A DNA stretch of 64,000 nt, from contig JAHDFD010000001.1 in the NCBI GenBank assembly GCA_020628375.1, positions 81,332 to 145,331 of the forward strand. Reading direction: 5' to 3'. Positions 1-64,000 of the stretch are shown here, one piece after another. A program made the position numbers and the translations under genes. The notes beneath the pieces were generated by a model. The model searched no databases and was not told the origin of the DNA. It worked only from the letters and a program-made list of their open reading frames with translations. The stretch comes from Chitinophagales bacterium (lineage in GTDB: Bacteria > Bacteroidota > Bacteroidia > Chitinophagales > UBA2359). Position 1 is the first letter of the stretch. Each line of letters opens with the position of its first letter.

Positions 1-304
1 TCCACGAAAATGACCGAAGCCCTTATGCGGAATATTCACACGCTCTCTTTTATTTTATTCCAAGCAAATCGCTTAGTTCTTTCTGGTTTTTTAAGTTGGA
101 ATATCCGCAGGCTTCGATATAAAACCTCCACGAAAATGACCGAAGCCCTTATGCGGAATATTCACACGCTCTCTTTTATTTCAAATAACAGGCGATAAAG
201 ATAGGATTGATTTTTATTTTAATGAACATCCGCAGGCTCCGACATAAAACCTCCACGAAAAATGACCGAAGCCCTTATGCGGAATATTCACACGCTCTCT
301 TTTA
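1..304. repeat. Three-copy intergenic repeat with internal inverted repeats
   Basis: A roughly 50-bp segment beginning TCCACGAAAATGACCGAAGC and ending in CTCTCTTTTA occurs at 1-52, 127-178 and 252-303, a period of about 125 bp. Copies 2 and 3 are preceded by a second conserved block (CCGCAGGCTTCG or CCGCAGGCTCCG, then ATAAAACCTCCACG). This block is nearly the reverse complement of the segment CGAAGCCCTTATGCGGAATA inside the unit, so each full unit can fold into a long hairpin. The array lies directly downstream of the stop codon of the minus-strand LysM gene, so it may act as a transcription end or simply be a genome-wide palindromic repeat. The open frame across it is a by-product of the repeat. 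Confidence 0.8.
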
Positions 305-2188
305 AAATTTAGTATTGGTTTTTACACTTAATACCTGTCCTAATTTTATGGTATTATTGTATAAACCATTCAGCTGTTTGATCTCTTCAACTGTTGTATT
401 GTTTCGCTTCGAAATATTATACAAAGTATCTCCTTTTACAACCGTGTGTTTTATCATTTGACTTGCAGGATAACTTGTTGCTGTGTAGTTAGAATAAGTC
501 GTACCTGAAGATGCAGTAGCTGCAGTTGTAGTTGCCGGACTTGTAGTAGTAATTACTTTTCTGGTTGTTGTTATAGCAGGCTCCGTATAATAGTTACTAG
601 TAGCTTCTGTTGAACCACTATAAGTGTAATTATTACTATTACCTACATAAGTTGTACTACCAGAATCTGCTGTTGTTGTTCCACTACTATAATAGCTTGT
701 ACTTGGTTTACTTACCACTACATTACTTCCTCCACCAACATTACCATTATTATTTCTTGTATAAGTAGTTGTAACTTCAGGTTCAGATTCTTTATCCTTT
801 CCGGTAACCATTTCCTTAACATTATTCACTACTGTTTTCACTTTTTCTTTTACAGGAGTGTAACTACTATACCCTTCCTCTTCAGATGCAACATTTTTTG
901 TTTCATCATTGAAATAATTGATCGAGTTTCTATTTTCAGTCTTCGTATTTGACGATGAACTCGCATAATAATCTCTGCTAGTAGTAGAAGGATTCGCTGT
1001 TTTAGTCGTTTCACGTACAGGCTCTTCAGTAATTACCACTTTCTGAACATCTGTTTCAGTGTGTGAAGCCACCATTTGCCCTTCTTCATAGAAATAATCT
1101 TCATTAAACGTTGGAATACTTCCCGCCTTACCTCTCAAATAAATAACTTGTCCAGGATTAGGTTCTGTTCCTTCTCTCATATTATTACGCTTGTACAACT
1201 TGCTCAGTTTTATTCCATAATACTGAGAGATTTCTTCCATTGTTTCTCCACTTGCAGCTGTATGCGAAATCATATTTTTAGCACTTTTATTACGCATTGG
1301 CTGAAGGTATATTTTTGTGTTAGAAGGAATTACTTCATTTGGCTGTACATTATTATATAAGCATACTTTATCTGAATTAATACCGTATAACATTTCTACT
1401 TGTCTAGGCGTTACCGGTGATTCTAAGATAATTGTCTTAATTCCATTATAATAAAGTGGTTCTGTAGCGACCAATCTACCCGATGCTTTCCTTACAGATT
1501 CAGAAGCACGGTTTACTGCAGTTGCTGCCTGTAAAACTTCTTCTGTTTTAAATTGTCGTGAACTTTCTACAGGTGAAACACCATTTGTATTCGTTACCAG
1601 AACAACTTCTCTGTTCATATTGGCCTGATCGAGCTTATATAAACCATGTCGTTCTATAATTTCAATAAGCATACGAGCATAGTTCGGATTCGTAGCATAA
1701 CCTGCTTCCTGTAATCCTTTTGCCCAAGATTTGTAATCCGTAATAGCAATATTGAATAGTGCAGCATATCGGGGTTTCTCTAAAAACTGAGAATGATCGA
1801 TATATGACTCGTAAGAATTTCTATACTTACGGAAACATTCATTTGCTTCGTCATCATCAGCATAAACGGTAAGACCTGCCCAGCTTGAGCCACACTTAAT
1901 CCCAAAATGATTGTTGGCTTCAATTGCTAAAACACTATTTCCGTAACTCGATTCAAGAATAGCTTGTGCCAGTTTAATGCTTGCCGGAATACCAACATTC
2001 TGCATTTCTTCAATGGCAATATGCTTGTAACGATCTACGTAACTATCGACTGTTGCAAAACCAGAACTATTCTCTACTTCTGCATTATTATCGATCGCAA
2101 AGGCACTTTGCGCAAACAGCAATAACACTGCGAGCATTACTACAACTCCGTTTACTGCTTTCAGGTAATATGGATTTCGATTTTTCAT
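302..2188 (-). CDS. Secreted glucosaminidase (GH73-type) with LysM domains
   Basis: Predicted peptidoglycan hydrolase acting in the periplasm or at the cell surface. Residues 1-31 are a signal peptide ending AFA. Residues 50-185 match the mannosyl-glycoprotein endo-N-acetylglucosaminidase fold seen in FlgJ-like autolysins: AQAILESSYGNS carries the likely catalytic Glu79, and NNHFGIKC and the YRNSYESYIDHSQFL region are typical. A LysM domain is visible at about 307-353 and another at 578-624; the stretch 250-296 may be a degenerate third. Between the last two lies a low-complexity Ser/Thr/Tyr-rich linker (about 390-575) typical of wall-spanning proteins. The gene is divergent from the dihydroorotase-like gene. 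Family assignment is firm; the physiological substrate is inferred. Confidence 0.88.
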   Translation of the reverse strand: MKNRNPYYLKAVNGVVVMLAVLLLFAQSAFAIDNNAEVENSSGFATVDSYVDRYKHIAIEEMQNVGIPASIKLAQAILESSYGNSVLAIEANNHFGIKCGSSWAGLTVYADDDEANECFRKYRNSYESYIDHSQFLEKPRYAALFNIAITDYKSWAKGLQEAGYATNPNYARMLIEIIERHGLYKLDQANMNREVVLVTNTNGVSPVESSRQFKTEEVLQAATAVNRASESVRKASGRLVATEPLYYNGIKTIILESPVTPRQVEMLYGINSDKVCLYNNVQPNEVIPSNTKIYLQPMRNKSAKNMISHTAASGETMEEISQYYGIKLSKLYKRNNMREGTEPNPGQVIYLRGKAGSIPTFNEDYFYEEGQMVASHTETDVQKVVITEEPVRETTKTANPSTTSRDYYASSSSNTKTENRNSINYFNDETKNVASEEEGYSSYTPVKEKVKTVVNNVKEMVTGKDKESEPEVTTTYTRNNNGNVGGGSNVVVSKPSTSYYSSGTTTADSGSTTYVGNSNNYTYSGSTEATSNYYTEPAITTTRKVITTTSPATTTAATASSGTTYSNYTATSYPASQMIKHTVVKGDTLYNISKRNNTTVEEIKQLNGLYNNTIKLGQVLSVKTNTKF

Positions 2189-2452
2189 CTCTTGAGCGTT
2201 TTAAGTTAGCATTAATTTCTCTCTACAAACGCTTCAATCAACCAGCGTGCCAAAAAATTAAAACCTAAAGAAATTTATTTAAAACTACACTCCTAAATCA
2301 TTTAAAATCAACAACTTAAGCAAATAAAAATGTAGAAAAAAAATACTCCAACAAAGAAGCTATGGTATATTTAATAAGTGTACACTAAAAACAAATAATT
2401 AAAAATATTGATATAAAACGACTCCACTTTTTAAAATATTGCTAAGCACAAT

Positions 2453-2485
2453 TTGTAATATTTAGTAGAAAAAAAGCTAATTTTG
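2453..2485 (+). promoter_or_regulatory. Bacteroidota-type promoter of the dihydroorotase-like gene
   Basis: TTG at 2453-2455 and a perfect TAnnTTTG element (TAATTTTG) at 2478-2485 are spaced 22 bp apart. The ATG at 2496 follows only 10 bp after the -7 box, so the transcript should have a leader of about 3-5 nt. The rest of 2189-2495 is AT-rich and shows no other clear signal. Confidence 0.55.
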
Positions 2486-2495
2486 ACCTCTTAAT

Positions 2496-3764
2496 ATGAA
2501 CATCCTTCTTCGCTCAGTTAAGATTATTGATCCAAACTCCCCTTTTAATGGTCGTAAAGTTGATTTACATATTGTAGATGGCAAAATAAAAGCTATCGAC
2601 AAAGTATTACCTAAAAAAAGGAATGCTCAGATCATAGAAAAAAAAGGCTTGCACATTTCGCCTGCCTGGTTCGACCCAAGTGTTGATTTTTGCGATCCTG
2701 GTGCTGAATATAAAGAAGATATTGAAAGTGGCTTGAAAGCGGCTTGTGCAGGTGGATTTACTGCTGTCGGAATTTTACCGAATACGCCTAAAACGATCGA
2801 TAACAAAACCATTATTGATTATCTGAATTATAAAGCACTTGCTCAGAACAGCCTTTGTGATATTTATCCAATAGGTGCTAATACCCAACAACTCGACAAT
2901 GTTCATCTATCTGAAATGTATGAAATGAACAGAGCCGGGGCAATTGCTTTTTCCGGTGGTTACAAACCAATTCAGCAAACCGGAACAATGTTGCGCAGCC
3001 TCCAATATGTACTTCCTTTCGATGGTATTATTATGAATTTACCCGACGACAGGCAAGTAGTGTTTAATGCTCAAATGAATGAGGGTGTTACAAGTACTCA
3101 AATGGGCACAAAAGGGAAACCCAACCTGGCGGAATTATTAATGGTTCAGCGTGATATTGAATTGGTAAAATATACACAGTCCCGACTACACTTTATTCAG
3201 GTTTCGACTGCCGAAGCTGTTGAAGCAATCAGAAAAGCCAAGGCTGAGAAAATAAAGGTAAGTGCCTCGGTAAGTCCATGGCATTTGGCTTATACCGATG
3301 AAAAACTGATAGACTTTAATACCAATTGGAAAATAAATCCACCTTTAAGAACCAACAAAGATCGGTTAGCACTTATCGAAGGGCTTAAAGATGGAACCAT
3401 TGATTTTGTAACAAGTCTGCACCGACCTCAGGATGAGGATTGTAAGAAATTAGAATTTGACAAAGCTGATTTTGGTGTTATTGGTTTACAAACCGTTTTC
3501 CCGATATTAAATGAGTTGGGCTTCAAAATGAAAAATATAGTTGAGTGGTTATCTCTGAATCCCAGAAAGATACTAGGCCTTACGATTCCATGTATTGAAC
3601 AAAATGCAGCTGCCAACTTTACGCTTTTTCTACCAAAAGAAAAATTCATACTTACTGAAGAAACAATTCTATCGAAGTCAAAAAATACGCCTTTGTTAAA
3701 TAAAGAACTAAGCGGAAAGGTGTTTGGTGTAATTAATAAAGGTAGAATTACGTTAAATGAATAA
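2496..3764 (+). CDS. Dihydroorotase-like protein lacking metal ligands
   Basis: The whole 422-residue chain follows the PyrC class of amidohydrolases: the YKEDIESGLKAACAGGFTAV, FGVIGLQTVFP and NPRKILGL segments align with family landmarks. The zinc ligands are missing. The usual DxHxH strand is replaced by FDPSVDF (about residues 58-64), the His of the HVST segment is Gln (IQVST), and the ATDHAPH metal-binding segment reads VTSLHRP. Known non-catalytic PyrC homologues support assembly of aspartate transcarbamoylase, and that or another non-hydrolytic role is the likely job here. It stands alone, with no other pyrimidine gene nearby. Catalytic inactivity is inferred from the missing residues. 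Confidence 0.85.
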   Translation: MNILLRSVKIIDPNSPFNGRKVDLHIVDGKIKAIDKVLPKKRNAQIIEKKGLHISPAWFDPSVDFCDPGAEYKEDIESGLKAACAGGFTAVGILPNTPKTIDNKTIIDYLNYKALAQNSLCDIYPIGANTQQLDNVHLSEMYEMNRAGAIAFSGGYKPIQQTGTMLRSLQYVLPFDGIIMNLPDDRQVVFNAQMNEGVTSTQMGTKGKPNLAELLMVQRDIELVKYTQSRLHFIQVSTAEAVEAIRKAKAEKIKVSASVSPWHLAYTDEKLIDFNTNWKINPPLRTNKDRLALIEGLKDGTIDFVTSLHRPQDEDCKKLEFDKADFGVIGLQTVFPILNELGFKMKNIVEWLSLNPRKILGLTIPCIEQNAAANFTLFLPKEKFILTEETILSKSKNTPLLNKELSGKVFGVINKGRITLNE

Positions 3765-3833
3765 GAACTTGTTAAACGTATGTTTTAAGACCCCGTTAAA
3801 CACACTCTTAATGTTAAATACTGAAATTTAATT

Positions 3834-4457
3834 ATGAATAAATATTTTCTACTGTTTGTATGTTGCCTGTGTCTGTTAAGCGCCTGTAGCAAAGACGATA
3901 ATAGTCCCGATCCAGAAGAAATAGTTGATATTAATAGCTTCCCGCTGACTTTAGAACTTGTTGGATTTGTCAATGCTGATATTAATACTTACGTATTTGA
4001 TGAAGAAAATGGTACTTATTCAGAAATACCTTCAAATGATCTGGAATTCAATAACGATGCTTATTTCGATGATAAATCTTACTTTGTAGATCAAATTGTT
4101 TTTAATACTGCCGATAATGCAAGTTTATCATTGTCTAACTTACCAGCTAACGATAGCTTCAATCAAAACCTTAGTGATTGTGATGTAACTTATGTAAGTG
4201 ATAGTATTTATTTCGATATAACAACAAATAATTCCTTTTTCGATGACAATCTGGATGTGGTAATGACAGGTGCTGATCGTTCTGAATTAAAACACACTTT
4301 CTATCAGATAAAATATAAAGATGTTATTTTAGATACACTATTGGAGTCGAACGCTACCTTTATGAATTATGATGTATATATTCAACCACTCCTCGATGAT
4401 ATAGATGCAGGAGATACCATGTCGATACAAAGTTATCAGTTAGTATATCGTCCTTAG
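3834..4457 (+). CDS. Lipoprotein of unknown function
   Basis: 207 residues starting with a lipoprotein signal; the lipobox LLSAC places the lipidated Cys at residue 18, followed by SKDDNS, a Ser/Asp-rich start common for Bacteroidota lipoproteins. The rest is Asp/Asn/Ser-rich and probably beta-stranded, with no recognisable catalytic motif. It sits just upstream of the PorZ-like gene on the same strand but is separated from it by a 129-bp gap holding a small inverted-repeat element, so co-transcription is uncertain. Function unknown. Confidence 0.75.
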   Translation: MNKYFLLFVCCLCLLSACSKDDNSPDPEEIVDINSFPLTLELVGFVNADINTYVFDEENGTYSEIPSNDLEFNNDAYFDDKSYFVDQIVFNTADNASLSLSNLPANDSFNQNLSDCDVTYVSDSIYFDITTNNSFFDDNLDVVMTGADRSELKHTFYQIKYKDVILDTLLESNATFMNYDVYIQPLLDDIDAGDTMSIQSYQLVYRP

Positions 4458-4570
4458 AGTATGTTTAAATTTCTATCAAATGAAAACCAATATTTTATGA
4501 ACCTGATTTTTCTTATTCAGAACCACAAACTATTGATTTTTAATTTAAATAATTTTTAAACATACTCTTA
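4454..4570. repeat. Short element with terminal inverted repeats
   Basis: The left end TTAGAGTATGTTTAAA (4454-4469) is matched in inverse by TTTAAACATACTCTTA (4555-4570), 15 of 16 bases pairing, across about 85 bp of AT-rich sequence. Related end sequences recur at 6902-6923, 54145-54165 and, shorter, at 3766-3813. It fills most of the gap between the lipoprotein and porZ genes. It could be a miniature mobile repeat or a long-loop terminator. Confidence 0.55.
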
Positions 4571-4586
4571 ATCCTATAATGACAAT

Positions 4587-6905
4587 ATGAAAAAGCTACT
4601 TTTCATCTTTTGTTTTTTATGTGCTTGCGCTATCGTTGAAGCACAACAGCTTGGTAGCTGGCGCTATTACCTTCCTGCCAACTCTGTTATGTCGGTAGCA
4701 GTGGATGATGATGCAACGGTTTACTGTGGCACACGCCGGTCTTATTTATTTTCATTTGACAATCGAGATCGTTCTATCGATAATTATTATAAAGAAGACG
4801 GACTGGCTCAGGCAGAAGTTGAACGCTTAGCCTGGAATAATGATTATCAGTTATTGGTAATTGCTTATCAAAATGCCGATATTGATCTTTGGTTTGAAGA
4901 CGAGCAAGTTTATTTACCTTCCATACGACAAGCAAGTTTTCAGGGAAGTAAAACCATTCAACACATTTCTTTTCGCGAAAACCTGATGTACATTTCCTGT
5001 GCCTTTGGTATAGTCGTTTATGACCTTGATAAATTAGAAGTAAAAGATACTTATTTTTTGGGTGAAGACAGTTCGCCGCTTTCTATAAATGCCAGTGTAA
5101 TTTTTGATGATAAGATCTTTGCAGCACACGATAATGGCTTACTGACTGCAGACTCAAACAATCCTAATCTTGCGAATGTAGCAAATTGGTCAGAAGCAAG
5201 CACTTTTGGTGCACCTGAAACAAGTTGTAACCATCTGTTCAGTATTGATAATAGCTGCTATGCTGCTTTTGGAAATGAACTTTATGCCTACACTGTTTAT
5301 GGTTGGAATCTGATCTATCAGGCTTCAGACAATTATATTATTGATTATATAGCTTCAAACGGAAATGAACTGGCTTTGGTGGAAAAGGAAGTAAACGAAG
5401 CTGGTGCAACAATTGACAAGGCACAAATTGCCTTTCTAACAATGGATGGAGATTTTCAGGAGATTTTAAATACGGGTGATATTCGTCGTCCGGTAGAATT
5501 AAAGGCTGATGCTTCCGGTAACTATTGGTTGGCAGATGAATGGAATGCCTTACTGAAAATTTCTGACAGAGAAGCTAAAGAATGGATACGCCCCAATGGT
5601 CCGAAAAGCAGTAATGCACACGGTATGACCTTTCAGGATAATACATTGTGGGTAGCTGCAGGTGGTGTAGGACCCAATGGAAATATTTATTTGGGCAGGC
5701 AAGCAGCAATGTATAAGTACGAGACTGGAAAATGGAACAGCTACGATCAGTATAATGAACCTTTATTAGAAGGTATAATTGACATTTTGGATATTGCTCC
5801 TGATCCAGTTTCAGGTAGCACCTGGGTTTCTTCTTATAGAAATGGTTTACTGGAATTTTCGGATGGGCATTTCATACAGAAATTCGATAAAGAAAATAGT
5901 TCACTTCAGGCAGCTTTTGGTGATCCTGAAAGTTCAAGAGTACGTGGTATTGCTTTAGATAACAAACAGAACCTTTGGATGTGCAATCATACTTCTCCTG
6001 AGCCAATTGTAGTAAAAACGTCCGATGGTATTTGGCGTTCTTTCGGTGGCAACTTGGCAACTAACGATCTACACGATGTGCTTATCGACCTTCAGGGAAA
6101 TAAATGGTTTGCAACGATTACCGATGGAATTGTAGTTTATAATAGTGGTGAAGACTTGTTAAGCACTAGTGATGACCAATATGTTCAGTACACTAAAAAC
6201 AATACAGAATTAGAGAATGACCGGATCAATGCAATGGCAATCGATCGTGAGGGGCAAATTTGGATCGGCACAAAGGAAGGTGTGTACGTGGTTTATTGTC
6301 CTTATGCCACTTTCGATGGCGGTTGTCCTCCTTCAAGACCTACGATAGAAAACCCGGAAACCGGAGAATTAGGATATGTGCTTTGGTTCGACTTTGTACG
6401 CTGTATTGCCATAGATGCTGCTAATAGAAAGTGGATCGGAACGACATCGGGCTTATGGGTATTTGATGCTGATGTACGTGAAGCTGTTCATAATTTTACG
6501 ACAGATAACAGCCCACTTCCCGATAATGATATTCTTTCTTTAACAATGAACCATGAAACGGGTGAGGTTTTTATAGGAACTGCAAAAGGTATAGTTTCTT
6601 ATCAGAATGAAGCCATTGAAGGTGGCTTTACACAAAACGAAGATGCTGTATTGGTTTATCCGAATCCTGTTCGTCCGGGATATGAAGGCGATATAGCAAT
6701 AAAAGGATTGGTTGAAAATGCAATAGTAAAGATTACTGATATTAGCGGCAGTTTGGTTCATGAAACACAGGCATTGGGTGGTCAGGCGATCTGGAATGGT
6801 TATTTACTGAATGGCAGACGTGCAGCCAGTGGTGTTTACTTTATTTATAGCACCGATGATCTGGGACAGGAAAAATACGCCGGGAAGTTTGTGATCGTGA
6901 ATTAA
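4587..6905 (+). CDS. porZ: PorZ-like T9SS protein with two-component-type propellers
   Basis: PorZ is a surface component of the type IX secretion attachment complex that handles sorting-domain cargo at the cell surface in Porphyromonas. Residues 1-20 are a signal peptide, and the mature N-terminus QLGSWRYYLPANSVMSVAVD with the early YCGTRRSYLFSFD blade is characteristic of the family. Propeller blades with W-IGT and WFAT signatures run to about residue 680, and a C-terminal sorting domain (VYPNPV near residue 690, then GVYFIYS and GKFVIVN) closes the protein. The length of 772 is close to that of the Porphyromonas protein. It is a single gene flanked by repeats. Family assignment is strong; function here is inferred. 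Confidence 0.85.
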   Translation: MKKLLFIFCFLCACAIVEAQQLGSWRYYLPANSVMSVAVDDDATVYCGTRRSYLFSFDNRDRSIDNYYKEDGLAQAEVERLAWNNDYQLLVIAYQNADIDLWFEDEQVYLPSIRQASFQGSKTIQHISFRENLMYISCAFGIVVYDLDKLEVKDTYFLGEDSSPLSINASVIFDDKIFAAHDNGLLTADSNNPNLANVANWSEASTFGAPETSCNHLFSIDNSCYAAFGNELYAYTVYGWNLIYQASDNYIIDYIASNGNELALVEKEVNEAGATIDKAQIAFLTMDGDFQEILNTGDIRRPVELKADASGNYWLADEWNALLKISDREAKEWIRPNGPKSSNAHGMTFQDNTLWVAAGGVGPNGNIYLGRQAAMYKYETGKWNSYDQYNEPLLEGIIDILDIAPDPVSGSTWVSSYRNGLLEFSDGHFIQKFDKENSSLQAAFGDPESSRVRGIALDNKQNLWMCNHTSPEPIVVKTSDGIWRSFGGNLATNDLHDVLIDLQGNKWFATITDGIVVYNSGEDLLSTSDDQYVQYTKNNTELENDRINAMAIDREGQIWIGTKEGVYVVYCPYATFDGGCPPSRPTIENPETGELGYVLWFDFVRCIAIDAANRKWIGTTSGLWVFDADVREAVHNFTTDNSPLPDNDILSLTMNHETGEVFIGTAKGIVSYQNEAIEGGFTQNEDAVLVYPNPVRPGYEGDIAIKGLVENAIVKITDISGSLVHETQALGGQAIWNGYLLNGRRAASGVYFIYSTDDLGQEKYAGKFVIVN

Positions 6906-7025
6906 GAGTTTGTTTAAATTTCTAAGTTTAGATTATTGTTATTAATTAACCCAAGCCGTCAACAGTCAACAAAAGCACTAAAATTAGCTTTCAAAGGTAA
7001 TGATTCGTAGTCTTTAACATTGATA

Positions 7026-8129
7026 TTATGCATCACAACTTGAATTTATTAATAGCTCAGTGATTACTTTCTCCAACTCATCTCCTCCTAATTCAATACC
7101 TTCAGGTCCTTTATAATCTTCGGAAGCTGCTAAGGCATTTCCTAAATCGAAATACTTTTGGTTTTGGGTGTAGAACAAGCCCTCGTCCATTAAATTATTT
7201 GCTAGCATTTCCTGTTCAGTCTGACCGGGTGTAGGTATAAAAATGGCTTTTTTCTTCAGTTTATATAAATCCATAACCGTTGTATAACCCGAACGGCTCA
7301 GCACTATTTCGCTGGCACACATCGCTTCTGCCACACCACTTGAATCTAAGAAATCAACTATATCTATTTGTTCGGTTAAAGCCTTAATTTTATTACTTCC
7401 TTCGGGAACACCACGTGCGATCAAGCCTTTCACACCACATGCTTTCATTTGCCCGATCAACATTTTTTCAAGATTTGAACGTTCTGGTTCTGGTCCAGAT
7501 ATAAGCGCGAATATTTCGTACTTAATCGCAACATCAACTGATTCCAACCGAGAAACAGGACCAATATATTTAAAGAATGGATTTTTACTTATTGAGCTAC
7601 TATGAGAAAGTTCTGCTGTTAAGTTCGGACTTGTTCCTACATCAGGAACCCAACATTCATCGAATTTCTTTATATAATTTGTATTGATACTAAACACCAA
7701 GGGATCGACTATTTTCCATTGCCATGGCAATAATATTTTTACCTGATGTGTTACAAAAACATTATGAGTTTGCTCATTCAGACAACCAAAACGATTATCT
7801 GAAACAACAATATCAATATCATTTTCTTTTACAATTTGCTGAATCGCTTTATTTTCTTTGGCAACTGCTTTAAAGAACTTAGGCACTTGCTGAACCATAT
7901 TCGAGATAAAACCAAATCGGCTTTTATAATGAATATTATAAGAAGGTATTTCGAAACGGGTATGGCTGGGAAATTCTTTTTTAAGTAATTCTAAAGCTCT
8001 ACCATCACTTGCAATGAGAACTTTAGCCCCTTGTCTTTCCAATTCAGCAATGATCGGCATACAGCGGGTAGCATGTCCTAAACCCCAATTCAGCGGGCAA
8101 ACCAGTACATTCTTCATTATATCCGACAA
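7026..8129 (-). CDS. MurG-like (GT28 fold) glycosyltransferase
   Basis: Two Rossmann-like halves of a GT-B glycosyltransferase are visible: the N-terminal NWGLGHATRC loop, and a C-terminal nucleotide-sugar half with ALISGPEPERS, SRSGYTTVMD and IPTPGQTEQEM, like MurG and diacylglycerol glucosyltransferases. No signal peptide is seen, so it probably works at the inner face of the membrane on a lipid acceptor. A second Met at residue 5 (MKNVLVC) could be the true start. Donor and acceptor cannot be told from the sequence. It is monocistronic, with about 120 bp to the hairpin element upstream. Confidence 0.75.
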   Translation of the reverse strand: MSDIMKNVLVCPLNWGLGHATRCMPIIAELERQGAKVLIASDGRALELLKKEFPSHTRFEIPSYNIHYKSRFGFISNMVQQVPKFFKAVAKENKAIQQIVKENDIDIVVSDNRFGCLNEQTHNVFVTHQVKILLPWQWKIVDPLVFSINTNYIKKFDECWVPDVGTSPNLTAELSHSSSISKNPFFKYIGPVSRLESVDVAIKYEIFALISGPEPERSNLEKMLIGQMKACGVKGLIARGVPEGSNKIKALTEQIDIVDFLDSSGVAEAMCASEIVLSRSGYTTVMDLYKLKKKAIFIPTPGQTEQEMLANNLMDEGLFYTQNQKYFDLGNALAASEDYKGPEGIELGGDELEKVITELLINSSCDA

Positions 8130-8246
8130 TTGATAAAGTATTATAAGAAAAATTGGTAGTGTTTCATATTGAGTGATTTTTTATTTTAGAGTTTGTTAAT
8201 ATCTTTTTCTAACCTATTTTTCAGAAAAAGATATTAAGCGATAGGT

Positions 8247-8370
8247 GTAATGGGCAATCAACTTATGGACATTTTATTGTTGGTCAGGCGACCAACAAAG
8301 GTCTGTACCTCAGTTGGTCGCCTGACCAACTGAATTTCTTTAAAGTATCCACAAGTTAGTTCCCCATTAC
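8247..8370. repeat. Nested long-hairpin element
   Basis: The core is a perfect 18-bp inverted repeat, GTTGGTCAGGCGACCAAC at 8279-8296 and GTTGGTCGCCTGACCAAC at 8313-8330, with a 16-bp centre. Each arm is itself a mini-hairpin (GTTGGTC, 4-nt loop, GACCAAC). Outside the core, GTAATGGG (8247-8254) and following bases pair imperfectly with the segment ending in CCCCATTAC at 8370, extending the structure to about 124 bp. It lies between the ilvN-like gene and the glycosyltransferase gene, both on the minus strand. It may be a terminator, a structured RNA or a miniature mobile element. Confidence 0.75.
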
Positions 8371-8379
8371 AAATAAGAT

Positions 8380-8973
8380 TTAAACCTCTAACAACATAAG
8401 GTCTTCGCTTGTAGAACGTTCAGCAGGTTTAGTATTGATCTTAGAAACCGCTACTCTACCCGAACGAACAAACTCTAAAAGCCCAAAACTTTCAAGGTCT
8501 TCAAAAAGCGCTTGGGTTTCGTGTTGTTGTCCTGTTTTTTCGATTACTACAAAATCCGATTCGATTTCCATGATACGCGCATTGTGATGACGAACCAGAC
8601 GTTCGATATAATTGCCGCCCAATAATGCCTGAAGTGGCACTTTATACAAAGCTATTTCCTGATAAACGATCTCGGAATCGACATGATAGGTTGCGCTTAC
8701 AACTTCAATAATTCTTTCCAATTGTTTTACAATAGTCTGAACTTCTTTTTCAGTACTGTTTATTACAATAGTATATCGGTGTAAGCCTTTAGTTTCCGAT
8801 TTAGAAACATTCAGCGATTCAATATTCTTTTTACGACGTGTAAATGTAGTAACGACTCTCTGTAATAAGCCTGGAAGGTTTTCTGAATAAACAATAATGG
8901 TGTATAAATTTATTTTAGTTGAAAAGTCCTCGTTAGGATCGCCGTATAATGATTTTTGTTTATCGTTACTCAT
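8380..8973 (-). CDS. ilvN: Acetolactate synthase small (regulatory) subunit
   Basis: Regulatory subunit of acetohydroxyacid synthase, the first common enzyme of branched-chain amino acid synthesis, which binds valine through ACT domains. Residues 20-97 form the ACT domain (ENLPGLLQRVVTTFTRRKKN, then ESLNVSKSE and HRYTIVI). Residues 105-185 form the second, ACT-like half with KVPLQALL, HHNARIMEIESDFVVIEKTG and GLLEFVRSGRVAV, as in IlvN/IlvH. The length of 197 is normal to long. No large subunit or other ilv gene is adjacent, which is unusual because ilvB and ilvN are normally neighbours; the window shows no operon partner. Confidence 0.9.
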   Translation of the reverse strand: MSNDKQKSLYGDPNEDFSTKINLYTIIVYSENLPGLLQRVVTTFTRRKKNIESLNVSKSETKGLHRYTIVINSTEKEVQTIVKQLERIIEVVSATYHVDSEIVYQEIALYKVPLQALLGGNYIERLVRHHNARIMEIESDFVVIEKTGQQHETQALFEDLESFGLLEFVRSGRVAVSKINTKPAERSTSEDLMLLEV

Positions 8974-9172
8974 TTTTTCAAGTTTTTATTCTTCTTTATT
9001 AGATAGATTTTAAAACGATTTTTTATAGTGTGTCTTCAACTACGCTGGTGTTCCAGTACAATCAGACACCCATTTTTGGTTATAGCTCAGAGTCGAAATG
9101 ACCAAAAAATAAAAAACATTTCAGAGCATGTTCAGAATTAGTATTTACCAAATTTAAAGCCAATTTATTTTT

Positions 9173-10543
9173 TTATTGAATTGCGTTTTGATAATCGGCT
9201 AAAAACTGTGTTAATTCAGCATCAAGCACATTATTCTCCCATTTTTCGCTAATATTTTCTTGCTGAAAGAACTGTTCAAAAAGTTGATCCTGGATTTTTC
9301 CTCTGCGAAGGGCTTCGGAATACCGAACATCGGGGCTGAAGGTAACCAGAGAATAAGCAGGTGTAAATTCATTCGGATATTCAGCCTGTAAATACTTTTC
9401 GATCTTTTTTCTCAACAGGAAAGATTGGTCTGCCACCTCGTCGCGCATTTCTATGAAATTCTTCAGTGCCAGATCGGCAATGGCATCCGCATCGGGTACA
9501 CGCAAGGTACTGAATTCCTCTAAAACCTGATTCCAGTCAAGACCTTCCGGCATCTGTTCGTGCTTTTTAATCAACTTGTTCAACACCCTGCAATCTTCAA
9601 AGCCCGAATTCATTCCCTGACCATAAAATGGCACTATAGCATGTGAAGCATCGCCTAGCAAACAAATATTATCTCTATTCCATGGATTACATCGTATGGT
9701 TACTAATGTATCGGTAGGATTTTCAAAAAAGTCTTCAGCCAAAGTTGGCATTAATGGAACAGCATCTGGAAATTCAGATTTAAAGAATTGTAATAATGAT
9801 TTTTCATCTTTCAGGTTCTCAAAGGCATCTTTTCCTTCAAAAGCAAGGAATAAGGTACAGGTAAAACTACCGTCGAGATTGGGCAGCGCAATGAGCATAA
9901 AACTACGTCGTGGCCATATATGCAGGGCATTCTTTTCCAGCTTCCAGCTTCCGTCTTCGTTTGCAGGAATAGTTAATTCTTTATAACCATGTTGTAAGAA
10001 CTCCTGACTATAATTAAATCTTTTTTTAAATTGCAATGCTTTTCTAACCTTGGAAAAAGCACCATCAGCTCCTAAGATCACATCGGGCTTTACACTCAGA
10101 ATCCCTTCTTTGGTATCGAAATATAACATTCCCGAATCAAGATCCAATTCAGAACATTTCGTATCATAATGGTAACTTACATTATCATAACTATCTGAAA
10201 GCTTATCCAATTCGTTATTAAGAATACCACGAGAAACGGAGTAAATGGCTTCCCCTTTTTGTCCATAAGCCTGAAATTGAACCTGTCCATCTTCCTGATG
10301 GATCATTCTGCCTTCCAGTGGAATTGCCAGTTCGCGGATACGCTCGGCAATGCCAACTTCTTCGAGTGCTTTCCAACCTCTGTGGCTAAGTGCAAGATTT
10401 ATCGAACGACCACCGTCAACTGCTCTGTCGCGCATATTCGGACGACGTTCATATACTGAAACTTTATGATTTCCCTGTGCGAGATAAATAGAAAGTAATG
10501 ATCCTACCAAACCACCTCCGACAATTGCGATTTCCTGCTGCAT
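9173..10543 (-). CDS. kmo: Kynurenine 3-monooxygenase
   Basis: FAD-dependent aromatic hydroxylase converting kynurenine to 3-hydroxykynurenine in tryptophan breakdown and the eukaryote-like route to NAD. The FAD-binding GGGLVG is at residues 9-14, the family-specific DGGRSINLALSHRG segment follows at about 43-56, and GDASHAIVPFYGQGMNSGFE near residue 297 is the second FAD motif of the KMO family. At 456 residues it is full length. It stands alone with no kynureninase or 3-hydroxyanthranilate dioxygenase gene adjacent. Assignment is firm from the motifs. Confidence 0.93.
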   Translation of the reverse strand: MQQEIAIVGGGLVGSLLSIYLAQGNHKVSVYERRPNMRDRAVDGGRSINLALSHRGWKALEEVGIAERIRELAIPLEGRMIHQEDGQVQFQAYGQKGEAIYSVSRGILNNELDKLSDSYDNVSYHYDTKCSELDLDSGMLYFDTKEGILSVKPDVILGADGAFSKVRKALQFKKRFNYSQEFLQHGYKELTIPANEDGSWKLEKNALHIWPRRSFMLIALPNLDGSFTCTLFLAFEGKDAFENLKDEKSLLQFFKSEFPDAVPLMPTLAEDFFENPTDTLVTIRCNPWNRDNICLLGDASHAIVPFYGQGMNSGFEDCRVLNKLIKKHEQMPEGLDWNQVLEEFSTLRVPDADAIADLALKNFIEMRDEVADQSFLLRKKIEKYLQAEYPNEFTPAYSLVTFSPDVRYSEALRRGKIQDQLFEQFFQQENISEKWENNVLDAELTQFLADYQNAIQ

Positions 10544-10674
10544 GTTATTTTTACTTTGAATCGGTAAAGATACAGCGAGTTCAAAGCTTCATCAAAAGCA
10601 ATTTTGATTTTATAGGAACTTAGTTGGATTTGTTTACATTATAAAAATATATGTGCATGTTTTAAATTAGCCTA

Positions 10675-11172
10675 ATGAAACAAGGACCTCAAATACAGGT
10701 ATCATTACAAGCCATCGATTGGTTGCTTGAAATTATAGGACTAATAGCCATCTTCTTTCTGTTCTTCTACACTTTCAGTTATTACGATAGCCTTCCTGCT
10801 GAAATTCCAAGGCATTTTGGCTTTAATGGTCAGCCCGATGCTTATAGTTCAAAAATAATTATATGGACTTTCCCCATTCTTGGTTTATTGTTATATGGCT
10901 TTCTTCGACTGATAAATTCTTTTCCGCATACCTTTAATTATGCTAAAGAAATTACTGAAGAAAATGCCTTGGAACAGTATCGTTTAATGACAAGAGTATT
11001 ACGCATTATCAATGTGCTTACAGCCCTATTATTTTGTTCGCTTTTATATAATCTGGTTCAGGTTGGTTTAGGATATCGTGAAGAGCTTATACTTTCGCTT
11101 GATATAGTTTTGTATGTTGTGGTAGTTTTGGGTTTATCATTTTATAGTTTTTACAGATCAAAGCGGTTGTGA
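10675..11172 (+). CDS. DUF1648 membrane protein
   Basis: 165 residues with four probable transmembrane segments (about 16-36, 62-80, 108-128 and 138-158). The segment after the first helix, SLPAEIPRHFGFNGQPDAY, is the DUF1648 signature. DUF1648 proteins are small inner-membrane proteins, sometimes linked to lantibiotic immunity (SdpI-like) but of unproven function in Bacteroidota. It is convergent with the restriction-modification gene that follows. Confidence 0.75.
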   Translation: MKQGPQIQVSLQAIDWLLEIIGLIAIFFLFFYTFSYYDSLPAEIPRHFGFNGQPDAYSSKIIIWTFPILGLLLYGFLRLINSFPHTFNYAKEITEENALEQYRLMTRVLRIINVLTALLFCSLLYNLVQVGLGYREELILSLDIVLYVVVVLGLSFYSFYRSKRL

Positions 11173-11233
11173 GTTTGGCAATTACTCTTAACTATTCAGT
11201 TAATTTTACAAAAAGATGGATACTACTTATGAT

Positions 11234-14200
11234 TTACTCTAAGTATTTCTTTAAAATAGTATCTTTTTGATTTGGAATTTCATTTAGTTTTAATTCTAAT
11301 TCTGTTATCTGATTTTGAATTTTTTCTGCTTTCTTTACAACCTCATTTTGCTCTTTCAAATCAGGCAATGGAATTTTGATACTTGCCATTTTTTGGGCAT
11401 TAATATTTGATTGGTTTATAGATTTTGTTGCTTTTGATTTTGCTTCACTTTGAAAACTCTCTGAATTCATCATTAAGTTTACAAACCAAGGATTAGCTTT
11501 TGTTCTATCTACTTCAACTCTTACCAAATAAGAAGCAAAACAATAGTCATCACCATCCAAATCAAAAATTCCAGTTTTACCAACCCACTCAAAACTATTT
11601 GTTCTATTGAATAATATATCTCCCTTCTTTAATTGGTATTTTTTGAATTCTTCCTCATCAATATTGGCATATTTCATCTTTCCACTATCAACCATTTTAC
11701 TTTTAATGATTTCATTCATTCTGAAAATTTTGTAGCCTTTTTGTTTTATGTTCATTTTTTCAGAAAGTCCATATTGAATATTTGTTGATATTTTAGATAT
11801 TTCTACTATCTCGGTTGTATCGGCATAAATTTTACTGACGATACTGTAGAGTTCATCATTCAACTCGGTTAATTCATTTTTTAGAGACTTTTCTTCATTA
11901 TCTAATTTTTCAATAGCTTTTAATATTTTTTCCTGTTCTTTTATTGGTGGTCTAGGTATTTTAATTCTTTTTAGAATTGTCGTATTTATATTGTTTTGTG
12001 CTGACCCTGCCCCTTGTCCGACCAAATACCATTTATTTAGATAGACCATATACATTAGAAACTTTGCTAAAATTTCTCGCTCAGGTATTAGTCCAACTAT
12101 CGCTTGATTAGTTGTTAATTTAGATTTAGTTATTCCAACTCTTCCAATGGTCGCAAATATTGTGACTAATACTGTATCTGATGGCAATAATTTTGCAGAA
12201 CTATTTTTTAATCCTTTTTCGCTTATAAATTCTTTTGTGTTTGATACTTCGTCGAAATCTTGAAATTCTTGAATTGTTAGCCATTTAATATTACCGTTCC
12301 ATAATGTTAAATCTTTTCTTGATGGAGTTCCACCTGATACAATTGTACATAATTCCTCAAGACTCTTTTGTGGGTACTTAGATGGAATAGGTTGATATTT
12401 AATTATAGGGGTCAATCGGATTTGGGAGTCATAATCTATTTTAAACCAATTTATACAACTAATTAGTGGTACTAATCGGATATGAGGCTTTAATAAGTCA
12501 GGGATTTCAATATTCTCATTTTTCAGGATTGAATTAATTACAGTATTAGTTTTTTCTTCAGAATATTTATCATTTTCATCATAAAGCATTGTTATATGTT
12601 TTCCATCTTCTATATACATCTTCAATCCAGAATCTCTTTTTCCTTTCTTTTTCTCATACCCTAAAAAGGCTCTTTGTTCTTCTTTACCATTCCCTGTTTT
12701 TACTATTAGTGTATCTTGATTTAGGGCTAATAAAAAGAAATAAAATTTTTCAAATTCAATGCTTAATACCTTATCATAGAAAAGTTTTTCAGACATGCTT
12801 TTTTTGTCATTTACATTAGCGTCTTTATATTTTTTTGATTTTTTAAGTTTTTTTAAATCTGATTCTTTATTAAACCAATTAAAGTAGTCTTTGTACCACG
12901 CTGATTTTTTTATTTTATCATTAGCTTTTCGTGAAATAAAAGTTTCATAGTCGTTAAAATCTAATTCTAAATACTCTACATATGATTGGTACATACCTTC
13001 AGTATCAGCAAAATCTAATTCTCTTTTTTTGTTGTGAAGAATAAAATCTTCTGCAACGTATTTGAAATCTTCTTTCCATCTGTCACTTCTTCGTTGCAAG
13101 AATAAAATGACCGTATTAGTTTCTGTGGCTAAAAAGGTTTCACTTCCGCATTCAACAATTACTTTTACTTCAAAATTTTCTAATATAATTTCTCTGGTTT
13201 TGGTATAAATTGTTGTATTAGTTGTAAGAATAGAACTTGGTAAAATAATCCCACACAACCCGCCTTCATGCAGTAATTGAGCTGTCCTCTCAACAAACAA
13301 AGATTCTATTTCTGATGAGTTATCTGTTAAGTATGGATATAAAGTATATTTTTTCTCTAATTTCTTAATATGTGGTTTGAAGCCATGAACAGAATAAGGA
13401 GGATTTGCAATAATTAAATCATAACTTGGTGCAAGACTTCTTCCTTTCTCTTTGTACTCATCTAAGCCATCGCCAAAAATTATATTTGCGTCTCCATCAC
13501 CATGCATGAATAAAGCAACTTTACTTGTCCTCGAAAGTCTGTAATCTTTTTCGATACCATAAATATATTCCTCTGCCCACTCTGTCCCTTTCCTTAATTG
13601 TTTAATTTGTTTATTGGTATTATCATCATAGTTTAAATCAAGGTCAATTAATTGATGCTGTAATTCTTCAATCATTTCTGTCAAAAAATGTCCAGAGCCA
13701 CAAGCATAATCAATGACATAAGGAAGGAATTTAGGATTGTTGTTTTCTAATTTTTTCTCAATAATTTCTTTTATCGGAAGTGACCAAATTATAAACTTAG
13801 TCAGCGGAGTTGGAGTGAAAGATTGTCCTTCGTCTTGCTTATAACCACTATCCAAAAGTAGCTCAAAGAAATTTCCTAAATATTGCTTTTGATATTTTGA
13901 GTCACCGTGTTCATTATAGGTGTATCTAAATTTTTTGTATTGGAGAAGTGTAATTATTTCATTCAATACTTTAGCATTTTCCAAAAAGAGTTTTTCATTG
14001 TGGACTTCTTTAAATGCAAACTCATTGTTGCTGTAAAATTTCAATTGTCGAAGAATCTCCTTAATCTCTTTTTGAGCCTTCTGTCTTGGAAAGTTTTTAA
14101 CAATTGCGTCTATATCGCTTTCAGTATAATTAACGATTTCCTCTTTCAAAAACTCTTTCATCCCACGAGCATACAAACTTTGTAGTCGCTCTTGAATTTT

Positions 14201-14911
14201 TTCAGGTGTATCTTCTCCCTCTTTAATTTGAAATTCCATAATAGCATCATCATCCTTTCTTTCATCTACAATTTTGCACAGAATTAAAGACATGATTTTA
14301 TTGAAAGCATTTCCTTTATCTGAAATATTATTATGCCTTAATATTTCAAGAAAATCCTTATAAAACTTTCCACCTTCATCTTTACCAAATGGTTTTAAGT
14401 CTTTTCTTTTTATTGGAATTTGTTGGGGTTTATATGCTTGAACTTCATCATCAAAAATTCCATTTGGAGCAAAATAACAGCTAAAATTTTCTTTCCAAAC
14501 TTCAAATAATTCCTCTTTCTTTTTTGCTTCTTTATAAGTTTTTACTTCTTCTCCTTCTTCAAGCAATCTCAGCGTTTCTTCTCTATCCTTGATTGGAACA
14601 ATAGCATTTTCATATCTTATTTCATTGTTCTCAACCTTTGAAGCATATAGGCATAAAAATTTAGTGTTTTTGTCTTGTTGTAAGTAGGAAAAAAGTTGAG
14701 CACCATCATTTTGCATTTTCTTTTTAAACTTATCATATTCATTTCCCCATGTTTTGCACTCAATAATGATAAGAGTATTACCTTCTCTATCTAAAACATT
14801 AATATCTGACTTTCCACCTGAGCCACCATGCCCAACTTGCCATTTTCTTTCAAGTATTAAATGTTGTGGCTCATAACCTTTTTCAAGAAGCCTATTAACA
14901 CATTCAAGCAC
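11234..14911 (-). CDS. One-chain nuclease-methyltransferase-specificity enzyme (type IIG-like), main part
   Basis: Combines the three functions of a restriction-modification system in one chain. Residues 27-54 carry a PD-(D/E)xK-like nuclease core (KSDINVLD then IIIECKTW). An N6-adenine methyltransferase follows with motif I YACGSGHFL near residue 404 and motif IV IANPPY near 504. From about 845 to the end lie two type I specificity-like target domains (SGGTPSRKDLTLW; YGLSEKMN) each closed by a P-x-KEQ-type segment (RPPIKEQEKI, LPDLKEQNEV) and a coiled coil. The open frame here can only start at GTG 14911. The preceding frame at 14857-15117 supplies what looks like the true N-terminus, split off by one base at 14931-14935. 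Downstream of a controller-like HTH gene. Could also be called a fused HsdM-HsdS. Confidence 0.82.
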   Translation of the reverse strand: MLECVNRLLEKGYEPQHLILERKWQVGHGGSGGKSDINVLDREGNTLIIIECKTWGNEYDKFKKKMQNDGAQLFSYLQQDKNTKFLCLYASKVENNEIRYENAIVPIKDREETLRLLEEGEEVKTYKEAKKKEELFEVWKENFSCYFAPNGIFDDEVQAYKPQQIPIKRKDLKPFGKDEGGKFYKDFLEILRHNNISDKGNAFNKIMSLILCKIVDERKDDDAIMEFQIKEGEDTPEKIQERLQSLYARGMKEFLKEEIVNYTESDIDAIVKNFPRQKAQKEIKEILRQLKFYSNNEFAFKEVHNEKLFLENAKVLNEIITLLQYKKFRYTYNEHGDSKYQKQYLGNFFELLLDSGYKQDEGQSFTPTPLTKFIIWSLPIKEIIEKKLENNNPKFLPYVIDYACGSGHFLTEMIEELQHQLIDLDLNYDDNTNKQIKQLRKGTEWAEEYIYGIEKDYRLSRTSKVALFMHGDGDANIIFGDGLDEYKEKGRSLAPSYDLIIANPPYSVHGFKPHIKKLEKKYTLYPYLTDNSSEIESLFVERTAQLLHEGGLCGIILPSSILTTNTTIYTKTREIILENFEVKVIVECGSETFLATETNTVILFLQRRSDRWKEDFKYVAEDFILHNKKRELDFADTEGMYQSYVEYLELDFNDYETFISRKANDKIKKSAWYKDYFNWFNKESDLKKLKKSKKYKDANVNDKKSMSEKLFYDKVLSIEFEKFYFFLLALNQDTLIVKTGNGKEEQRAFLGYEKKKGKRDSGLKMYIEDGKHITMLYDENDKYSEEKTNTVINSILKNENIEIPDLLKPHIRLVPLISCINWFKIDYDSQIRLTPIIKYQPIPSKYPQKSLEELCTIVSGGTPSRKDLTLWNGNIKWLTIQEFQDFDEVSNTKEFISEKGLKNSSAKLLPSDTVLVTIFATIGRVGITKSKLTTNQAIVGLIPEREILAKFLMYMVYLNKWYLVGQGAGSAQNNINTTILKRIKIPRPPIKEQEKILKAIEKLDNEEKSLKNELTELNDELYSIVSKIYADTTEIVEISKISTNIQYGLSEKMNIKQKGYKIFRMNEIIKSKMVDSGKMKYANIDEEEFKKYQLKKGDILFNRTNSFEWVGKTGIFDLDGDDYCFASYLVRVEVDRTKANPWFVNLMMNSESFQSEAKSKATKSINQSNINAQKMASIKIPLPDLKEQNEVVKKAEKIQNQITELELKLNEIPNQKDTILKKYLE

Positions 14912-15117
14912 AACAAAATTTTCATCATGTAAAAATTAGAAGTTGTCTTATCCCCTAAGGTTATTTTACTACCATAGTCAATTTTATTGGTCACAAAATT
15001 TAGGTTAAGTTTATAATTACCGTGTTTCTTGTATCTCTTAGAATACAAATCAGCGTTTAAGGAGTCTACTATAAAGCCTATTTTCTCAATTAGGCTTTTA
15101 ATTTCATTATTATTCAT
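14857..15117 (-). pseudogene. Frameshifted N-terminal piece of the type IIG-like gene
   Basis: This frame starts MNNNEIKSLIEKIGFIVDSL and its stop lies inside the next gene. Up to DKTTSNF (ending near 14936) it reads like a natural N-terminus. Past that point the other frame continues smoothly as LHDENFVVLECVNRLLEKGY. Adding one T to the T5 run (A5 on the + strand, 14931-14935) joins the two frames into one protein of roughly 1,290 residues. It overlaps the HTH gene upstream by 8 bp, as expected for an operon. The split may be a sequencing error, a real inactivating or phase-variable slip, or recoding. Confidence 0.7.
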
Positions 15118-15427
15118 TGTCTTTGTATTTTACTTGATCTTCGGCTACTTTTAAGGCTTCAATTCCTTGTGCTTCTTTCTTTATAAGATCATATATTTTA
15201 TGACCTAACCAAAGTGTTTCCAGATATTCCAACTTAACACTAAAAAGTTTACTAATCTTTGCTAAGTCTGCTCTTTTCAAAGACTTTTGATTATTCTCTA
15301 CTTTACTTAGAAACCCCTCACCAATATCTAATATAGCAGCAAGTTCTCTTTGAAGCATTCCTGCGTTTTCTCTCAACTCCTTAATTTTCTTACCAATTAT
15401 CACTTTACCAAATTTGAACTTGACCAA
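15110..15427 (-). CDS. XRE-family controller-like regulator of the restriction locus
   Basis: 105 residues with a single helix-turn-helix at about residues 12-66 (KKIKELRENAGMLQRELAAI then GEGFLSKVENNQKSL), the XRE/Cro fold used by restriction-modification controller (C) proteins. C proteins delay nuclease expression and autoregulate. The reading frame opens with TTG at 15425-15427; no upstream ATG is available, and a GTG at residue 9 is the only alternative before the HTH. It is immediately upstream of, and overlaps, the methylase-nuclease gene. The C-terminal helical tail (KKEAQGIEALKVAEDQVKYK) is not recognised. Confidence 0.8.
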   Translation of the reverse strand: MVKFKFGKVIIGKKIKELRENAGMLQRELAAILDIGEGFLSKVENNQKSLKRADLAKISKLFSVKLEYLETLWLGHKIYDLIKKEAQGIEALKVAEDQVKYKDNE

Positions 15428-15465
15428 AAAAAGTCAAATTTAGCAATTAATATTAGTTGCTACAA
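15420..15465 (-). promoter_or_regulatory. Promoter and candidate operator of the HTH/type IIG operon
   Basis: On the minus strand TTG (15465-15463), a 20-bp spacer and a perfect TAAATTTG box (15442-15435) form a textbook Bacteroidota promoter. Initiation 5-8 bp downstream falls on or just before the TTG start codon at 15427, so the mRNA should be leaderless. An inverted repeat TTGAC-N8-GTCAA spans 15420-15437, overlapping the -7 box and the start codon, which is where a controller protein would repress its own promoter. Confidence 0.6.
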
Positions 15466-15550
15466 GGTTTTCATAAATTAATTACTAACAGCTTGTATTC
15501 TGTCTGTTTTTGATTCTGAAAAGACCCAATAAAGGGTTAATCTAAAAAAT

Positions 15551-15587
15551 AAAAAGGATGAAATTCCATTTGAATTCCATCCTTTTT
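15551..15587 (-). terminator. Intrinsic terminator after the LVIVD-repeat gene
   Basis: AAAAAGGATGAAATTC (15551-15566) pairs with GAATTCCATCCTTTTT (15572-15587), one G-U-type mismatch, flanked by A and T runs on both sides. It sits 30 bp past the stop of the minus-strand gene at 15617 and can also terminate from the other direction. Confidence 0.8.
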
Positions 15588-15616
15588 AAAATAGCAAAAG
15601 TTTTTACAGAAAACTA

Positions 15617-18295
15617 TTACTGCATGTCATTATCGAATATTGGTTCGCCGACTTTACTTCGGTTAATTGTCCAGATATTGTAATCAGCATTATTTACCAC
15701 ACCATTACCATCAACATCGAAATCGAGGTACTGATTGACTGCCGCACTATTTTGTGCCCATTCGTTGAAATCTTCGTTATTAATCACTCTGTTATTATCG
15801 AAATCGCCACCATATAATACCCAGGCTCCGTTTACAAATTTCTGTTGTTGAATACCCACAGCCTGAGTTTCAGCAGTAGAAAAATCATATACTGAACCAC
15901 TTGATAGTGACTGACTACTCATTACACTTAAGTGTCCACGGTGATGTACAGAAACATGGTAGAAACCATTAGGATTTACATTAGGAAAAACTACACATTC
16001 TCCACCACTTAAGTTCTCAACATAACCATCGGCATTAATAATTGCTGCTTGTTCATCAATTAAGTTTCCATTACTATCACGTAGTGTTACCATTACCCAG
16101 TCGATCATATCGGCTGGTAACGCTGTTAAGTTTTCAGTTCCGCTATGGTTCCACTCTCCGGCTGTATATGGTTGATTCTGTGGCATAATATTCTGATTCA
16201 GTAAGTTGGTGTTCATACTAGTACCATCCCATAAGCCTTCTAGTAAAGCTCTTACTTCAATATGGTAATCGCTAATATTGGTACAGCTTGAGAGATCAAC
16301 ACAAGTTGTAATGGTGATGACTACCGGAGAATTATCGCTGTATAAATTATCAATATCAGCACAAATCACCGAATTATTGATATCTGCTTCAATTCCTGTA
16401 ATCATTGTTTCAGATGATAAATAACTACTTACACTATTTGGTGAATTAGCTGTAGCATAAGACAATCCATAAACATTGTAAGTTCCATTACTATAAGTTG
16501 AAAAATCGAAATCACCATTGGTATTGTAATCCAAAATCATGTTACCATTTGTGAGTATATAAGCATATTCGTATCCACTTCCCGGATTTGATTCAAAAAC
16601 ACTTGTATAATCATTTGAGAAAGCTCCTAGGTCATCTCCTTCGCACAGAGTAAGGCTTGCTCCGGAAGGAGCAACTAAATCTCCGGCATCGGCATCACAA
16701 CAAGAACTACCCACTTCGGTTAAAGCAACCGATAAATTTCTTATTTCGTCAGAGTTTAAGTAAAAAGTTATGGTTTGACTTGTATATCCACTTGCAGAAA
16801 TAGCAACAGTATAAGTACCACATTCAGCAATTCCTGTAATATAACAGCCATCAAAGCCTGTTGAAACTTCTTCACCAGAAACTCCCAGAATATCTATTTG
16901 TGCGTTATTGATCGGGTTTCCTGTACATGCATCGGTAATGCAACCCTCTATATGAGAAGCAGGTATATAATTCGTTTCAAAAATAAACAAGCCTTCTTCT
17001 GAATCGGTAGCAACTAAAACACCTGAAGGAAAATAAGGATAATTACCCCATTGTCCATAAAAACCTCCACCAGTAAATGGTGAAGTATCATAGGTGCCAA
17101 CAGGTATTACTACATTCGGCACAGAAACATCCAGAACAGTTGTACCAGAAGTATAATGTGAAACAGTAAGGAATCCACCATCAACATAAAAGGCGTTGTG
17201 CATTATAGCTCCTGTTCCATCATTCCATGTATCCAACAATTTAATATCACTTGGGTCAGAAACATCATAAACGGCTACAACCGCATTATTTACTTCATCT
17301 AAAACAAAAGCCGTAGTATTATCTGGTGTTACCCAAACCTGATGTGCAAAGTTGGTAGGCGTACTAATAGCACCCAAAACAATTGGGCTTCCAGGATTGG
17401 AAACATCTACAATCGCCAATTGTCCGGCATATATTTCAGCCGTGTACATAATATTATCCTGAACAAAACCATCGTGAACATATTGCTGATTGTATAAACC
17501 CAAAACAACTGGATTGGTAGGGTTTGCTGCAATATCGATAATAATTGTTCCATTACCAATAGAACCCGATCCGGATGTACTAGCTCCGAATAAATAACCA
17601 ATACAATTTTCGTCGATATAAATATTGTGTGAATCTGTATAACCGATCCCTAACTGTGTTGTAGTAACAGGTGCTGAATTGGGCAGGTTACTCAGGTCAA
17701 TAATATTCAAACCAGGAGGATTCGCATCTTCAGTAATAAAATAAGCATAGGTACCACAGGTTTTTAGATCCCACCAGGTAGAAGAAAGACCCGGAATTTG
17801 AATAAATTCAACTTCATTAGGATTTGATGGGGTGCTGATATCAACAATTGAAACACCATTTTCTGTTCCGACTAAGGCGTATTCATCACCATTTGGTGCC
17901 GTATAACCCCATATATCACTCAAAAATTGAGAATAAGGTAATACCGCTGCGAGGTTTAGTACTTCCAGATTATTAGAAACCAACGTTGTTGCGGTTAGTG
18001 TGCAACCATTACTACTTTGCAAGCTAAGGGTATAAGTACCTTCGGCATCAACTGTTGGCGTTAAAGTATTTGCACCAGAAACAATATTCCCATCACTAGT
18101 TGTCCATGATATTGAACTTATATCACCACCTGAACAACTTGCGTCTAACTGAACCGGGTTATTCTCACAGTCGATATACACTTCTTTATCGACACAAATA
18201 TCCGGACAGGCATTTGCTTCAGGAATAGCAATTAAATTGGAAATAAGAAAAGTGCATAAAAAGGTGGAAAGAAATAATGAATATAAATTTTTCAT
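15617..18295 (-). CDS. Secreted choice-of-anchor-B (LVIVD repeat) protein with dockerin-like C-terminus
   Basis: A large exported protein of unknown role. It has a signal peptide at 1-29 (ending ANA), then an Ig/PKD-like domain (about 30-105) and a choice-of-anchor-B beta-propeller (about 110-440) with repeated VDISTPSNP, VDVSNPGSP and YDVSDPSDI strands. A carboxypeptidase-regulatory-like fold (about 450-525, GCITDACTGNPINNAQIDIL) is followed by a beta-rich segment. The end has two calcium-loop-like segments, GDFDNNRVINNEDFNEW and FDVDGNGVVNNADYNIW, resembling dockerin EF-hands. No typical T9SS sorting domain follows, so its anchoring is unclear. It is divergent from the cyclase genes and followed by a good terminator. 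Confidence 0.78.
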   Translation of the reverse strand: MKNLYSLFLSTFLCTFLISNLIAIPEANACPDICVDKEVYIDCENNPVQLDASCSGGDISSISWTTSDGNIVSGANTLTPTVDAEGTYTLSLQSSNGCTLTATTLVSNNLEVLNLAAVLPYSQFLSDIWGYTAPNGDEYALVGTENGVSIVDISTPSNPNEVEFIQIPGLSSTWWDLKTCGTYAYFITEDANPPGLNIIDLSNLPNSAPVTTTQLGIGYTDSHNIYIDENCIGYLFGASTSGSGSIGNGTIIIDIAANPTNPVVLGLYNQQYVHDGFVQDNIMYTAEIYAGQLAIVDVSNPGSPIVLGAISTPTNFAHQVWVTPDNTTAFVLDEVNNAVVAVYDVSDPSDIKLLDTWNDGTGAIMHNAFYVDGGFLTVSHYTSGTTVLDVSVPNVVIPVGTYDTSPFTGGGFYGQWGNYPYFPSGVLVATDSEEGLFIFETNYIPASHIEGCITDACTGNPINNAQIDILGVSGEEVSTGFDGCYITGIAECGTYTVAISASGYTSQTITFYLNSDEIRNLSVALTEVGSSCCDADAGDLVAPSGASLTLCEGDDLGAFSNDYTSVFESNPGSGYEYAYILTNGNMILDYNTNGDFDFSTYSNGTYNVYGLSYATANSPNSVSSYLSSETMITGIEADINNSVICADIDNLYSDNSPVVITITTCVDLSSCTNISDYHIEVRALLEGLWDGTSMNTNLLNQNIMPQNQPYTAGEWNHSGTENLTALPADMIDWVMVTLRDSNGNLIDEQAAIINADGYVENLSGGECVVFPNVNPNGFYHVSVHHRGHLSVMSSQSLSSGSVYDFSTAETQAVGIQQQKFVNGAWVLYGGDFDNNRVINNEDFNEWAQNSAAVNQYLDFDVDGNGVVNNADYNIWTINRSKVGEPIFDNDMQ

Positions 18296-18661
18296 TGCTT
18301 TGGAAAGGTTAAGACAATTGTATTATTACTGATACAATTAAAAATTATGCTTTTGGGATAACAGTCTTTAAAGTGCTTTGTTCGTAGATACAGAAATTTT
18401 CAAAGGGGTTGCAAATTAAAGGAGTTTTATTTCTTAATGACTTTTTTATTAGATCTTTTAAGGTTTTTGTTGTATTTGTTACGTATAAGAATGAAAGTAT
18501 ATATCGATGAAATAATCTTCATTTTTATATACTCAAAAAATTATTCTGTAATTTTAATTCTACTTTCCTCTAACAATTAAATAAATATTCTTTGAATCAA
18601 AGCCTTTGTGAGTGACTTTTTAATTCATGATATTATTACAAACCCTAAATGACTAAATCCC
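18296..18661. other. Gene-free divergent intergenic region
   Basis: 366 bp of AT-rich DNA between the LVIVD-repeat gene (minus) and the first adenylate cyclase gene (plus). The only distinct element seen is a short palindrome CTTTGAATCAAAG at 18590-18602, about 60 bp before the cyclase start, which could be a regulator site. No RNA gene or clear TAnnTTTG box was found. Confidence 0.5.
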
Positions 18662-19900
18662 TTGATGACCAAACTCATAGAATTAATTAGTCGTGTACCC
18701 AAAGATATTCCTTTAATAGAAACAAGGTATTACATCGTATTTCGCTTAATGAATATCTTAGGAGTAATTGTCCATTTTTCTTGGATTTTTATGTTCTGGT
18801 ATCTTGGTATTCCAGAAATGATGTATTTTAATTTTCTCAGTGTTGCTTTATTTATCGCAGCAGTGATGTCTGCGATAAAACGTAACTATACATTAGCGGT
18901 TATACTACCTTGTGTTGAAATAGTAACACACCATACTTACATAACTTACTTAACTGGACTGGAAACTCGTTATTTCTTACACTTAATATTAGCCTCTATG
19001 CTTCCAGCTTTTTTACCCAAGGGAAACAGATGGGTTAAAATATTTTTGATCATTTTTCCTACCCTTTGCCTATTATTTATCAATGAATTTATTGAAGGAA
19101 AACAAGCAATTTACCAATTATCTGACTTGGCAGTCACCGTTTTATCGGTCAGCAATATTATACTTTGTGTGTTCTTGGTTCAATTTGTTAGCGGATATTT
19201 TGGCATAATTGTGCTTCAAACCGAAGATAAATTGGCGGTTGAAAGGAAAAAAACGAATAATTTACTTCACAATATTTTACCCGTCGAAATAGCTAACGAA
19301 TTGAAAGAATCAGGAAAAGTTGAAGCCCAACAAATAGATAATGCCACTATTCTTTTTACTGACTTTAAAGGCTTTACAGCTCTTTCAGAAAAACTTACTT
19401 CTAATGAATTAGTACAAGAATTAAATACCTGTTTTACGGCTTTTGATAGAATAATTAAAAAATATGAACTTGAAAAAATAAAAACCATAGGTGATGCTTA
19501 TATGGCGGCGGGTGGTTTACAAGGAAACCCACAAACAGCTATAGAAAACAGCATTAAAGCAGCTTTAGAAATGCAGCAATTTATGATGGAACGTAAACAA
19601 AAGCTAAACCAAGAAGGAAAACCAGCTTTTGAAATGCGAGCAGGCATAAATACAGGGCAAGTAACCACAGGCGTTGTAGGAGAAGATAAATTTCAGTACG
19701 ATCTTTGGGGCGATGCTGTAAATACCGCTGCAAGAATGGAAAGTAATGGAGCAGTAAGTAAGGTAAATATTAGCAAGACAACTTATGATTTAGCAAAAGA
19801 TAATTCCAATTTTAATTTCATAGAAAGAGAAAGTATTGAGGTAAAAGGCAAAGGCGAAATGAAAATGTACTTTGTAGAAAATCGTTTAAAAAATGCTTAA
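18662..19900 (+). CDS. Membrane class III adenylate cyclase, copy 1
   Basis: Predicted to make cAMP at the inner membrane. Five to six hydrophobic helices fill residues 25-185, then a short linker with LLHNILP (an element common before bacterial cyclase domains) and a class III catalytic domain at 220-405. Metal-binding Asp234 (FTDFKGF) and Asp278 (TIGDAYM) are present. So are the adenine-selecting Lys274 and Asp347 (QYDLWGD) and the transition-state Asn354 and Arg358 (NTAARM). The active site is therefore complete and of the ATP-using type. The frame opens with TTG at 18662, immediately followed by ATG at 18665, which is the more likely start. A close paralogue follows 63 bp downstream. Confidence 0.9.
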   Translation: MMTKLIELISRVPKDIPLIETRYYIVFRLMNILGVIVHFSWIFMFWYLGIPEMMYFNFLSVALFIAAVMSAIKRNYTLAVILPCVEIVTHHTYITYLTGLETRYFLHLILASMLPAFLPKGNRWVKIFLIIFPTLCLLFINEFIEGKQAIYQLSDLAVTVLSVSNIILCVFLVQFVSGYFGIIVLQTEDKLAVERKKTNNLLHNILPVEIANELKESGKVEAQQIDNATILFTDFKGFTALSEKLTSNELVQELNTCFTAFDRIIKKYELEKIKTIGDAYMAAGGLQGNPQTAIENSIKAALEMQQFMMERKQKLNQEGKPAFEMRAGINTGQVTTGVVGEDKFQYDLWGDAVNTAARMESNGAVSKVNISKTTYDLAKDNSNFNFIERESIEVKGKGEMKMYFVENRLKNA

Positions 19901-19963
19901 ATCACCAAATGCTTCTAAAAAATTTATTTGATTACCTTTATGTTAATATAAATGTTTTAACTC

Positions 19964-21190
19964 TTGATAACCAAACTCATAGAAATAATTAATAGAGTAC
20001 CTAATGAGGTGCCAATAAATAAAATACGGTATTATGTTGTCCTTAGATTAATGTCGGCAATTGGTTTTTTTGTTCATACCTTTTGGCTTTTTATGTTTTG
20101 GTTTATTGGTGTACCAGAAATGGCTTGCTTTAATGTTTTAAGTATTTCATTTTTTGCAATCGGCTTTTTATTAGTATTAAAGCAGCATTATTTTATAGGA
20201 TTGTTATTTCCAGCAGTTGAAATATCGTTGCACAATACTTATGCTACATATTTAACAGGTTTAGAAACACGCTTTTACTTGTTTTTGATGGTTGGTGCAA
20301 TACTTCCAATGTTTTTACCGAAAGGCAAAACGTGTACTAAAATCTTGATAGGTTTTATACCTGTTTTTTGTTTAATATTTGTTAATGAATTTATTGTAGG
20401 AAAGCAAGCTGTTTACCAATTGCCAGACCTGATAGTTACTTTTTTATCGATAAGTAATATTTTAATTAGTGTATTCTTAGTTCAAATGTTTAGTGGTTAT
20501 TTCGGTTTCGCGGTTTATCAAACCGAAGAAAAATTAGATATTGAAAGAGAAAAAACAAACAACTTACTACACAATATTTTACCTATAGAAATTGCCAACG
20601 AGCTAAAAGAATCGGGAAAAGTCGAAGCCCAACAAATAGAGAATGTTACTATTATTTTTACAGATTTCAAGGGTTTTACAGCGCTTTCAGAAAAACTCAC
20701 TTCTAATGAATTAGTAAATGAACTGAACACTTGTTTTACCGCCTTTGATAAAATAATCAGACAATATAAACTTGAAAAAATTAAAACCATAGGTGATGCC
20801 TATATGGCGGCAGGTGGTTTACAAGGAAATTCTCAAACAGCCATTGAAAATAGTATTAAAGCAGCTTTAGCAATGCAACAATTCATGGTTGAACGTAAAC
20901 ACAATCTAAACCAGCAAGGAAAATTAGCCTTTGAAATGCGAGCAGGGGTAAACACCGGACAAGTAACAACAGGCGTTGTAGGCGAAGATAAATTTCAGTA
21001 TGATCTTTGGGGAGATGCTGTAAATACTGCTGCAAGAATGGAAAGTAATGGAGCTATCAATAAGGTAAATATCAGCAAAACAACTTACGAATCAGCAAAA
21101 GATAATTCTAATTTTAACTTCATAGAACGAGAAAGTCTTGCAGTAAAAGGCAAAGGCGAAATGAAAATGTATTTTGTGGAGTTGGTGTAG
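19964..21190 (+). CDS. Membrane class III adenylate cyclase, copy 2
   Basis: Tandem paralogue of the preceding gene, with the same layout and residue numbering: membrane helices at 25-185, LLHNILP linker and catalytic domain at 220-405 with Asp234, Asp278, Lys274, Asp347, Asn354 and Arg358 all conserved. The catalytic halves of the two proteins are almost identical, while the membrane halves have diverged clearly. This suggests one enzymatic output with different membrane inputs. The start is TTG at 19964, in a context almost the same as that of copy 1 (TTGATAACCAAACTCATAG). No regulator or cAMP effector gene is adjacent. Confidence 0.9.
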   Translation: MITKLIEIINRVPNEVPINKIRYYVVLRLMSAIGFFVHTFWLFMFWFIGVPEMACFNVLSISFFAIGFLLVLKQHYFIGLLFPAVEISLHNTYATYLTGLETRFYLFLMVGAILPMFLPKGKTCTKILIGFIPVFCLIFVNEFIVGKQAVYQLPDLIVTFLSISNILISVFLVQMFSGYFGFAVYQTEEKLDIEREKTNNLLHNILPIEIANELKESGKVEAQQIENVTIIFTDFKGFTALSEKLTSNELVNELNTCFTAFDKIIRQYKLEKIKTIGDAYMAAGGLQGNSQTAIENSIKAALAMQQFMVERKHNLNQQGKLAFEMRAGVNTGQVTTGVVGEDKFQYDLWGDAVNTAARMESNGAINKVNISKTTYESAKDNSNFNFIERESLAVKGKGEMKMYFVELV

Positions 21191-21273
21191 CACAATGTAT
21201 CACAATAATTTGCAAGTGTTACAGACATTCTTTAATATTAAACTTCGAAAAACACATAAAAATCACATACAAA

Positions 21274-22539
21274 ATGTCTATAGCCCATTACCTATTAATA
21301 ATTACACTATGTCTGTTTAGCCATTTCTTTTCTTTCGCACAAAATCATTCTATCGAAGATGATTTATTCGAAGCAAAAAAATATGAAAGTTTGAAAGAGG
21401 CGTTAAAAACACCACATGATGTTGAGCGACTTTATTTGGACTTTGACAATTTTGCCAGAAACCAACAAACGATCGTTGAAGAACTAGGCAATTCAAATTG
21501 TGGTTCTATGGCTCCACCTCCTACAGTTTTGAGTGGAGATAAAATGGAGGCGAAAATTATTTCCTTTAGAAAAAATATACTGAGCAGATTAAAAGAACTA
21601 CCTAATCTGAAATATCTTATAATTAGTCAGGGCGACTTTATTACCATTCCGCCTGAAATTATTGCATTAAACAAACTTCGTTATTTAGAAATGCGGTTCA
21701 CAGGCTTAGAACAAATTGATGGGAATATTATAAGAATGAGCAAGCTTGAAGGATTAGATCTTACCGGAAATTGGGATTTGAGTAAAAACATGGATTTTGG
21801 CAAACCATTTACTCAAATGCCTAATCTGAAATATCTTAATCTCGATGTACTCAGGCTTAAAGAAATTCCTGTTTTTGTATATGAAATAAAATCACTTGAA
21901 AAGCTTCAGATCGATAAAATCAGTTTGGGAACTATACCAGAAGCATTACTAAGTCTTCCCAATTTTACAAATTTTTATTGTGGTACTTGTAATATTAACA
22001 CCCTGCCGGAATACCTACCAGACTATAATTTGAAACAACTTTATTTATTCATGTCCCCTATCGATTCTTTTCCCTCAACGATGCATAAAATGACCAGTTT
22101 AGAAACATTGGGTGTTTGGGGAAATGGCGAACTGGAATTACCTGAAATGGACTATTCCAATCTAAAATTTTTAGATGCGAATGAGATAAAAGAAGTTCCT
22201 CTATCGCTGAGTTCGGCTACTCAGCTTGAACGTTTAACCCTATATATCATCAATGGAGAATTACCCGAATTTGTAAAAGACTTCAATAAACTAAAAAAAA
22301 TAAATCTGGCAGGTTTTAGTAATAGAACACAAATAATAGAAATAATATCGAACTGTAATGCTTTAGAAAAGATCATTATTAGCTATAACGACGAACTTCC
22401 TCCCAATTTTGATTTACTCAATAAATTACCCAATCTTGAGAAGATCTTTTTTATGGGTGCTTATGGTAAAGATTTTAAAGCTCAACAAAGAAAAGCACAA
22501 AGTATGCTTGATAATGATGTTATAATCAAATACTATTAA
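21274..22539 (+). CDS. Secreted leucine-rich-repeat protein
   Basis: 421 residues with a signal peptide at 1-22 (ending SFA, mature start QNHSIEDD). From about residue 100 onward there are leucine-rich repeats of 22-24 residues: LKELPNLKYLIISQ, IPPEIIALNKLRYLEMR, MPNLKYLNLDVLRLKEIPVF and so on to the C-terminus. Such proteins usually act as binding scaffolds at the cell surface. No sorting domain or lipobox is visible. It lies 83 bp after the second cyclase on the same strand and may be co-transcribed. Function unknown. Confidence 0.78.
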   Translation: MSIAHYLLIITLCLFSHFFSFAQNHSIEDDLFEAKKYESLKEALKTPHDVERLYLDFDNFARNQQTIVEELGNSNCGSMAPPPTVLSGDKMEAKIISFRKNILSRLKELPNLKYLIISQGDFITIPPEIIALNKLRYLEMRFTGLEQIDGNIIRMSKLEGLDLTGNWDLSKNMDFGKPFTQMPNLKYLNLDVLRLKEIPVFVYEIKSLEKLQIDKISLGTIPEALLSLPNFTNFYCGTCNINTLPEYLPDYNLKQLYLFMSPIDSFPSTMHKMTSLETLGVWGNGELELPEMDYSNLKFLDANEIKEVPLSLSSATQLERLTLYIINGELPEFVKDFNKLKKINLAGFSNRTQIIEIISNCNALEKIIISYNDELPPNFDLLNKLPNLEKIFFMGAYGKDFKAQQRKAQSMLDNDVIIKYY

Positions 22540-22821
22540 GTAGTCGTGTAAAAGTTTTTATTACAATAAATCTCCGCTTTTTTTAGTATCCGTTGGTCTG
22601 GAGACACAACGGAGATAACAAAGTAAAATTTGAAAACAAGTACTTTATCCTTGATCAAAGATTCCAGATTTCTCCTTCGTCGAAATGACCAAATAGACGT
22701 TCCAAATTATTTTTACTTGTAATACCAATAGCGGTAAAGAACGACATATACTTTTACATTTTTAATAATACAATTTAAAAAATATTTCACCGTATATATT
22801 TCAAATTGTATAAGAATTGGC

Positions 22822-25617
22822 TTAATACTTTACCAACCTTTTTACTACATGTTCTCCGTTAACAAAGAAGGTAACAAAATAGATACCTTTTGAAGCATTT
22901 TCCAGATTGATTTGCTGCTCATTAATTTGTGCAGAAATCAACTTTCCATTCAAATCTGAAACCTGAATATCTTCTATAAAATGTTCTGTTTCTATGTAAA
23001 ATATTCCATTTGAAGGATTAGGTCCTATATGAATCGTTTCCCTTAAATCACTTATAGAAGTAATGTATGTACATGGAAAAGCAAAGTCGATCGTTTCGGT
23101 GTGTTCGCAGCCATTTAAGTTTACAGTTACAGAATAAGTTCCGGCTTCGGTTATATTGATCGATGGGCTTGTTGCTCCTGTTGACCATAAAAAGTTGGCA
23201 TTGGAATTCCAGAATATTGGTGTTGATAAAATTGCTTCGTTCTCAGAGAGCTGGCAGTCGAAGAAAATATCAAAATCCAATTCATCCTGAACAACAGTTG
23301 TATAAGTAGCTGAACCTCCACAATGATCTTCGACCGTAACAGTGTATTCGCCCGGCACATCGGTATAAAACTGACTTGTTGTATTAATAACTTCACCATT
23401 AAATGTCCATTCATAACTCATCATTCCCGGATTGATAATTAATCTTACCGAATCGGTATCGTTGCATAAAGGCAAAGGCGACAAAGGTCCTCCTTGACCA
23501 GCTAACGGATTCACAGTAATGCTTTGGATATCTGTTTGCACACAACCATCGATTGTTGTATTAAATACTACATCATAAAAACCCGGATTATCGAAAGTGA
23601 AATCAAATTCTGACTGTTCAGTACTCTCTATAATATCGTTAAATAATTTTATTTCCCACGAAACACCTGATTCCAGATAGGTTGAAAAACTGATTGTTTC
23701 ACCCGGACAAATGTCCGTTTTTGAAGCTTGAATAAATTCTTTATCCCTGAATAATGCCAAACCAGCATTGCTTCCAATAAAAACATTTCCTGCTTCATCT
23801 ACATAAATCGTATTAATAAAATTAGTTGGTAAACCATCTTGAGATGAAAACGGTCCGGCAAGATTTACTGAGCCATCTGTACTTTCAATTACACTTCCGC
23901 CCATCCAGATATGCCCACTACTATTTACAGCTATTTTATTAGCAAAAGAAGTATTATAAGCGGCTTCCTGTAAACCACCTGCTTCAGTATATTGATACAA
24001 AAAATTCTCAAACCATTCGACATCACCACGCAATAACCAAAGTATCTCTTGTGAAAGATCGAAAGCCATGTCTCTTATATTAACATTATCAATGATTTTA
24101 TTTAACTCACCTCCGCCGTATAAATACAAACCATCATCGGCTGAAATAAAAATTTCACCTTCACTATTCAAAGCAAGCTCAGTAATCCTTCCATCGATCG
24201 TTCCCAATGATTGTACATTTTCTGCTTCTATAACTAATAGTTGATTGGTTTCAACTCCATTTTCAAACACATAAGCTCCTAAGTAAATCTTTTCATCGAC
24301 AACAAGCATATTGGTTGCGTAATAAAAGAAGCCACCCTCGAAAACCAGTTCAACAGGCGAAAAACCCTGCGCTTCATTACCACTGTACAGCTCATTTCCT
24401 GTTTGGAAATATACTTGGTTACCATCCGTTGTAATGTGATTGATATTTTGTACATTCTCAAATTGAAAATGAGTTGTTTCTCCGGTTGTAATATCATATT
24501 TCATTAGTGGTGATTCTAATACGTTTCGGTATCCAACCCAAATATTGCCATCTGCATCAGCGCTTATTGCCCTTACATCATTATTCTTAATATTACCGGG
24601 AATATTTATATAGTTTTCTATAGAATTCTGATTATTATATTTTTTTAAGCCATCATTGGTTACAATCAGTATTTCATTTCCATGACTTAACACCTGACGA
24701 CTTTTTGCCGAACCTAGATCCAAAGGGTTGTCTGTTGAATTAAGAAACACACGGTTATCAAAAGGTAAGGTGAATAAAAAGTTTTCATCATCAATAACCA
24801 CAAAATTACTGATCCATTGAAAACCCAATGCACCAATAAAATCCATCGTATTATTAGCTGTATTGTATTTTAACAACTGATCATTTATCGCCAACCATAT
24901 ATTGCCTGAATTATCTGAATATAAATTGGTGTTAAATCCTTCAATATTTAATGTATCCGTAATTAAGGTTTGTTGAAGGGTGTTGGCATTGAAATAGCTG
25001 AGTCTTCTATCAACGGTTCCTTCTATATTTACAGAATCTGCGATCATCCAGATATTTCCATCAGCATCGGCAGTCAGACTAAGTGGAATGACTTCTTCTG
25101 TTTCGAGCAAACCGTCGCATTCGTGAATAACTGCATATTCATCATTTGCTTCATCGAACCACATTAAGCGACAGCCTGACCAAATTCCGTTGCTGATCCA
25201 AATACGATCATTGGCATCAACTACCAGTTCATTAGCCAACACTCTGTACGGGCTGCCATCTAAAGGTTGCGTTTCGTAAAAGAAACAACCTTCCTCGAAT
25301 TTACACAAACCGCTGTTTGTTCCTATCCATAAAACTCCCTCAGAGGTTGTAGCTAATGCTCTAAGATCGTTATCGCGCAATCCTTCATTAGTAGTGTACA
25401 TCTTAAACACTTCTGTGTTCGTATTATACTCTGCAAGTCCTCCACTTGTTGCCAGAAAAATAACATCACCTATTTGTTCAATATCTTTTACATCATAAGC
25501 TGATACAAATTGTTCGAAAGTGCATAATTTAATATCAGGATTTTGGGCGTAAATATTTAGACCTGTAAGACCAATAAGTACGATCAGTAAATATAAAAAC
25601 TGTGATTTCATTGTCAA
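22822..25617 (-). CDS. Secreted propeller protein with Ig-like domains and T9SS sorting domain
   Basis: 931 residues. Signal peptide to about residue 25 (GLNIYAQ), then two-component-regulator-type propeller blades (LWIGTNSGLCKFEEG, WISN, WMIADS, WVGY, FIGSNAGLALF) over residues 30-630. Three PKD/Ig-like domains (about 635-705, 715-775 and 785-845) follow. The last 80 residues (IHIGPNPSNGIFYIE to HVVKRLVKY) are a type A T9SS C-terminal sorting domain. It lacks any kinase or DNA-binding part, so it is probably a surface-exposed protein handled by the system to which PorZ belongs. The start could be the Met at residue 3. Confidence 0.82.
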   Translation of the reverse strand: MTMKSQFLYLLIVLIGLTGLNIYAQNPDIKLCTFEQFVSAYDVKDIEQIGDVIFLATSGGLAEYNTNTEVFKMYTTNEGLRDNDLRALATTSEGVLWIGTNSGLCKFEEGCFFYETQPLDGSPYRVLANELVVDANDRIWISNGIWSGCRLMWFDEANDEYAVIHECDGLLETEEVIPLSLTADADGNIWMIADSVNIEGTVDRRLSYFNANTLQQTLITDTLNIEGFNTNLYSDNSGNIWLAINDQLLKYNTANNTMDFIGALGFQWISNFVVIDDENFLFTLPFDNRVFLNSTDNPLDLGSAKSRQVLSHGNEILIVTNDGLKKYNNQNSIENYINIPGNIKNNDVRAISADADGNIWVGYRNVLESPLMKYDITTGETTHFQFENVQNINHITTDGNQVYFQTGNELYSGNEAQGFSPVELVFEGGFFYYATNMLVVDEKIYLGAYVFENGVETNQLLVIEAENVQSLGTIDGRITELALNSEGEIFISADDGLYLYGGGELNKIIDNVNIRDMAFDLSQEILWLLRGDVEWFENFLYQYTEAGGLQEAAYNTSFANKIAVNSSGHIWMGGSVIESTDGSVNLAGPFSSQDGLPTNFINTIYVDEAGNVFIGSNAGLALFRDKEFIQASKTDICPGETISFSTYLESGVSWEIKLFNDIIESTEQSEFDFTFDNPGFYDVVFNTTIDGCVQTDIQSITVNPLAGQGGPLSPLPLCNDTDSVRLIINPGMMSYEWTFNGEVINTTSQFYTDVPGEYTVTVEDHCGGSATYTTVVQDELDFDIFFDCQLSENEAILSTPIFWNSNANFLWSTGATSPSINITEAGTYSVTVNLNGCEHTETIDFAFPCTYITSISDLRETIHIGPNPSNGIFYIETEHFIEDIQVSDLNGKLISAQINEQQINLENASKGIYFVTFFVNGEHVVKRLVKY

Positions 25618-25963
25618 TTATTAAGAAGCATTACAAAATGAAAGTCTGAAGAAGCTGTAATTCAAAAATATTACTTTTTTGTGTATTATTAGCAGGAAAA
25701 GAGGTATTAGATATTTGGCTCCAAAACTATTTCTATTTGTAATATGCCCTTCGACTCCGCTCAGGGCTTTTCAATTTAGCATAATCAAATCTCAAGCAAT
25801 GTAAAGTCAAAAACGTTTTAAAGTCTATTGTACATAGACCACTGCCAACAGACCACAAAACCTTACTCTTTACAAGTAAGCGAGGTTCTTTTGTGGACAG
25901 TGAACTGTTGAACTGTTTACAGTTCCGATTTATCGTACCTTAGAGTATTTTTAAATTATTTCT
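25618..25963. repeat. Intergenic region with repeats, left of the pseudouridine synthase gene
   Basis: 346 bp without a gene. It holds a short palindromic piece at 25747-25765 (CCTTCGACTCCGCTCAGGG). It also holds one copy of a longer repeat: CAGACCACAAAACCTTACTC (25849-25868), then TTTTGTGGACAGTG and GATTTATCG up to 25935. The CCACAAAACC and TTTTGTGG parts can pair to form a hairpin. A second copy in the same orientation lies right of the next gene at 26596-26694. Confidence 0.6.
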
Positions 25964-26539
25964 TTGCAACATCGACATTTCATACTTTATAAACCCTATG
26001 GTTATTTATCGCAATTTGTTTACAATCAGAATCGGCGAAAGAATAAAAAACTATTGGGGGCGCTTTATGACTTTCCGGAGGGAACAATGGCAATTGGTCG
26101 TTTGGATGAAAAATCGGAAGGTTTATTGTTATTGACCACCGATGGTAAGAAGAGTGAGGAAATCAGAAGTCGAAAAGTTGAAAAAGAATACTACGTAATG
26201 CTCGACGGCTTAATTACAAACGAAGCAATTGAGCATTTATCAAATGGATTGGAAATACGTTTGGGAAAGACAAAGTACAAAACTCTGCCTTGTACTGTTC
26301 GTAAACTAGTAACAATACCTGAAATAGCTCAACATTCAGGTAGAAAAAGAGATGAACGACATGGACCTACAAGTTGGATCTCAATTACTTTAAGGGAAGG
26401 AAAATTCCGCCAGATACGAAAAATGACCGCAGCCGTTGATTTTCCTACCCTTCGTTTAATAAGGATAAGAATTGGAAAAATAACATTAGAAGAAATGAAT
26501 CCCAGCCAAGTTACCGAAATCAGCAACTTAATTTACTAA
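25964..26539 (+). CDS. rluE: 23S rRNA pseudouridine synthase, RluE-like
   Basis: Isomerises a uridine of large-subunit rRNA. The RsuA/RluB/E/F-family motif GRLDEKSEGLLLLTTDG carries the catalytic Asp48; YKPYGYLSQF near the N-terminus and REGKFRQIRKM near residue 145 are the other family blocks. There is no S4 domain, as in RluE, and the length of 191 fits. The frame opens with TTG at 25964, because no ATG precedes the first conserved residues. It is flanked on both sides by copies of the same intergenic repeat, so it is probably transcribed alone. The exact target uridine is inferred by homology. Confidence 0.87.
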   Translation: MQHRHFILYKPYGYLSQFVYNQNRRKNKKLLGALYDFPEGTMAIGRLDEKSEGLLLLTTDGKKSEEIRSRKVEKEYYVMLDGLITNEAIEHLSNGLEIRLGKTKYKTLPCTVRKLVTIPEIAQHSGRKRDERHGPTSWISITLREGKFRQIRKMTAAVDFPTLRLIRIRIGKITLEEMNPSQVTEISNLIY

Positions 26540-26595
26540 TCCAAGTTGCGATGTATAATGACATTTTTGTACTTAGACGACTGTTTAACAGACCA

Positions 26596-26694
26596 CAGAC
26601 CACAAAACCTTACTCTTCACGATTATAATGGTTTTTTGTGGACAGTGGACCATCGTACTGTTGACTGTTGACTGTTGACTGTTGAGATTTATCG
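26596..26694. repeat. Second copy of the flanking repeat, with a 7-bp tandem run
   Basis: CAGACCACAAAACCTTACTC at 26596-26615 repeats the sequence found left of the rluE-like gene; TTTTTTGTGGACAGTGGAC and GATTTATCG complete it. Inside lie four perfect tandem copies of CTGTTGA at 26658-26685. The first copy of the repeat has only a related CTGTTGAACTGTT here, so the heptamer number differs between the copies. Confidence 0.7.
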
Positions 26695-26711
26695 CAATTT
26701 AGGTTTACTAA

Positions 26712-27791
26712 TCAAACAAACTTATCGCCCAAATCTTTACGAGCATCGGCATTAAAGGCTTTAATACGTTGTTCCTCTTCTTTTTTACAAACCAATAAAA
26801 CATCATCGGTATCTATTACGATATAATCTTCGAGCCCTTGAAGAATAACCAATTTATTACTAGAAGAAACCACCATATTTCCTTTAGCATCGTAAAGTGA
26901 GGTATTGGCTCCTAACACTGCATTCGATTTATCATCTTTATCCGATTCATCCCACAGTGAAGACCAGGTTCCCAAATCGCACCAGCCAAAACTAGCAGGA
27001 ACGACGAAAGTATTTTCTGCTTTTTCCATAATTCCATAGTCGATAGAAATATTACGACATTGCGAATAAATAACTTCTATTGCTTTATCTTCTTCAGCCG
27101 AATTGAATTTATCTAAACGATCATCGAATAGATCCGCCATTTCGGGCATTAAGGTTCTGAAAGCTGAAACGATTGCTTCTACACTCCATAAAAACATTCC
27201 AGAATTCCATAAATAATCTCCACTCTGAAGGAAATGTTTTGCCAATTCTTTATCTGGTTTTTCTGTAAAGGTCTTTACCTTATGAATTCCAGGCGAAACT
27301 TCTTCCTGCAAGAAATTAATATACCCATAACCGGTATTTGCCCACTCTGGTCTGATACCCAACGTAAGCAGGCTGTTATTTTCTGAAACAAAATCAACTC
27401 CTTTTTGCATGATCGCACCGAAACTTACTTCATCTTTAATCAAATGATCAGAAGGAGCAACGATCAAATTTGCCTCAGGGTTTTTCTGAAACACCTTATA
27501 AGAAACATAAGCGACACAAGGTGCTGTATTTCTACGAGAAGGTTCAGCCAGAATTTGATCTGAACTTATTTGCGGAAACATTTCTGCAATCGGCTGAGCA
27601 TATAACTGGTTCGTGACGATATAGATATTTTCTTCGGGAACCAATTGGGCAAAACGCTTGAAGGTCATTTCCAAAAGCGATTCACCATTGTCCAACATAT
27701 CCAGAAATTGTTTTGGACGAACTTCTCGGCTCATGGGCCAAAAACGACTACCCACGCCTCCTGCCATTATGGCTACATAAGTGTTTTTCAT
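26712..27791 (-). CDS. manC: Mannose-1-phosphate guanylyltransferase
   Basis: Makes GDP-mannose from GTP and mannose-1-phosphate for surface polysaccharides or glycoproteins. The nucleotidyltransferase signature AGGVGSRFWPMSREVRPKQF lies at residues 10-29, and FTEKPDKELA near 165 and YLWNSGMFLW near 185 are the sugar-phosphate-binding blocks of the family. It is 359 residues long with no C-terminal phosphomannose-isomerase domain, so it is the monofunctional form. No capsule or LPS gene is adjacent. The symbol follows common usage. Confidence 0.9.
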   Translation of the reverse strand: MKNTYVAIMAGGVGSRFWPMSREVRPKQFLDMLDNGESLLEMTFKRFAQLVPEENIYIVTNQLYAQPIAEMFPQISSDQILAEPSRRNTAPCVAYVSYKVFQKNPEANLIVAPSDHLIKDEVSFGAIMQKGVDFVSENNSLLTLGIRPEWANTGYGYINFLQEEVSPGIHKVKTFTEKPDKELAKHFLQSGDYLWNSGMFLWSVEAIVSAFRTLMPEMADLFDDRLDKFNSAEEDKAIEVIYSQCRNISIDYGIMEKAENTFVVPASFGWCDLGTWSSLWDESDKDDKSNAVLGANTSLYDAKGNMVVSSSNKLVILQGLEDYIVIDTDDVLLVCKKEEEQRIKAFNADARKDLGDKFV

Positions 27792-27943
27792 GCTGCGAAT
27801 ATAAAATTATTCCTTGTTTACGTTGAAAAAAATATTTTGTTTATTGAAATATGAAATTATAGTCTGTAAGTTTCAATAACTTACCTTCCTTTAATGATTT
27901 TATATGAATTTTACTTTTTTAAATACAGAATGTTTAAAAAATA

Positions 27944-28696
27944 ATGATCGGTAGCTCTTATATATGGCTGAAAGAAACAGATTCGACGAACAGCGAAGCT
28001 ATGCGACGTATTCAGACGGAAAGCATAGAACATGGATGGGTAATTTTAGCTGAAAAGCAAACTATGGGGCGTGGTCAGAGAGGTAATTCCTGGCAAAGTG
28101 AAGCAAGCGAAAACTTAACCATGTCAATCGTTTTATTTCCTGAAAAATTGGCGATCAAGCATCAGTTTAGTATGAATATGTGTGTTGCCTTAGGTATTCA
28201 CAATGCACTCAATGGAGCTTTAGGTTCAGATCTAAAATTAAAATGGACCAACGACATTTATTATAAGCTTAAGAAGTTGGGGGGCATTCTTATAGAGAAT
28301 GCTGTTCAGAAGCAATTCATCAATAATACAATTATTGGTATTGGCTTAAATGTTCATCAACAGGTATTTGACAAAGCCCTTCCTAATCCAGTTTCACTTC
28401 ATCAGATAACCGGCAAATTTTACGATCTGCAATTACTTGCTGAAGCAATATGTCAACATATCGATCATTACTACACGTTGCTAATGCAAAATAAACGGGA
28501 AGTGATCCGTCAGGAATATTTGAACCACCTACTCTGGAAAAATGAGTGGCAGGATTTTGAACTTCAAGATGGAAACGAACAAGAAATTATTCCGCTGAAA
28601 ATCATTGATGTTGCGCCTAATGGTTTACTTATAACAGAAACAAGATCCGGTAAGTTTTTGCAGTTTGCTTTTGGTCAGCTGAAGGCAGTTATTTAG
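27944..28696 (+). CDS. birA: Biotin--[acetyl-CoA-carboxylase] ligase
   Basis: Activates biotin to biotinyl-AMP and transfers it to the biotin carboxyl carrier protein. Family motifs: KETDSTNSEAMRR at the start, the ATP/biotin loop GRGQRGNSW near residue 45, then LKWTNDIYY and KLGGILIE near 100-118 and IGIGLNVHQ near 135. The 250-residue length and immediate start of the catalytic domain show it lacks the DNA-binding domain of regulatory BirA proteins, so it should act only as an enzyme. Its 3' end overlaps the convergent Rieske oxygenase gene by 8 bp. Confidence 0.92.
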   Translation: MIGSSYIWLKETDSTNSEAMRRIQTESIEHGWVILAEKQTMGRGQRGNSWQSEASENLTMSIVLFPEKLAIKHQFSMNMCVALGIHNALNGALGSDLKLKWTNDIYYKLKKLGGILIENAVQKQFINNTIIGIGLNVHQQVFDKALPNPVSLHQITGKFYDLQLLAEAICQHIDHYYTLLMQNKREVIRQEYLNHLLWKNEWQDFELQDGNEQEIIPLKIIDVAPNGLLITETRSGKFLQFAFGQLKAVI

Positions 28697-29768
28697 CCAT
28701 ATACTCCTGAATTAAAGAATGAAAATGGTGAACCGCTTTTTCATGTGTAGGTGAAAAACGTCCTTGCCTATAAAAACGTGATTGTATGCCTTTTTGTACG
28801 CTCTCTACAACTGCTTCGTCCTGCATTTCGGTAGCGTCGATACAATAGTCGCTGGGCGAAAGCTCTGTTCCTTTGAATTTATAAGTTCTGAAACTTACTT
28901 TCGTTTTATTATGTCTGAGTGGAATAACGACATTCAGTGATAAACCAAATGGATAAAAGTTCAGCATCAGGTTCGGGAATAACCAAAAATACCAGGCATA
29001 AATACGCTTACCATGATCGGGATGCCCTTTGGGTGGTGTAAAACAACGATTTTCATTTTCATCGGCAATACCTAACTGTAAATTACAGTAGGGAAATATT
29101 TCGTAATCATAATCACCAAAATCCAATGCCTCGTTCAGTTCTGGATGTACAAAAGGAACATGTAATCCTTCGAGGTAATTATCGCAGTATAGTGCCCAAT
29201 TGGCATCAACAAAATAATCAACTGATGTGTTGGGATCGTATTCCATTTCATTCAGAGGTAAATACGCAACCCTTTCCATGATCGGTGCAACCATTTCTTC
29301 GAAAGGCACCTGAGGATTACAGGAAACAAATAACATATTCAACCATTCTACAAAAGGAATCTTACTCAGATTATCTTCCAGTGAAGGGAAATTTTCTGCT
29401 CCTTCAAAAGCTACCTGCCTTTTAAAACTTCCATCTAAACCAAAACAACGACCATGATAGCCGCATTGTAACATTCTTCCTTTACGTGCTTCCTCTACGA
29501 TGATCTTACCTCGGTGTGTACATACATTCGATAAACAATGAATATTCTCTTTCTTATCTTTTGTGAATAACAATGGTTCATCAAGCACTCCTTCTAATAA
29601 TGTAAATGGATGTTGCTGACCCTGTTCTGCCAAGTCGCTTGAATCGCCAACCCAAAGCCATGAACTAGCAAGTACTTTTTCTTTCACCTCTTCAAAAACA
29701 GCAGGGCTTCTATAAAAAGAAGCAGGTAAGGTATAAGACTTTGATATATCCTTTTTTACATTGAACAT
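28689..29768 (-). CDS. Rieske-type aromatic-ring-hydroxylating oxygenase, alpha subunit
   Basis: Non-haem iron oxygenase terminal component. The Rieske 2Fe-2S ligands are Cys83 and His85 (NVCTHRG) and Cys102 and His105 (QCGYHGRCFG). The mononuclear iron site is in DNYLEGLHVPFVHPE with His203 and His208, preceded by Asn197. The length of 359 fits single-type alpha subunits such as those acting on quaternary amines or small aromatics. No beta subunit, ferredoxin or reductase gene is nearby, so the electron donor must be encoded elsewhere. The substrate cannot be named. It is convergent with birA. Confidence 0.85.
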   Translation of the reverse strand: MFNVKKDISKSYTLPASFYRSPAVFEEVKEKVLASSWLWVGDSSDLAEQGQQHPFTLLEGVLDEPLLFTKDKKENIHCLSNVCTHRGKIIVEEARKGRMLQCGYHGRCFGLDGSFKRQVAFEGAENFPSLEDNLSKIPFVEWLNMLFVSCNPQVPFEEMVAPIMERVAYLPLNEMEYDPNTSVDYFVDANWALYCDNYLEGLHVPFVHPELNEALDFGDYDYEIFPYCNLQLGIADENENRCFTPPKGHPDHGKRIYAWYFWLFPNLMLNFYPFGLSLNVVIPLRHNKTKVSFRTYKFKGTELSPSDYCIDATEMQDEAVVESVQKGIQSRFYRQGRFSPTHEKAVHHFHSLIQEYMAK

Positions 29769-30121
29769 AGTTGCTTGTTTTATATAATAATAGCAAAAGT
29801 AATTATAGAAAATAAATCATATAAAACAATGTTCTGAATCAATAAAGATCGATGATTTTTATAGTAACTTCGAATAGATTTCTGATGTAACAAGAAAGAT
29901 AATGAAGTTATTATCAGAATCTGCTTTTTGGTATAATAATTGATACTTTTTACATAATGCGGCTAAAATGCTTCAGAAATGTAATAATTACAAAAAAATT
30001 GTCTAATTTATGCGCTCTATTTGACAAAACTCTTATAATTAGCACACTAAATTTGTAATTAATTTGGAACATTCTTGAAATTATACCGTAAAAGATTTTA
30101 GTTATTTTAAAAAACCTTCAA
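29769..30121 (+). promoter_or_regulatory. Intergenic region with promoter of the secreted T9SS cargo gene
   Basis: 353 bp without a gene. On the plus strand TTG at 30021-30023 and a perfect TAAATTTG box at 30048-30055 are 24 bp apart, slightly longer than usual. The predicted mRNA would start near 30062, giving a leader of about 60 nt for the gene at 30122. The left half is AT-rich and shows no further signal. Confidence 0.45.
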
Positions 30122-30961
30122 ATGAATTTAAATAAGTACACACTCTTTTTTGCGCTGCTTTTCGGCACTTTCGCGCTTAATGCACAACAAGCAAAAGTTT
30201 TCTTCGACACGAATGTTGATTGCCTTAATAATCAATACTGTGCTACCGTTAAGATCGAAGCTATTAATGAGACAGAATATGAGGTAGGAACTTCATCGAT
30301 TTTGATGCAGTATAATAAAGATGCTCTAACTTTTGCATCTTATACTTCTCATAATTTTGATAAAACATCGACTTGTGAACTAGGAAATGAAAATATCTCT
30401 TTATACGATGAGCATGCTTATGATGCTTTAGTTCCAGGTTTACTAAATACAACAATGACCCTGACTATACCTGGTTATGGTTGTCCTACTGTTTCTAAAG
30501 ATGCTGTAGATGTAGCAACAGTATGTTTCGACATTAAGGAAATGGGAGCAAATTCTGGTTTGAGATTCCATAACAGACATACTAACTTTAATAAAGGTGG
30601 TGTTGCTGATGTGCAAATTATTGAAAGCTTGGATATGATCCACGCTCAGGAAACCATTGAATGTGAAAATGGAGAACATGGTGTTGCAGCTGATATTTCT
30701 GGTTCTGTTGTTCAAGGTTTAGAAGTAAGCCCGAACCCTTTTACTGATGTGATATATTTAGATATCAATACTGAAAGTAGTGATGATCTTAACATACAGT
30801 TATATGATGTAAAAGGACGTTTGATGAAGAACATTAATGAGAACGTATTTGTTGGTAATAATAACTTTTCATTAGAAGCTGCAGATGTTCCAAGTGGTGT
30901 ATATCTTTTAGAAATAAAAGGAGCAGACTTTGAAACATCTATTAAATTATTGAAAAATTAA
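30122..30961 (+). CDS. Small secreted T9SS cargo protein
   Basis: 279 residues. Signal peptide to about residue 22 (FALNAQ). The body (about 25-180) is beta-rich with SSILMQYNKDALTFASY, a pattern reminiscent of cohesin-type jelly-roll domains, and contains paired cysteines. Residues 200-279 (LEVSPNPFTDVIYLDIN to KLLKN) are a type A T9SS sorting domain, so the protein is exported and probably anchored at the surface. A strong terminator follows, so it is a single-gene unit. Binding target unknown; the cohesin resemblance is weak. Confidence 0.78.
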   Translation: MNLNKYTLFFALLFGTFALNAQQAKVFFDTNVDCLNNQYCATVKIEAINETEYEVGTSSILMQYNKDALTFASYTSHNFDKTSTCELGNENISLYDEHAYDALVPGLLNTTMTLTIPGYGCPTVSKDAVDVATVCFDIKEMGANSGLRFHNRHTNFNKGGVADVQIIESLDMIHAQETIECENGEHGVAADISGSVVQGLEVSPNPFTDVIYLDINTESSDDLNIQLYDVKGRLMKNINENVFVGNNNFSLEAADVPSGVYLLEIKGADFETSIKLLKN

Positions 30962-31000
30962 TATTTTTTCAGAGGATTTTTCCTAACAATAAAATGAAAG

Positions 31001-31037
31001 CCCATCTTTGCCGTTCATGGTGAAGATGGGTTTTTTT
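31001..31037 (+). terminator. Rho-independent terminator after the T9SS cargo gene
   Basis: CCCATCTT (31001-31008) pairs with AAGATGGG (31023-31030), with a 14-nt loop followed by seven T. It separates the secreted protein gene from the PBP2 gene. Confidence 0.88.
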
Positions 31038-31076
31038 ATTGCCCTGTTTGTACATTATAATTTGATTTGATATTCA

Positions 31077-32918
31077 TTGATGCAAAATGATATTTACAAT
31101 AAAAGAGCATTTGTTATTATAGGCATTTTTCTTGCCTTTGGTTTTGCTATTTTATTGAAGCTATTTCAAATTCAGGTATTAGACGACACCTATAAAAATG
31201 CCGCTGCCAATACCGTTGTGCGTGAAGAAATCACCTACCCCGCACGCGGATTAATTTATGACCGGAATGGAAAACTGCTTGTAAAGAATGAGCCGATTTA
31301 TAATATAATGGTGGTTCCTCGTGATGTTTCCCCCAATATGGATACTTTAAAGTTTTGTAATTTACTGAATATTACGAAAGCTGATTTTGACAAAAGGCTA
31401 AAAGAGGCTCGTAAGTATTCTAAGCATAAACCTTCTTCCTTCTTTAATCAGATTACGGCACATGAATATGCACGATTACAGGAATATCTGTATCAATATC
31501 CGGGATTTTTTCCTGCTGTTCGTTCTATTCGTTCTTATCCTTATCAGAATGCTGCCCATTTAGTCGGTTATTTGAGTGAAGTAAATGCTAGTGACCTAAA
31601 CGAAGATTCTTACTACATAGGCGGAGACTTCAGAGGTAGTAGTGGTGTAGAGCACTATTATGAAGAATGGTTGCGTGGCGAGAAGGGACGTAAAATGGTA
31701 ACTGTAGATGTACTCAACAGAGCTCAGGGATCTTTTAAGGATGGAGAAGAAGATGTACCTGCAAAAGCAGGTAGTAATATACAATTAACGATAGATATCG
31801 AATTACAACAATATGCAGAATCACTGCTTCGGAATAAACGAGGTAGCTGTATCGCTATTGACCCGAATAACGGAGAAATATTAGCAATGGCGAGTAACCC
31901 GAGCTATGATCCAAACTTATTGACCGGACGTCAGCGATCTGATAACTATACAAAACTGGAAAGGGATACTTTAAGACCACTTTATCATAAGGCTGTTCAG
32001 GCAATCTACCCTCCTGGTTCAGTTATGAAGCCACTAATTAGCTTAATAGCTTTAGAAGAAGAAGTTGTTTCTCCCTGGTTTTACTTTTCTTGCCCAGGTT
32101 ATTATCAATTAACTCCACGACGACGTTTACGATGTTCTCACAGACATGAGCCCTGTCGAAATGTAAAAGATGCAATCAAAGAATCATGTAATCCATACTA
32201 CTGGACAGTTTTCAGAAAAATCATAGAAAATGAAAAATATCCTTCTCAGGCAGATGCATTGATGCAGTTTACTGACTATCTGGAAAAAGCGGGATTAGGT
32301 GTTCCTTTAAATATTGATCTCCCGAATGAGAAGACCGGTTCAATTCCTCAAAGGCATATCTATGACGAAATGCATGGAGAAAGAAAATGGTCAGCACCAA
32401 CCATTATTTCGTTGGGTATTGGACAGGGAGAATTCTCCTTAACTCCAATTCAAATCGGACAAATGGTTAATATGATCGCAGCCAGAGGATCGTACAGAAC
32501 CCCTCATATTGTAAGGAACATAGACAATTCTATCATTCCCCCGAATATAGATACCACAACCCATGAGATGCCCGTAGATCAAAGGCATTTTAAACCGGTC
32601 ATAGAAGGCATGTATAAAGTGGTAGAAGACGGAACCGGAAAGAATGCTAAAATAGAAGGCATAGAAGTATGCGGCAAGACGGGAACAGCACAGAATCCAC
32701 ATGGTGAGGATCATTCGGTGTTTATTGCTTTTGCTCCAAAGGAAAATCCTAAGATCGCCATTGCAACAATTGTAGAGAATGGTGGTTATGGTTCGCGATA
32801 TGGCGCTCCAATTTGCCGATTGGTAATGGAGAAGTATTTGAATGATAGCATAAGTGTTGCTGGTAAATACTGGGAAAAACGAATGTTGGAGGCTAATTTG
32901 ATCGATCCTGATAGATAG
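31077..32918 (+). CDS. mrdA: Penicillin-binding protein 2 (peptidoglycan transpeptidase)
   Basis: Elongation-specific class B PBP that cross-links peptidoglycan with RodA. One transmembrane segment at about 11-29, then the dimerisation/pedestal domain (ITYPARGLIYDRNGKLL at 52-68). The transpeptidase domain carries SVMK at 315-318 (catalytic Ser315), SCN at 370-372 and KTG at 534-536, so the active site is complete. At 613 residues it is of normal length. The frame opens with TTG at 31077; ATG at 31080 is the probable start. In most Bacteroidota mrdA sits in an mreBCD-mrdA-rodA cluster; here it stands alone next to the tRNA gene. Confidence 0.92.
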   Translation: MMQNDIYNKRAFVIIGIFLAFGFAILLKLFQIQVLDDTYKNAAANTVVREEITYPARGLIYDRNGKLLVKNEPIYNIMVVPRDVSPNMDTLKFCNLLNITKADFDKRLKEARKYSKHKPSSFFNQITAHEYARLQEYLYQYPGFFPAVRSIRSYPYQNAAHLVGYLSEVNASDLNEDSYYIGGDFRGSSGVEHYYEEWLRGEKGRKMVTVDVLNRAQGSFKDGEEDVPAKAGSNIQLTIDIELQQYAESLLRNKRGSCIAIDPNNGEILAMASNPSYDPNLLTGRQRSDNYTKLERDTLRPLYHKAVQAIYPPGSVMKPLISLIALEEEVVSPWFYFSCPGYYQLTPRRRLRCSHRHEPCRNVKDAIKESCNPYYWTVFRKIIENEKYPSQADALMQFTDYLEKAGLGVPLNIDLPNEKTGSIPQRHIYDEMHGERKWSAPTIISLGIGQGEFSLTPIQIGQMVNMIAARGSYRTPHIVRNIDNSIIPPNIDTTTHEMPVDQRHFKPVIEGMYKVVEDGTGKNAKIEGIEVCGKTGTAQNPHGEDHSVFIAFAPKENPKIAIATIVENGGYGSRYGAPICRLVMEKYLNDSISVAGKYWEKRMLEANLIDPDR

Positions 32919-33069
32919 ATACCTATTTAAAGTTTTAGTTTTCTATTTAAATAGAAAATACTTTTGCTTAATCCTTTCATAGAAATACGGAACGATTTAT
33001 ATTTGCAAGCTGTTTGAACAATTAATGCGTTCTATGCAGATTGTTGAATTGCATTCTGCGTATGGCGTT

Positions 33070-33144
33070 GGTCCTATAGCTCAGTTGGTTAGTAGCACCT
33101 GACTCATAATCAGGGGGTCCTAGGTTCGAGTCCTAGTGGGACCA
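33070..33144 (+). tRNA. tRNA with CAU anticodon (Met or Ile2), island integration site
   Basis: Acceptor stem GGTCCTA (33070-33076) pairs with TGGGACC (33137-33143), discriminator A at 33144, CCA not encoded. The anticodon arm CCTGA-CTCATAA-TCAGG gives CAU; the TTCGAGT T-loop sits between CTAGG and CCTAG. The D arm is odd: GCTC is opposed by TAGC within GTTAGTAGCAC, one base longer than the usual GTTAGAGCAC, leaving three clean pairs. Elongator Met and lysidine-type Ile2 cannot be separated by eye. The 3' half is the attachment site of the island to its right. Confidence 0.88.
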
Positions 33145-33186
33145 CTTCTTTAAACCCTTGCAAATCAATGATTTGTGAGGGTTTTT
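33102..33186 (+). repeat. Left attachment repeat (attL) including tRNA 3' half and terminator
   Basis: An 85-bp direct repeat starting ACTCATAATCAGGGGGTCCT, identical to 44602-44686 except for about two bases near 33168-33170. It covers the anticodon loop to the tRNA end and continues through a terminator hairpin (AAACCCTTGCAAAT with ATTTGTGAGGGTTT, then T5, 33152-33186). The two copies are exactly 11,500 bp apart. Confidence 0.9.
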
Positions 33187-33216
33187 CTTTTGAAGTAAGT
33201 TAGCTGTCATTTTCTA

Positions 33217-33240
33217 CTTGCCCACTATTTGCCCACAAAA
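33217..33240. promoter_or_regulatory. Candidate integrase arm-type sites next to attL
   Basis: Two direct copies of TTGCCCAC (CTTGCCCACTATTTGCCCAC, then AAAA) lie 30 bp inside the left repeat. The same 24-bp sequence is found at 44468-44491 and a single half at 44412-44425, both close to the other attachment repeat; a degenerate pair is at 44715-44740. Placement at both ends of the element fits integrase arm-binding sites. Confidence 0.6.
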
Positions 33241-33266
33241 CGGTTTTTAGCTGTTGTTTTTAGGTA

Positions 33267-34280
33267 CTATTCCTTCTTAAACTTATTAAGTGCAGAATCC
33301 AGTTTTTCGGCTAATTCGGCTTCGGTAGGTAGATGTAATTGATATTTTGAAGCAAATATTTGTTCATTTTCACTCAATACTGAATACTTAGCTACTATCT
33401 CATTTTTCTGTTTACATAAAATAATACCTATTGTGGGGTTGTCTCCTTCTATTTTGTGGAGGTCGTTGTACATACGAACATACATATCCATTTGTCCAAT
33501 ATCTTGATGGGTTAGCTTTCCTACTTTTAAATCAATTAGAACAAAACATTTTAGCAGATAATTATAAAAAACTAAATCAATATAGAAATTTTCATTATCG
33601 GCTGAAATTCTTTGCTGGCGTGCTACAAAGGAAAACCCTTGACCTAACTCTAATAGAAAAGATTGTAAATTATCAAGCAATGCTGTTTCCAGTTCTCGTT
33701 CTGTAAATTGGCTTGGGTTTGGTATCTCTAAAAATTCTAAGACGTAAGGATCTTTTATAAAAGCTCGTATGTCGTTTGTATCTACTTTATTGGCTTGGCT
33801 TTCAATCATTCCTTGCTTATCTTGACTAAGCAATATACGCTCATAAAATGAACTATTGATTTGGCGTTCCAGTAGGCGTGTACTCCAATTTGATTTTATC
33901 GCTTCTTCTAAATAGAAGTTTCTTGCTGTTGTTTTTTCTACCTTTAACAGCAGCCTGTAATGTGTCCAACTCAATTCGGAACGCACTGCGTTCCATTTTG
34001 GAAAACCAATATAAAATGAACGCATATAACGAAGGTTACGCATTGTAAACCCTCCACCAAATTGACTATTTAGTTTTTCAGATAAGTTTTTCAAAACTTC
34101 TTTACCGTAGTCTGCTTTATGGTTGCCCTGTTGTTCATCTTCAACTATAATTTTTCCAATGTGCCAATACGCCTCCACCATTGCTGAATTAATAGCTTTG
34201 GCTGTTTTGTTTTTAGCATTTTGTATTACTTCAGCTATTTGCTGAAATAGTTGTTGGTTATTGTTATTTAGGTTGAGCAT
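33267..34280 (-). CDS. DUF1016 (YhcG-like) PD-(D/E)xK nuclease
   Basis: 337 residues covering the whole family: N-terminal DUF1016 helical domain (about 10-150, with AYWHIGKIIVEDEQQG, GFTMRNLRYMRSFY and LSWTHYRLLLKVE) and a C-terminal nuclease domain (165-330) with FYIDLVFYNYLLKCFVLIDLK, the Asp...Asp-x-Lys core. DUF1016 proteins are common in defence islands and near restriction genes; their function is not settled. It follows the helicase gene by 9 bp on the same strand, so the two are surely one operon. A truncated paralogue lies in opposite orientation at 58603-58989, near the other end of the composite island. Confidence 0.88.
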   Translation of the reverse strand: MLNLNNNNQQLFQQIAEVIQNAKNKTAKAINSAMVEAYWHIGKIIVEDEQQGNHKADYGKEVLKNLSEKLNSQFGGGFTMRNLRYMRSFYIGFPKWNAVRSELSWTHYRLLLKVEKTTARNFYLEEAIKSNWSTRLLERQINSSFYERILLSQDKQGMIESQANKVDTNDIRAFIKDPYVLEFLEIPNPSQFTERELETALLDNLQSFLLELGQGFSFVARQQRISADNENFYIDLVFYNYLLKCFVLIDLKVGKLTHQDIGQMDMYVRMYNDLHKIEGDNPTIGIILCKQKNEIVAKYSVLSENEQIFASKYQLHLPTEAELAEKLDSALNKFKKE

Positions 34281-34289
34281 TGGTAATTG

Positions 34290-37200
34290 TTAGATTTTCT
34301 CTATCGAATGAACAGGAGGTTTACCTTCAAAGGCTTTATTCCCTTGAATATCTCTTTTATCTTTAGCTTTATTAGCAGTATATTTTATACTATTACCGTC
34401 AATAAAAGTGATCTTTAAATCACAATCGTTGGCGTGGTGTGCAATGTATATTAATTCACTATTTACATTGAAAGCTTTTATAAGACTTTTACATTTATTT
34501 TTTGTTTCATAGGCTTTCATTGAAACTTTAGCTATTTTACCATTCTTAAAAGCGAATAACATAAAGCCTCTATAATCTTTGGTACTTGTAATATAGATAT
34601 GTTTTTCGTTTGGTCGAAATTTGATTTTAGAAAGTAGATCAGGTTTACCTTTTACATCTTTATAGTATTTGTAAACTTGTGCTTGATTTGTGAAAATTAG
34701 CTTGTGTGTATCGTCATATCTAATTCCTTTTTTGATACTTGGCTTCAATCTGATTTCAGATAAACGATTTGGTTGTGTTTCTGCTTGTTGTGGAGGTGGT
34801 GGGTCAAACATTGTTGTTTGATTTGAGTTAAACAATGTACCTTGATTTGATGGTAGCTGTATTGTGTTAGGTTTTTCCTTCACTTCATCATTTTCTATTT
34901 CTACTATTTGTTGAGTTGGGTTATTTTCACTTTCTACTTGTGAAGTTTCTACTTCATTGTTTGTATCTGAGGAAATAGTAGCACGTTGTTCAAGCGTACT
35001 CCATAATTCTTTTAAGGCTTCTGACTTATCAGCTTTATATCGTAAGTAGCTTATTCTAACAAATGACCAACCTAACCTTTCAAGCTCTTGTTGTCTTTTA
35101 AAATCAGCATCAAATGTTTCAGCATTGTGGTAATGTTCGCCATCACACTCAATAGCTAAACTCTCTCCGTTTTCAAGAAAAACAACTAAATCTATTCTCC
35201 TATTTCTTCCTGCTTTGTATTGTGCTACAACTTTGTAGCCTTTGGCAATTATATCATTGGCTACCTCTGCTTCAAACCAACTATCGAAAGGATTTGGTTG
35301 TGAACCTTTTTGCTTTATTTGAGGTATTGGGGTAGTTGTTAAATATTCTCTTTTTTCAGTATATTTTAAAATATGTTTTAGTAGTTTGCATCTTAAATCA
35401 TTGGGCTTTAATTTATTTTCGTGAACAGAATAAAACAACCACATTTGGTCTTTGGCTCTACTTGCTGCAACATTGTAGGCTCGTTCAGTTTCCATTCGGG
35501 TTTGTGCATTAAATGTTTTGTTTGGATCAACAACCATACTTAAAAAGATTATATCTCTTTCGTCGCCTTGAAATTCAGTTGCTTTGCCACATTTTATATT
35601 TCGTTCTTTGAATTTTTTAATTCCTATTTTTTCGATTACAAGTTTCTCAATAATACTGGCTTGTGTATCGCCCTGTAAAGCTATAACTCCCATGTCTTTT
35701 TCTTCGTATTCGGGTAACGCAATTAGTTCTTCAATTTTACTGGCAATGGCTTCTGCTTCTATTTCATTTATTTTATTCGTACTACCTTTTAAAAAACCAT
35801 TCTCACAAAATATTGCTTTTAAAGGTTCTAATCTGTTTTCTGAAAATTGTCGTACTGGATAAAGTGATATGTTTTCTGGTGCATAAAAATATTGATTTGA
35901 GAACGCAATTATTTCTGGCATACAACGGAAGTGTTCTCTAAGCACGATATGTTTGTCAGTTAATGCTCTTGCATGATCAAAAAAACTATTATCTATTCCA
36001 TAAAACTCTTTATCTGGAATGTCTTTCAAATGTTCCTTAATTAGCGTTGTTACATTATTTCTTTTTATGCCCACATATTCAGGTGCAGTTTGCTTATCAT
36101 CTCCAACGATAATAATTTTCTTAGCCAAATAAAATAAAAATAATGCTTCTGGTCCTAGTTGGCTGGCTTCATCTACAATTACATAATCAAACATATTATG
36201 TGTAGGCTTTACAGTATCTGCTACCTGATCAAGTGGCATAATCCAACATGGTACAGCATCAATACATTTAGGCATAATTTCTTTAGCTATTCCTCTATTT
36301 TCAATGGCTCTTTTTCCTGTTCCTTTCCCAATATTGGTTATTGCTTGACGCCAACGAGTTAGGTCTTTAGTTAAGTTTAGATTATTTAAAGTATTTTGTT
36401 TTAATGCTAACCAAGCCTTTTCCGATGCCAATTTAGAAATGGTGTCTTGTTCTTTGACTTGTAACAACTTAATATTTTCGTAATTTTCAAGCCACTTATT
36501 TTCTTTGCTTATTTCTAAAATATATTGGTAAGCGTGTTTAAATTTTATGGCATCATTAATTTTTTGTAAATTGCTTTCTTCAAGTTCTCCGCTTTGAAGT
36601 TTAGATAGAAAAGTTGGAAGTTTGTTATTCAAGTCGTTTTTAAGAATTTTGTACTGTTCAAATTCTTCTTTTTCTATTGTTAGTCTTTTAATTTTATTCA
36701 ACATATTTTGGTATTCACTGTAATCTCTGTTTGTTATTACATGAATAATTTGTTGTTTTATTGGATGCGTGGTTTCATTTTTTAAGTAGTTGTAGCCTTT
36801 CGCTAAGTCTTTTTTTAATGAATTAATACTTGTATTAAGTTGGTGTTTTTTTAATAAGTTTTTATGATATTCAACACTTGTACAATCAAAGTTATTTATC
36901 AACTTAAAATCTTCTGTTTCATTTAACTCATTGCTAATTTCTTCCTTTCTACTTCTAATCTTTAGTAAATCATTTAGACTATTTAAGAATTGATTATACC
37001 TTCTAAACCTATTGCTAAAGTTAGTTTCTACAATTGAATTAAGTGTTTCCCATTTATTATCTAACTGTTCAAATTCAAACTGAATATCAATAAACCTTTG
37101 AACCTGTTTTAATTTTTCGATTGTATCACAAACTTTATCATTTACTTTAAATTGCTCGGTTAGATATAATACTTCTTTTATTTCTTTTGGTAGTAATAGC

Positions 37201-39380
37201 CTCTTGGCATTGAAAACAAAACCAGCAAATTGAGTGAAATTATTTGCATTGGAATATTCAATTAGATTTTCAATATCCGATTTCAGTATTAAAAATTCTT
37301 TATTTGTATTATTTTGAATGATTACCCTACTTTCAAATTCTTCAATATTTAGGTTATCTAACTTTTGAGTAATAGTATTGCTATTGTTGAGGTCTTGTTG
37401 TAAAAAAGGTAGGTCTTGTTCAATTCTATCTATTAACTCTCTATTTCTGCTTAGTTGGTTTTCATTCCATCTTCTACATAATTCGTCAGCTTTAACTAAT
37501 AATTCTCCTACTTTTTTAACATTATTAATATTGTGGTCGGGAATATTCTTTTCATTTAATGTTTCACGTTCCTTGCATTTTTCTACATAGGTTCTAAAGG
37601 TATCAATCGTGAATAATTTATCAATTTCGGGAAGTTCTAAGTGGATATTATCGGTTTCTTTAATATTACAATACTTTGGGGCTAAAGATCTAAATTCATT
37701 AATGTCTTCTATAATGCTTTCATCTTCAACATTGGTGTAGTTATCTTCAAACCAATTAAACTGTTCTTTTTCTTCGTATAGCTTATCTACTATTTCTGCT
37801 AAAGTTCCTGAATAGTTCGCATTTATTTCTTGGGGTTCGCTTTCTTCTATTCTATTTGCAGATAGCTGATTTTTATTAGTAGAAATGTTAGAACGAATAT
37901 CATTTAATTCTTCTTCAAACTCATTAATGTTGTTTTCCCTTTCATTTTCTGGAATAGTAGATTTATCTAAAATCTCGTTTATACAGCCTTTTAAACTACT
38001 TAGTGAACTACCATCGCCCCCTAAATAATTAACTGCCAAGCTACCTATTTCTTCTGGTAATTTATCTTTCAAAACTTCTAATGCTTGTCGTTTTTTTGAT
38101 GTTATGAGTATCTTATTTCCTGTAGCTAATAAATGACTAATAAGGTTGGCAATGGTATGAGATTTTCCTGTTCCTGGTGGACCTTGAACTACAATTTTAT
38201 TTTTGTATCTACTTGCATTTAATATTTGAAATTGCTCGTCATTATAAGGCAATGGGAAGTATGGGTCGATTACTTCTGTATTAATTGGCTCATTATCAAT
38301 TTCTCTTTCCTCTGAAACAATATCATTGAATTGTTCAATATTTACATCATCTGGCTTTTCTGATACTTCTTTGATAATGGCTTCATAAGTAGTCTGAAAT
38401 TTTTTTGTTCCCTTCCTTCGTAGAATTAAAGCTGGTGCAAGAAATATTTTAGCATCCTCCACGATTTGATTGCTTTCAGGCTTCTCAATATCTGCAACAA
38501 ACTCACATTGTTTTACTTGACTAAGAGCCTCATTAAAAATACGAATAACATCATCCATACCTTCATCAAATAAGGTAAATATCTCCTTTTCTTTTATATT
38601 ATCTAATGAATTATCTTTTGCAAGTTTAACTATGTCTGATTGAAAGATTGGTTGAATAAGTTCATCTTTGAAAAACCCTGTTTCTAAATTTATATCTGCT
38701 TGTTCGTTTTCTCTAACTGTAATTTCAGAACTCTCTGCTTTGAGGTCAAATTCAATATTTACCTTTTGGGTAAATAAGTGTCTAAAAACTCTTGAATCTC
38801 CTACTTTAAAACTTAGTAAACCTTTACAAACTATTAACTCGAAACTCTCGTTATAATTTTCAAATTCGTGGTAAATGTCAAATAGTTCTCTATACTTTTT
38901 ATCTAGCAAATTATAGTCTTCTAACTCTTTTTCGTAAACCTCAAACTTTTGCAGATAAATTTTATGTTCTTCTAAATAATTATTTAAAACATCGAGCCAC
39001 TTATTGTCAATAAACGCATTAATTTCTACATTAAGCTCAGGTAATTTTTCTAGTGAATCACTTGGCTTTATTGTTGGTATTGTGTCTTCTGTTATTGGCT
39101 TTTCAATTACTAAATAGTCAGTAATATCTTGAGGTAAAACTAATTGGTTTTCTTTTGGTTGCTTGGGGCTAATGGGCTTACACAACTTTAACCAATAATC
39201 ATTATTAGAATTAAAATTACTATGTGTGATACTCTCAAATACACCTGCTTTACTTACTTCTGAAAACCAAAATATTTTAGAGTAGATATTAGAGGAATCC
39301 TCAATATCTATTTGTACTTTTCGAGGTTCAGTAAATGCCTTTAGATAATTTAGTATTTGTAAGTATTGCTCTTTTTTCAT
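34290..39380 (-). CDS. Giant SF1 (Upf1-like) helicase with C-terminal Vsr/DUF559-type nuclease
   Basis: 1,696 residues. Walker A QGPPGTGKSHTIANL is near residue 397, Walker B VIVDEASQLGPEAL near 1067 and the last helicase motif AYNVAASRAKDQMWLFYS near 1310: a superfamily 1 helicase of the Upf1/DNA2 kind whose halves are separated by a coiled-coil insert of about 600 residues (about 460-1000). Residues 1363-1460 form a Vsr-like (MTES_1575/DUF559) nuclease fold: FDSWFEAEVANDI, RRIDLVVFLENGESLAIECD, LGWSFVRISYLRY. A Gln/Asn/Pro-rich linker and an unrecognised beta-rich tail (1540-1696) follow. With the coupled DUF1016 nuclease it makes a plausible anti-phage operon. Function inferred from domain content and island location. 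Confidence 0.85.
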   Translation of the reverse strand: MKKEQYLQILNYLKAFTEPRKVQIDIEDSSNIYSKIFWFSEVSKAGVFESITHSNFNSNNDYWLKLCKPISPKQPKENQLVLPQDITDYLVIEKPITEDTIPTIKPSDSLEKLPELNVEINAFIDNKWLDVLNNYLEEHKIYLQKFEVYEKELEDYNLLDKKYRELFDIYHEFENYNESFELIVCKGLLSFKVGDSRVFRHLFTQKVNIEFDLKAESSEITVRENEQADINLETGFFKDELIQPIFQSDIVKLAKDNSLDNIKEKEIFTLFDEGMDDVIRIFNEALSQVKQCEFVADIEKPESNQIVEDAKIFLAPALILRRKGTKKFQTTYEAIIKEVSEKPDDVNIEQFNDIVSEEREIDNEPINTEVIDPYFPLPYNDEQFQILNASRYKNKIVVQGPPGTGKSHTIANLISHLLATGNKILITSKKRQALEVLKDKLPEEIGSLAVNYLGGDGSSLSSLKGCINEILDKSTIPENERENNINEFEEELNDIRSNISTNKNQLSANRIEESEPQEINANYSGTLAEIVDKLYEEKEQFNWFEDNYTNVEDESIIEDINEFRSLAPKYCNIKETDNIHLELPEIDKLFTIDTFRTYVEKCKERETLNEKNIPDHNINNVKKVGELLVKADELCRRWNENQLSRNRELIDRIEQDLPFLQQDLNNSNTITQKLDNLNIEEFESRVIIQNNTNKEFLILKSDIENLIEYSNANNFTQFAGFVFNAKRLLLPKEIKEVLYLTEQFKVNDKVCDTIEKLKQVQRFIDIQFEFEQLDNKWETLNSIVETNFSNRFRRYNQFLNSLNDLLKIRSRKEEISNELNETEDFKLINNFDCTSVEYHKNLLKKHQLNTSINSLKKDLAKGYNYLKNETTHPIKQQIIHVITNRDYSEYQNMLNKIKRLTIEKEEFEQYKILKNDLNNKLPTFLSKLQSGELEESNLQKINDAIKFKHAYQYILEISKENKWLENYENIKLLQVKEQDTISKLASEKAWLALKQNTLNNLNLTKDLTRWRQAITNIGKGTGKRAIENRGIAKEIMPKCIDAVPCWIMPLDQVADTVKPTHNMFDYVIVDEASQLGPEALFLFYLAKKIIIVGDDKQTAPEYVGIKRNNVTTLIKEHLKDIPDKEFYGIDNSFFDHARALTDKHIVLREHFRCMPEIIAFSNQYFYAPENISLYPVRQFSENRLEPLKAIFCENGFLKGSTNKINEIEAEAIASKIEELIALPEYEEKDMGVIALQGDTQASIIEKLVIEKIGIKKFKERNIKCGKATEFQGDERDIIFLSMVVDPNKTFNAQTRMETERAYNVAASRAKDQMWLFYSVHENKLKPNDLRCKLLKHILKYTEKREYLTTTPIPQIKQKGSQPNPFDSWFEAEVANDIIAKGYKVVAQYKAGRNRRIDLVVFLENGESLAIECDGEHYHNAETFDADFKRQQELERLGWSFVRISYLRYKADKSEALKELWSTLEQRATISSDTNNEVETSQVESENNPTQQIVEIENDEVKEKPNTIQLPSNQGTLFNSNQTTMFDPPPPQQAETQPNRLSEIRLKPSIKKGIRYDDTHKLIFTNQAQVYKYYKDVKGKPDLLSKIKFRPNEKHIYITSTKDYRGFMLFAFKNGKIAKVSMKAYETKNKCKSLIKAFNVNSELIYIAHHANDCDLKITFIDGNSIKYTANKAKDKRDIQGNKAFEGKPPVHSIEKI

Positions 39381-40033
39381 TTGGGATTAGGTATTGATGT
39401 ATTTGAGAGATAGAAATAATTATTGTGGTTCATATAAGTATTCAGAATTAGCATATTGACCTGATTTTCACTACTATTCAAGTAAGTTTGTTTATTAACA
39501 TAAAATGTAAAAGATCAAGTAAGCCTCACAAATTTAAGTAATCCCAAGTTGATAATTTTATTTTCATGGCTACTCATTGAATGTCATAACCTATATACTT
39601 AGTTTATTGGCTATTTTAAAAGTTTTCATATTTATTCAAACAGTTATTTGGCGGAGGATTGTATTTATATCTTCCAAATCCTGTTCGTATAGTAATTTTT
39701 GAGGTGTTTATTTATAGGGTAAATACTACGAATAATAAAATTCTTAATGTACTAAGCTCCTTGATAATCAATTCTTTATATCTGTTTTGGTTTTTATCTA
39801 ATGGTAATTTTACCTTTTTGGTAGAGATTATCAGAAAATCTGATAATTTCAGGGCTTTTTTTGGGTGATTTTCTTATAAGTACTTGATTGTTAGGTTTTT
39901 GTTTTATCAGAAAATCTGATAAAACTAATTTAATTACGAATACCATACTTTTATAAAGCCTTAACCATTAACACTAACAACAAGCAATGCTCTATTTTGG
40001 GCATTGCTTTGGGTTGATAGGGTGGGGTTGTTT
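39381..40033. other. Gene-free, palindrome-rich region (candidate origin or operator)
   Basis: 653 bp with no credible gene. The 19-bp palindrome TTATCAGAAAATCTGATAA occurs at 39828-39846 and 39904-39922, 76 bp apart; the second copy extends to 11-bp arms at 39901-39925. Further right, AAGCAATGC (39982-39990) pairs with GCATTGCTT (40001-40009). The left part, upstream of the helicase gene, is featureless apart from a TAAATTTG-like box on the minus strand at 39530-39537. The position between the defence operon and the replication-like gene suggests an origin or repressor-bound control region. Confidence 0.6.
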
Positions 40034-40249
40034 TTAAATCGTTTTTGTTGTAGGTCTGTCTTTAGAAGTATAATAACCTAATTGTCTTCTACTCTGCTTA
40101 CAATAGACTTGCATAAACTTCCACTCTGGATATTCTCTATCTAAAAAATTCATAAAGTCTAATAGATCAGAAGTGTTGTACTTTACATAATGATCTCTTC
40201 TAAGGCTTGCTTTGATAATTACAGCGTACAACTTTTTTTGCTTTTTCAT
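40034..40249 (-). CDS. Small hypothetical protein of the mobile element
   Basis: 71 residues, very basic start (MKKQKKLYAVIIKASLRRDH), then TSDLLDFMNFLDREYPEWKF and a Lys/Arg-rich tail. No family is recognised. It is co-directional with the rep-like and integrase genes and stands between them and the palindrome region, so it may act in replication or its control. Codon use looks normal. Could also be spurious, but the frame has a clean start and a sensible amino-acid composition. Confidence 0.5.
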   Translation of the reverse strand: MKKQKKLYAVIIKASLRRDHYVKYNTSDLLDFMNFLDREYPEWKFMQVYCKQSRRQLGYYTSKDRPTTKTI

Positions 40250-40398
40250 TTTTTAATTTTTAATAGTTGTTGAATAATCGGCTAAAGGTTTTGCTAATGG
40301 TCTTTTATATATTAAAGCTTCGCTTTTTTGTTAAAGGTGCATATCAGGAGTAGATTCTTCTTTCTTATGAAAAGTCTGTCTTGACTTCGATACTTTAT

Positions 40399-41703
40399 CT
40401 ATTCAAATATCTCAAAGTCTTTGGTTTTATTATCCATATATACCTTAGCCTGCTTTTGTGGTATTGGAATATCTTTTATCCTTACATTTCCTATATTGTC
40501 TTTGTAGTTCAAGTATGCTTCTTTACTTGAATATTTTACATAGGTATCATCAAGGTGTTTGTTCTGAATGTAGAAGCAGTTATCTATTCCAATTATAGCT
40601 TCACTTAAAAACGTATAGGCAGTAGCACAGAGATTTATGGTGTCATTTTCTTGATTCCCCATTTTCCTAATACACTTACTTTGTAAAATGAGGAAATCGT
40701 TATTTTCAATGGTATTTTGAAGGTTGTGTAAATTGGGGAACTTTTCTAAAGTTTCTATTACCTCTATGTTCTGTAAAATGGGAACTTCATCTACATCCAT
40801 TAACTGCTCAAACTTAGCTTCTGCATTTGCTATTACTCTATCATGTAATTGCTCTTTGCTGTATCGTTCATATATGGCTTTCAGACGCTTTATGTGATTG
40901 TTAGGTGTCTTTCTATCCACTTGTTTGTTAGATACTTTTTTATATAGTTTTTCAAAGTATTTTGGTTGAGTAGCTTCTTTGAAAAATGATAATTCTTTAT
41001 CATTCAATTTGTCTATATCAATAGGCTCTGATTTTAGAATGTTTTTATAATAGCCAATTAACCTATTTTTAAGAGTATGGAAATTGTGTGGATGAAAAAA
41101 GTCTTTAAGGGTTTTAATATTGATACCTCCACACTTTTCAAATTCTTTAGAATTGAGATCTTTCATTGTTATTACCTTATACTCTATTCGTAATATTTCG
41201 CCATCAATTTTTTTCTGTTTAGATTTGGAATATACTTTGAAATCATTATTATCCTGTTTCAAATGTTTGCCATCAAAATCATCGTTACTATCGTATCTGT
41301 AAAATACTTTTTTACCTTTTCTTTCTATACCTTCAATTATGGTTTCACAGGTAGTGTGTTCCAATGGGGAGGTTAGGTTAAACTCGAATGAATGTATGCT
41401 GACTTTATGTGCGTGTACATTTAATAAAGCACATAAATAGTTAACGGCATTGACTACTTCAGAATAATAAAAATCTTCAAAATTATTTGCTTGATAGAAG
41501 TTTTGAAGACTACCATTAATTCTAAGAGTTGTTATTCCTTTTTCACTCTCGCTAAACTTAAAAGTTAGTTGTCTGATAATACACTTATAGCCTTGTATGA
41601 CACCATCGTTATTTTTACCTGAAAATATCCAACTAAAGTTTTTGTTTTCAAGTAAGGTTTTAATATCCATATTAGGAATGGATAAGGAGATACCATCTAC
41701 CAC
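40399..41703 (-). CDS. Replication-initiator-like protein (phage gene II/RstA type)
   Basis: 434 residues. Two blocks recall initiators of filamentous-phage and related rolling-circle replicons: LRINGSLQNFYQANNFEDF near residue 60-80 (GS-L-x-N pattern) and FKVYSKSKQKKIDGEILRIE near 155-175 (Y-S/D-K ... L-R-I-E). HSFEFNL near 103 may hold a strand of the same fold. Together with the nearby palindromes this suggests the excised element can replicate. The catalytic tyrosine is not certain. The upstream gene is an excisionase-like HTH protein. The match is by eye and moderate; it could be another element-specific protein. Confidence 0.5.
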   Translation of the reverse strand: MVDGISLSIPNMDIKTLLENKNFSWIFSGKNNDGVIQGYKCIIRQLTFKFSESEKGITTLRINGSLQNFYQANNFEDFYYSEVVNAVNYLCALLNVHAHKVSIHSFEFNLTSPLEHTTCETIIEGIERKGKKVFYRYDSNDDFDGKHLKQDNNDFKVYSKSKQKKIDGEILRIEYKVITMKDLNSKEFEKCGGINIKTLKDFFHPHNFHTLKNRLIGYYKNILKSEPIDIDKLNDKELSFFKEATQPKYFEKLYKKVSNKQVDRKTPNNHIKRLKAIYERYSKEQLHDRVIANAEAKFEQLMDVDEVPILQNIEVIETLEKFPNLHNLQNTIENNDFLILQSKCIRKMGNQENDTINLCATAYTFLSEAIIGIDNCFYIQNKHLDDTYVKYSSKEAYLNYKDNIGNVRIKDIPIPQKQAKVYMDNKTKDFEIFE

Positions 41704-41812
41704 TTGCTTTACTTTAAGATAGTTGAAAATCAGCTATCTTTGAGCCATCGAGTTATCTGAAGGGAGGAAATATTTTGAACGGTGTTTACTCCCTTTTTTA
41801 TGTCTATACTCA

Positions 41813-41835
41813 AACAGCCCAAAGGTTAGGCTGTT
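41813..41835. terminator. Hairpin at the end of the HTH gene
   Basis: AACAGCC (41813-41819) pairs with GGCTGTT (41829-41835), followed by T residues on the plus strand. It lies at the stop codon of the minus-strand HTH gene. The T run favours termination of plus-strand (antisense) transcripts, so its role is unclear. Confidence 0.4.
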
Positions 41836-41836
41836 T

Positions 41837-42112
41837 TTACTTCTTTGCATCAATTTTAATGCGTTCCATAAAAGCCAATACCTCTGTGTGGAGGTAAAAT
41901 ATCTTTCTACCTTCTTGGCTATAAGTAATCATTCGTTTTTCTCGGTAGTGTGCTGATTGGCGTTTACTTATTTTAAGTAGTTCGCAAAACTCATCATCTG
42001 TATAGATGCGTTCAGGTTTAGCGTTGAGGACTTGTTCTAATTTTGAATTTATAAGGTTGAGCTTATCTTCTAATAACCTCAATTCGTTTTCATCTAATAC
42101 TATTGCTTTCAT
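41837..42112 (-). CDS. Excisionase-like helix-turn-helix protein
   Basis: 91 residues with a coiled-coil N-terminus (about 5-30) and a winged HTH of the MerR/excisionase kind: TDDEFCELLKISKRQSAHYR then EKRMITYSQEGRKIFYLHTE and VLAFMERIKI. Such genes accompany tyrosine integrases in Bacteroidota mobile elements, where they direct excision or regulate the element. It lies between the rep-like gene and the integrase, on the same strand. Confidence 0.75.
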   Translation of the reverse strand: MKAIVLDENELRLLEDKLNLINSKLEQVLNAKPERIYTDDEFCELLKISKRQSAHYREKRMITYSQEGRKIFYLHTEVLAFMERIKIDAKK

Positions 42113-42228
42113 TCTATTACAGATTTACTTTTAAATTAATAGAACAAAGAAAGTTCAAGGCTGAAGTGAAGTGCAATTAATTACTGTGTAAAGGATTTTT
42201 GAGATTTCAGATATGATTTACACACATA

Positions 42229-43134
42229 TTATTTTGTAAACCGATAGCGGTTTTTTATAGCTCTTAGCTTATCAGGGCTATTAATTGGATTATCAAAACC
42301 ATTTAGTTGTAAAACTTCATAAGTTACCCAGTAACTGTTATCCTTTTCTGTTCCTATGTGTAGGAGGTGATGAAAAATTATGTCTGCAACACTTGAAAAA
42401 TAGAACTTTTTAAAACTTTCATGTTTCGCTGGAACACTTGATTTACCCAATTTAGATGCTTTCAAATTAGACTTACCTTCTTTTGTTTGAGAGTCTTTAA
42501 TTTCTTCTTCAAACAATTTATCTAAAGTAACTCCTAAATGGCTTGGAACTTTTACGCCCAAACCATCTACCCTCTTTTTTCTTTGCATCAATTTTTTTCC
42601 AAACTTATCAAAACAAATACATTCAGACAATATTTCAAAGTACCATTGGTGCGTGATTCTTTTCTCAGTACTTTTATACTCGAACTTAGGTTCACCTTCT
42701 TCTGGATTTTCTTTTCTAACCTTTTGTGTAATTGTGATAGAAATTTCAGAGATATTTGCTTCTTCAAGAAATGTATTAAGAAAAAACAAGTAATCAATAT
42801 CTTCATCTTCTCTTATCTCATTTGCTTGAATATGTAATGATGCAATGAGATAATAAACTTCAGCTAAGAAATACAACTCTTTGATCTTTGAGGAATCTAC
42901 GCTGTATTTCTCACTTAATTCTTTAATTTTTAGTAATGTGTTATTTGGGATAAAAATTGGGAAGTTTAATCCAAGAAATTGTGAATAGCCTGCATTTACT
43001 AAATCGGTACATAAATGACCTAAAAAACTGTCAAAACCTTTTGGTATTATAAAAGATGTAGTATTCTCTGTTTGCTTGAATAGTTTATTAATCCTGTTAA
43101 TCTGTTGTCGTGCTTCTTCAATTTTAGAACTCAT
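42229..43134 (-). CDS. Hypothetical protein of element A
   Basis: 301 residues, alpha-helical, with no signal peptide or membrane segment and no recognised motif. The C-terminal part (SSVADIIFHHLLHIGTEKDN then YWVTYEVLQLNGFDNP) recalls helical accessory proteins found beside integrases in Bacteroidota elements (RteC-like in position, not clearly in sequence). It starts 18 bp after the integrase stop and is surely in the same operon. Function unknown. Confidence 0.6.
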   Translation of the reverse strand: MSSKIEEARQQINRINKLFKQTENTTSFIIPKGFDSFLGHLCTDLVNAGYSQFLGLNFPIFIPNNTLLKIKELSEKYSVDSSKIKELYFLAEVYYLIASLHIQANEIREDEDIDYLFFLNTFLEEANISEISITITQKVRKENPEEGEPKFEYKSTEKRITHQWYFEILSECICFDKFGKKLMQRKKRVDGLGVKVPSHLGVTLDKLFEEEIKDSQTKEGKSNLKASKLGKSSVPAKHESFKKFYFSSVADIIFHHLLHIGTEKDNSYWVTYEVLQLNGFDNPINSPDKLRAIKNRYRFTK

Positions 43135-43152
43135 ATAAAAAGGTTATTGTAA

Positions 43153-44391
43153 TTAATCAAATTTGAATAAATCATTACTAAAATCACTTATAGTATCGGT
43201 AGTAAATCCAGCAAAATAATTTTCGGTAGTTTTTAAATTGGCGTGTCCTAAACGTTCAGAAACAAAGACCATACTTTTTCCATGTTTAGTTATAGATAAC
43301 GTGGCGAATGTGTGTCTGCACCAATAGAACGAAAAATCATTTGGTAAACCAATTTCAGTAGCAATTTTCTTTAGCTGTTTATTTATTCGCTTATTGAATC
43401 CTTTTTTATGGTCAAACTGTTTTTCGTTGCTTAGTGTTGGATCTATAAATGGAAACAAATATCTCGTATCACTCGGATACTTCTCAATAACACTTTTAGC
43501 ATAATCATTAACCGATACAACTATTGGAGTAGAATTTTGTCTTTTGCCTTTTGTTTTTTCACGAACATAAGCTATCACACCATTTTCGGTATCGTAGTCA
43601 TTCTTTTCAAGAAATAGCATATCTGCCAAATTCATTCCATAGGTAGCATAACAAAACAAGAAAATATCTTTGGCACGTTGCAAATAATAGTTATCTGTTT
43701 CAAATAGAAACAAAGCCTTCAACTGTTGAAGTGTTAAGGCTCGTTTGGCTCTTCCAGACGATGGAATAGAGTATTTCCCCTTACCTGTACCAAACGGATA
43801 CACATCTTTTGAAACAACATCTTCTTCAATGGCATTTTTGAAAATATGACGAAGGTTACGCATTTTCAATCCAAAGCCCCCTAAAGCCTTTCCCTCCACA
43901 TTTAAGTAAAAGTGTTCAAAATCTTTTAGCCATTTTGTAGTAATACTTTCAAAAGCAAAATAGTCATTCCCTTTTCTTCTGTATGCTTGAAATCGTTTAA
44001 TAGCTTCCATTGTGGAGGTGTATGTTTCAACCGAACCAAACTTACCTGACTTTTGTAACTCGTCAATTTTTTCGTCAAACATACCATACACATCAATTTC
44101 TGAAAGTTTGAAAAACCTACGTTCAAAAATATCAAAATTGAAAGGCTTGATCGTATCTGCTACTGCTCTAGCTCCCTCTAATATATCTTCCATTTTGTAA
44201 CGAAGCCTTTTTACTTCAGCATTAGCTTTCTTAGCGTTCTTTGCTTTATCATAAAGCTCAGGGCTTGCATATAGGTTTATATTTAGCCTCTTTCGTTTTC
44301 TTGGTTTGTTATTGAATATCTGTAATTTTATAGGGTGTGAGCCATCCTGACGTACACTTCTCATATCGTAATACAATGATATTGTTGGCAT
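43153..44391 (-). CDS. Tyrosine-type site-specific recombinase (integrase)
   Basis: 412 residues with an arm-binding-type N-terminus, a SAM-like core-binding domain (about 100-200) and a catalytic domain (215-405). The catalytic C-terminal part reads FYWCRHTFATLSI (Arg-His) and GHANLKTTENYFAGF (nucleophile Tyr). The first catalytic arginine, normally in a (T/L)-R-G-M/L segment, appears as FCYATYGMNLADM, with Tyr at its place; related Bacteroidota integrases also vary here. Its start is 210 bp from the repeat at 44602, the standard position of an integrase beside its att site. Confidence 0.9.
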   Translation of the reverse strand: MPTISLYYDMRSVRQDGSHPIKLQIFNNKPRKRKRLNINLYASPELYDKAKNAKKANAEVKRLRYKMEDILEGARAVADTIKPFNFDIFERRFFKLSEIDVYGMFDEKIDELQKSGKFGSVETYTSTMEAIKRFQAYRRKGNDYFAFESITTKWLKDFEHFYLNVEGKALGGFGLKMRNLRHIFKNAIEEDVVSKDVYPFGTGKGKYSIPSSGRAKRALTLQQLKALFLFETDNYYLQRAKDIFLFCYATYGMNLADMLFLEKNDYDTENGVIAYVREKTKGKRQNSTPIVVSVNDYAKSVIEKYPSDTRYLFPFIDPTLSNEKQFDHKKGFNKRINKQLKKIATEIGLPNDFSFYWCRHTFATLSITKHGKSMVFVSERLGHANLKTTENYFAGFTTDTISDFSNDLFKFD

Positions 44392-44411
44392 TTTAACTTG
44401 TTTTGATTAAT

Positions 44412-44491
44412 ATTTGCCCACAAAAAAGCAGATAATCGGCTGTAAGCCCTGTGGTGTAAGGGTTTCACTTGCCCACTATTTGCCCACAAAA
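44412..44491. promoter_or_regulatory. Candidate integrase arm-type sites upstream of the integrase
   Basis: ATTTGCCCACAAAA at 44412-44425 and the full pair CTTGCCCACTATTTGCCCAC (44468-44487, then AAAA) match the sequence inside the left end of the element (33217-33240). They lie between the integrase start and its attachment repeat and may also control the integrase promoter. Confidence 0.6.
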
Positions 44492-44601
44492 ATAAGTTAT
44501 GATGCTTTAAAATGCTACTTATTGCACTATACAAAATACATAAACCCTTATATTATAAGGGTTTGCAGTTTAATTCCTTTTGTTAATTCAACATAGATGT
44601 T

Positions 44602-44686
44602 ACTCATAATCAGGGGGTCCTAGGTTCGAGTCCTAGTGGGACCACTTCTTTAAACCCTTGCAAATCAGTAATTTGTGAGGGTTTTT
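44602..44686 (+). repeat. Central attachment repeat (tRNA 3' fragment and terminator)
   Basis: Second copy of the 85-bp att repeat: the tRNA 3' fragment (44602-44644) and the following terminator (44652-44686). The tRNA 5' half is missing, so it is not a gene. It is the right end of element A and, because degenerate arm-type motifs follow at 44715-44740 (ATTTGCACAC, ATTTGCCTAC), also seems to be the left end of a second, older element. Confidence 0.88.
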
Positions 44687-44784
44687 TAATTCTCCAAAGT
44701 TTCTTCTTAAAATTCATTTGCACACAATTTGCCTACAAAACCTTTTATTTCGCCTTATTTTTTGCTGATTTTGCGATTAGTTCC

Positions 44785-45336
44785 TCAAACAGGATTTTTA
44801 AAATGAAGTTTGTTTTTTACACGTTTATATTCCTGAGTTCGTTTCTTTCTATTATCTTTTATTTCCTGCTCTAATTTTTTTGAATGTAATTTATACCAAT
44901 AATTAGCAGGAATTAATTTCCCACTATGTATTTCTAATCTGTACATCAGCTCTACATTAGGAGCTTCTCTATCATTTAATAAGCGGCTTAATTTAGTTTT
45001 ATGAATGTCAATATCTTTAGCAAAATCGGTATGTGTCTTTTTTATCAAATTGATATATTGTTTCAATTGGTTGGAAAATGAGAAAATTTCATCATATACA
45101 TTTTGGTTAAAATAGTCTTTCATTAAGTATTTCATTCGCAATAATTCGCTGTGAAGTACCTGCTGATCAGACATTTCTTTTAATTTTTGTAAACGTAATT
45201 TCAAAAATTCTTCATCAGCCTGCGTTTTTTCTTTTACAGATAATTCATTTCTAAAAACAAAGCTTTCAACAATTTCTTCATCAGAAAGTCTTTTCTTTAC
45301 TTTTTCGTAAGTCGATTCCTTTTTTTTATTCATCAT
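44785..45336 (-). CDS. Helix-turn-helix protein paired with GNAT gene (candidate antitoxin/regulator)
   Basis: 183 residues, mostly charged helices. An XRE-like HTH lies near residues 95-145: KTHTDFAKDIDIHKTKLSRL then NDREAPNVELMYRLEIHSGK. The rest (1-90 and 150-183) is basic coiled coil. Its start overlaps the stop of the GNAT gene by 11 bp, so the two are translationally coupled. The pair resembles toxin-antitoxin modules with an acetyltransferase toxin, although there the antitoxin is more often the first gene. Function inferred from arrangement only. Confidence 0.6.
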   Translation of the reverse strand: MMNKKKESTYEKVKKRLSDEEIVESFVFRNELSVKEKTQADEEFLKLRLQKLKEMSDQQVLHSELLRMKYLMKDYFNQNVYDEIFSFSNQLKQYINLIKKTHTDFAKDIDIHKTKLSRLLNDREAPNVELMYRLEIHSGKLIPANYWYKLHSKKLEQEIKDNRKKRTQEYKRVKNKLHFKNPV

Positions 45337-45799
45337 CTAAAAATTTATCAATTAATTTTTGAGCATAAATACCTTCAATAGCTAAATATCTTCCATATTG
45401 TCTAAACCCGTATTTCTCTTGGTACAAGTCAATTAATTGGGTCTTAGGCATTAGCGATACAAAGCCATAATATCCTTTTTTGAAAGCATTTTCTGCCGCA
45501 AAAGCAATAAGTGTTCCTGCAATACCTTCTATTTGCTTCTCTTTTCCCTGATGTTCTTTTCGGACTTCAAGAAGGTTTAAGTGAATTCTATATTCGTTCG
45601 GTATATCAATAAGTGAAACTATCCCAAGTATCTGGTCGTCTTTGGAAATAAGTACAGCCTTGAATACTTCATAATTTCGTTCAGTATGCCAATTAAAAGA
45701 GAAGCCTTCATCTATAGCTATTTTGTCAAAATCTTCACTTGAAACTATTTGAATGGTCGCCTCTACTTGCTTTCCAGATGATTTATAAATTAGCTTCAT
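45326..45799 (-). CDS. GNAT-fold acetyltransferase-like protein
   Basis: 157 residues. AVLISKDDQILGIVSLID and a following GIAGTLIAFAAENAFKKGYY, then LMPKTQLIDLYQEKYGFRQY, follow the strand-helix order of GNAT N-acetyltransferases (acetyl-CoA pyrophosphate region and the C-terminal Y-x-K-x-GF element). The Q/R-x-x-G-x-G/A loop is degenerate (KQIEGIAG). It precedes and overlaps the HTH gene. It may be a GNAT toxin acting on tRNA or another substrate, or a plain acetyltransferase. About 260 bp with no gene separate it from hsdR. Confidence 0.6.
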   Translation of the reverse strand: MKLIYKSSGKQVEATIQIVSSEDFDKIAIDEGFSFNWHTERNYEVFKAVLISKDDQILGIVSLIDIPNEYRIHLNLLEVRKEHQGKEKQIEGIAGTLIAFAAENAFKKGYYGFVSLMPKTQLIDLYQEKYGFRQYGRYLAIEGIYAQKLIDKFLDDE

Positions 45800-46059
45800 T
45801 AATAACAGTCGCTATCATTCAATCATAAATATAAGACAGAATGTTTATAAAATCAATAAACAAAAATACATTTAATGATAAACAATATAGCCTAAGTTCC
45901 AGATGCTTCGCTTCAACTACACTAAGCTTCATTTCGTTTTGAATGACTATACTATATTTCATCTAGACTGTAATTGTTTTGAATTTATTCAAAGTTGAGG
46001 CTTTTAAAATTCTCTAAAATTTTATACTAGTAGATTTGCTTTTAAAGTGGGAGTAAAAT

Positions 46060-49000
46060 TTACAGTTTCCCTTGTGTTCCCCCTCTAAGTATATCTTTAA
46101 CCATAGCGAACATCATAGCATTGAAATCTTCTTTAGCTTCTTTATTGTCTGTAATTAGCTTGTAAAAATCGAAGCGTGTTGTAACGTATTTTAGTAATTC
46201 TTGCTGGGCAATTTTATCGCTGGTAATTCTGGCATTTTGTTCATCTGAAAACTTTATAGAGTTAAGTACTTCTTCATTATTAGCCATATCCTGCGCAATG
46301 TCATAGAAATCTTCTGCTATCTTTCTAACCTTATCTGAATCGTCAAATTCAGTTCCAAAGCGATCATTGAATGTTTTAATAATATTCGACAATAAATCTA
46401 TTTCAGGATCATTAACACCTCCACGCATTTCGGTTGGAATGGCTTTTAAATCTTCACCTTGTTCCAACAAAATATTTGTTTGAGCTTCTAATTGAAGTCT
46501 GTAACTATCCATATCAATATTATTCAGAATACCTTTGGCTAAATCTTCAGAGGTATTACCACCTAATTTATTCTGAAGATGATTAAGAAAGATATACAAA
46601 CGTTCTAAGTAGGCATTTTCAAAGTGAACTATCTGTGATAAAAAGACATACAAACGAACATAGCTTTTAACTTTTAATCGGAAATCTACTTGTTCTTCTT
46701 CATTTAGATCATTTCTGAAAATATCACTTGATTCATCTAATAAAGCGTGTAATTCATCGACAGATACATTTGCTAATATCTTATCTGAAAAAGCTTCAAC
46801 TTGTTCGCTCGAATATACCTGAAACGCATCTAAAGCATCTTGTAAGTCAAATAGCTTATTAGGGTCGGTTGCTTCCCCTAAAATGGTACTTTCAAAATAA
46901 GGTTTAAAAGCTTTCTCTATTTCATCGGCTGTATTGGCAAAGTCATAAACGAAAGTATCTTTTTTTGAAGGATGGCTTCTATTCAATCGAGATAAAGTTT
47001 GCACGGCATTTACACCTCCCAACTTTTTATCTACAAACATGGTATGTAATAAAGGTTGATCAAAACCTGTTTGAAATTTATTGGCAACTATAAGAAAACG
47101 ATAGGCTGCTTTCTCAAATTCATCAGGAATATTTGCGCCCGAAAAGCCATTTAAACTGGCTTCGGTTTGTCCATTAATTTCACCCGAAAAACCTACAACA
47201 GCTTTATACGGACTATTGATAGATTTTAAGTATTTATCAAATGCTTTTTTATAAGCAACAGCATTTTTTCTACTAGTGGTAACTAACATTGCTTTTGCTT
47301 TTCCATTTATTTTACGTGCTTTGATCACTTCTTCCAGAAAATGATCGATCATTATTTTTGTTTTCTTTTCAATAGCATGCTCACTACTTTCCACATAGTG
47401 TTTAAGTTTCTTTTGCGCCTTCTTTTTATCGTACTCAGGATCATTTTCTATTTTCTTTAATAAGGCATAGTAACTCTGATAGGTTGTATAATTTTGTAAC
47501 ACATCTTTTATAAAGCCTTCTTCTATGGCTTGTTTCATAGAATATAAGTGAAAGGCTCTGAACTTCGTTTTATCAGCTTCCTGATATGGCACACCGAACA
47601 ATTCTAAAGTTTTGTTTTTAGGTGTTGCCGTAAAAGCAAAATAACTGGCATTAGGTAACAGTTTTCTCGACTTGATTATACTTCTTATAAAGTCTTCTCC
47701 TGAAGCTTCGTTACTTTCAAACTCATCATAGTCTTCAAGTGTTTTCTTTAGTACTTCTTCATCATCGACCTTAGCTAAAGTTTCGTTGAGTTTACGTGCC
47801 ATTTTACCACTCAATCCACTATGGGCTTCATCTATGATAATGGCAAAATTACTAGCCGACAATTCGCCAATATCTCCTACTATGTGCGGAAACTTCTGTA
47901 TGGTTGTCGTAATTATTTTTTTACCTTCTTCTAAGGCTGTCTTTAATTGTTTACTACCTTCTGTAATGGCTTCTACTACGCCTTTTACTTGTTGGTATTG
48001 TTTTATGTTCTCTCTGATCTGTTTATCTAAAACCCTACGATCTGTGATTACAATTACAGAATCGAATACGGTGGATGTTCCTTGTTTATTATGTAAGCCT
48101 ACTAGTTGATGTGCTAACCAGGTAATCGAATTACTTTTACCAGAACCTGCGGAATGTTGTATCAGGTATTTTTGTCCTGCGCCGTTTTCTTGTGCATGAC
48201 TTAATAGTTTCCTTACTACATCTAATTGGTGATAACGCGGAAAAATGAGCTTTTTTACTTTCTTCGTTTTCTTTTGTTCATTTTTATCTAAATATTCTTT
48301 TTCTTCGCTTATAAGCTGTGTGAAATTTTGAATGATATTGACCAGACTATCTTTTGTCAGAATTTCTTTCCATAAATAATCTGTACGGAAACCATCTTTT
48401 GGCGGATTGCCTGCGCCGTTGTTATGTCCTTTATTGAAAGGCAAAAAATAGGATGCTTCTTTTTTAAGCTCGGTACACATCCACACTTCTTCGCTATCAA
48501 CGGCAAAGTTTACCAATAATCTACCAAAAAGAAAGATAGCTTCATTGGGATCTCTGTCTTTTTTGTACTGCTTAATTGCGTGCTGAACATGCTGTTTGGT
48601 TAGTTCGTTTTTCAGTTCAAAACTTATAATGGGAATGCCATTAACAAAAACTACAAGGTCTAAGGATTTGCGGTTATTGGGTGAAAAATAGACCTGTCGT
48701 ATTACCGAGAAAATATTGGCTTCGTAGTGCTTGTTGTCTTTTAAATTATAATGTGAAACAGGTTTATCGTAGAGTAAGCTTAGTTTGGTGCTGGTAAAAC
48801 CTTCGGTAATGCCTTTTCTCAATACTTCAATTATTCCTTTTTGCCTGATCTGATCGTTTATACGTTTTATGATCTTTTGCTTGTAAAGGTCTTTATGGAA
48901 TTTTTTGATCTTTTCTAAAGCTTTGGCTTGTGTAGCTTCCAGAAATTGAAATAATAATTCGGTATCTACACAATTGATATTATCGTAACTAGTATTGTTT

Positions 49001-49080
49001 CTTAATAGATAATTATTACTATTGACAAGGTATTCTGCGATGTGTTTTTCAAAACCGTTTTCTTTAGTATTTGTAGGCAT
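46060..49080 (-). CDS. hsdR: Type I restriction enzyme, motor/nuclease subunit R
   Basis: 1,006 residues, the usual HsdR size. The nuclease core LDLVVFVNGIPIISFELK is near residue 147 (Asp...Glu-x-Lys). Translocase motifs: Walker A QHSAGSGKSNS near 310, DEAH in IIIDEAHSGLSGKMARKL near 420, FTATPKNKTLELFG near 490 and QTLSRLNRSHPSKK near 695. The C-terminal helical domain that docks to HsdM follows. It cleaves unmodified DNA when bound to the HsdM-HsdS complex encoded just upstream. An 11-bp tandem repeat array lies between its start and the preceding gene. Confidence 0.94.
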   Translation of the reverse strand: MPTNTKENGFEKHIAEYLVNSNNYLLRNNTSYDNINCVDTELLFQFLEATQAKALEKIKKFHKDLYKQKIIKRINDQIRQKGIIEVLRKGITEGFTSTKLSLLYDKPVSHYNLKDNKHYEANIFSVIRQVYFSPNNRKSLDLVVFVNGIPIISFELKNELTKQHVQHAIKQYKKDRDPNEAIFLFGRLLVNFAVDSEEVWMCTELKKEASYFLPFNKGHNNGAGNPPKDGFRTDYLWKEILTKDSLVNIIQNFTQLISEEKEYLDKNEQKKTKKVKKLIFPRYHQLDVVRKLLSHAQENGAGQKYLIQHSAGSGKSNSITWLAHQLVGLHNKQGTSTVFDSVIVITDRRVLDKQIRENIKQYQQVKGVVEAITEGSKQLKTALEEGKKIITTTIQKFPHIVGDIGELSASNFAIIIDEAHSGLSGKMARKLNETLAKVDDEEVLKKTLEDYDEFESNEASGEDFIRSIIKSRKLLPNASYFAFTATPKNKTLELFGVPYQEADKTKFRAFHLYSMKQAIEEGFIKDVLQNYTTYQSYYALLKKIENDPEYDKKKAQKKLKHYVESSEHAIEKKTKIMIDHFLEEVIKARKINGKAKAMLVTTSRKNAVAYKKAFDKYLKSINSPYKAVVGFSGEINGQTEASLNGFSGANIPDEFEKAAYRFLIVANKFQTGFDQPLLHTMFVDKKLGGVNAVQTLSRLNRSHPSKKDTFVYDFANTADEIEKAFKPYFESTILGEATDPNKLFDLQDALDAFQVYSSEQVEAFSDKILANVSVDELHALLDESSDIFRNDLNEEEQVDFRLKVKSYVRLYVFLSQIVHFENAYLERLYIFLNHLQNKLGGNTSEDLAKGILNNIDMDSYRLQLEAQTNILLEQGEDLKAIPTEMRGGVNDPEIDLLSNIIKTFNDRFGTEFDDSDKVRKIAEDFYDIAQDMANNEEVLNSIKFSDEQNARITSDKIAQQELLKYVTTRFDFYKLITDNKEAKEDFNAMMFAMVKDILRGGTQGKL

Positions 49081-49104
49081 AATGCTCGTTATTTTTGTGT
49101 AGAA

Positions 49105-49215
49105 TGTCTAAATAAATGTCTAAACTTCGTCTAAATCTCGTCTAAACTTCGTCTAAATCTCGTCTAAATCTCGTCTAAACTTCGTCTAAATCTCGTCTAA
49201 ACTTCGTCTAAATCT
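49105..49215. repeat. 11-bp tandem repeat array upstream of hsdR
   Basis: Nine consecutive 11-bp units, one TGTCTAAACTT (49117-49127) then eight of CGTCTAAATCT or CGTCTAAACTT (49128-49215), plus a degenerate unit at 49105. The last unit overlaps the stop codon of the AlbA_2 gene, and the array ends 25 bp before the hsdR start. The unit length is not a multiple of three, so copy-number changes would shift any reading frame across it. Confidence 0.9.
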
Positions 49216-50869
49216 TTAATATCCAAGCTCGTTTTTCATTAGTTATGATAAGCTTTTCTATTCTTAAGTTTTGTAATATGTTTTTGATTTTATTACTTTT
49301 TTGCTCATTAGAAAGAACATCTGGAAGTTTGTCTAAAAGCAAGGCTTCAAAATCGGAACGTTTTGCTTCTCCAAATTCTTCGAGGTAGTCGATAATCATT
49401 TTTTTACAATATTCATCATCAATACCTTTCTGTTTCATATAATTCACTTCTTCGCCTGTAGCTTTGGCAACCGATGCTGCAATATGAAAATTTGGTTTTC
49501 TACCAGTAATTAATTTTTTATTCCTTAACGACTTAATTTCTAATTTGGTTAAATCTTTATTTTTAGCAACTTTATCGAGGGCTATTATATCTAAAAGAGA
49601 TAAATCTTTTAATGTCGCCAACTTTTGGGCATAATTTATATCAACCACTTTACCTGTAAAGCTTACTTTTACCTTATCATCTGTTAGCTCATAGTCTGGC
49701 AAAGGGAAGTATTTATTTCTTTGGATAACAAACATTTTTTTAATACCACTTCCAATGGTATCTATCATGTTCAGGTTAACCATTGCCTGTACCAAAAAGC
49801 TATTACGATATACCGATTCAGGAGCATCGCCGATAACCACTTTCTCTACATTTTTAGGAATAAATTTACCTGAATTTAAAAAGGTCAATCGGCTATCTTC
49901 GTTTTCAACTACTACAATTTTTCCGCCTAAAGTATAATCTTGATGGGCAATGCAATTGTTAAGGGCTTCACGAATGATAAACGGATCGTACTGTTCTACT
50001 TCTTCGGGAAATAAGGTATCGTGAAGTATATAACGGTACTTCAGATTTCTAATTTTTGCATATAGTTTATCGGTGCTTAGAATAATGGGACAAGTAAAAT
50101 GTTCATAGTCTTTTTCTAAGTTGTCTTTATCTTTTAGTATCCAGGTGATTTGGCTAGTGGCTGGATTTAAAAAATGTTCCGATTCGGGTTTACCTAACAA
50201 TAATATGGCGGTATTTGTTATTTTACCGTTTATGGTTACTTTGGCTTTATTTAAAAAAGTGGAGGTATCCCAAGTATCTATTTCATCGGTAATTCGTGGG
50301 TTTTTGATCTTAAACAAGTTTTTTGCTTTGGCAATAGCTTCTTCTGATAGATCGGCAATAGTGGCTTGCTCAACAATTTTTATACTCCAATCGAATTGAA
50401 CGACTTGATTTCTTATGCGTTCAAGTTCTTCTAAATTCAGGGCTTGTAATGATTCGCCATCTCTACCAAAGTAATGACCTTTCCATGCAATAGGAAAGCC
50501 TTTTGGGGCTGGAGGAATTTCAAAGAGGATAACTCTTTTACCTTCTTCATTCGTAAGCTCGTAAATTTCTTTAAAGGTGATACGATTAGTTGTTAGCTGG
50601 GCTATTTCATTTTTCAGGCTGTTTAATTGGCTTGGTTTGCTACGAAATTGAGTATTGACAAATGCTTTGTCTTTATCACGAATACCGAATACTAACCATG
50701 CTTGATCTAAACCTTTGAGGTTGGCTTCGTTGCTGAGTGCCGAAAAGTATTTACCCAATTTATTGAAGTCGTATTGGTTTTTGGCTTCTTTAAATTCTAC
50801 AATTTCATTTTCGTAGCCTTGCTCTATTAATTGTGCAAGTTGCGCTTGTATTTCCGTTAGGCTTTTCAA
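49208..50869 (-). CDS. AlbA_2 (Schlafen-like) ATP-binding protein in the hsd operon
   Basis: 553 residues. The N-terminal AlbA_2/Schlafen-like domain is visible at about 10-125 (NEIVEFKEAKNQYDFNKLGK, then WLVFGIRDKDK and GHYFGRDGESL). A GHKL-like C-terminal part follows near 290-330 (IREALNNCIAHQDYTLGGKI then RLTFLNSGKF), the RecG-like ATP-binding fold usual in this family. Winged-helix segments occupy the C-terminus. Such genes are often found inside type I restriction operons, between hsdS and hsdR as here, with unknown role. Its stop codon lies within the first unit of the tandem repeat array. It starts 24 bp after hsdS. Confidence 0.82.
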   Translation of the reverse strand: MKSLTEIQAQLAQLIEQGYENEIVEFKEAKNQYDFNKLGKYFSALSNEANLKGLDQAWLVFGIRDKDKAFVNTQFRSKPSQLNSLKNEIAQLTTNRITFKEIYELTNEEGKRVILFEIPPAPKGFPIAWKGHYFGRDGESLQALNLEELERIRNQVVQFDWSIKIVEQATIADLSEEAIAKAKNLFKIKNPRITDEIDTWDTSTFLNKAKVTINGKITNTAILLLGKPESEHFLNPATSQITWILKDKDNLEKDYEHFTCPIILSTDKLYAKIRNLKYRYILHDTLFPEEVEQYDPFIIREALNNCIAHQDYTLGGKIVVVENEDSRLTFLNSGKFIPKNVEKVVIGDAPESVYRNSFLVQAMVNLNMIDTIGSGIKKMFVIQRNKYFPLPDYELTDDKVKVSFTGKVVDINYAQKLATLKDLSLLDIIALDKVAKNKDLTKLEIKSLRNKKLITGRKPNFHIAASVAKATGEEVNYMKQKGIDDEYCKKMIIDYLEEFGEAKRSDFEALLLDKLPDVLSNEQKSNKIKNILQNLRIEKLIITNEKRAWILKI

Positions 50870-50893
50870 TATTCCGTTTTGGTTTTGTGTTCG

Positions 50894-52246
50894 CTATTCC
50901 CCCTGCCACCCTCGCACATCTATTTTACCGGTTACTGCTTCGGCAATAAGGGCGGTTTTGTATTCTTCTACTAAGCTTATTTCTTTGGAAATAGTTCCAA
51001 TGGTTTTATCTATCTTTTGGGTTTCCTTAGTTATGAAATCTACTATTTTTTGTTGTTCTGGAAGTGGAGGGATGCAAGTATAAATAGATTTTAGATGATG
51101 TACTTTAAACCTAAAAACTTTAACACCAGTTGCATACTTTCTCAATTCTTTTGCAAACACTTGCGATGAATGATGTAAATATTTTTCATTAACTATATTC
51201 ATATTAGGTTTTAACAATATCTGTTCACCTCCTAACAAGCCTAAATCACTTCGATTATAAAACACCGAATGCCCTAAATCTTCTATTGTTTCTGATGTTG
51301 ATATAAAAATAACATCACCATAATTCACAACTTGAGAATCTTTATAAAATTCACTATTAACATAAAAGTTATACTTTTCATTAATTACATTAACCTTATA
51401 AGTTTTTCCATATTGCAAAGCAACATATTCACCGTTTCTTAACAATTCATCTTTTTTAAAACTTGAATTTCCTCTTATAAGATTACACATACTATTAATT
51501 TTGGTAACCTCCCAATGTTGAGGAATATCGCCGAGCCATTCGATGCCTGAGTTTTTCATTTTGGCATTAGGCTTAATGCCTTTGGTAACGGCTTTATTAA
51601 TAAGGGCTTGTTTTTTCTCGTTGAGTAGTTCAATGAGTTGTTTTTTCTTGCTAATAAAACGGTTTATTTTTTCGAGTTTAAAATCGAGGAAATTGGCTAT
51701 TTGGGTTTGTTCTGAGAGGGGTGGGAAAGGTAGTTTTATTGAACGCAAATCATCTCTCGAAACTTTCAATCTCAATGTATTATATTTCCCTTCTCCCCTA
51801 TCAATGGCTATTAATCCCCTTCCAAGGCTAAACAAAACTCCTTGAACTATTTTACTCCTAAATAGATATTCATAAAACTTGACATTTGACTTGTTGAGAC
51901 CAACATAGTATGTATAATAGACGGGACTAACACAACCAAAATAAGACGAAACTCCAACAGCCCCAACAATCATATTCATACTATTAAAAACAATATCACC
52001 TTCATAAGCTAGCTTATATTTAGTAAAATCATCTTTAAAACGATCTAAGTTTGTTGTTTTTTCCGAATATAAAGTCACTCCTTTATCTATTGAAAGTGAA
52101 AGCCTTTCTTTACTCTTAATAGGATTATTCTTTTCATTCCTCTCTGAAAGGATATTCTTAAAAGATCGAATTACCCATGAATCAGGAATTTCGCCTAACC
52201 ATTCAATGCCACTTTCTTTATATTTTGGATACTTCGTCAATGCCAT
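50894..52246 (-). CDS. hsdS: Type I restriction-modification specificity subunit S
   Basis: 450 residues with the symmetric HsdS layout. Target domain 1 starts YKESGIEWLGEIPDSW and ends FPPLSEQTQIANFLDFKLEK; a conserved coiled coil (ISKKKQLIELLNEKKQALIN) follows. Target domain 2 starts SGIEWLGDIPQHWEVTKIN and ends PPLPEQQKIVDFI with a second coiled coil. The two halves recognise the two parts of a bipartite DNA site. The start codon overlaps the hsdM stop by one base (TAATG), so the genes are translationally coupled. The recognition sequence cannot be read from the protein. Confidence 0.93.
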   Translation of the reverse strand: MALTKYPKYKESGIEWLGEIPDSWVIRSFKNILSERNEKNNPIKSKERLSLSIDKGVTLYSEKTTNLDRFKDDFTKYKLAYEGDIVFNSMNMIVGAVGVSSYFGCVSPVYYTYYVGLNKSNVKFYEYLFRSKIVQGVLFSLGRGLIAIDRGEGKYNTLRLKVSRDDLRSIKLPFPPLSEQTQIANFLDFKLEKINRFISKKKQLIELLNEKKQALINKAVTKGIKPNAKMKNSGIEWLGDIPQHWEVTKINSMCNLIRGNSSFKKDELLRNGEYVALQYGKTYKVNVINEKYNFYVNSEFYKDSQVVNYGDVIFISTSETIEDLGHSVFYNRSDLGLLGGEQILLKPNMNIVNEKYLHHSSQVFAKELRKYATGVKVFRFKVHHLKSIYTCIPPLPEQQKIVDFITKETQKIDKTIGTISKEISLVEEYKTALIAEAVTGKIDVRGWQGE

Positions 52247-54096
52247 TATTCAGTAATTTCTTTAAGCAGGTTTTCAGTTTCGGTTTCCAATGCCAGAATA
52301 TCGGCAGTAATTTCGTTTAGTGATCTTAAAGCTTCGTACTTGTAAAAGTATTTATTAAAGGCTATTTCGTAACCTACTTTCATTTTGTTTTTTTCGTACC
52401 ATGCGTGAGGCGCAAATGGTATAACTTCTCGTTCAAAATATTCATCAATATTTTCTTTCATTGGCACGTTTTCGCTGTCTTTTAGTGCCTTATCGGGTTT
52501 AGGATTCCCCTTTTTATCGGTAAGTATATTTCCTGCTTCATTTTTTAAGGGCTGTTGCACGGTTATTTGATAAGTACCAAAATCGGCATTATCAAAAATT
52601 TTGCTGTACTCGTTTTCTTCAAAAGCAAAGTATAATTCTTGCACTTTTGAAATGTGATCAATTGTAAGTTCATTTCTTTTACTTCCTAGAGTTTTACGCA
52701 TTCTCCTATAAAAATTTTCAGAAGAAGCATTTATCAGCTGTACTTTTCCTTTGCGTTTTTCTTCCTTGATATTGCTGATTATCCAGATATAGGTTGCAAT
52801 ACCTGTATTGTAAAAAATATCGTTGGGTAGCTGGATAATACATTCGAGCAAATCGTTTTCAATTATATATTGTCTGATACCGCTTTCGCTGCTGCCTGCA
52901 TCGCCTGTAAAAAGCGCCGAGCCATTGTGTACCGAAGCAATTCTGCTTCCGCCATCTTCAGGGCTTTTCATTTTAGACAACATGTGTAGCATAAACATCA
53001 ATTGTCCATCATTACTACGAGAGGTAAGGCATTTTTCTTCTAATTCGCCTTTGAAGTTTTTAATTTTTAAATTGAAACGGGTATCGGTAATTTCTACTTT
53101 TTTGGCTGTGCCTACATTCAGTTCTTTTATGTCTTCTTTCCAGCTTGTTCCATAAGGTGGGTTGGTAAGCATAAAGTTGAATTTCAGGTTAGGGTCGAAA
53201 CCGTATTTGCTAAGCGTAGAGCCAAATTTTATTTTGTCGGGATCTTCGCCTTTCAACAGCATATCAGATTTGCAGGTGGCGTACATTTCGCCTGTATTTT
53301 CTTGTCCGTATAAATGAAAAGTGGCATTCGATCTTATTTCTCCATCGGGGTCGGTAGCAAACTTCTTCGATTGGGTTAACATAGCGCCCGAACCCACGCA
53401 GGGGTCGTACACCAAAAACGTGCCTTGTTGAATTTTGTCTTTCACTGGCAAATATACCAAGTGAGTCATGAGTTCAATAATTTCTCTGGGCGTGAAGTGC
53501 CTTCCTGCTGCGGCATTTGTTTTTTCATTGAAGCGACGAATAAGGTCTTCAAACATATAACCCATAGCCATCGGGGAAATTTTTTCGGGTCTGAGTTCTA
53601 CCTTAGGGCTGCAAAATTTTTCGAGTAAAGAAAAGGTAATGCCTGTTTCTTCAAAGGTTTCTAATTGGTTTCTGAATTTGAATTTAGAGATAATATCCTG
53701 CACATTCTCTGAAAAGCCATTGAGGTAATCTTCGAGGTTCGAGTCGATGTTCTTAGGGTCATCGAGTAATTTTTTCATGGTGTATTGCGAGGTATTGTAA
53801 AAAGCTAAACCAGCGCCGTGTTCTTTACTGGTAAGTAAGCCCGAAAGGTCGTCGATCTTATCTTTGAATTGGTGGTAGGTATTGAGCACCTGTTGTTTGG
53901 TGTTCTCTAATGCCAGATCTAATCTGCGCAGCACGGTCATCGGTAAAATTACATCCTGGTATTGATTTTCGAGGTATTTGTTTATGAGTATATCATCGGC
54001 AACCGCCCAAATAAAGTTGATAATGGGTTGTAGGCTTTGTGTATCGAGGCTCATAGATTTATTTTCTTTTTGGGTGTGGTATAATAGTTTATTCAA
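52246..54096 (-). CDS. hsdM: Type I restriction-modification methylase subunit M
   Basis: N6-adenine methyltransferase subunit. Helical N-terminal domain (IINFIWAVADDILINKYL), then motif I YDPCVGSGAML near residue 229 and motif IV LTNPPYGTSW near 315, both intact. The open frame allows Met1 at 54096, but the conserved N-terminus begins at Met15 (MSLDTQSLQPIINFIW), which puts the likely start at 54054 and the length at 602 residues. hsdM leads the hsdM-hsdS-AlbA_2-hsdR operon, 91-133 bp downstream of the receiver gene and on the same strand. Confidence 0.94.
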   Translation of the reverse strand: MNKLLYHTQKENKSMSLDTQSLQPIINFIWAVADDILINKYLENQYQDVILPMTVLRRLDLALENTKQQVLNTYHQFKDKIDDLSGLLTSKEHGAGLAFYNTSQYTMKKLLDDPKNIDSNLEDYLNGFSENVQDIISKFKFRNQLETFEETGITFSLLEKFCSPKVELRPEKISPMAMGYMFEDLIRRFNEKTNAAAGRHFTPREIIELMTHLVYLPVKDKIQQGTFLVYDPCVGSGAMLTQSKKFATDPDGEIRSNATFHLYGQENTGEMYATCKSDMLLKGEDPDKIKFGSTLSKYGFDPNLKFNFMLTNPPYGTSWKEDIKELNVGTAKKVEITDTRFNLKIKNFKGELEEKCLTSRSNDGQLMFMLHMLSKMKSPEDGGSRIASVHNGSALFTGDAGSSESGIRQYIIENDLLECIIQLPNDIFYNTGIATYIWIISNIKEEKRKGKVQLINASSENFYRRMRKTLGSKRNELTIDHISKVQELYFAFEENEYSKIFDNADFGTYQITVQQPLKNEAGNILTDKKGNPKPDKALKDSENVPMKENIDEYFEREVIPFAPHAWYEKNKMKVGYEIAFNKYFYKYEALRSLNEITADILALETETENLLKEITE

Positions 54097-54187
54097 AAGT
54101 AGTGGATATTTTTTTGTTTTAGGGAATCGGGGGGATTATTGGTGTTAGCGTTTGTTTAAATTTCTATTAATTGAAAAGAAATATTTT

Positions 54188-55075
54188 CTACGTTTCAAAC
54201 AAACCAGTCTCAATGCCTTGTTTATACCACATCATTACTTCAAAAAGAGCGTAGGCAATGGCATTGAAAGCAAAGCGAGTGTAAGGTATTCTTTGATTTT
54301 CTATTGCGTGTGTGTATAATGGAGGATTCCAGTTTACAGCTTGTGTAAAATATTCGATAGCTTGATTTTGGTAAACTTTTGTAGTTGGTTCGTAATTTCC
54401 ATCTCTATTACCAGTTAATACTTTTTTCTTGTCATTGAATCTTACACAGTCTTCTAATAATTCAAAGTAAACATTAATTTGGTTATAAATATGTTCTTGA
54501 ATTGTACGGGCATCGGTTAATAATCCACGTTGTTCAGCTTCTGATTTTTCGTTAAACGAGTTATTTTCTACACAAGTTAATAGGGCAATAAATCTATCAA
54601 TATATTCATCATCTAAAAAACCATCATCAAAAATTTTGAATAATTCGGGGTATTTTCTTTTCAATATATAAAGTTCGGATTCACCTACTATTTCTCTTAG
54701 TTTATTTATAAAATCGGCAAGATTGCCATAATCGCCTTTATCAATAATTATGGGCTTTTCATCAATTATTCCCTCCAATTGTTCTTCTACATCATCTATA
54801 TAGGCAGTGTAAATGACAATGTTAATTTTATCAGATAATCTTCTTATTTTTTGAAATCCCCTTGTAACGTGTACTGCTCTCTCGTCTGTATGTTCAGGTG
54901 TTAAAAAACCTTTACCGTCAAGTATAATTAAGTCGAAATCATTGATTTTTTCTCTTAGATCACCAATTCCAGTATGTAGATCTGTTGCAAAGTCAAAACC
55001 TATTTCAGCATCGAAGCATACAGTTTGCATACTATTGCACAACTCTCTATTGTTGTCAATCATAAATAACTTCAT
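54188..55075 (-). CDS. Receiver-domain protein coupled to the methylase-kinase gene
   Basis: 295 residues. Residues 1-125 look like a response-regulator receiver: acidic pair region LFMIDNN (Asp7), phosphoacceptor Asp53 (LIILDGKG), Thr in VIYTAYI near 94 and Lys114 (IIIDKGDYG). The C-terminal 170 residues are helical, without a DNA-binding motif or any family recognised; the late segment RIPYTRFAFNAIAYALFEVM is hydrophobic but not clearly membrane-spanning. Its ATG overlaps the stop of the upstream fusion gene by 4 bp, so the two proteins are made together and are probably a cognate pair. The output is unknown. Confidence 0.72.
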   Translation of the reverse strand: MKLFMIDNNRELCNSMQTVCFDAEIGFDFATDLHTGIGDLREKINDFDLIILDGKGFLTPEHTDERAVHVTRGFQKIRRLSDKINIVIYTAYIDDVEEQLEGIIDEKPIIIDKGDYGNLADFINKLREIVGESELYILKRKYPELFKIFDDGFLDDEYIDRFIALLTCVENNSFNEKSEAEQRGLLTDARTIQEHIYNQINVYFELLEDCVRFNDKKKVLTGNRDGNYEPTTKVYQNQAIEYFTQAVNWNPPLYTHAIENQRIPYTRFAFNAIAYALFEVMMWYKQGIETGLFET

Positions 55076-58000
55076 ACTATAATATTTCTTTGTATGTTGA
55101 ACTTAATAATTACATTCCATTTGTCATCAGTATTCCCGTGTAAATCTATCGGAAATATTTCACCTCCTAATTTTTGAATGGCTTTGGTAATTAAAACACC
55201 ACCCAAGCCAGTACCTGCATTTTTTCCAGCCGTTTTATCAAGCGAAATATAGTCTTGAAATTTAAAATCTTTAGGAAATGGATTGCCATTATTCTTGTAG
55301 AAAATAGTTACTTCATCGCCTTCTTTCTTAATCTCAAATTCAACTTCTGGTTTGTCAATTCCTTGTTTTCCGTGTTTATGAAAATTACTATATAAGTTTT
55401 CGAGTATAGTAGAAAGGCAAAAGTCATTTATAGGTAATATTACCACATCTCCAACTACTTTTGTTTTCACTTCTCCTTTGTATTTAGATGCCGTATCTAC
55501 CAATGCTTTATTTAAGCCTTTTTTTGTTAGCTTTAAGTCATTATCCAACTTATACAAGTTTTGAATATTACTAACTATATTGCTTATATCTACTAAAAAA
55601 CCATTTACAATATCAAAATCCTGTCTTAAAGAATGTTGGGTGTTTACACCAGTTTTACTTTGCCAATTTAGCTGCTCATTGTTCGATAAAATATTCCTAT
55701 CAACAAAACCTTCCAATTGTTTTAGGCTGGTAGATGCAGGAATGTATTGATTGTTTACATAATGCCGTAACGCCTTAGAAATACTAATATTAATATCAGT
55801 GTTTTCTTTGTCTATCTCAATTGAGTCCTTTTTTTGATTTTTTACCAAGCATTGCTGCTGTTCTTCAATACTTGGAACTTGTATTCTGATTTCTTTAAAT
55901 TTAGATATAGGAATTCTTTTTTGAATAGTACCTCCACCAAAGGCATTAAATTGTTGCTGACTAAGTTCTTTTTTTAATTGTACAACAAAATATTCTGGGA
56001 TAATTTTTTCGGTATCTACTTCTAAAGCAAACAAATATTCTTTGATACTATAATTTGATTCGTCATCAATTTTTAAGACAGCAGAATTGGTTATATTTAG
56101 CTGAGATACTACAATAGAATTGTTTTTTAAAATTTCTGACTCACTAACTGGATAAAGCTGTTGATTAGCTATTCCTGTAATAAAATTAGTAGAGAGTGAT
56201 TTTAGAAACTTAGTATCAATTTGTTTAGCAGGAACGAAGTTTGCGTTTTTACTGGCTCTTTGTCTTTTGCCAATTTTTAGGGTTTTTGTTAGTTCTGATA
56301 TTGGTATATAAGCTGTGAGGTCAATATCTGGATTTTCTATTTCTTTTGTAATTAAATACCGCTTACTAAAAAGTTGATACTTGTTTTTTACCACTTCTTC
56401 TGTTGAAATGAAAACACAATTTTCAGAGCTTATATCACCCGTTTTATGGGTTTCTATAACTTTCTTTAATTCTATCAAAAAGCCTGTTAATTTTTCGTCA
56501 TAATATTTTGACTTCAATTTATAACTGGTAAGGTCTGCAAATAGAATTTTATCTGTGTTTGCTCTATTTTTATTCAAAACAATTAGAGAAGTATTCACAC
56601 TAGCATAATCATAAATCTGTGGTAAATTAATAACTGCATCTAAAGCATTATTATCTATAATTTTTTTTCTTAATTCTAAGGTGTTTTTATGTTGACTATT
56701 AAGCACTCCTGTTGGTACTATTACATAACCAATACCATCATTTGATAACGAATTATATACTTTATTTAAAAAATTTATAGAAATATCTTTAAAAAGACGT
56801 TTAGGGTCATTAGTTCCAAATGGTGGTTCACAAATTATTAAATCATACTCTTCAACAAAATAATTCATTCCCATAAAACTATCACTCAAAGATGTGAGAG
56901 CTGAATCTGTATTTTGCAAATTCTTAATATCAATATCATTCAATATAAAATTAATTCCAGCCAAGCAATATGCGTCTTGGTTCACTTCTGAAGCATACAC
57001 CTCTAAATTTGGTATGTTTAGCTTATTAAAACACGAAACAATAGTTCCAGCAGTTCCAATTGTAGGGTCATATATTGATTTGTATTCTCTTTCAGTATTA
57101 ATAAGTTCAGTAATAATGTAATCAAAGAGTGGATTATTCATATATCCGTTTTTGATTGACAGTATTTTATTTAACGATTCGGAATAATATGCTTGTAGAA
57201 ACTGAAGTGTTTGCTCTGAATTCGTTTTATACGCTTCAATAAGCTCATTACTTAATTCATTTATGAATCCTGATGCGTAATCACCTAAAAATAATTTAGA
57301 ATAATCATACTTAGAAAATATAGATTTAAAAAAAGTAATCTTGTATTTAGCATTAAGCTCACTCAATACACTATCTAACTCTTTTAGATGTGCTTGATGT
57401 ACGATTTCATTAGAACTTTCATCAATTAGATCTAAATTATTTAAGAGTTCATCTGAGAGATGATTATATATATCTATTTCTGATAATTGACTTCCATCCT
57501 TTAATGTTTCAATATTCAAAGCAACGACTGACCAAACAAATAAAAAAGCAGATTTTAAATCGAAGGAATTTTCGTTATTAAATCTTTTTAAATAATAATT
57601 CAAACTATTTTCTAAAGCTAACAGAGGAGGAGTTTCTTCATCATTTTCTAAAATCTCAAGCAGTTCTTTCTCAATTGTTTTAATGCTTTTAGTTTGATAG
57701 TGGCTCCAATCAATTTTTAGTTTTTCCTTGGAAAAGTAAATTGATTGAAAGATTGAAGAAAGGTCAGCATTGTAATCTTCTTTTATTCGATTTATTATTT
57801 CTCGTGCATAATATTTATTCCCATTACTAAAGTTATGTAAGTAAATCGCATTTTCACTCGAGCCAGTATCTAAAATTTCAAATGGCACATCAATTAGCTG
57901 TTTTGGATTATCAGCAGAGAAATTTTCAGACAGCCTAATTTTTAGGCCTTTGTTGTATTTAGAGAGCCCTTCAATAATGGTGTCTTTTTCTACAATTGTA

Positions 58001-58116
58001 TCAATTATCAGTTTCTTTGGGTTAATCAAGATTAAACAAGTTTTGATTTTAAATATGTCCCTTATTTCAAAAGACAATGCAAACATAAAACGGAGGTGTG
58101 CAGTAATTTCGCACAA
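55072..58116 (-). CDS. Methylase-specificity-histidine kinase fusion protein
   Basis: 1,014 residues. Residues 320-520 have an N6-adenine methylase fold like HsdM: motif I YDPTIGTAGTI (349-359) and motif IV ICEPPFGTND (428-437), with Glu in place of the usual Asn/Asp of NPPY. Residues 600-760 look like an HsdS half: a target-domain-like region ending in RIPISKFKEIRIQVPSIEEQ. Residues 775-1010 look like a histidine kinase core: possible phosphoacceptor helix ALRHYVNNQYIPASTSLKQL (His785), N box ENLYSNFHKHG (Asn907, Asn911), G1 NNGNPFP and G2 GTGLGGVLI. The frame opens with TTG at 58116; Met11 (ATG 58086) is the likelier start. DNA sensing plus phosphotransfer is inferred. Confidence 0.8.
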   Translation of the reverse strand: MCEITAHLRFMFALSFEIRDIFKIKTCLILINPKKLIIDTIVEKDTIIEGLSKYNKGLKIRLSENFSADNPKQLIDVPFEILDTGSSENAIYLHNFSNGNKYYAREIINRIKEDYNADLSSIFQSIYFSKEKLKIDWSHYQTKSIKTIEKELLEILENDEETPPLLALENSLNYYLKRFNNENSFDLKSAFLFVWSVVALNIETLKDGSQLSEIDIYNHLSDELLNNLDLIDESSNEIVHQAHLKELDSVLSELNAKYKITFFKSIFSKYDYSKLFLGDYASGFINELSNELIEAYKTNSEQTLQFLQAYYSESLNKILSIKNGYMNNPLFDYIITELINTEREYKSIYDPTIGTAGTIVSCFNKLNIPNLEVYASEVNQDAYCLAGINFILNDIDIKNLQNTDSALTSLSDSFMGMNYFVEEYDLIICEPPFGTNDPKRLFKDISINFLNKVYNSLSNDGIGYVIVPTGVLNSQHKNTLELRKKIIDNNALDAVINLPQIYDYASVNTSLIVLNKNRANTDKILFADLTSYKLKSKYYDEKLTGFLIELKKVIETHKTGDISSENCVFISTEEVVKNKYQLFSKRYLITKEIENPDIDLTAYIPISELTKTLKIGKRQRASKNANFVPAKQIDTKFLKSLSTNFITGIANQQLYPVSESEILKNNSIVVSQLNITNSAVLKIDDESNYSIKEYLFALEVDTEKIIPEYFVVQLKKELSQQQFNAFGGGTIQKRIPISKFKEIRIQVPSIEEQQQCLVKNQKKDSIEIDKENTDINISISKALRHYVNNQYIPASTSLKQLEGFVDRNILSNNEQLNWQSKTGVNTQHSLRQDFDIVNGFLVDISNIVSNIQNLYKLDNDLKLTKKGLNKALVDTASKYKGEVKTKVVGDVVILPINDFCLSTILENLYSNFHKHGKQGIDKPEVEFEIKKEGDEVTIFYKNNGNPFPKDFKFQDYISLDKTAGKNAGTGLGGVLITKAIQKLGGEIFPIDLHGNTDDKWNVIIKFNIQRNIIV

Positions 58117-58129
58117 TCAAGTTTTTTCT

Positions 58130-58378
58130 ATGGATTTTAATGTATTAGTTCGGTACAAAGTATTAGATACCTGTTTTAGAGATAGCACAAGATACTACGA
58201 TATAAATGATTTAATAGAAGCAGTAAATATTGCTTTAGATAGAATTAATGATTTCAAACTGTTTTATTCTGAAGATTTTATCGAATGTGGCTTCAACCTG
58301 AATGAATATTTTGATGATGTAATAGGCATTTCTGTTCCGAGTAATAAACGAGTAGAAACTATCAAACGCTTGTTTTAA
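58130..58378 (+). pseudogene. Truncated WYL-type regulator (N-terminal HTH part only)
   Basis: From ATG 58130 the 82-residue product (NVLVRYKVLDTCFRDSTRYY then DINDLIEAVNIALDR) matches the start of Bacteroidota WYL-domain transcription regulators, whose N-terminal HTH begins RYK-LD-CF-N. The WYL domain and most of the usual 300 residues are missing. The gene is divergent from the methylase-kinase gene with only 13-43 bp between starts, the normal place for its regulator. A longer open frame upstream (from 57950) is antisense to the fusion gene and not credible. Either a remnant or a minimal DNA-binding protein. Confidence 0.6.
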
Positions 58379-58453
58379 TTCGGAGATAAACACATATTAT
58401 AACAACTAAGATCCCCAACACTGGTTGGAGAAATCCTCTACCTTTACCTAACA

Positions 58454-58600
58454 ATGCAACTCAACCCTAATACATACAATACCCTATTCGATAAACTAAG
58501 CCAACTAATAGAGCAAAGCCGAGCCGAAGCCTACTAACAAGTAAATACTATTTTACTCAAAACCTATTGGCAAATCGAAGAATACATACCTTTGTAAATA
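58454..58600 (+). pseudogene. DUF1016-like N-terminal remnant with in-frame stop
   Basis: Starting at ATG 58454 the frame reads LFDKLSQLIEQSRAEAY, stops (TAA at 58535), then continues in the same frame as QVNTILLKTYWQIEEYIPL to 58600. This is the conserved N-terminus of a second DUF1016/YhcG subfamily. One stop codon and loss of the rest mark it as debris. Confidence 0.6.
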
Positions 58601-58602
58601 CA

Positions 58603-58989
58603 ATGCAAGTATCTGAAAATAACCAACAGCTATTCCAACAAATAGCCGAAGTAATACAAAGTGCCAAAAGCAAAACAGCAAAAGCCATTAATTCAGCAAT
58701 GGTGGAGGCGTATTGGCACATTGGAAAAATTATAGTTGAAGACGAACAACAGGGCAACCAAGCCGACTACGGTAAAGAGATTTTAAAGGGCTTGTCTAAA
58801 CAACTTACTGAAAACTATGGTGGAGGCTTCCGACTTAGAAATTTATACTATATGCGTTCATTCTATCAGAGTTTCCCAATATTGCACACAGTGCGTGCAG
58901 AATTGAGTTGGACACATTACAGGCTACTATTAAAGGTAGAAAAAGACAATGCCAGAAGCTTTTATTTAGAAGAAAAAATAAAAGATTAA
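58603..58989 (+). pseudogene. Truncated DUF1016 gene, inverted paralogue of the one at 33267
   Basis: Starting at ATG 58603 (MQVSENNQQLFQQIAEVIQ) the product is very close to the first 130 residues of the intact DUF1016 protein at 33267-34280, including AINSAMVEAYWHIGKIIVED and LSWTHYRLLLKVEK. It stops at KIKD, before the nuclease domain. It is oriented opposite to the intact copy. A few upstream codons are open but precede the family start. Confidence 0.75.
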
Positions 58990-59217
58990 GCCTTACCGAA
59001 ATTTGTCAAGCTCTAAAACTTATTTCTGACTAAAAAAGGAAACATTACCCTAATAGAAACCTTTGGAGAAATAGCAGGTAATCAACCCAATACAGCGCAC
59101 CTATTTTAGTTTATGCTGATCTAATAGATAGTAGTAATCCACGTTATACCGAAACAGCTAAAGAGCTGTATGACAAAACTATTATAGCCTATCTTTGAAC
59201 AACGAAATTTTATAGCT
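58990..59217 (+). pseudogene. Short coding remnants between the DUF1016 fragment and the DUF6169 gene
   Basis: No intact gene. One frame reads LIETFGEIAGNQPNTA and, after a shift, LVYADLIDSSNPRYTETAKE before a stop at about 59198. It looks like the tail of a larger protein, perhaps an AbiEi-type antitoxin, whose C-terminus has a similar YADL...N..ETAK segment, but this match is weak. Confidence 0.4.
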
Positions 59218-59394
59218 ATGACACTCAATAGAAAAAAAGTAGATAGAGAAAAGCTAAAAAAAGCATATAAGGCACACATCGCCAAAAACGAAGCCTTTTT
59301 AAAAGAAGTAGCCGAAGGTGCAGATTTTTATGAAACAGCAGAAAAATATGGAAAAAAATTTGTTGCCCCCTTACCAACACCAACTAAAAATTAA
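59218..59394 (+). CDS. Small protein upstream of DUF6169 gene
   Basis: A 58-residue frame from ATG 59218: MTLNRKKVDREKLKKAYKAH then IAKNEAFLKEVAEGADFYET and a basic tail with a Pro/Thr-rich end. Charged, helical, no known family. It overlaps the DUF6169 start by 47 bp in another frame, an arrangement typical of coupled small gene pairs. It could be an antitoxin-like partner; this is only inferred from the arrangement. Confidence 0.5.
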   Translation: MTLNRKKVDREKLKKAYKAHIAKNEAFLKEVAEGADFYETAEKYGKKFVAPLPTPTKN

Positions 59395-59857
59395 AGACAC
59401 CTATACCTTCATTACCGATAGTAATGTAGAATATGTTGTTTATTTTGAAAGTGAAATACAAGATTTTTTAAAAGTAGATTATCCCGAACTATCTAGTAAG
59501 TTTTTTGAATTTGGTTTTATGCCAATAAGTGTAAAGGTTTCAGAAGTTAGCCAATATCCACCAGATGAAAGAATACTTATAACGGTGGTTAATATTTTAA
59601 AAGAATACTTTGCACATAACGAGAACGCCATAATTTACAACTGCCTAACTATTGATGGTAAACAGAAAGCACGAGCCAGATATTTTGAAGCTATCTTTCA
59701 AAGAGCCAAGCAAAATGAAATCTTAAAGTTTGATAGTATAATAGACGCTGAAAATGATATTCAATACTTTCAAAGTTTATTGATTAAAAATAATAATCCA
59801 GATTTAGAGACTATGGTACAAGCGTTTTATAGAATAGCCTTTTTATTAGGAGAATAA
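59348..59857 (+). CDS. DUF6169 family protein
   Basis: About 169 residues from ATG 59348. The pattern KIKDTYTFITDSNVEYVVYF, FLKVDYPELSSKFFEFGFMP, DERILITVVNILKEYF and AIIYNCLTIDGKQKARARYF agrees with DUF6169, a Bacteroidota family found in mobile regions and of unknown function. An upstream Met at 59318 is possible but overlaps the small gene more deeply and adds nothing family-like. It is the last gene before the right end of the island. Confidence 0.65.
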   Translation: MEKNLLPPYQHQLKIKDTYTFITDSNVEYVVYFESEIQDFLKVDYPELSSKFFEFGFMPISVKVSEVSQYPPDERILITVVNILKEYFAHNENAIIYNCLTIDGKQKARARYFEAIFQRAKQNEILKFDSIIDAENDIQYFQSLLIKNNNPDLETMVQAFYRIAFLLGE

Positions 59858-59877
59858 GTATAAAAAAACAGCAAAAA

Positions 59878-59961
59878 CGTTACCCCATACGTTACCCATC
59901 AAGAATAAAGACACATAAACTATTGACAATCAACACTTAAATCAAGTCATAGTGGGACCAC
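59878..59961. repeat. Right island end: paired motifs and degenerate att
   Basis: AGTCATAGTGGGACCAC (59945-59961) matches the tRNA 3' end AGTCCTAGTGGGACCAC at all but one base. About 45 bp to its left, CGTTACCC occurs twice (59879-59886 and 59891-59898), a spacing like that of the TTGCCCAC pairs at the other att sites. This looks like the original 3' end of the tRNA gene, displaced by tandem insertions. Confidence 0.65.
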
Positions 59962-59970
59962 AAATACGAA

Positions 59971-59998
59971 AAAGCCTGACAATTTTGTCGGGCTTTTT
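59971..59998. terminator. Terminator after the right island end
   Basis: AAAGCCTGAC (59971-59980) pairs with GTCGGGCTTT (59987-59996), one mismatch, with an A run before and a T run after. It sits where the terminator of the uninterrupted tRNA gene would be expected. Confidence 0.75.
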
Positions 59999-60079
59999 AA
60001 GTTCTGTTATTCCTTCACTCCCAAACAATAATACCTCAATTTATTTTACTTTTATTACTTGTTTTATCCATATTGAATT

Positions 60080-60940
60080 ATGCAAGTAAACGATACTAAA
60101 GAAGACATAAAAACGGCTGTATTATACATGATACTCTCAGCTATTAGCTTTTCTTTGCTTAACTCCATCATCAGAGCATTTGAACATTTGCCTACCTTTG
60201 AACTTGTATTTTTTCGTTCTATTGGCTCTGTAATTTTAGGTATTATTTTCCTTAAAAGTCAAGGCATATCCCTTTGGGGGAATAATAAAAAGCTGCTCAT
60301 TTTCAGGGGTATTGTTGGAGTTACTTCTATGGCATTGTTTTATAAAGCTATTCAAATGATGCCAATGGCTTCAGCGGTTTCATTGCGCTATTTGTCTCCT
60401 TTTTTTGCAGCGATTCTCGCAATTATTTTCTTGGGTGAAAAAATGAAAAAAATCCAATGGCTTTTCTTTGCTACCGCCTTTATTGGTGTGGTTATGTTAA
60501 AAGGCTTCGACACCCGTATATCTATTCCTGCGCTTTTGTGCATTCTTGCATCGGCAATTGTAAGTGGAATGGTTTACGTGGTAATTCGGAAAATCGGGAA
60601 ATCGGAACACCCAGTTGTAATCGTTAACTACTTTTTAATGGTTGCTACTTTAATAGGTGCTGTTTTTTCCTATTTTAACTGGATTCGTCCACAAGGTTAT
60701 ACCGAATGGGGCATGTTGTTAAGTATGGGACTATTTGGTTTTATAGCTCAATACTTCATGACCAAAGCATTTCAGATAGCTGAAGCCAATATTATTTCTC
60801 CTTTTAAATATGCCGAAGTTGTATTCACGCTTATAGCTGGATTCATATTTTTTGGTGAGTATCAAAGCTGGATAGCTTTATTGGCAATGATAATCATTTG
60901 TGTTTCGTTGGTTGCGAACGTTTGGGTGAAAGCGAGATAA
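60080..60940 (+). CDS. EamA/DMT-family transporter
   Basis: 286 residues with about ten transmembrane helices in two EamA repeats (about 10-140 and 150-285). Typical signatures: FELVFFRSIGSVILG, MPMASAVSLRYLSPFFAAIL and ILGEKM-like FLGEKMKKIQW in the first half, ANIISPFKYAEVVFTLIAGF and FFGEYQSW in the second. Drug/metabolite exporter family; substrate unknown. It is the first gene after the island and is convergent with the graspetide cluster. Confidence 0.85.
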   Translation: MQVNDTKEDIKTAVLYMILSAISFSLLNSIIRAFEHLPTFELVFFRSIGSVILGIIFLKSQGISLWGNNKKLLIFRGIVGVTSMALFYKAIQMMPMASAVSLRYLSPFFAAILAIIFLGEKMKKIQWLFFATAFIGVVMLKGFDTRISIPALLCILASAIVSGMVYVVIRKIGKSEHPVVIVNYFLMVATLIGAVFSYFNWIRPQGYTEWGMLLSMGLFGFIAQYFMTKAFQIAEANIISPFKYAEVVFTLIAGFIFFGEYQSWIALLAMIIICVSLVANVWVKAR

Positions 60941-60950
60941 ACTTCACTTA

Positions 60951-61976
60951 TTACGATTGATTTTCGTAAAACTCAGCAACTGATTGTTTAAAAGTGCTTT
61001 CAGTCCAATCTTCCCATTTCCCTGAATATGGATCATAACCACATTTTAATGGTTTACTATAGATATTTTCAGGTTCTTCTAAAAATGCCCGACAATCAGA
61101 ACAGATATATCTGAACTCACAATCTTTACAAGTATCTATTTGATCTTTATGAATATTTCCCACCTCTAAAAATTCATTATTACTGATAAGATCATTTAAT
61201 TTGTAATCTTTTACATTTCTAAAGCCTTTCTGCATTGATGGACAGTTTTTAATGTTTCCGAACTCATCTATGAACACTTTCTTATACAGGCACGAATTCT
61301 TTTTAAGGGACATATCAAATTGAGCTGCGTTCATTGTAAAATAATTTTCATCTATAATCCCACAATGACTTTGGTCAAGATTGTTAATGTTAAAGATGAT
61401 ACAACGAAAATCTGTATTATAAACTTCATTTGAAGGAGCATTATAAAATTCAATTTTCCAGATTCTTTTTTCATGATTGAAAAGGTCAATCATATTTTCA
61501 TAGTTAGCTGTATAAGGTAAAACCAATTGAATACTTTCCAGAAAGTTCTCTTTTAAGTATGATAATATTATTTCTATCTCTCCCTTAGTTGAAGGTTCAA
61601 CAAACCTTATAATCAGATGTGCAGTTGAGATACTTTTGAGTAAGTTAATATGAAAACTCTCTATTGATGCAATATCAATAATTGCATCAATAAAATGAAA
61701 AGGCATTTCTACTTCTGCTTCTACATCAAGAAAATTATATCCTTTGTAATCACTATGGAAATATCCAATATTGCTTGAATCCTGTAAATCCAGTAACTCA
61801 GATTTAATATCTTCTTTAAGTAAATCCAAATTAAAAGAATGGTGCTTTTCTGAGTAAGATTGTATTATATTTTCCTTCAAAAATCGATAATAAGATTGGG
61901 ATTTAAAATCTATGATAATAGCATACATAAACCCAAACACAACTTTCACAGACTTAGCTAAAACAAGGTAATTCAT
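60951..61976 (-). CDS. SPASM-domain peptide maturase of a grasp-with-spasm system
   Basis: 341 residues. The C-terminal third has the cysteine set of the SPASM iron-sulfur domain: NSCLYKKVFIDEFGNIKNCP, then DTCKDCEFRYICSDCRAF and KCGYDPYSGKW. There is no radical-SAM CxxxCxxC in the N-terminal part, which is what is known for the SPASM partner in grasp-with-spasm clusters. Its role in maturation of the peptide is not well defined. It ends the cluster, 100 bp after the ATP-grasp gene on the same strand. Confidence 0.85.
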   Translation of the reverse strand: MNYLVLAKSVKVVFGFMYAIIIDFKSQSYYRFLKENIIQSYSEKHHSFNLDLLKEDIKSELLDLQDSSNIGYFHSDYKGYNFLDVEAEVEMPFHFIDAIIDIASIESFHINLLKSISTAHLIIRFVEPSTKGEIEIILSYLKENFLESIQLVLPYTANYENMIDLFNHEKRIWKIEFYNAPSNEVYNTDFRCIIFNINNLDQSHCGIIDENYFTMNAAQFDMSLKKNSCLYKKVFIDEFGNIKNCPSMQKGFRNVKDYKLNDLISNNEFLEVGNIHKDQIDTCKDCEFRYICSDCRAFLEEPENIYSKPLKCGYDPYSGKWEDWTESTFKQSVAEFYENQS

Positions 61977-62076
61977 TAGAATTTTTTAAAATTGATGGTT
62001 TTCAGAACAGGTCGTTGAGGAACTAATAATTTCTTAGTAATTGTTTGATGGTTATCTGAAGAATAAGCCGAAACTT

Positions 62077-62985
62077 TTATAGTACGACCATTTTTTTGTT
62101 CTGATTTACTTTTATCTTCTCGCATAATAATTGGGCTATAAGTTTTGAAATTTGATTATTGTAAGCGAAGTCAACATTATCGAAAATTCCTTGGGGATTA
62201 ATATCTATTACTCTGAAATTCATTTCCGTGTCTATAAGAATATCCATAGTGGCAAAATCCAATTTTAGTTTATCCAAAACAACTTTGATTTGCTTTTGTA
62301 CTTTTTCAGGAAGTCTATATTTCTGAACTCTGATAGACATATCAGTTCTTGCATCTATAATACCATTAGGAGCTTTGATCTTAAGAATACTATAAAATAC
62401 ACCTTTGATATAAACACTTCTAACTTCAAAAGAATTTTGAATCAACTGTTGGTATAAATTAAATTCACACAAATCATCATTCATACTGAATTTTTTCTGA
62501 AACCTTTTTTTGTTAAGCTCTGAGACCTTAACAAAATCTCCTACCGATTTGGTGATATAATCTTTCTCCCATGATTCATTTCTTTGATTGGTAATAAATG
62601 AATTGGACGAAATACGAAAAACATCACAAATCGTTTTTTCGATATACGCTCTGTTGCTATTTCTGAAAATAGCTGGTGAACCTATAAAATTTCGTTTATT
62701 TTTTGATGAAAAGAAAAAAGCATCAATTATATGATTAAGATCTAATAAGTCTTCAAAATCATAAATTGCAGATTTTAAAGCAAGTGTTGGTTTTCTAAAC
62801 CATATCTTTTGAACTTCAATGTCGTTAACAAAAAGCTTATTACGCTCAATATTGAAGTAAATAGACAATTCTTCTACTGCATCACAATTCAAACGATAGA
62901 ACAAATTATCTTTCCGAAAATGCTTTATCCAATTGATTACTTTACAGCTCGACTCATCGTATTGCCTGGTAATGATGAGAATCAT
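62077..62985 (-). CDS. ATP-grasp peptide ligase of a grasp-with-spasm (graspetide) system
   Basis: 302 residues of the RimK/MvdC-like ATP-grasp fold that forms ester or amide cross-links between side chains of the precursor. Visible: IQKIWFRKPTLA near residue 60, a central KSVGDFVKVSELNKKRFQKK lysine segment, ARTDMSIRVQKYRLP, and the metal-binding DLKLDFATMDILID-type segment LKLDFATMDILI with RVIDINPQGIFDNVD near the end. Its start overlaps the thioredoxin-like gene by 4 bp. High confidence from the fold plus neighbours. Confidence 0.88.
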   Translation of the reverse strand: MILIITRQYDESSCKVINWIKHFRKDNLFYRLNCDAVEELSIYFNIERNKLFVNDIEVQKIWFRKPTLALKSAIYDFEDLLDLNHIIDAFFFSSKNKRNFIGSPAIFRNSNRAYIEKTICDVFRISSNSFITNQRNESWEKDYITKSVGDFVKVSELNKKRFQKKFSMNDDLCEFNLYQQLIQNSFEVRSVYIKGVFYSILKIKAPNGIIDARTDMSIRVQKYRLPEKVQKQIKVVLDKLKLDFATMDILIDTEMNFRVIDINPQGIFDNVDFAYNNQISKLIAQLLCEKIKVNQNKKMVVL

Positions 62986-63563
62986 TTATTTCTTCTGAGA
63001 TTTTTATCTAAAAACTTAGCAACTCTTTCATACTTTTCTTCTTTCACGATTCCACCCGAAACAGCAAGTACCACAACACCTTCAGCGTTCAACAAAAGCG
63101 TAAGTGGATAACCAGCAGGGTTTTCATCTATATCTTCCCTGAAATAGAATGGGACTTTAATCCAATCATATTCTTCTAAACCATATTTCATGAATACCTC
63201 ACTTTCGTCTCTGCTCAATGAAACAATAGGAAGTTCGGGGTAGTTATCCGATAACTTTTTAAGGAAAGGTTTTTCTACCAGACATCTTTCACAAGTTTCA
63301 AACCAATAATTAAGTAAATAATAGCTTTCAAAATCATCGGAACAATATTCGTTACAATCAACGTCTTCTACACAAAAATCTGTAAACTGAAAATTATGCA
63401 GACATTCATCTCTCATCTTATAGACATCAATATTATGTAAATTACCAAAATGTTCTTTGAAACAGGCATGTACTTTCTTTACAAGTCTTCCATTTCTATC
63501 GATAGGTTGTGCAATACAATAAGTAGAAAGAAATAATATTATAAAAAAGGAAAATAACTTCAT
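62982..63563 (-). CDS. Exported thioredoxin-like protein of the graspetide cluster
   Basis: About 193 residues from the ATG at 63563 (MKLFSFFIILFLSTYCIAQ, a signal peptide); the in-frame ATG at 63584 lies inside a terminator hairpin and is less likely. The redox motif CERC (WFETCERCLVEKPFL) and SLSRDES, VPFYF and YPLTLLL follow the TlpA/thioredoxin fold in the periplasm. The segment before it carries five extra cysteines (CFKEHF, CLHNF, CVEDVDCNEYC). It is placed between precursor and ligase genes and overlaps the ligase start. It may handle disulfides of the exported peptide, which has one Cys. Confidence 0.75.
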   Translation of the reverse strand: MKLFSFFIILFLSTYCIAQPIDRNGRLVKKVHACFKEHFGNLHNIDVYKMRDECLHNFQFTDFCVEDVDCNEYCSDDFESYYLLNYWFETCERCLVEKPFLKKLSDNYPELPIVSLSRDESEVFMKYGLEEYDWIKVPFYFREDIDENPAGYPLTLLLNAEGVVVLAVSGGIVKEEKYERVAKFLDKNLRRNK

Positions 63564-63580
63564 AGATTTATGATTAAAAA

Positions 63581-63613
63581 TCAATCACCTAAATTTAAAA
63601 TTCAGATGATTGA
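63581..63613 (-). terminator. Terminator/attenuator between precursor and maturation genes
   Basis: On the minus strand a 10-bp stem (63613-63604 with 63590-63581, one G-U) and a 13-nt loop are followed by TTTTT. It lies 16 bp after the precursor stop, so part of the transcripts should end here and the precursor be made in excess. Confidence 0.65.
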
Positions 63614-63628
63614 TTATACAGTTAATAA

Positions 63629-63841
63629 TTAACTTAATTGAGTGGTATTTTGGCTTAAGGCACCAAGTCCAATCTCCGCATCATCAACACCACAGTCTGG
63701 TTTGCCTCCTTCTTCCCAAATAATATCTACTTTGGTATAACCTGGTCCTTCTTCTGAACCAACTATAATATAGCCTCCTTTAACATTAGCTGTTTCTTCA
63801 GATTTTAATTCTAATTTTTTGAAATCTTCAAACTTAATCAT
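63629..63841 (-). CDS. Graspetide precursor peptide with VKGG leader
   Basis: 70 residues. The leader FEDFKKLELKSEETANVKGG ends in the GG-like site at about residues 20-23. The core YIIVGSEEGPGYTKVDIIWE then EGGKPDCGVDDAEIGLGAL has Thr/Lys/Ser donors interleaved with Glu/Asp acceptors, the composition needed for omega-ester or omega-amide rings, plus one Cys. It is the first gene of the grasp-with-spasm operon with its own promoter. No ABC exporter is visible before the window ends. Which residues are linked is unknown. Confidence 0.82.
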   Translation of the reverse strand: MIKFEDFKKLELKSEETANVKGGYIIVGSEEGPGYTKVDIIWEEGGKPDCGVDDAEIGLGALSQNTTQLS

Positions 63842-63896
63842 TTTAATAAATTTTTTAGTGGTCTCCTCTTTTAAAGGGTTCGGAGAATAATCCCTT

Positions 63897-63948
63897 TAAT
63901 CGCGATTATGCACCAAATGTAAATGGCGTTTGTCCGAAAAAATCGGAC
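63897..63948 (-). promoter_or_regulatory. Promoter and palindromes upstream of the precursor gene
   Basis: On the minus strand a perfect TACATTTG box lies at 63921-63914; the -33 position is a T run rather than TTG. A perfect palindrome TAATCGCGATTA (63897-63908) sits at the expected transcription start, and GTCCGA-N5-TCGGAC (63932-63948) overlaps the -33 zone. Both are placed where operators would be. AGGAGA near 63863 could be a ribosome site. Confidence 0.5.
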
Positions 63949-64000
63949 GGAGAAAAATATTGCTCATTTTTCCCTCCTCTTATCGATTTCTTCTCCACAA

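Follow-up and report, generated by a model that had tools for sequence, protein, structure and literature searches.

Several described systems share parts of the locus analysed here, which lies in a window of 64,000 nucleotides (the whole stretch of DNA under analysis) from a Chitinophagales bacterium. The type I methylase M2S (EcoR124II, EcoKI) has the same methylase (M) fold, specificity (S) half and adjoining hsd genes. However, the sensor described below is a single polypeptide that has just one S segment and carries a fused histidine kinase (HK), and it has separate HsdM and HsdS proteins encoded alongside. Two-component systems of the HK853/RR468 type share the DHp histidine, the N, G1 and G2 boxes and an adjacent receiver (REC) with the Asp-Thr/Ser-Lys set, but here the input is a DNA-enzyme module and the output has no named DNA-binding domain. 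Detocs, a two-component-like phage defence, follows the same phosphotransfer logic and also has its effector fused to the receiver, but it consists of three genes with a different input and effector. The name Detocs is absent from the best 25 PADLOC matches of each of four sensors, and four receiver proteins had no PADLOC match at all.

We know of no phosphotransfer and no pseudo-methylase sensor in PrrC or PARIS, and of no HK-receiver pair in MADS (mad2/mad5). In PADLOC, the M and S parts of the sensor give partial matches to the models mad2 and mad5 (best 8e-24 and 6.2e-12); in L102 and L080, two of the three sensors compared, type I methylase models score better, while mad2 is the top model in L012. 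A search of titles and abstract openings in the open-licence PMC literature yielded no description of an M-S-HK fusion. PrrC lies within a type I operon as an accessory that watches restriction, as is proposed here, but unlike the sensor-receiver pair it resides, sequestered, within the type I enzyme complex (PMC3874165); PARIS likewise watches over restriction (PMC12707154). Proteins of BREX loci that combine a Schlafen domain with a minimal kinase ATPase (Schlafen-HK-wHTH) occur near restriction-like systems (PMC12839542). These differ from the sensor, and a similar protein is encoded by a separate gene in one locus of the present family (L085:17318-18733).

The features of the window are as follows.

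46060..49080, minus strand: HsdR (Pfam HSDR_N 5.2e-18, SWI2_SNF2 5e-26)
49208..50869, minus strand: HATPase_c_4 protein between hsdS and hsdR (Pfam HATPase_c_4 7.4e-10)
50894..52246, minus strand: HsdS with two target segments (Pfam Methylase_S 4.4e-18, two stretches)
52246..54096, minus strand: HsdM with intact NPPY, 91 bp past the receiver gene (Pfam N6_Mtase 3.7e-53, HsdM_N 4.2e-18)
54188..55075, minus strand: receiver protein, 295 aa (ORF; 4-bp overlap with the sensor gene)
54206..54676, minus strand: helical output domain, residues 134-290 (conserved R190, E194, H256; weakly like DUF4145/HEPN)
54683..55075, minus strand: receiver domain, residues 1-131 (D53, T90, K113; acidic pair D7-N8)
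55072..58116, minus strand: M-S-HK sensor, 1014 aa (ORF from TTG at 58116)
55087..55806, minus strand: histidine kinase DHp and ATPase of the sensor, residues 771-1010 (Pfam, profile, motifs)
55762-55764, minus strand: putative phospho-acceptor H785 of the sensor (H-box; conserved in 67/67 sensors)
55807..56319, minus strand: single S half of the sensor, residues ~600-770 (PADLOC Specificity_I models; HsdS chains by profile)
56335..57114, minus strand: M domain of the sensor, residues 335-594 (Pfam N6_Mtase 4.9e-29; EPPF replaces NPPY/F)
58130..58378, plus strand: WYL regulator remnant, pointing away from the sensor gene (own WYL profile)

An earlier note, made from the sequence alone, had described the sensor as an HsdM-like fold, an HsdS-like segment and a kinase with N, G1 and G2 boxes, encoded by a gene that overlaps the receiver gene by 4 bp. 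This description is borne out by the coordinates and the domain matches, and H785 can be added to the list. Translation of the sensor may begin elsewhere than at the TTG at 58116; an in-frame ATG at 58086 is a possible start. YDPTIGTAG occupies residues 349–357 and EPPF residues 430–433; the N-box spans 904–916, G1 939–948, and G2 begins at 968. PADLOC type I specificity models match residues ~595–789, and the Pfam HATPase_c match (residues 901–987, E 4.7e-5) scores 24.2 bits, below the curated threshold of 26.4. A profile of 18 sensors compared with the PDB retrieved EcoR124II HsdM (5.6e-61) and HsdS (2.9e-15), as well as histidine kinases, including the DHp and ATPase domains of 2c2a (1.8e-13). 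Judged from sequence, these matches far exceed chance. The predicted structure of the sensor is of moderate confidence (pLDDT 66, pTM 0.58), with residues 1–105 modelled poorly; it resembles M-S methylases, with 7eew as the top match, and an unbroken helix is predicted for residues 750–811.

The receiver protein of the window had no match when queried alone against Pfam, but a profile of 19 members matched CheY-like receivers (1.4e-5). Its AlphaFold2 model (pLDDT 88.9, pTM 0.83) matched PDB receivers, and a Foldseek search with the whole protein returned mostly receivers and did not name the output domain. Of the receiver residues listed in the earlier note, D7, D53 and the threonine (T90) stand; the conserved lysine is at position 113 rather than 114, and the acidic pair is D7-N8. 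Among the aligned members, D53 and the Thr/Ser are present in 67/67 and K113 in 65/67. Position 8 is an aspartate in 66 of 67, the asparagine of the window being the sole exception.

This unique asparagine raises the question of whether the copy in the window is non-functional although the family works, as does the state of the WYL gene, whose single ORF retains model positions 6–38 and 209–257 and lacks the intervening part. A full-length relative of this gene corresponds to Pfam WYL+WCX. We nevertheless consider loss of function in the window rather unlikely: neither the sensor nor the receiver ORF is truncated, the remaining kinase and receiver residues are present, and hsdM, hsdS and hsdR are long reading frames that retain their Pfam domains.

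Co-occurring pairs, whose search the earlier note had suggested, recur in other genomes. An HK gene lies directly upstream in 71 of the 73 receiver-output homologues listed. The earlier note had held that a consistently separate kinase would count against its reading; in 65 of the 71 upstream partners, a single ORF contains recognisable M, S and HK parts. Its proposed linkage to type I genes is also found, with hsdM on the same strand and no more than 5 kb downstream at 48 of the 73 receiver loci listed (within 100 bp at 35/73), a figure that is inflated because the scan began from restriction-linked members. Less biased genome samples have hsdM within 5 kb downstream at 7 of 17 loci and none at the other 10, so the linkage is not obligatory. 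HsdR genes are under-counted by our own profile. A WYL regulator lies within 1.5 kb upstream in at least 46 of 71 loci by our own profile; this is a lower bound, since the profile missed a divergent WYL gene at L012 that was found by Pfam. Taken together, the sequences indicate that the M-S-HK protein and its receiver form a conserved system and not an isolated fusion; the copy in the window is very divergent.

Loci assigned to Poribacteria (L113-L121) have HK and REC, while M and S are absent by our own profiles. The sole sample outside the phylum of the window comes from the phylum of G674, labelled Oceanicaulis; none of the 348 other genomes in that sample has a relative. Locus L099 carries the label Limnohabitans, which is probably wrong because its phylum-sample matches share contig positions with those of another sample. 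Pattern scans of IMG/VR with the receiver (P0002), A5 and A6 found no relative. Among plasmids, P0002 had no match, and the query P0001 led to a sensor-receiver pair on a plasmid of Myroides odoratimimus.

To compare catalytic residues, 67 sensors were taken from the 71 upstream HK ORFs, leaving out L077, L079 and L088 (<600 aa) and L107 (a duplicate of L049), together with 46 of the 48 downstream HsdM proteins. The kinase residues H785, N911, G944, G970 and G972 are present in 67/67 sensors and N942 in 66/67; the usual G1 box has D-x-G, where these sensors have N-x-G. The sequences of sensor and receiver support the presence of the residues needed for phosphotransfer. NPP[YFW] is retained in 21 sensors and lost in 46, whereas the partner HsdM proteins have NPP[FY] in 46/46. 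The window sensor, with EPPF, departs from the NPP[YF] of a functional type I modification methylase; in the tree, its M domain sits with those of five other sensors on the HsdM side. A domain scan found more than one S segment in no sensor, where such a methylase has two target segments; two S segments, one from each sensor chain, could meet in a dimer. The loss of the catalytic motif suggests that recognition is the likelier role of the sensor than methylation. An active enzyme, methylating DNA under the control of its attached kinase, is conceivable for the 21 sensors with NPP[YFW], which could methylate, but with the motif gone from most members, the window included, and the kinase residues invariant, we regard it as very improbable for the family.

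The blocks of the system have separate histories. Where M is similar (>0.5) and HK dissimilar (<0.4), as in 24 locus pairs, REC is dissimilar as well (mean 0.34); where M is similar and HK is at least 0.6 (55 pairs), REC is always at least 0.68. The sequence comparisons show HK and REC moving between loci as a single block, with output domains swapped independently, as in L095 and L102, which are alike in 140 of the first 150 alignment columns (the receiver) and diverge after that. We judge the HK/REC exchange pairs to reflect about five events; the joint exchange could be partly mechanical, because HK and REC are physically adjacent.

The S target segments of the sensors have a mean identity of 0.69 over the 79 pairs with sensor M above 0.5. 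Such conservation is what a fixed ligand would demand, and it favours a direct sensor of foreign DNA or methylation, close to the idea of the earlier note, in which the S part recognises a single conserved site or senses how that site is methylated. Against phages, such a fixed target would probably offer little breadth, and we hold this reading only tentatively. A sensor sharing the site of the neighbouring HsdS found no support as a general rule: the cognate HsdS was the best match in 1 of 39 cases, with a median rank of 19, and 753 of 5000 permutations scored at least as high. The simplest form of foreign-DNA sensing, a sensor tuned to the site of its neighbour, is disfavoured because the S part resembles the adjacent HsdS no more than it resembles other HsdS proteins and because sensors remain alike where the adjoining type I systems differ or are unrelated. 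The interpretation given in the earlier note is, overall, partly supported.

Similar sensors beside unrelated type I systems would be explained by a guard against anti-restriction proteins, indifferent to the specificity of those systems; this is a specific form of the reading that we favour below. Here a decoy M-S module would bind Ocr- or ArdA-like mimics, or sense inhibition, and activate the output in the manner of PrrC or PARIS. Catalysis would be dispensable, as the motif loss suggests, and the top structural match, 7eew, is a methylase solved with Ocr, although this match may just mirror which M-S proteins were crystallised. Restriction guardians are known, namely PrrC and PARIS (PMC12707154; PrrC also in PMC3874165), but the 10 of 17 sampled loci without nearby hsdM speak against this version, which we consider possible, at well short of even chances.

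No family can be assigned firmly to the output domain. It resembles DUF4145/HEPN weakly (hhalign probability 42, E 2.6e-4, 112 columns), and Pfam HEPN (DUF4145) was found in 1 of 51 receiver proteins, at 0.018. Conservation does not extend to the HEPN RX4-6H motif: the window has R190-x4-H195, but His195 occurs in only 5/67 members. The output of L058 is SLFN_AlbA_2 (Schlafen; 6.4e-15). An S1CSD-TOTE-2 extension was matched in 12 of 51 receiver proteins, and the C-terminal extension of some members has S1/CSD-type folds, weakly resembling ssDBP (2.3e-4) and CSD (0.01). The output domain was also considered as a DNA binder and rejected, there being no HTH family in the first 25 of the 46 Pfam families of receiver proteins.

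These outputs bear on the possibility that the receiver protein governs hsd expression or holds restriction back, for instance during establishment. Sensor and receiver do precede hsdM in the same direction, often within 100 bp, and the S1/CSD-like extension could bind nucleic acid. A regulator of this kind is nonetheless unlikely, given the lack of an HTH family among the 25 considered, the swapped outputs, the pairs without hsd genes within 5 kb and the WYL regulator already upstream at many loci.

We favour, with slightly better than even confidence, a reading in which a degenerate type I M-S module is the input of a two-gene phosphotransfer switch with an effector-like output, acting as a defence accessory and probably as a guard of type I restriction. 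For this switch we infer the following dimer geometry, signal path, phosphotransfer and trigger. Two sensor chains would pair through their kinase DHp helices, which would continue from the S-domain helix, to give an M2S-like dimer. DNA, or a DNA-mimicking protein, would engage or displace the DNA-binding face of this dimer, and the signal would travel down the helix, leading to autophosphorylation of H785. The phosphate would pass to D53 of the receiver partner, and the phosphorylated receiver would free the exchangeable output domain to act, presumably as a growth-arresting or RNA-acting effector. The unit would probably fire when restriction is evaded or inhibited.

Some Bacteroidota, apparently including the host of the window, have such a sensor-receiver pair, often ahead of type I genes. 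The more specific suggestion that a decoy M-S dimer senses the effects of phages on restriction (DNA mimics or escaping DNA), with His-Asp transfer unleashing interchangeable toxin-like outputs, is speculative. If true, it would describe a modular two-component guard of four exchangeable blocks, in which the M-S input and the HK-REC relay are joined by the output and by the type I system under guard. Histidine kinases would then read DNA or DNA mimics by means of restriction-enzyme machinery, joining two large fields, and restriction systems would gain a phosphotransfer guard. Accessory genes in dozens of type I operons (48 loci here) would be explained, receiver phosphorylation would offer a direct assay of what a type I-like complex sees, and new antiviral effectors would be found among the swapped outputs.

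The two proteins of the pair are encoded by overlapping open reading frames of the window (contig positions 81332-145331):

58116-55072, minus strand: sensor ORF, 1014 aa
55075-54188, minus strand: receiver-protein ORF, 295 aa, sharing 4 bp with the sensor ORF

The earlier note had claimed that a methylase (M), a specificity part (S) and a histidine kinase (HK) are fused in one protein, and profile searches bear this out. The sensor matches N6_Mtase (4.9e-29) and HATPase_c (4.7e-5, slightly under the curated cut-off), with similarity to specificity subunits also present, and along a profile of 18 homologues come matches to HsdM, then HsdS, then histidine kinase chains of solved structures, with the DHp region covered. 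The sensor model is of moderate quality (pLDDT 66, pTM 0.58) and matches M-S methylases, best 7eew. A predicted helix (residues 750–811, block pLDDT 58–84) would start where the S part ends and continue through the phospho-acceptor histidine, H785. The receiver described in the overlapping gene was likewise confirmed: the small protein is a receiver (REC) by profile, its model (pLDDT 88.9, pTM 0.83) matches PDB receivers, and an all-helical output domain (OUT) follows. The type I system said to lie downstream is present, the order after the receiver ORF being hsdM, hsdS, a gene for a HATPase_c_4 protein, and hsdR.

Searching the order with the receiver protein gave 7 positives in 298 genomes, its own among them. 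In the phylum sample, the family profile gave E<1e-15 in 13 of 395 genomes (own counted), spanning both domains in 12 and the receiver only in one (G572); the remaining matching genomes (tally up to 118) gave weak, mostly short, receiver-type matches. A scan of named genomes yielded at least 63 loci, of which L059–L112 are mostly true relatives, and the relatives listed include Flavobacterium, Olleya, Formosa, Maribacter, Sphingobacterium, Hymenobacter, Prevotella and others. All named relatives listed are Bacteroidota, except L093, labelled Oceanicaulis, and L099, labelled Limnohabitans; in one sample outside the phylum (phylum of G674), none of 348 other genomes was positive. The resulting 73 receiver-output homologues comprise those of the window and one plasmid, a further 17 taken from the genome samples, and 54 found at 53 scanned loci; one duplicate (L107 = L049) is counted. 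A search for such pairs elsewhere had been proposed, and an HK-bearing ORF lies immediately upstream in 71/73, with M, S and HK all recognised in 65 of the 71; the exceptions are L016, where no sensor was found, and L099, whose ORF begins at base 70 of the contig. At L093:505-3048, only HATPase_c is recognised in the upstream kinase and its N-terminal part has no Pfam family, so the input module may have been exchanged for something else. One Prevotella MAG carries tandem pairs (L097:3522-7193 and 7384-10921), the S part of the second being unrecognised by the S profile.

H785, N911, G944, G970 and G972 occur in all of 67 distinct sensors, and N942 in 66. The methylase motif NPP[YFW] is retained in 21 of these sensors, whereas all 46 partner HsdM compared have NPP[FY]; the motif I aspartate occurs in 46/46 partners versus 9/67 sensors. 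In 67 receiver proteins, the phospho-acceptor D53 and H256 are invariant, position 90 is always T/S, and D8 is found in 66 (the window being the exception), K113 in 65, R190 in 65 and E194 in 60. These counts indicate that kinase and receiver residues are maintained and methylase chemistry is not. In an M-domain tree, a split with support 0.876 separates 61/67 sensors from all 46 HsdM. The other six sensors, including that of the window, group with HsdM, and thus the tree does not establish a single origin covering the window sensor.

Among locus pairs, which are not independent and represent about five events in our judgement (L059, L066, L054/L062, L060-L061/L110, L050/L058), 24 resemble each other in M (>0.5) and not in HK (<0.4), and these differ in REC too (mean 0.34); in 55 others M is again similar and HK≥0.6, and REC stays at 0.68 or higher. 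Kinase and receiver are thus exchanged jointly across the gene boundary. This is consistent with cognate signalling, short of proof since the pairs are non-independent and HK and REC physically adjacent. Alignments also show swapping of output domains between loci: the receiver proteins of L095 and L102 agree at 140 of their initial 150 columns and at background level after, with sensor parts 0.88–0.96 identical; ten pairs have HK≥0.6 yet OUT<0.35; and the L058 output is SLFN_AlbA_2.

Over 112 columns the helical output can be aligned with a DUF4145 (HEPN) profile, R...E and the GSH/ASH motif falling in register (hhalign probability 42, E 2.6e-4). A smaller profile gave 9.6, versus 0.1–3.2 over 6–20 columns for four control profiles. 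Pfam DUF4145 matched one of 51 members (0.018); L103 matched our own DUF4145-like profile at 8.5e-4, and Pfam at 0.05 gave nothing for it. The output domains do not conserve the RX4-6H motif found in active HEPN RNases. A C-terminal S1/CSD-like extension (S1CSD-TOTE-2, best 2.1e-6) was matched in 12/51 members. An RNA-acting effector is a plausible reading of the output. Separately, 17 ORFs (four being seeds) match a DUF4145-like profile made from HsdR-like N-termini (e.g. L085:19370, L110:17276), and a HEPN-like domain may therefore also occur in restriction subunits of these loci.

At 48/73 loci an hsdM gene follows downstream, on the same strand and within 5 kb (at 35/73, within 100 bp), which is not a prevalence, as the named-genome scan began from restriction-linked members; by source, the link is found in 39/54 from that scan and 7/17 from the less biased genome samples. 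Control of hsd expression, or restraint of restriction, by the receiver protein would be another use of this arrangement, though we regard it as unlikely. Upstream, no more than 1.5 kb away, 46/71 loci have a WYL regulator (Pfam WYL and WCX in L060); the window has only an internally deleted remnant, adjoined by a short DUF1016_N ORF (58567-58989, plus strand, 140 aa; PADLOC candidate defence family PDC-S02, 3e-49). The window HATPase_c_4 protein (49208-50869, minus strand), between hsdS and hsdR, has no AlbA_2 by Pfam. At L085:17318-18733, Schlafen AlbA_2, HTH and a weak HATPase_c_4 are combined, a kind of gene reported near BREX (PMC12839542). Between receiver gene and hsdM, L060 carries a DUF2130 gene (11187-12527, 8.1e-88), and L061, L070, L085, L092 and L110 have a gene with a similar N-terminus there. 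Elsewhere in the window (60951-63584, minus strand) are grasp-with-spasm peptide maturation genes: a SPASM maturase (TIGR04193, 1.6e-63), an ATP-grasp protein (TIGR04192, 2.5e-20, under its cut-off) and an adjoining thiol-disulfide oxidoreductase-like ORF.

Reading of the neighbouring HsdS site by the sensor is not supported as a general rule, since its S part does not resemble the adjacent HsdS. In 43 pairs with sensor M>0.5 and both HsdS known, mean identity is 0.67 for sensor S, 0.39 for HsdM and 0.24 for HsdS; by these comparisons, the restriction system changes while the sensor stays stable. In the eight of these with HsdM≥0.75, sensor S is 0.56–0.93; HsdS reaches 0.89 in L054/L062 and is 0.34–0.41 in the other seven. 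Many of all 51 pairs with HsdM≥0.75 have dissimilar sensors. Neither partner therefore tracks the other, and the input is more likely a feature common to type I systems or phages generally than one neighbour's site. Direct sensing of DNA by the sensor is an alternative, less likely than not. A guard acting like the guardian systems PrrC and PARIS (PMC3874165, PMC12707154) best explains the independence of the sensor from its partner's specificity; we hold this version, with its putative trigger, only tentatively. Another accessory pseudo-methylase is possibly encoded on C. glutamicum plasmid p48A (L011, 5173-7386), where an M-S protein without a recognised kinase adjoins an NYN gene, hsdM, hsdS and hsdR.

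In the explanation we slightly favour, a degenerate type I M-S dimer would provide the input and feed a His-Asp switch, which would drive an effector-like output; our confidence is very slightly reduced by the restriction linkage of 7/17 in the less biased sample. Among papers listed in searches of an open-licence library, no title or abstract opening describes the M-S-HK fusion or the sensor-receiver pair. Two-component and guardian systems are precedents for its parts and logic, as is Detocs; the M-S module as input is, as far as we found, new. The proposed role of the whole unit is that of a defensive accessory to type I restriction.
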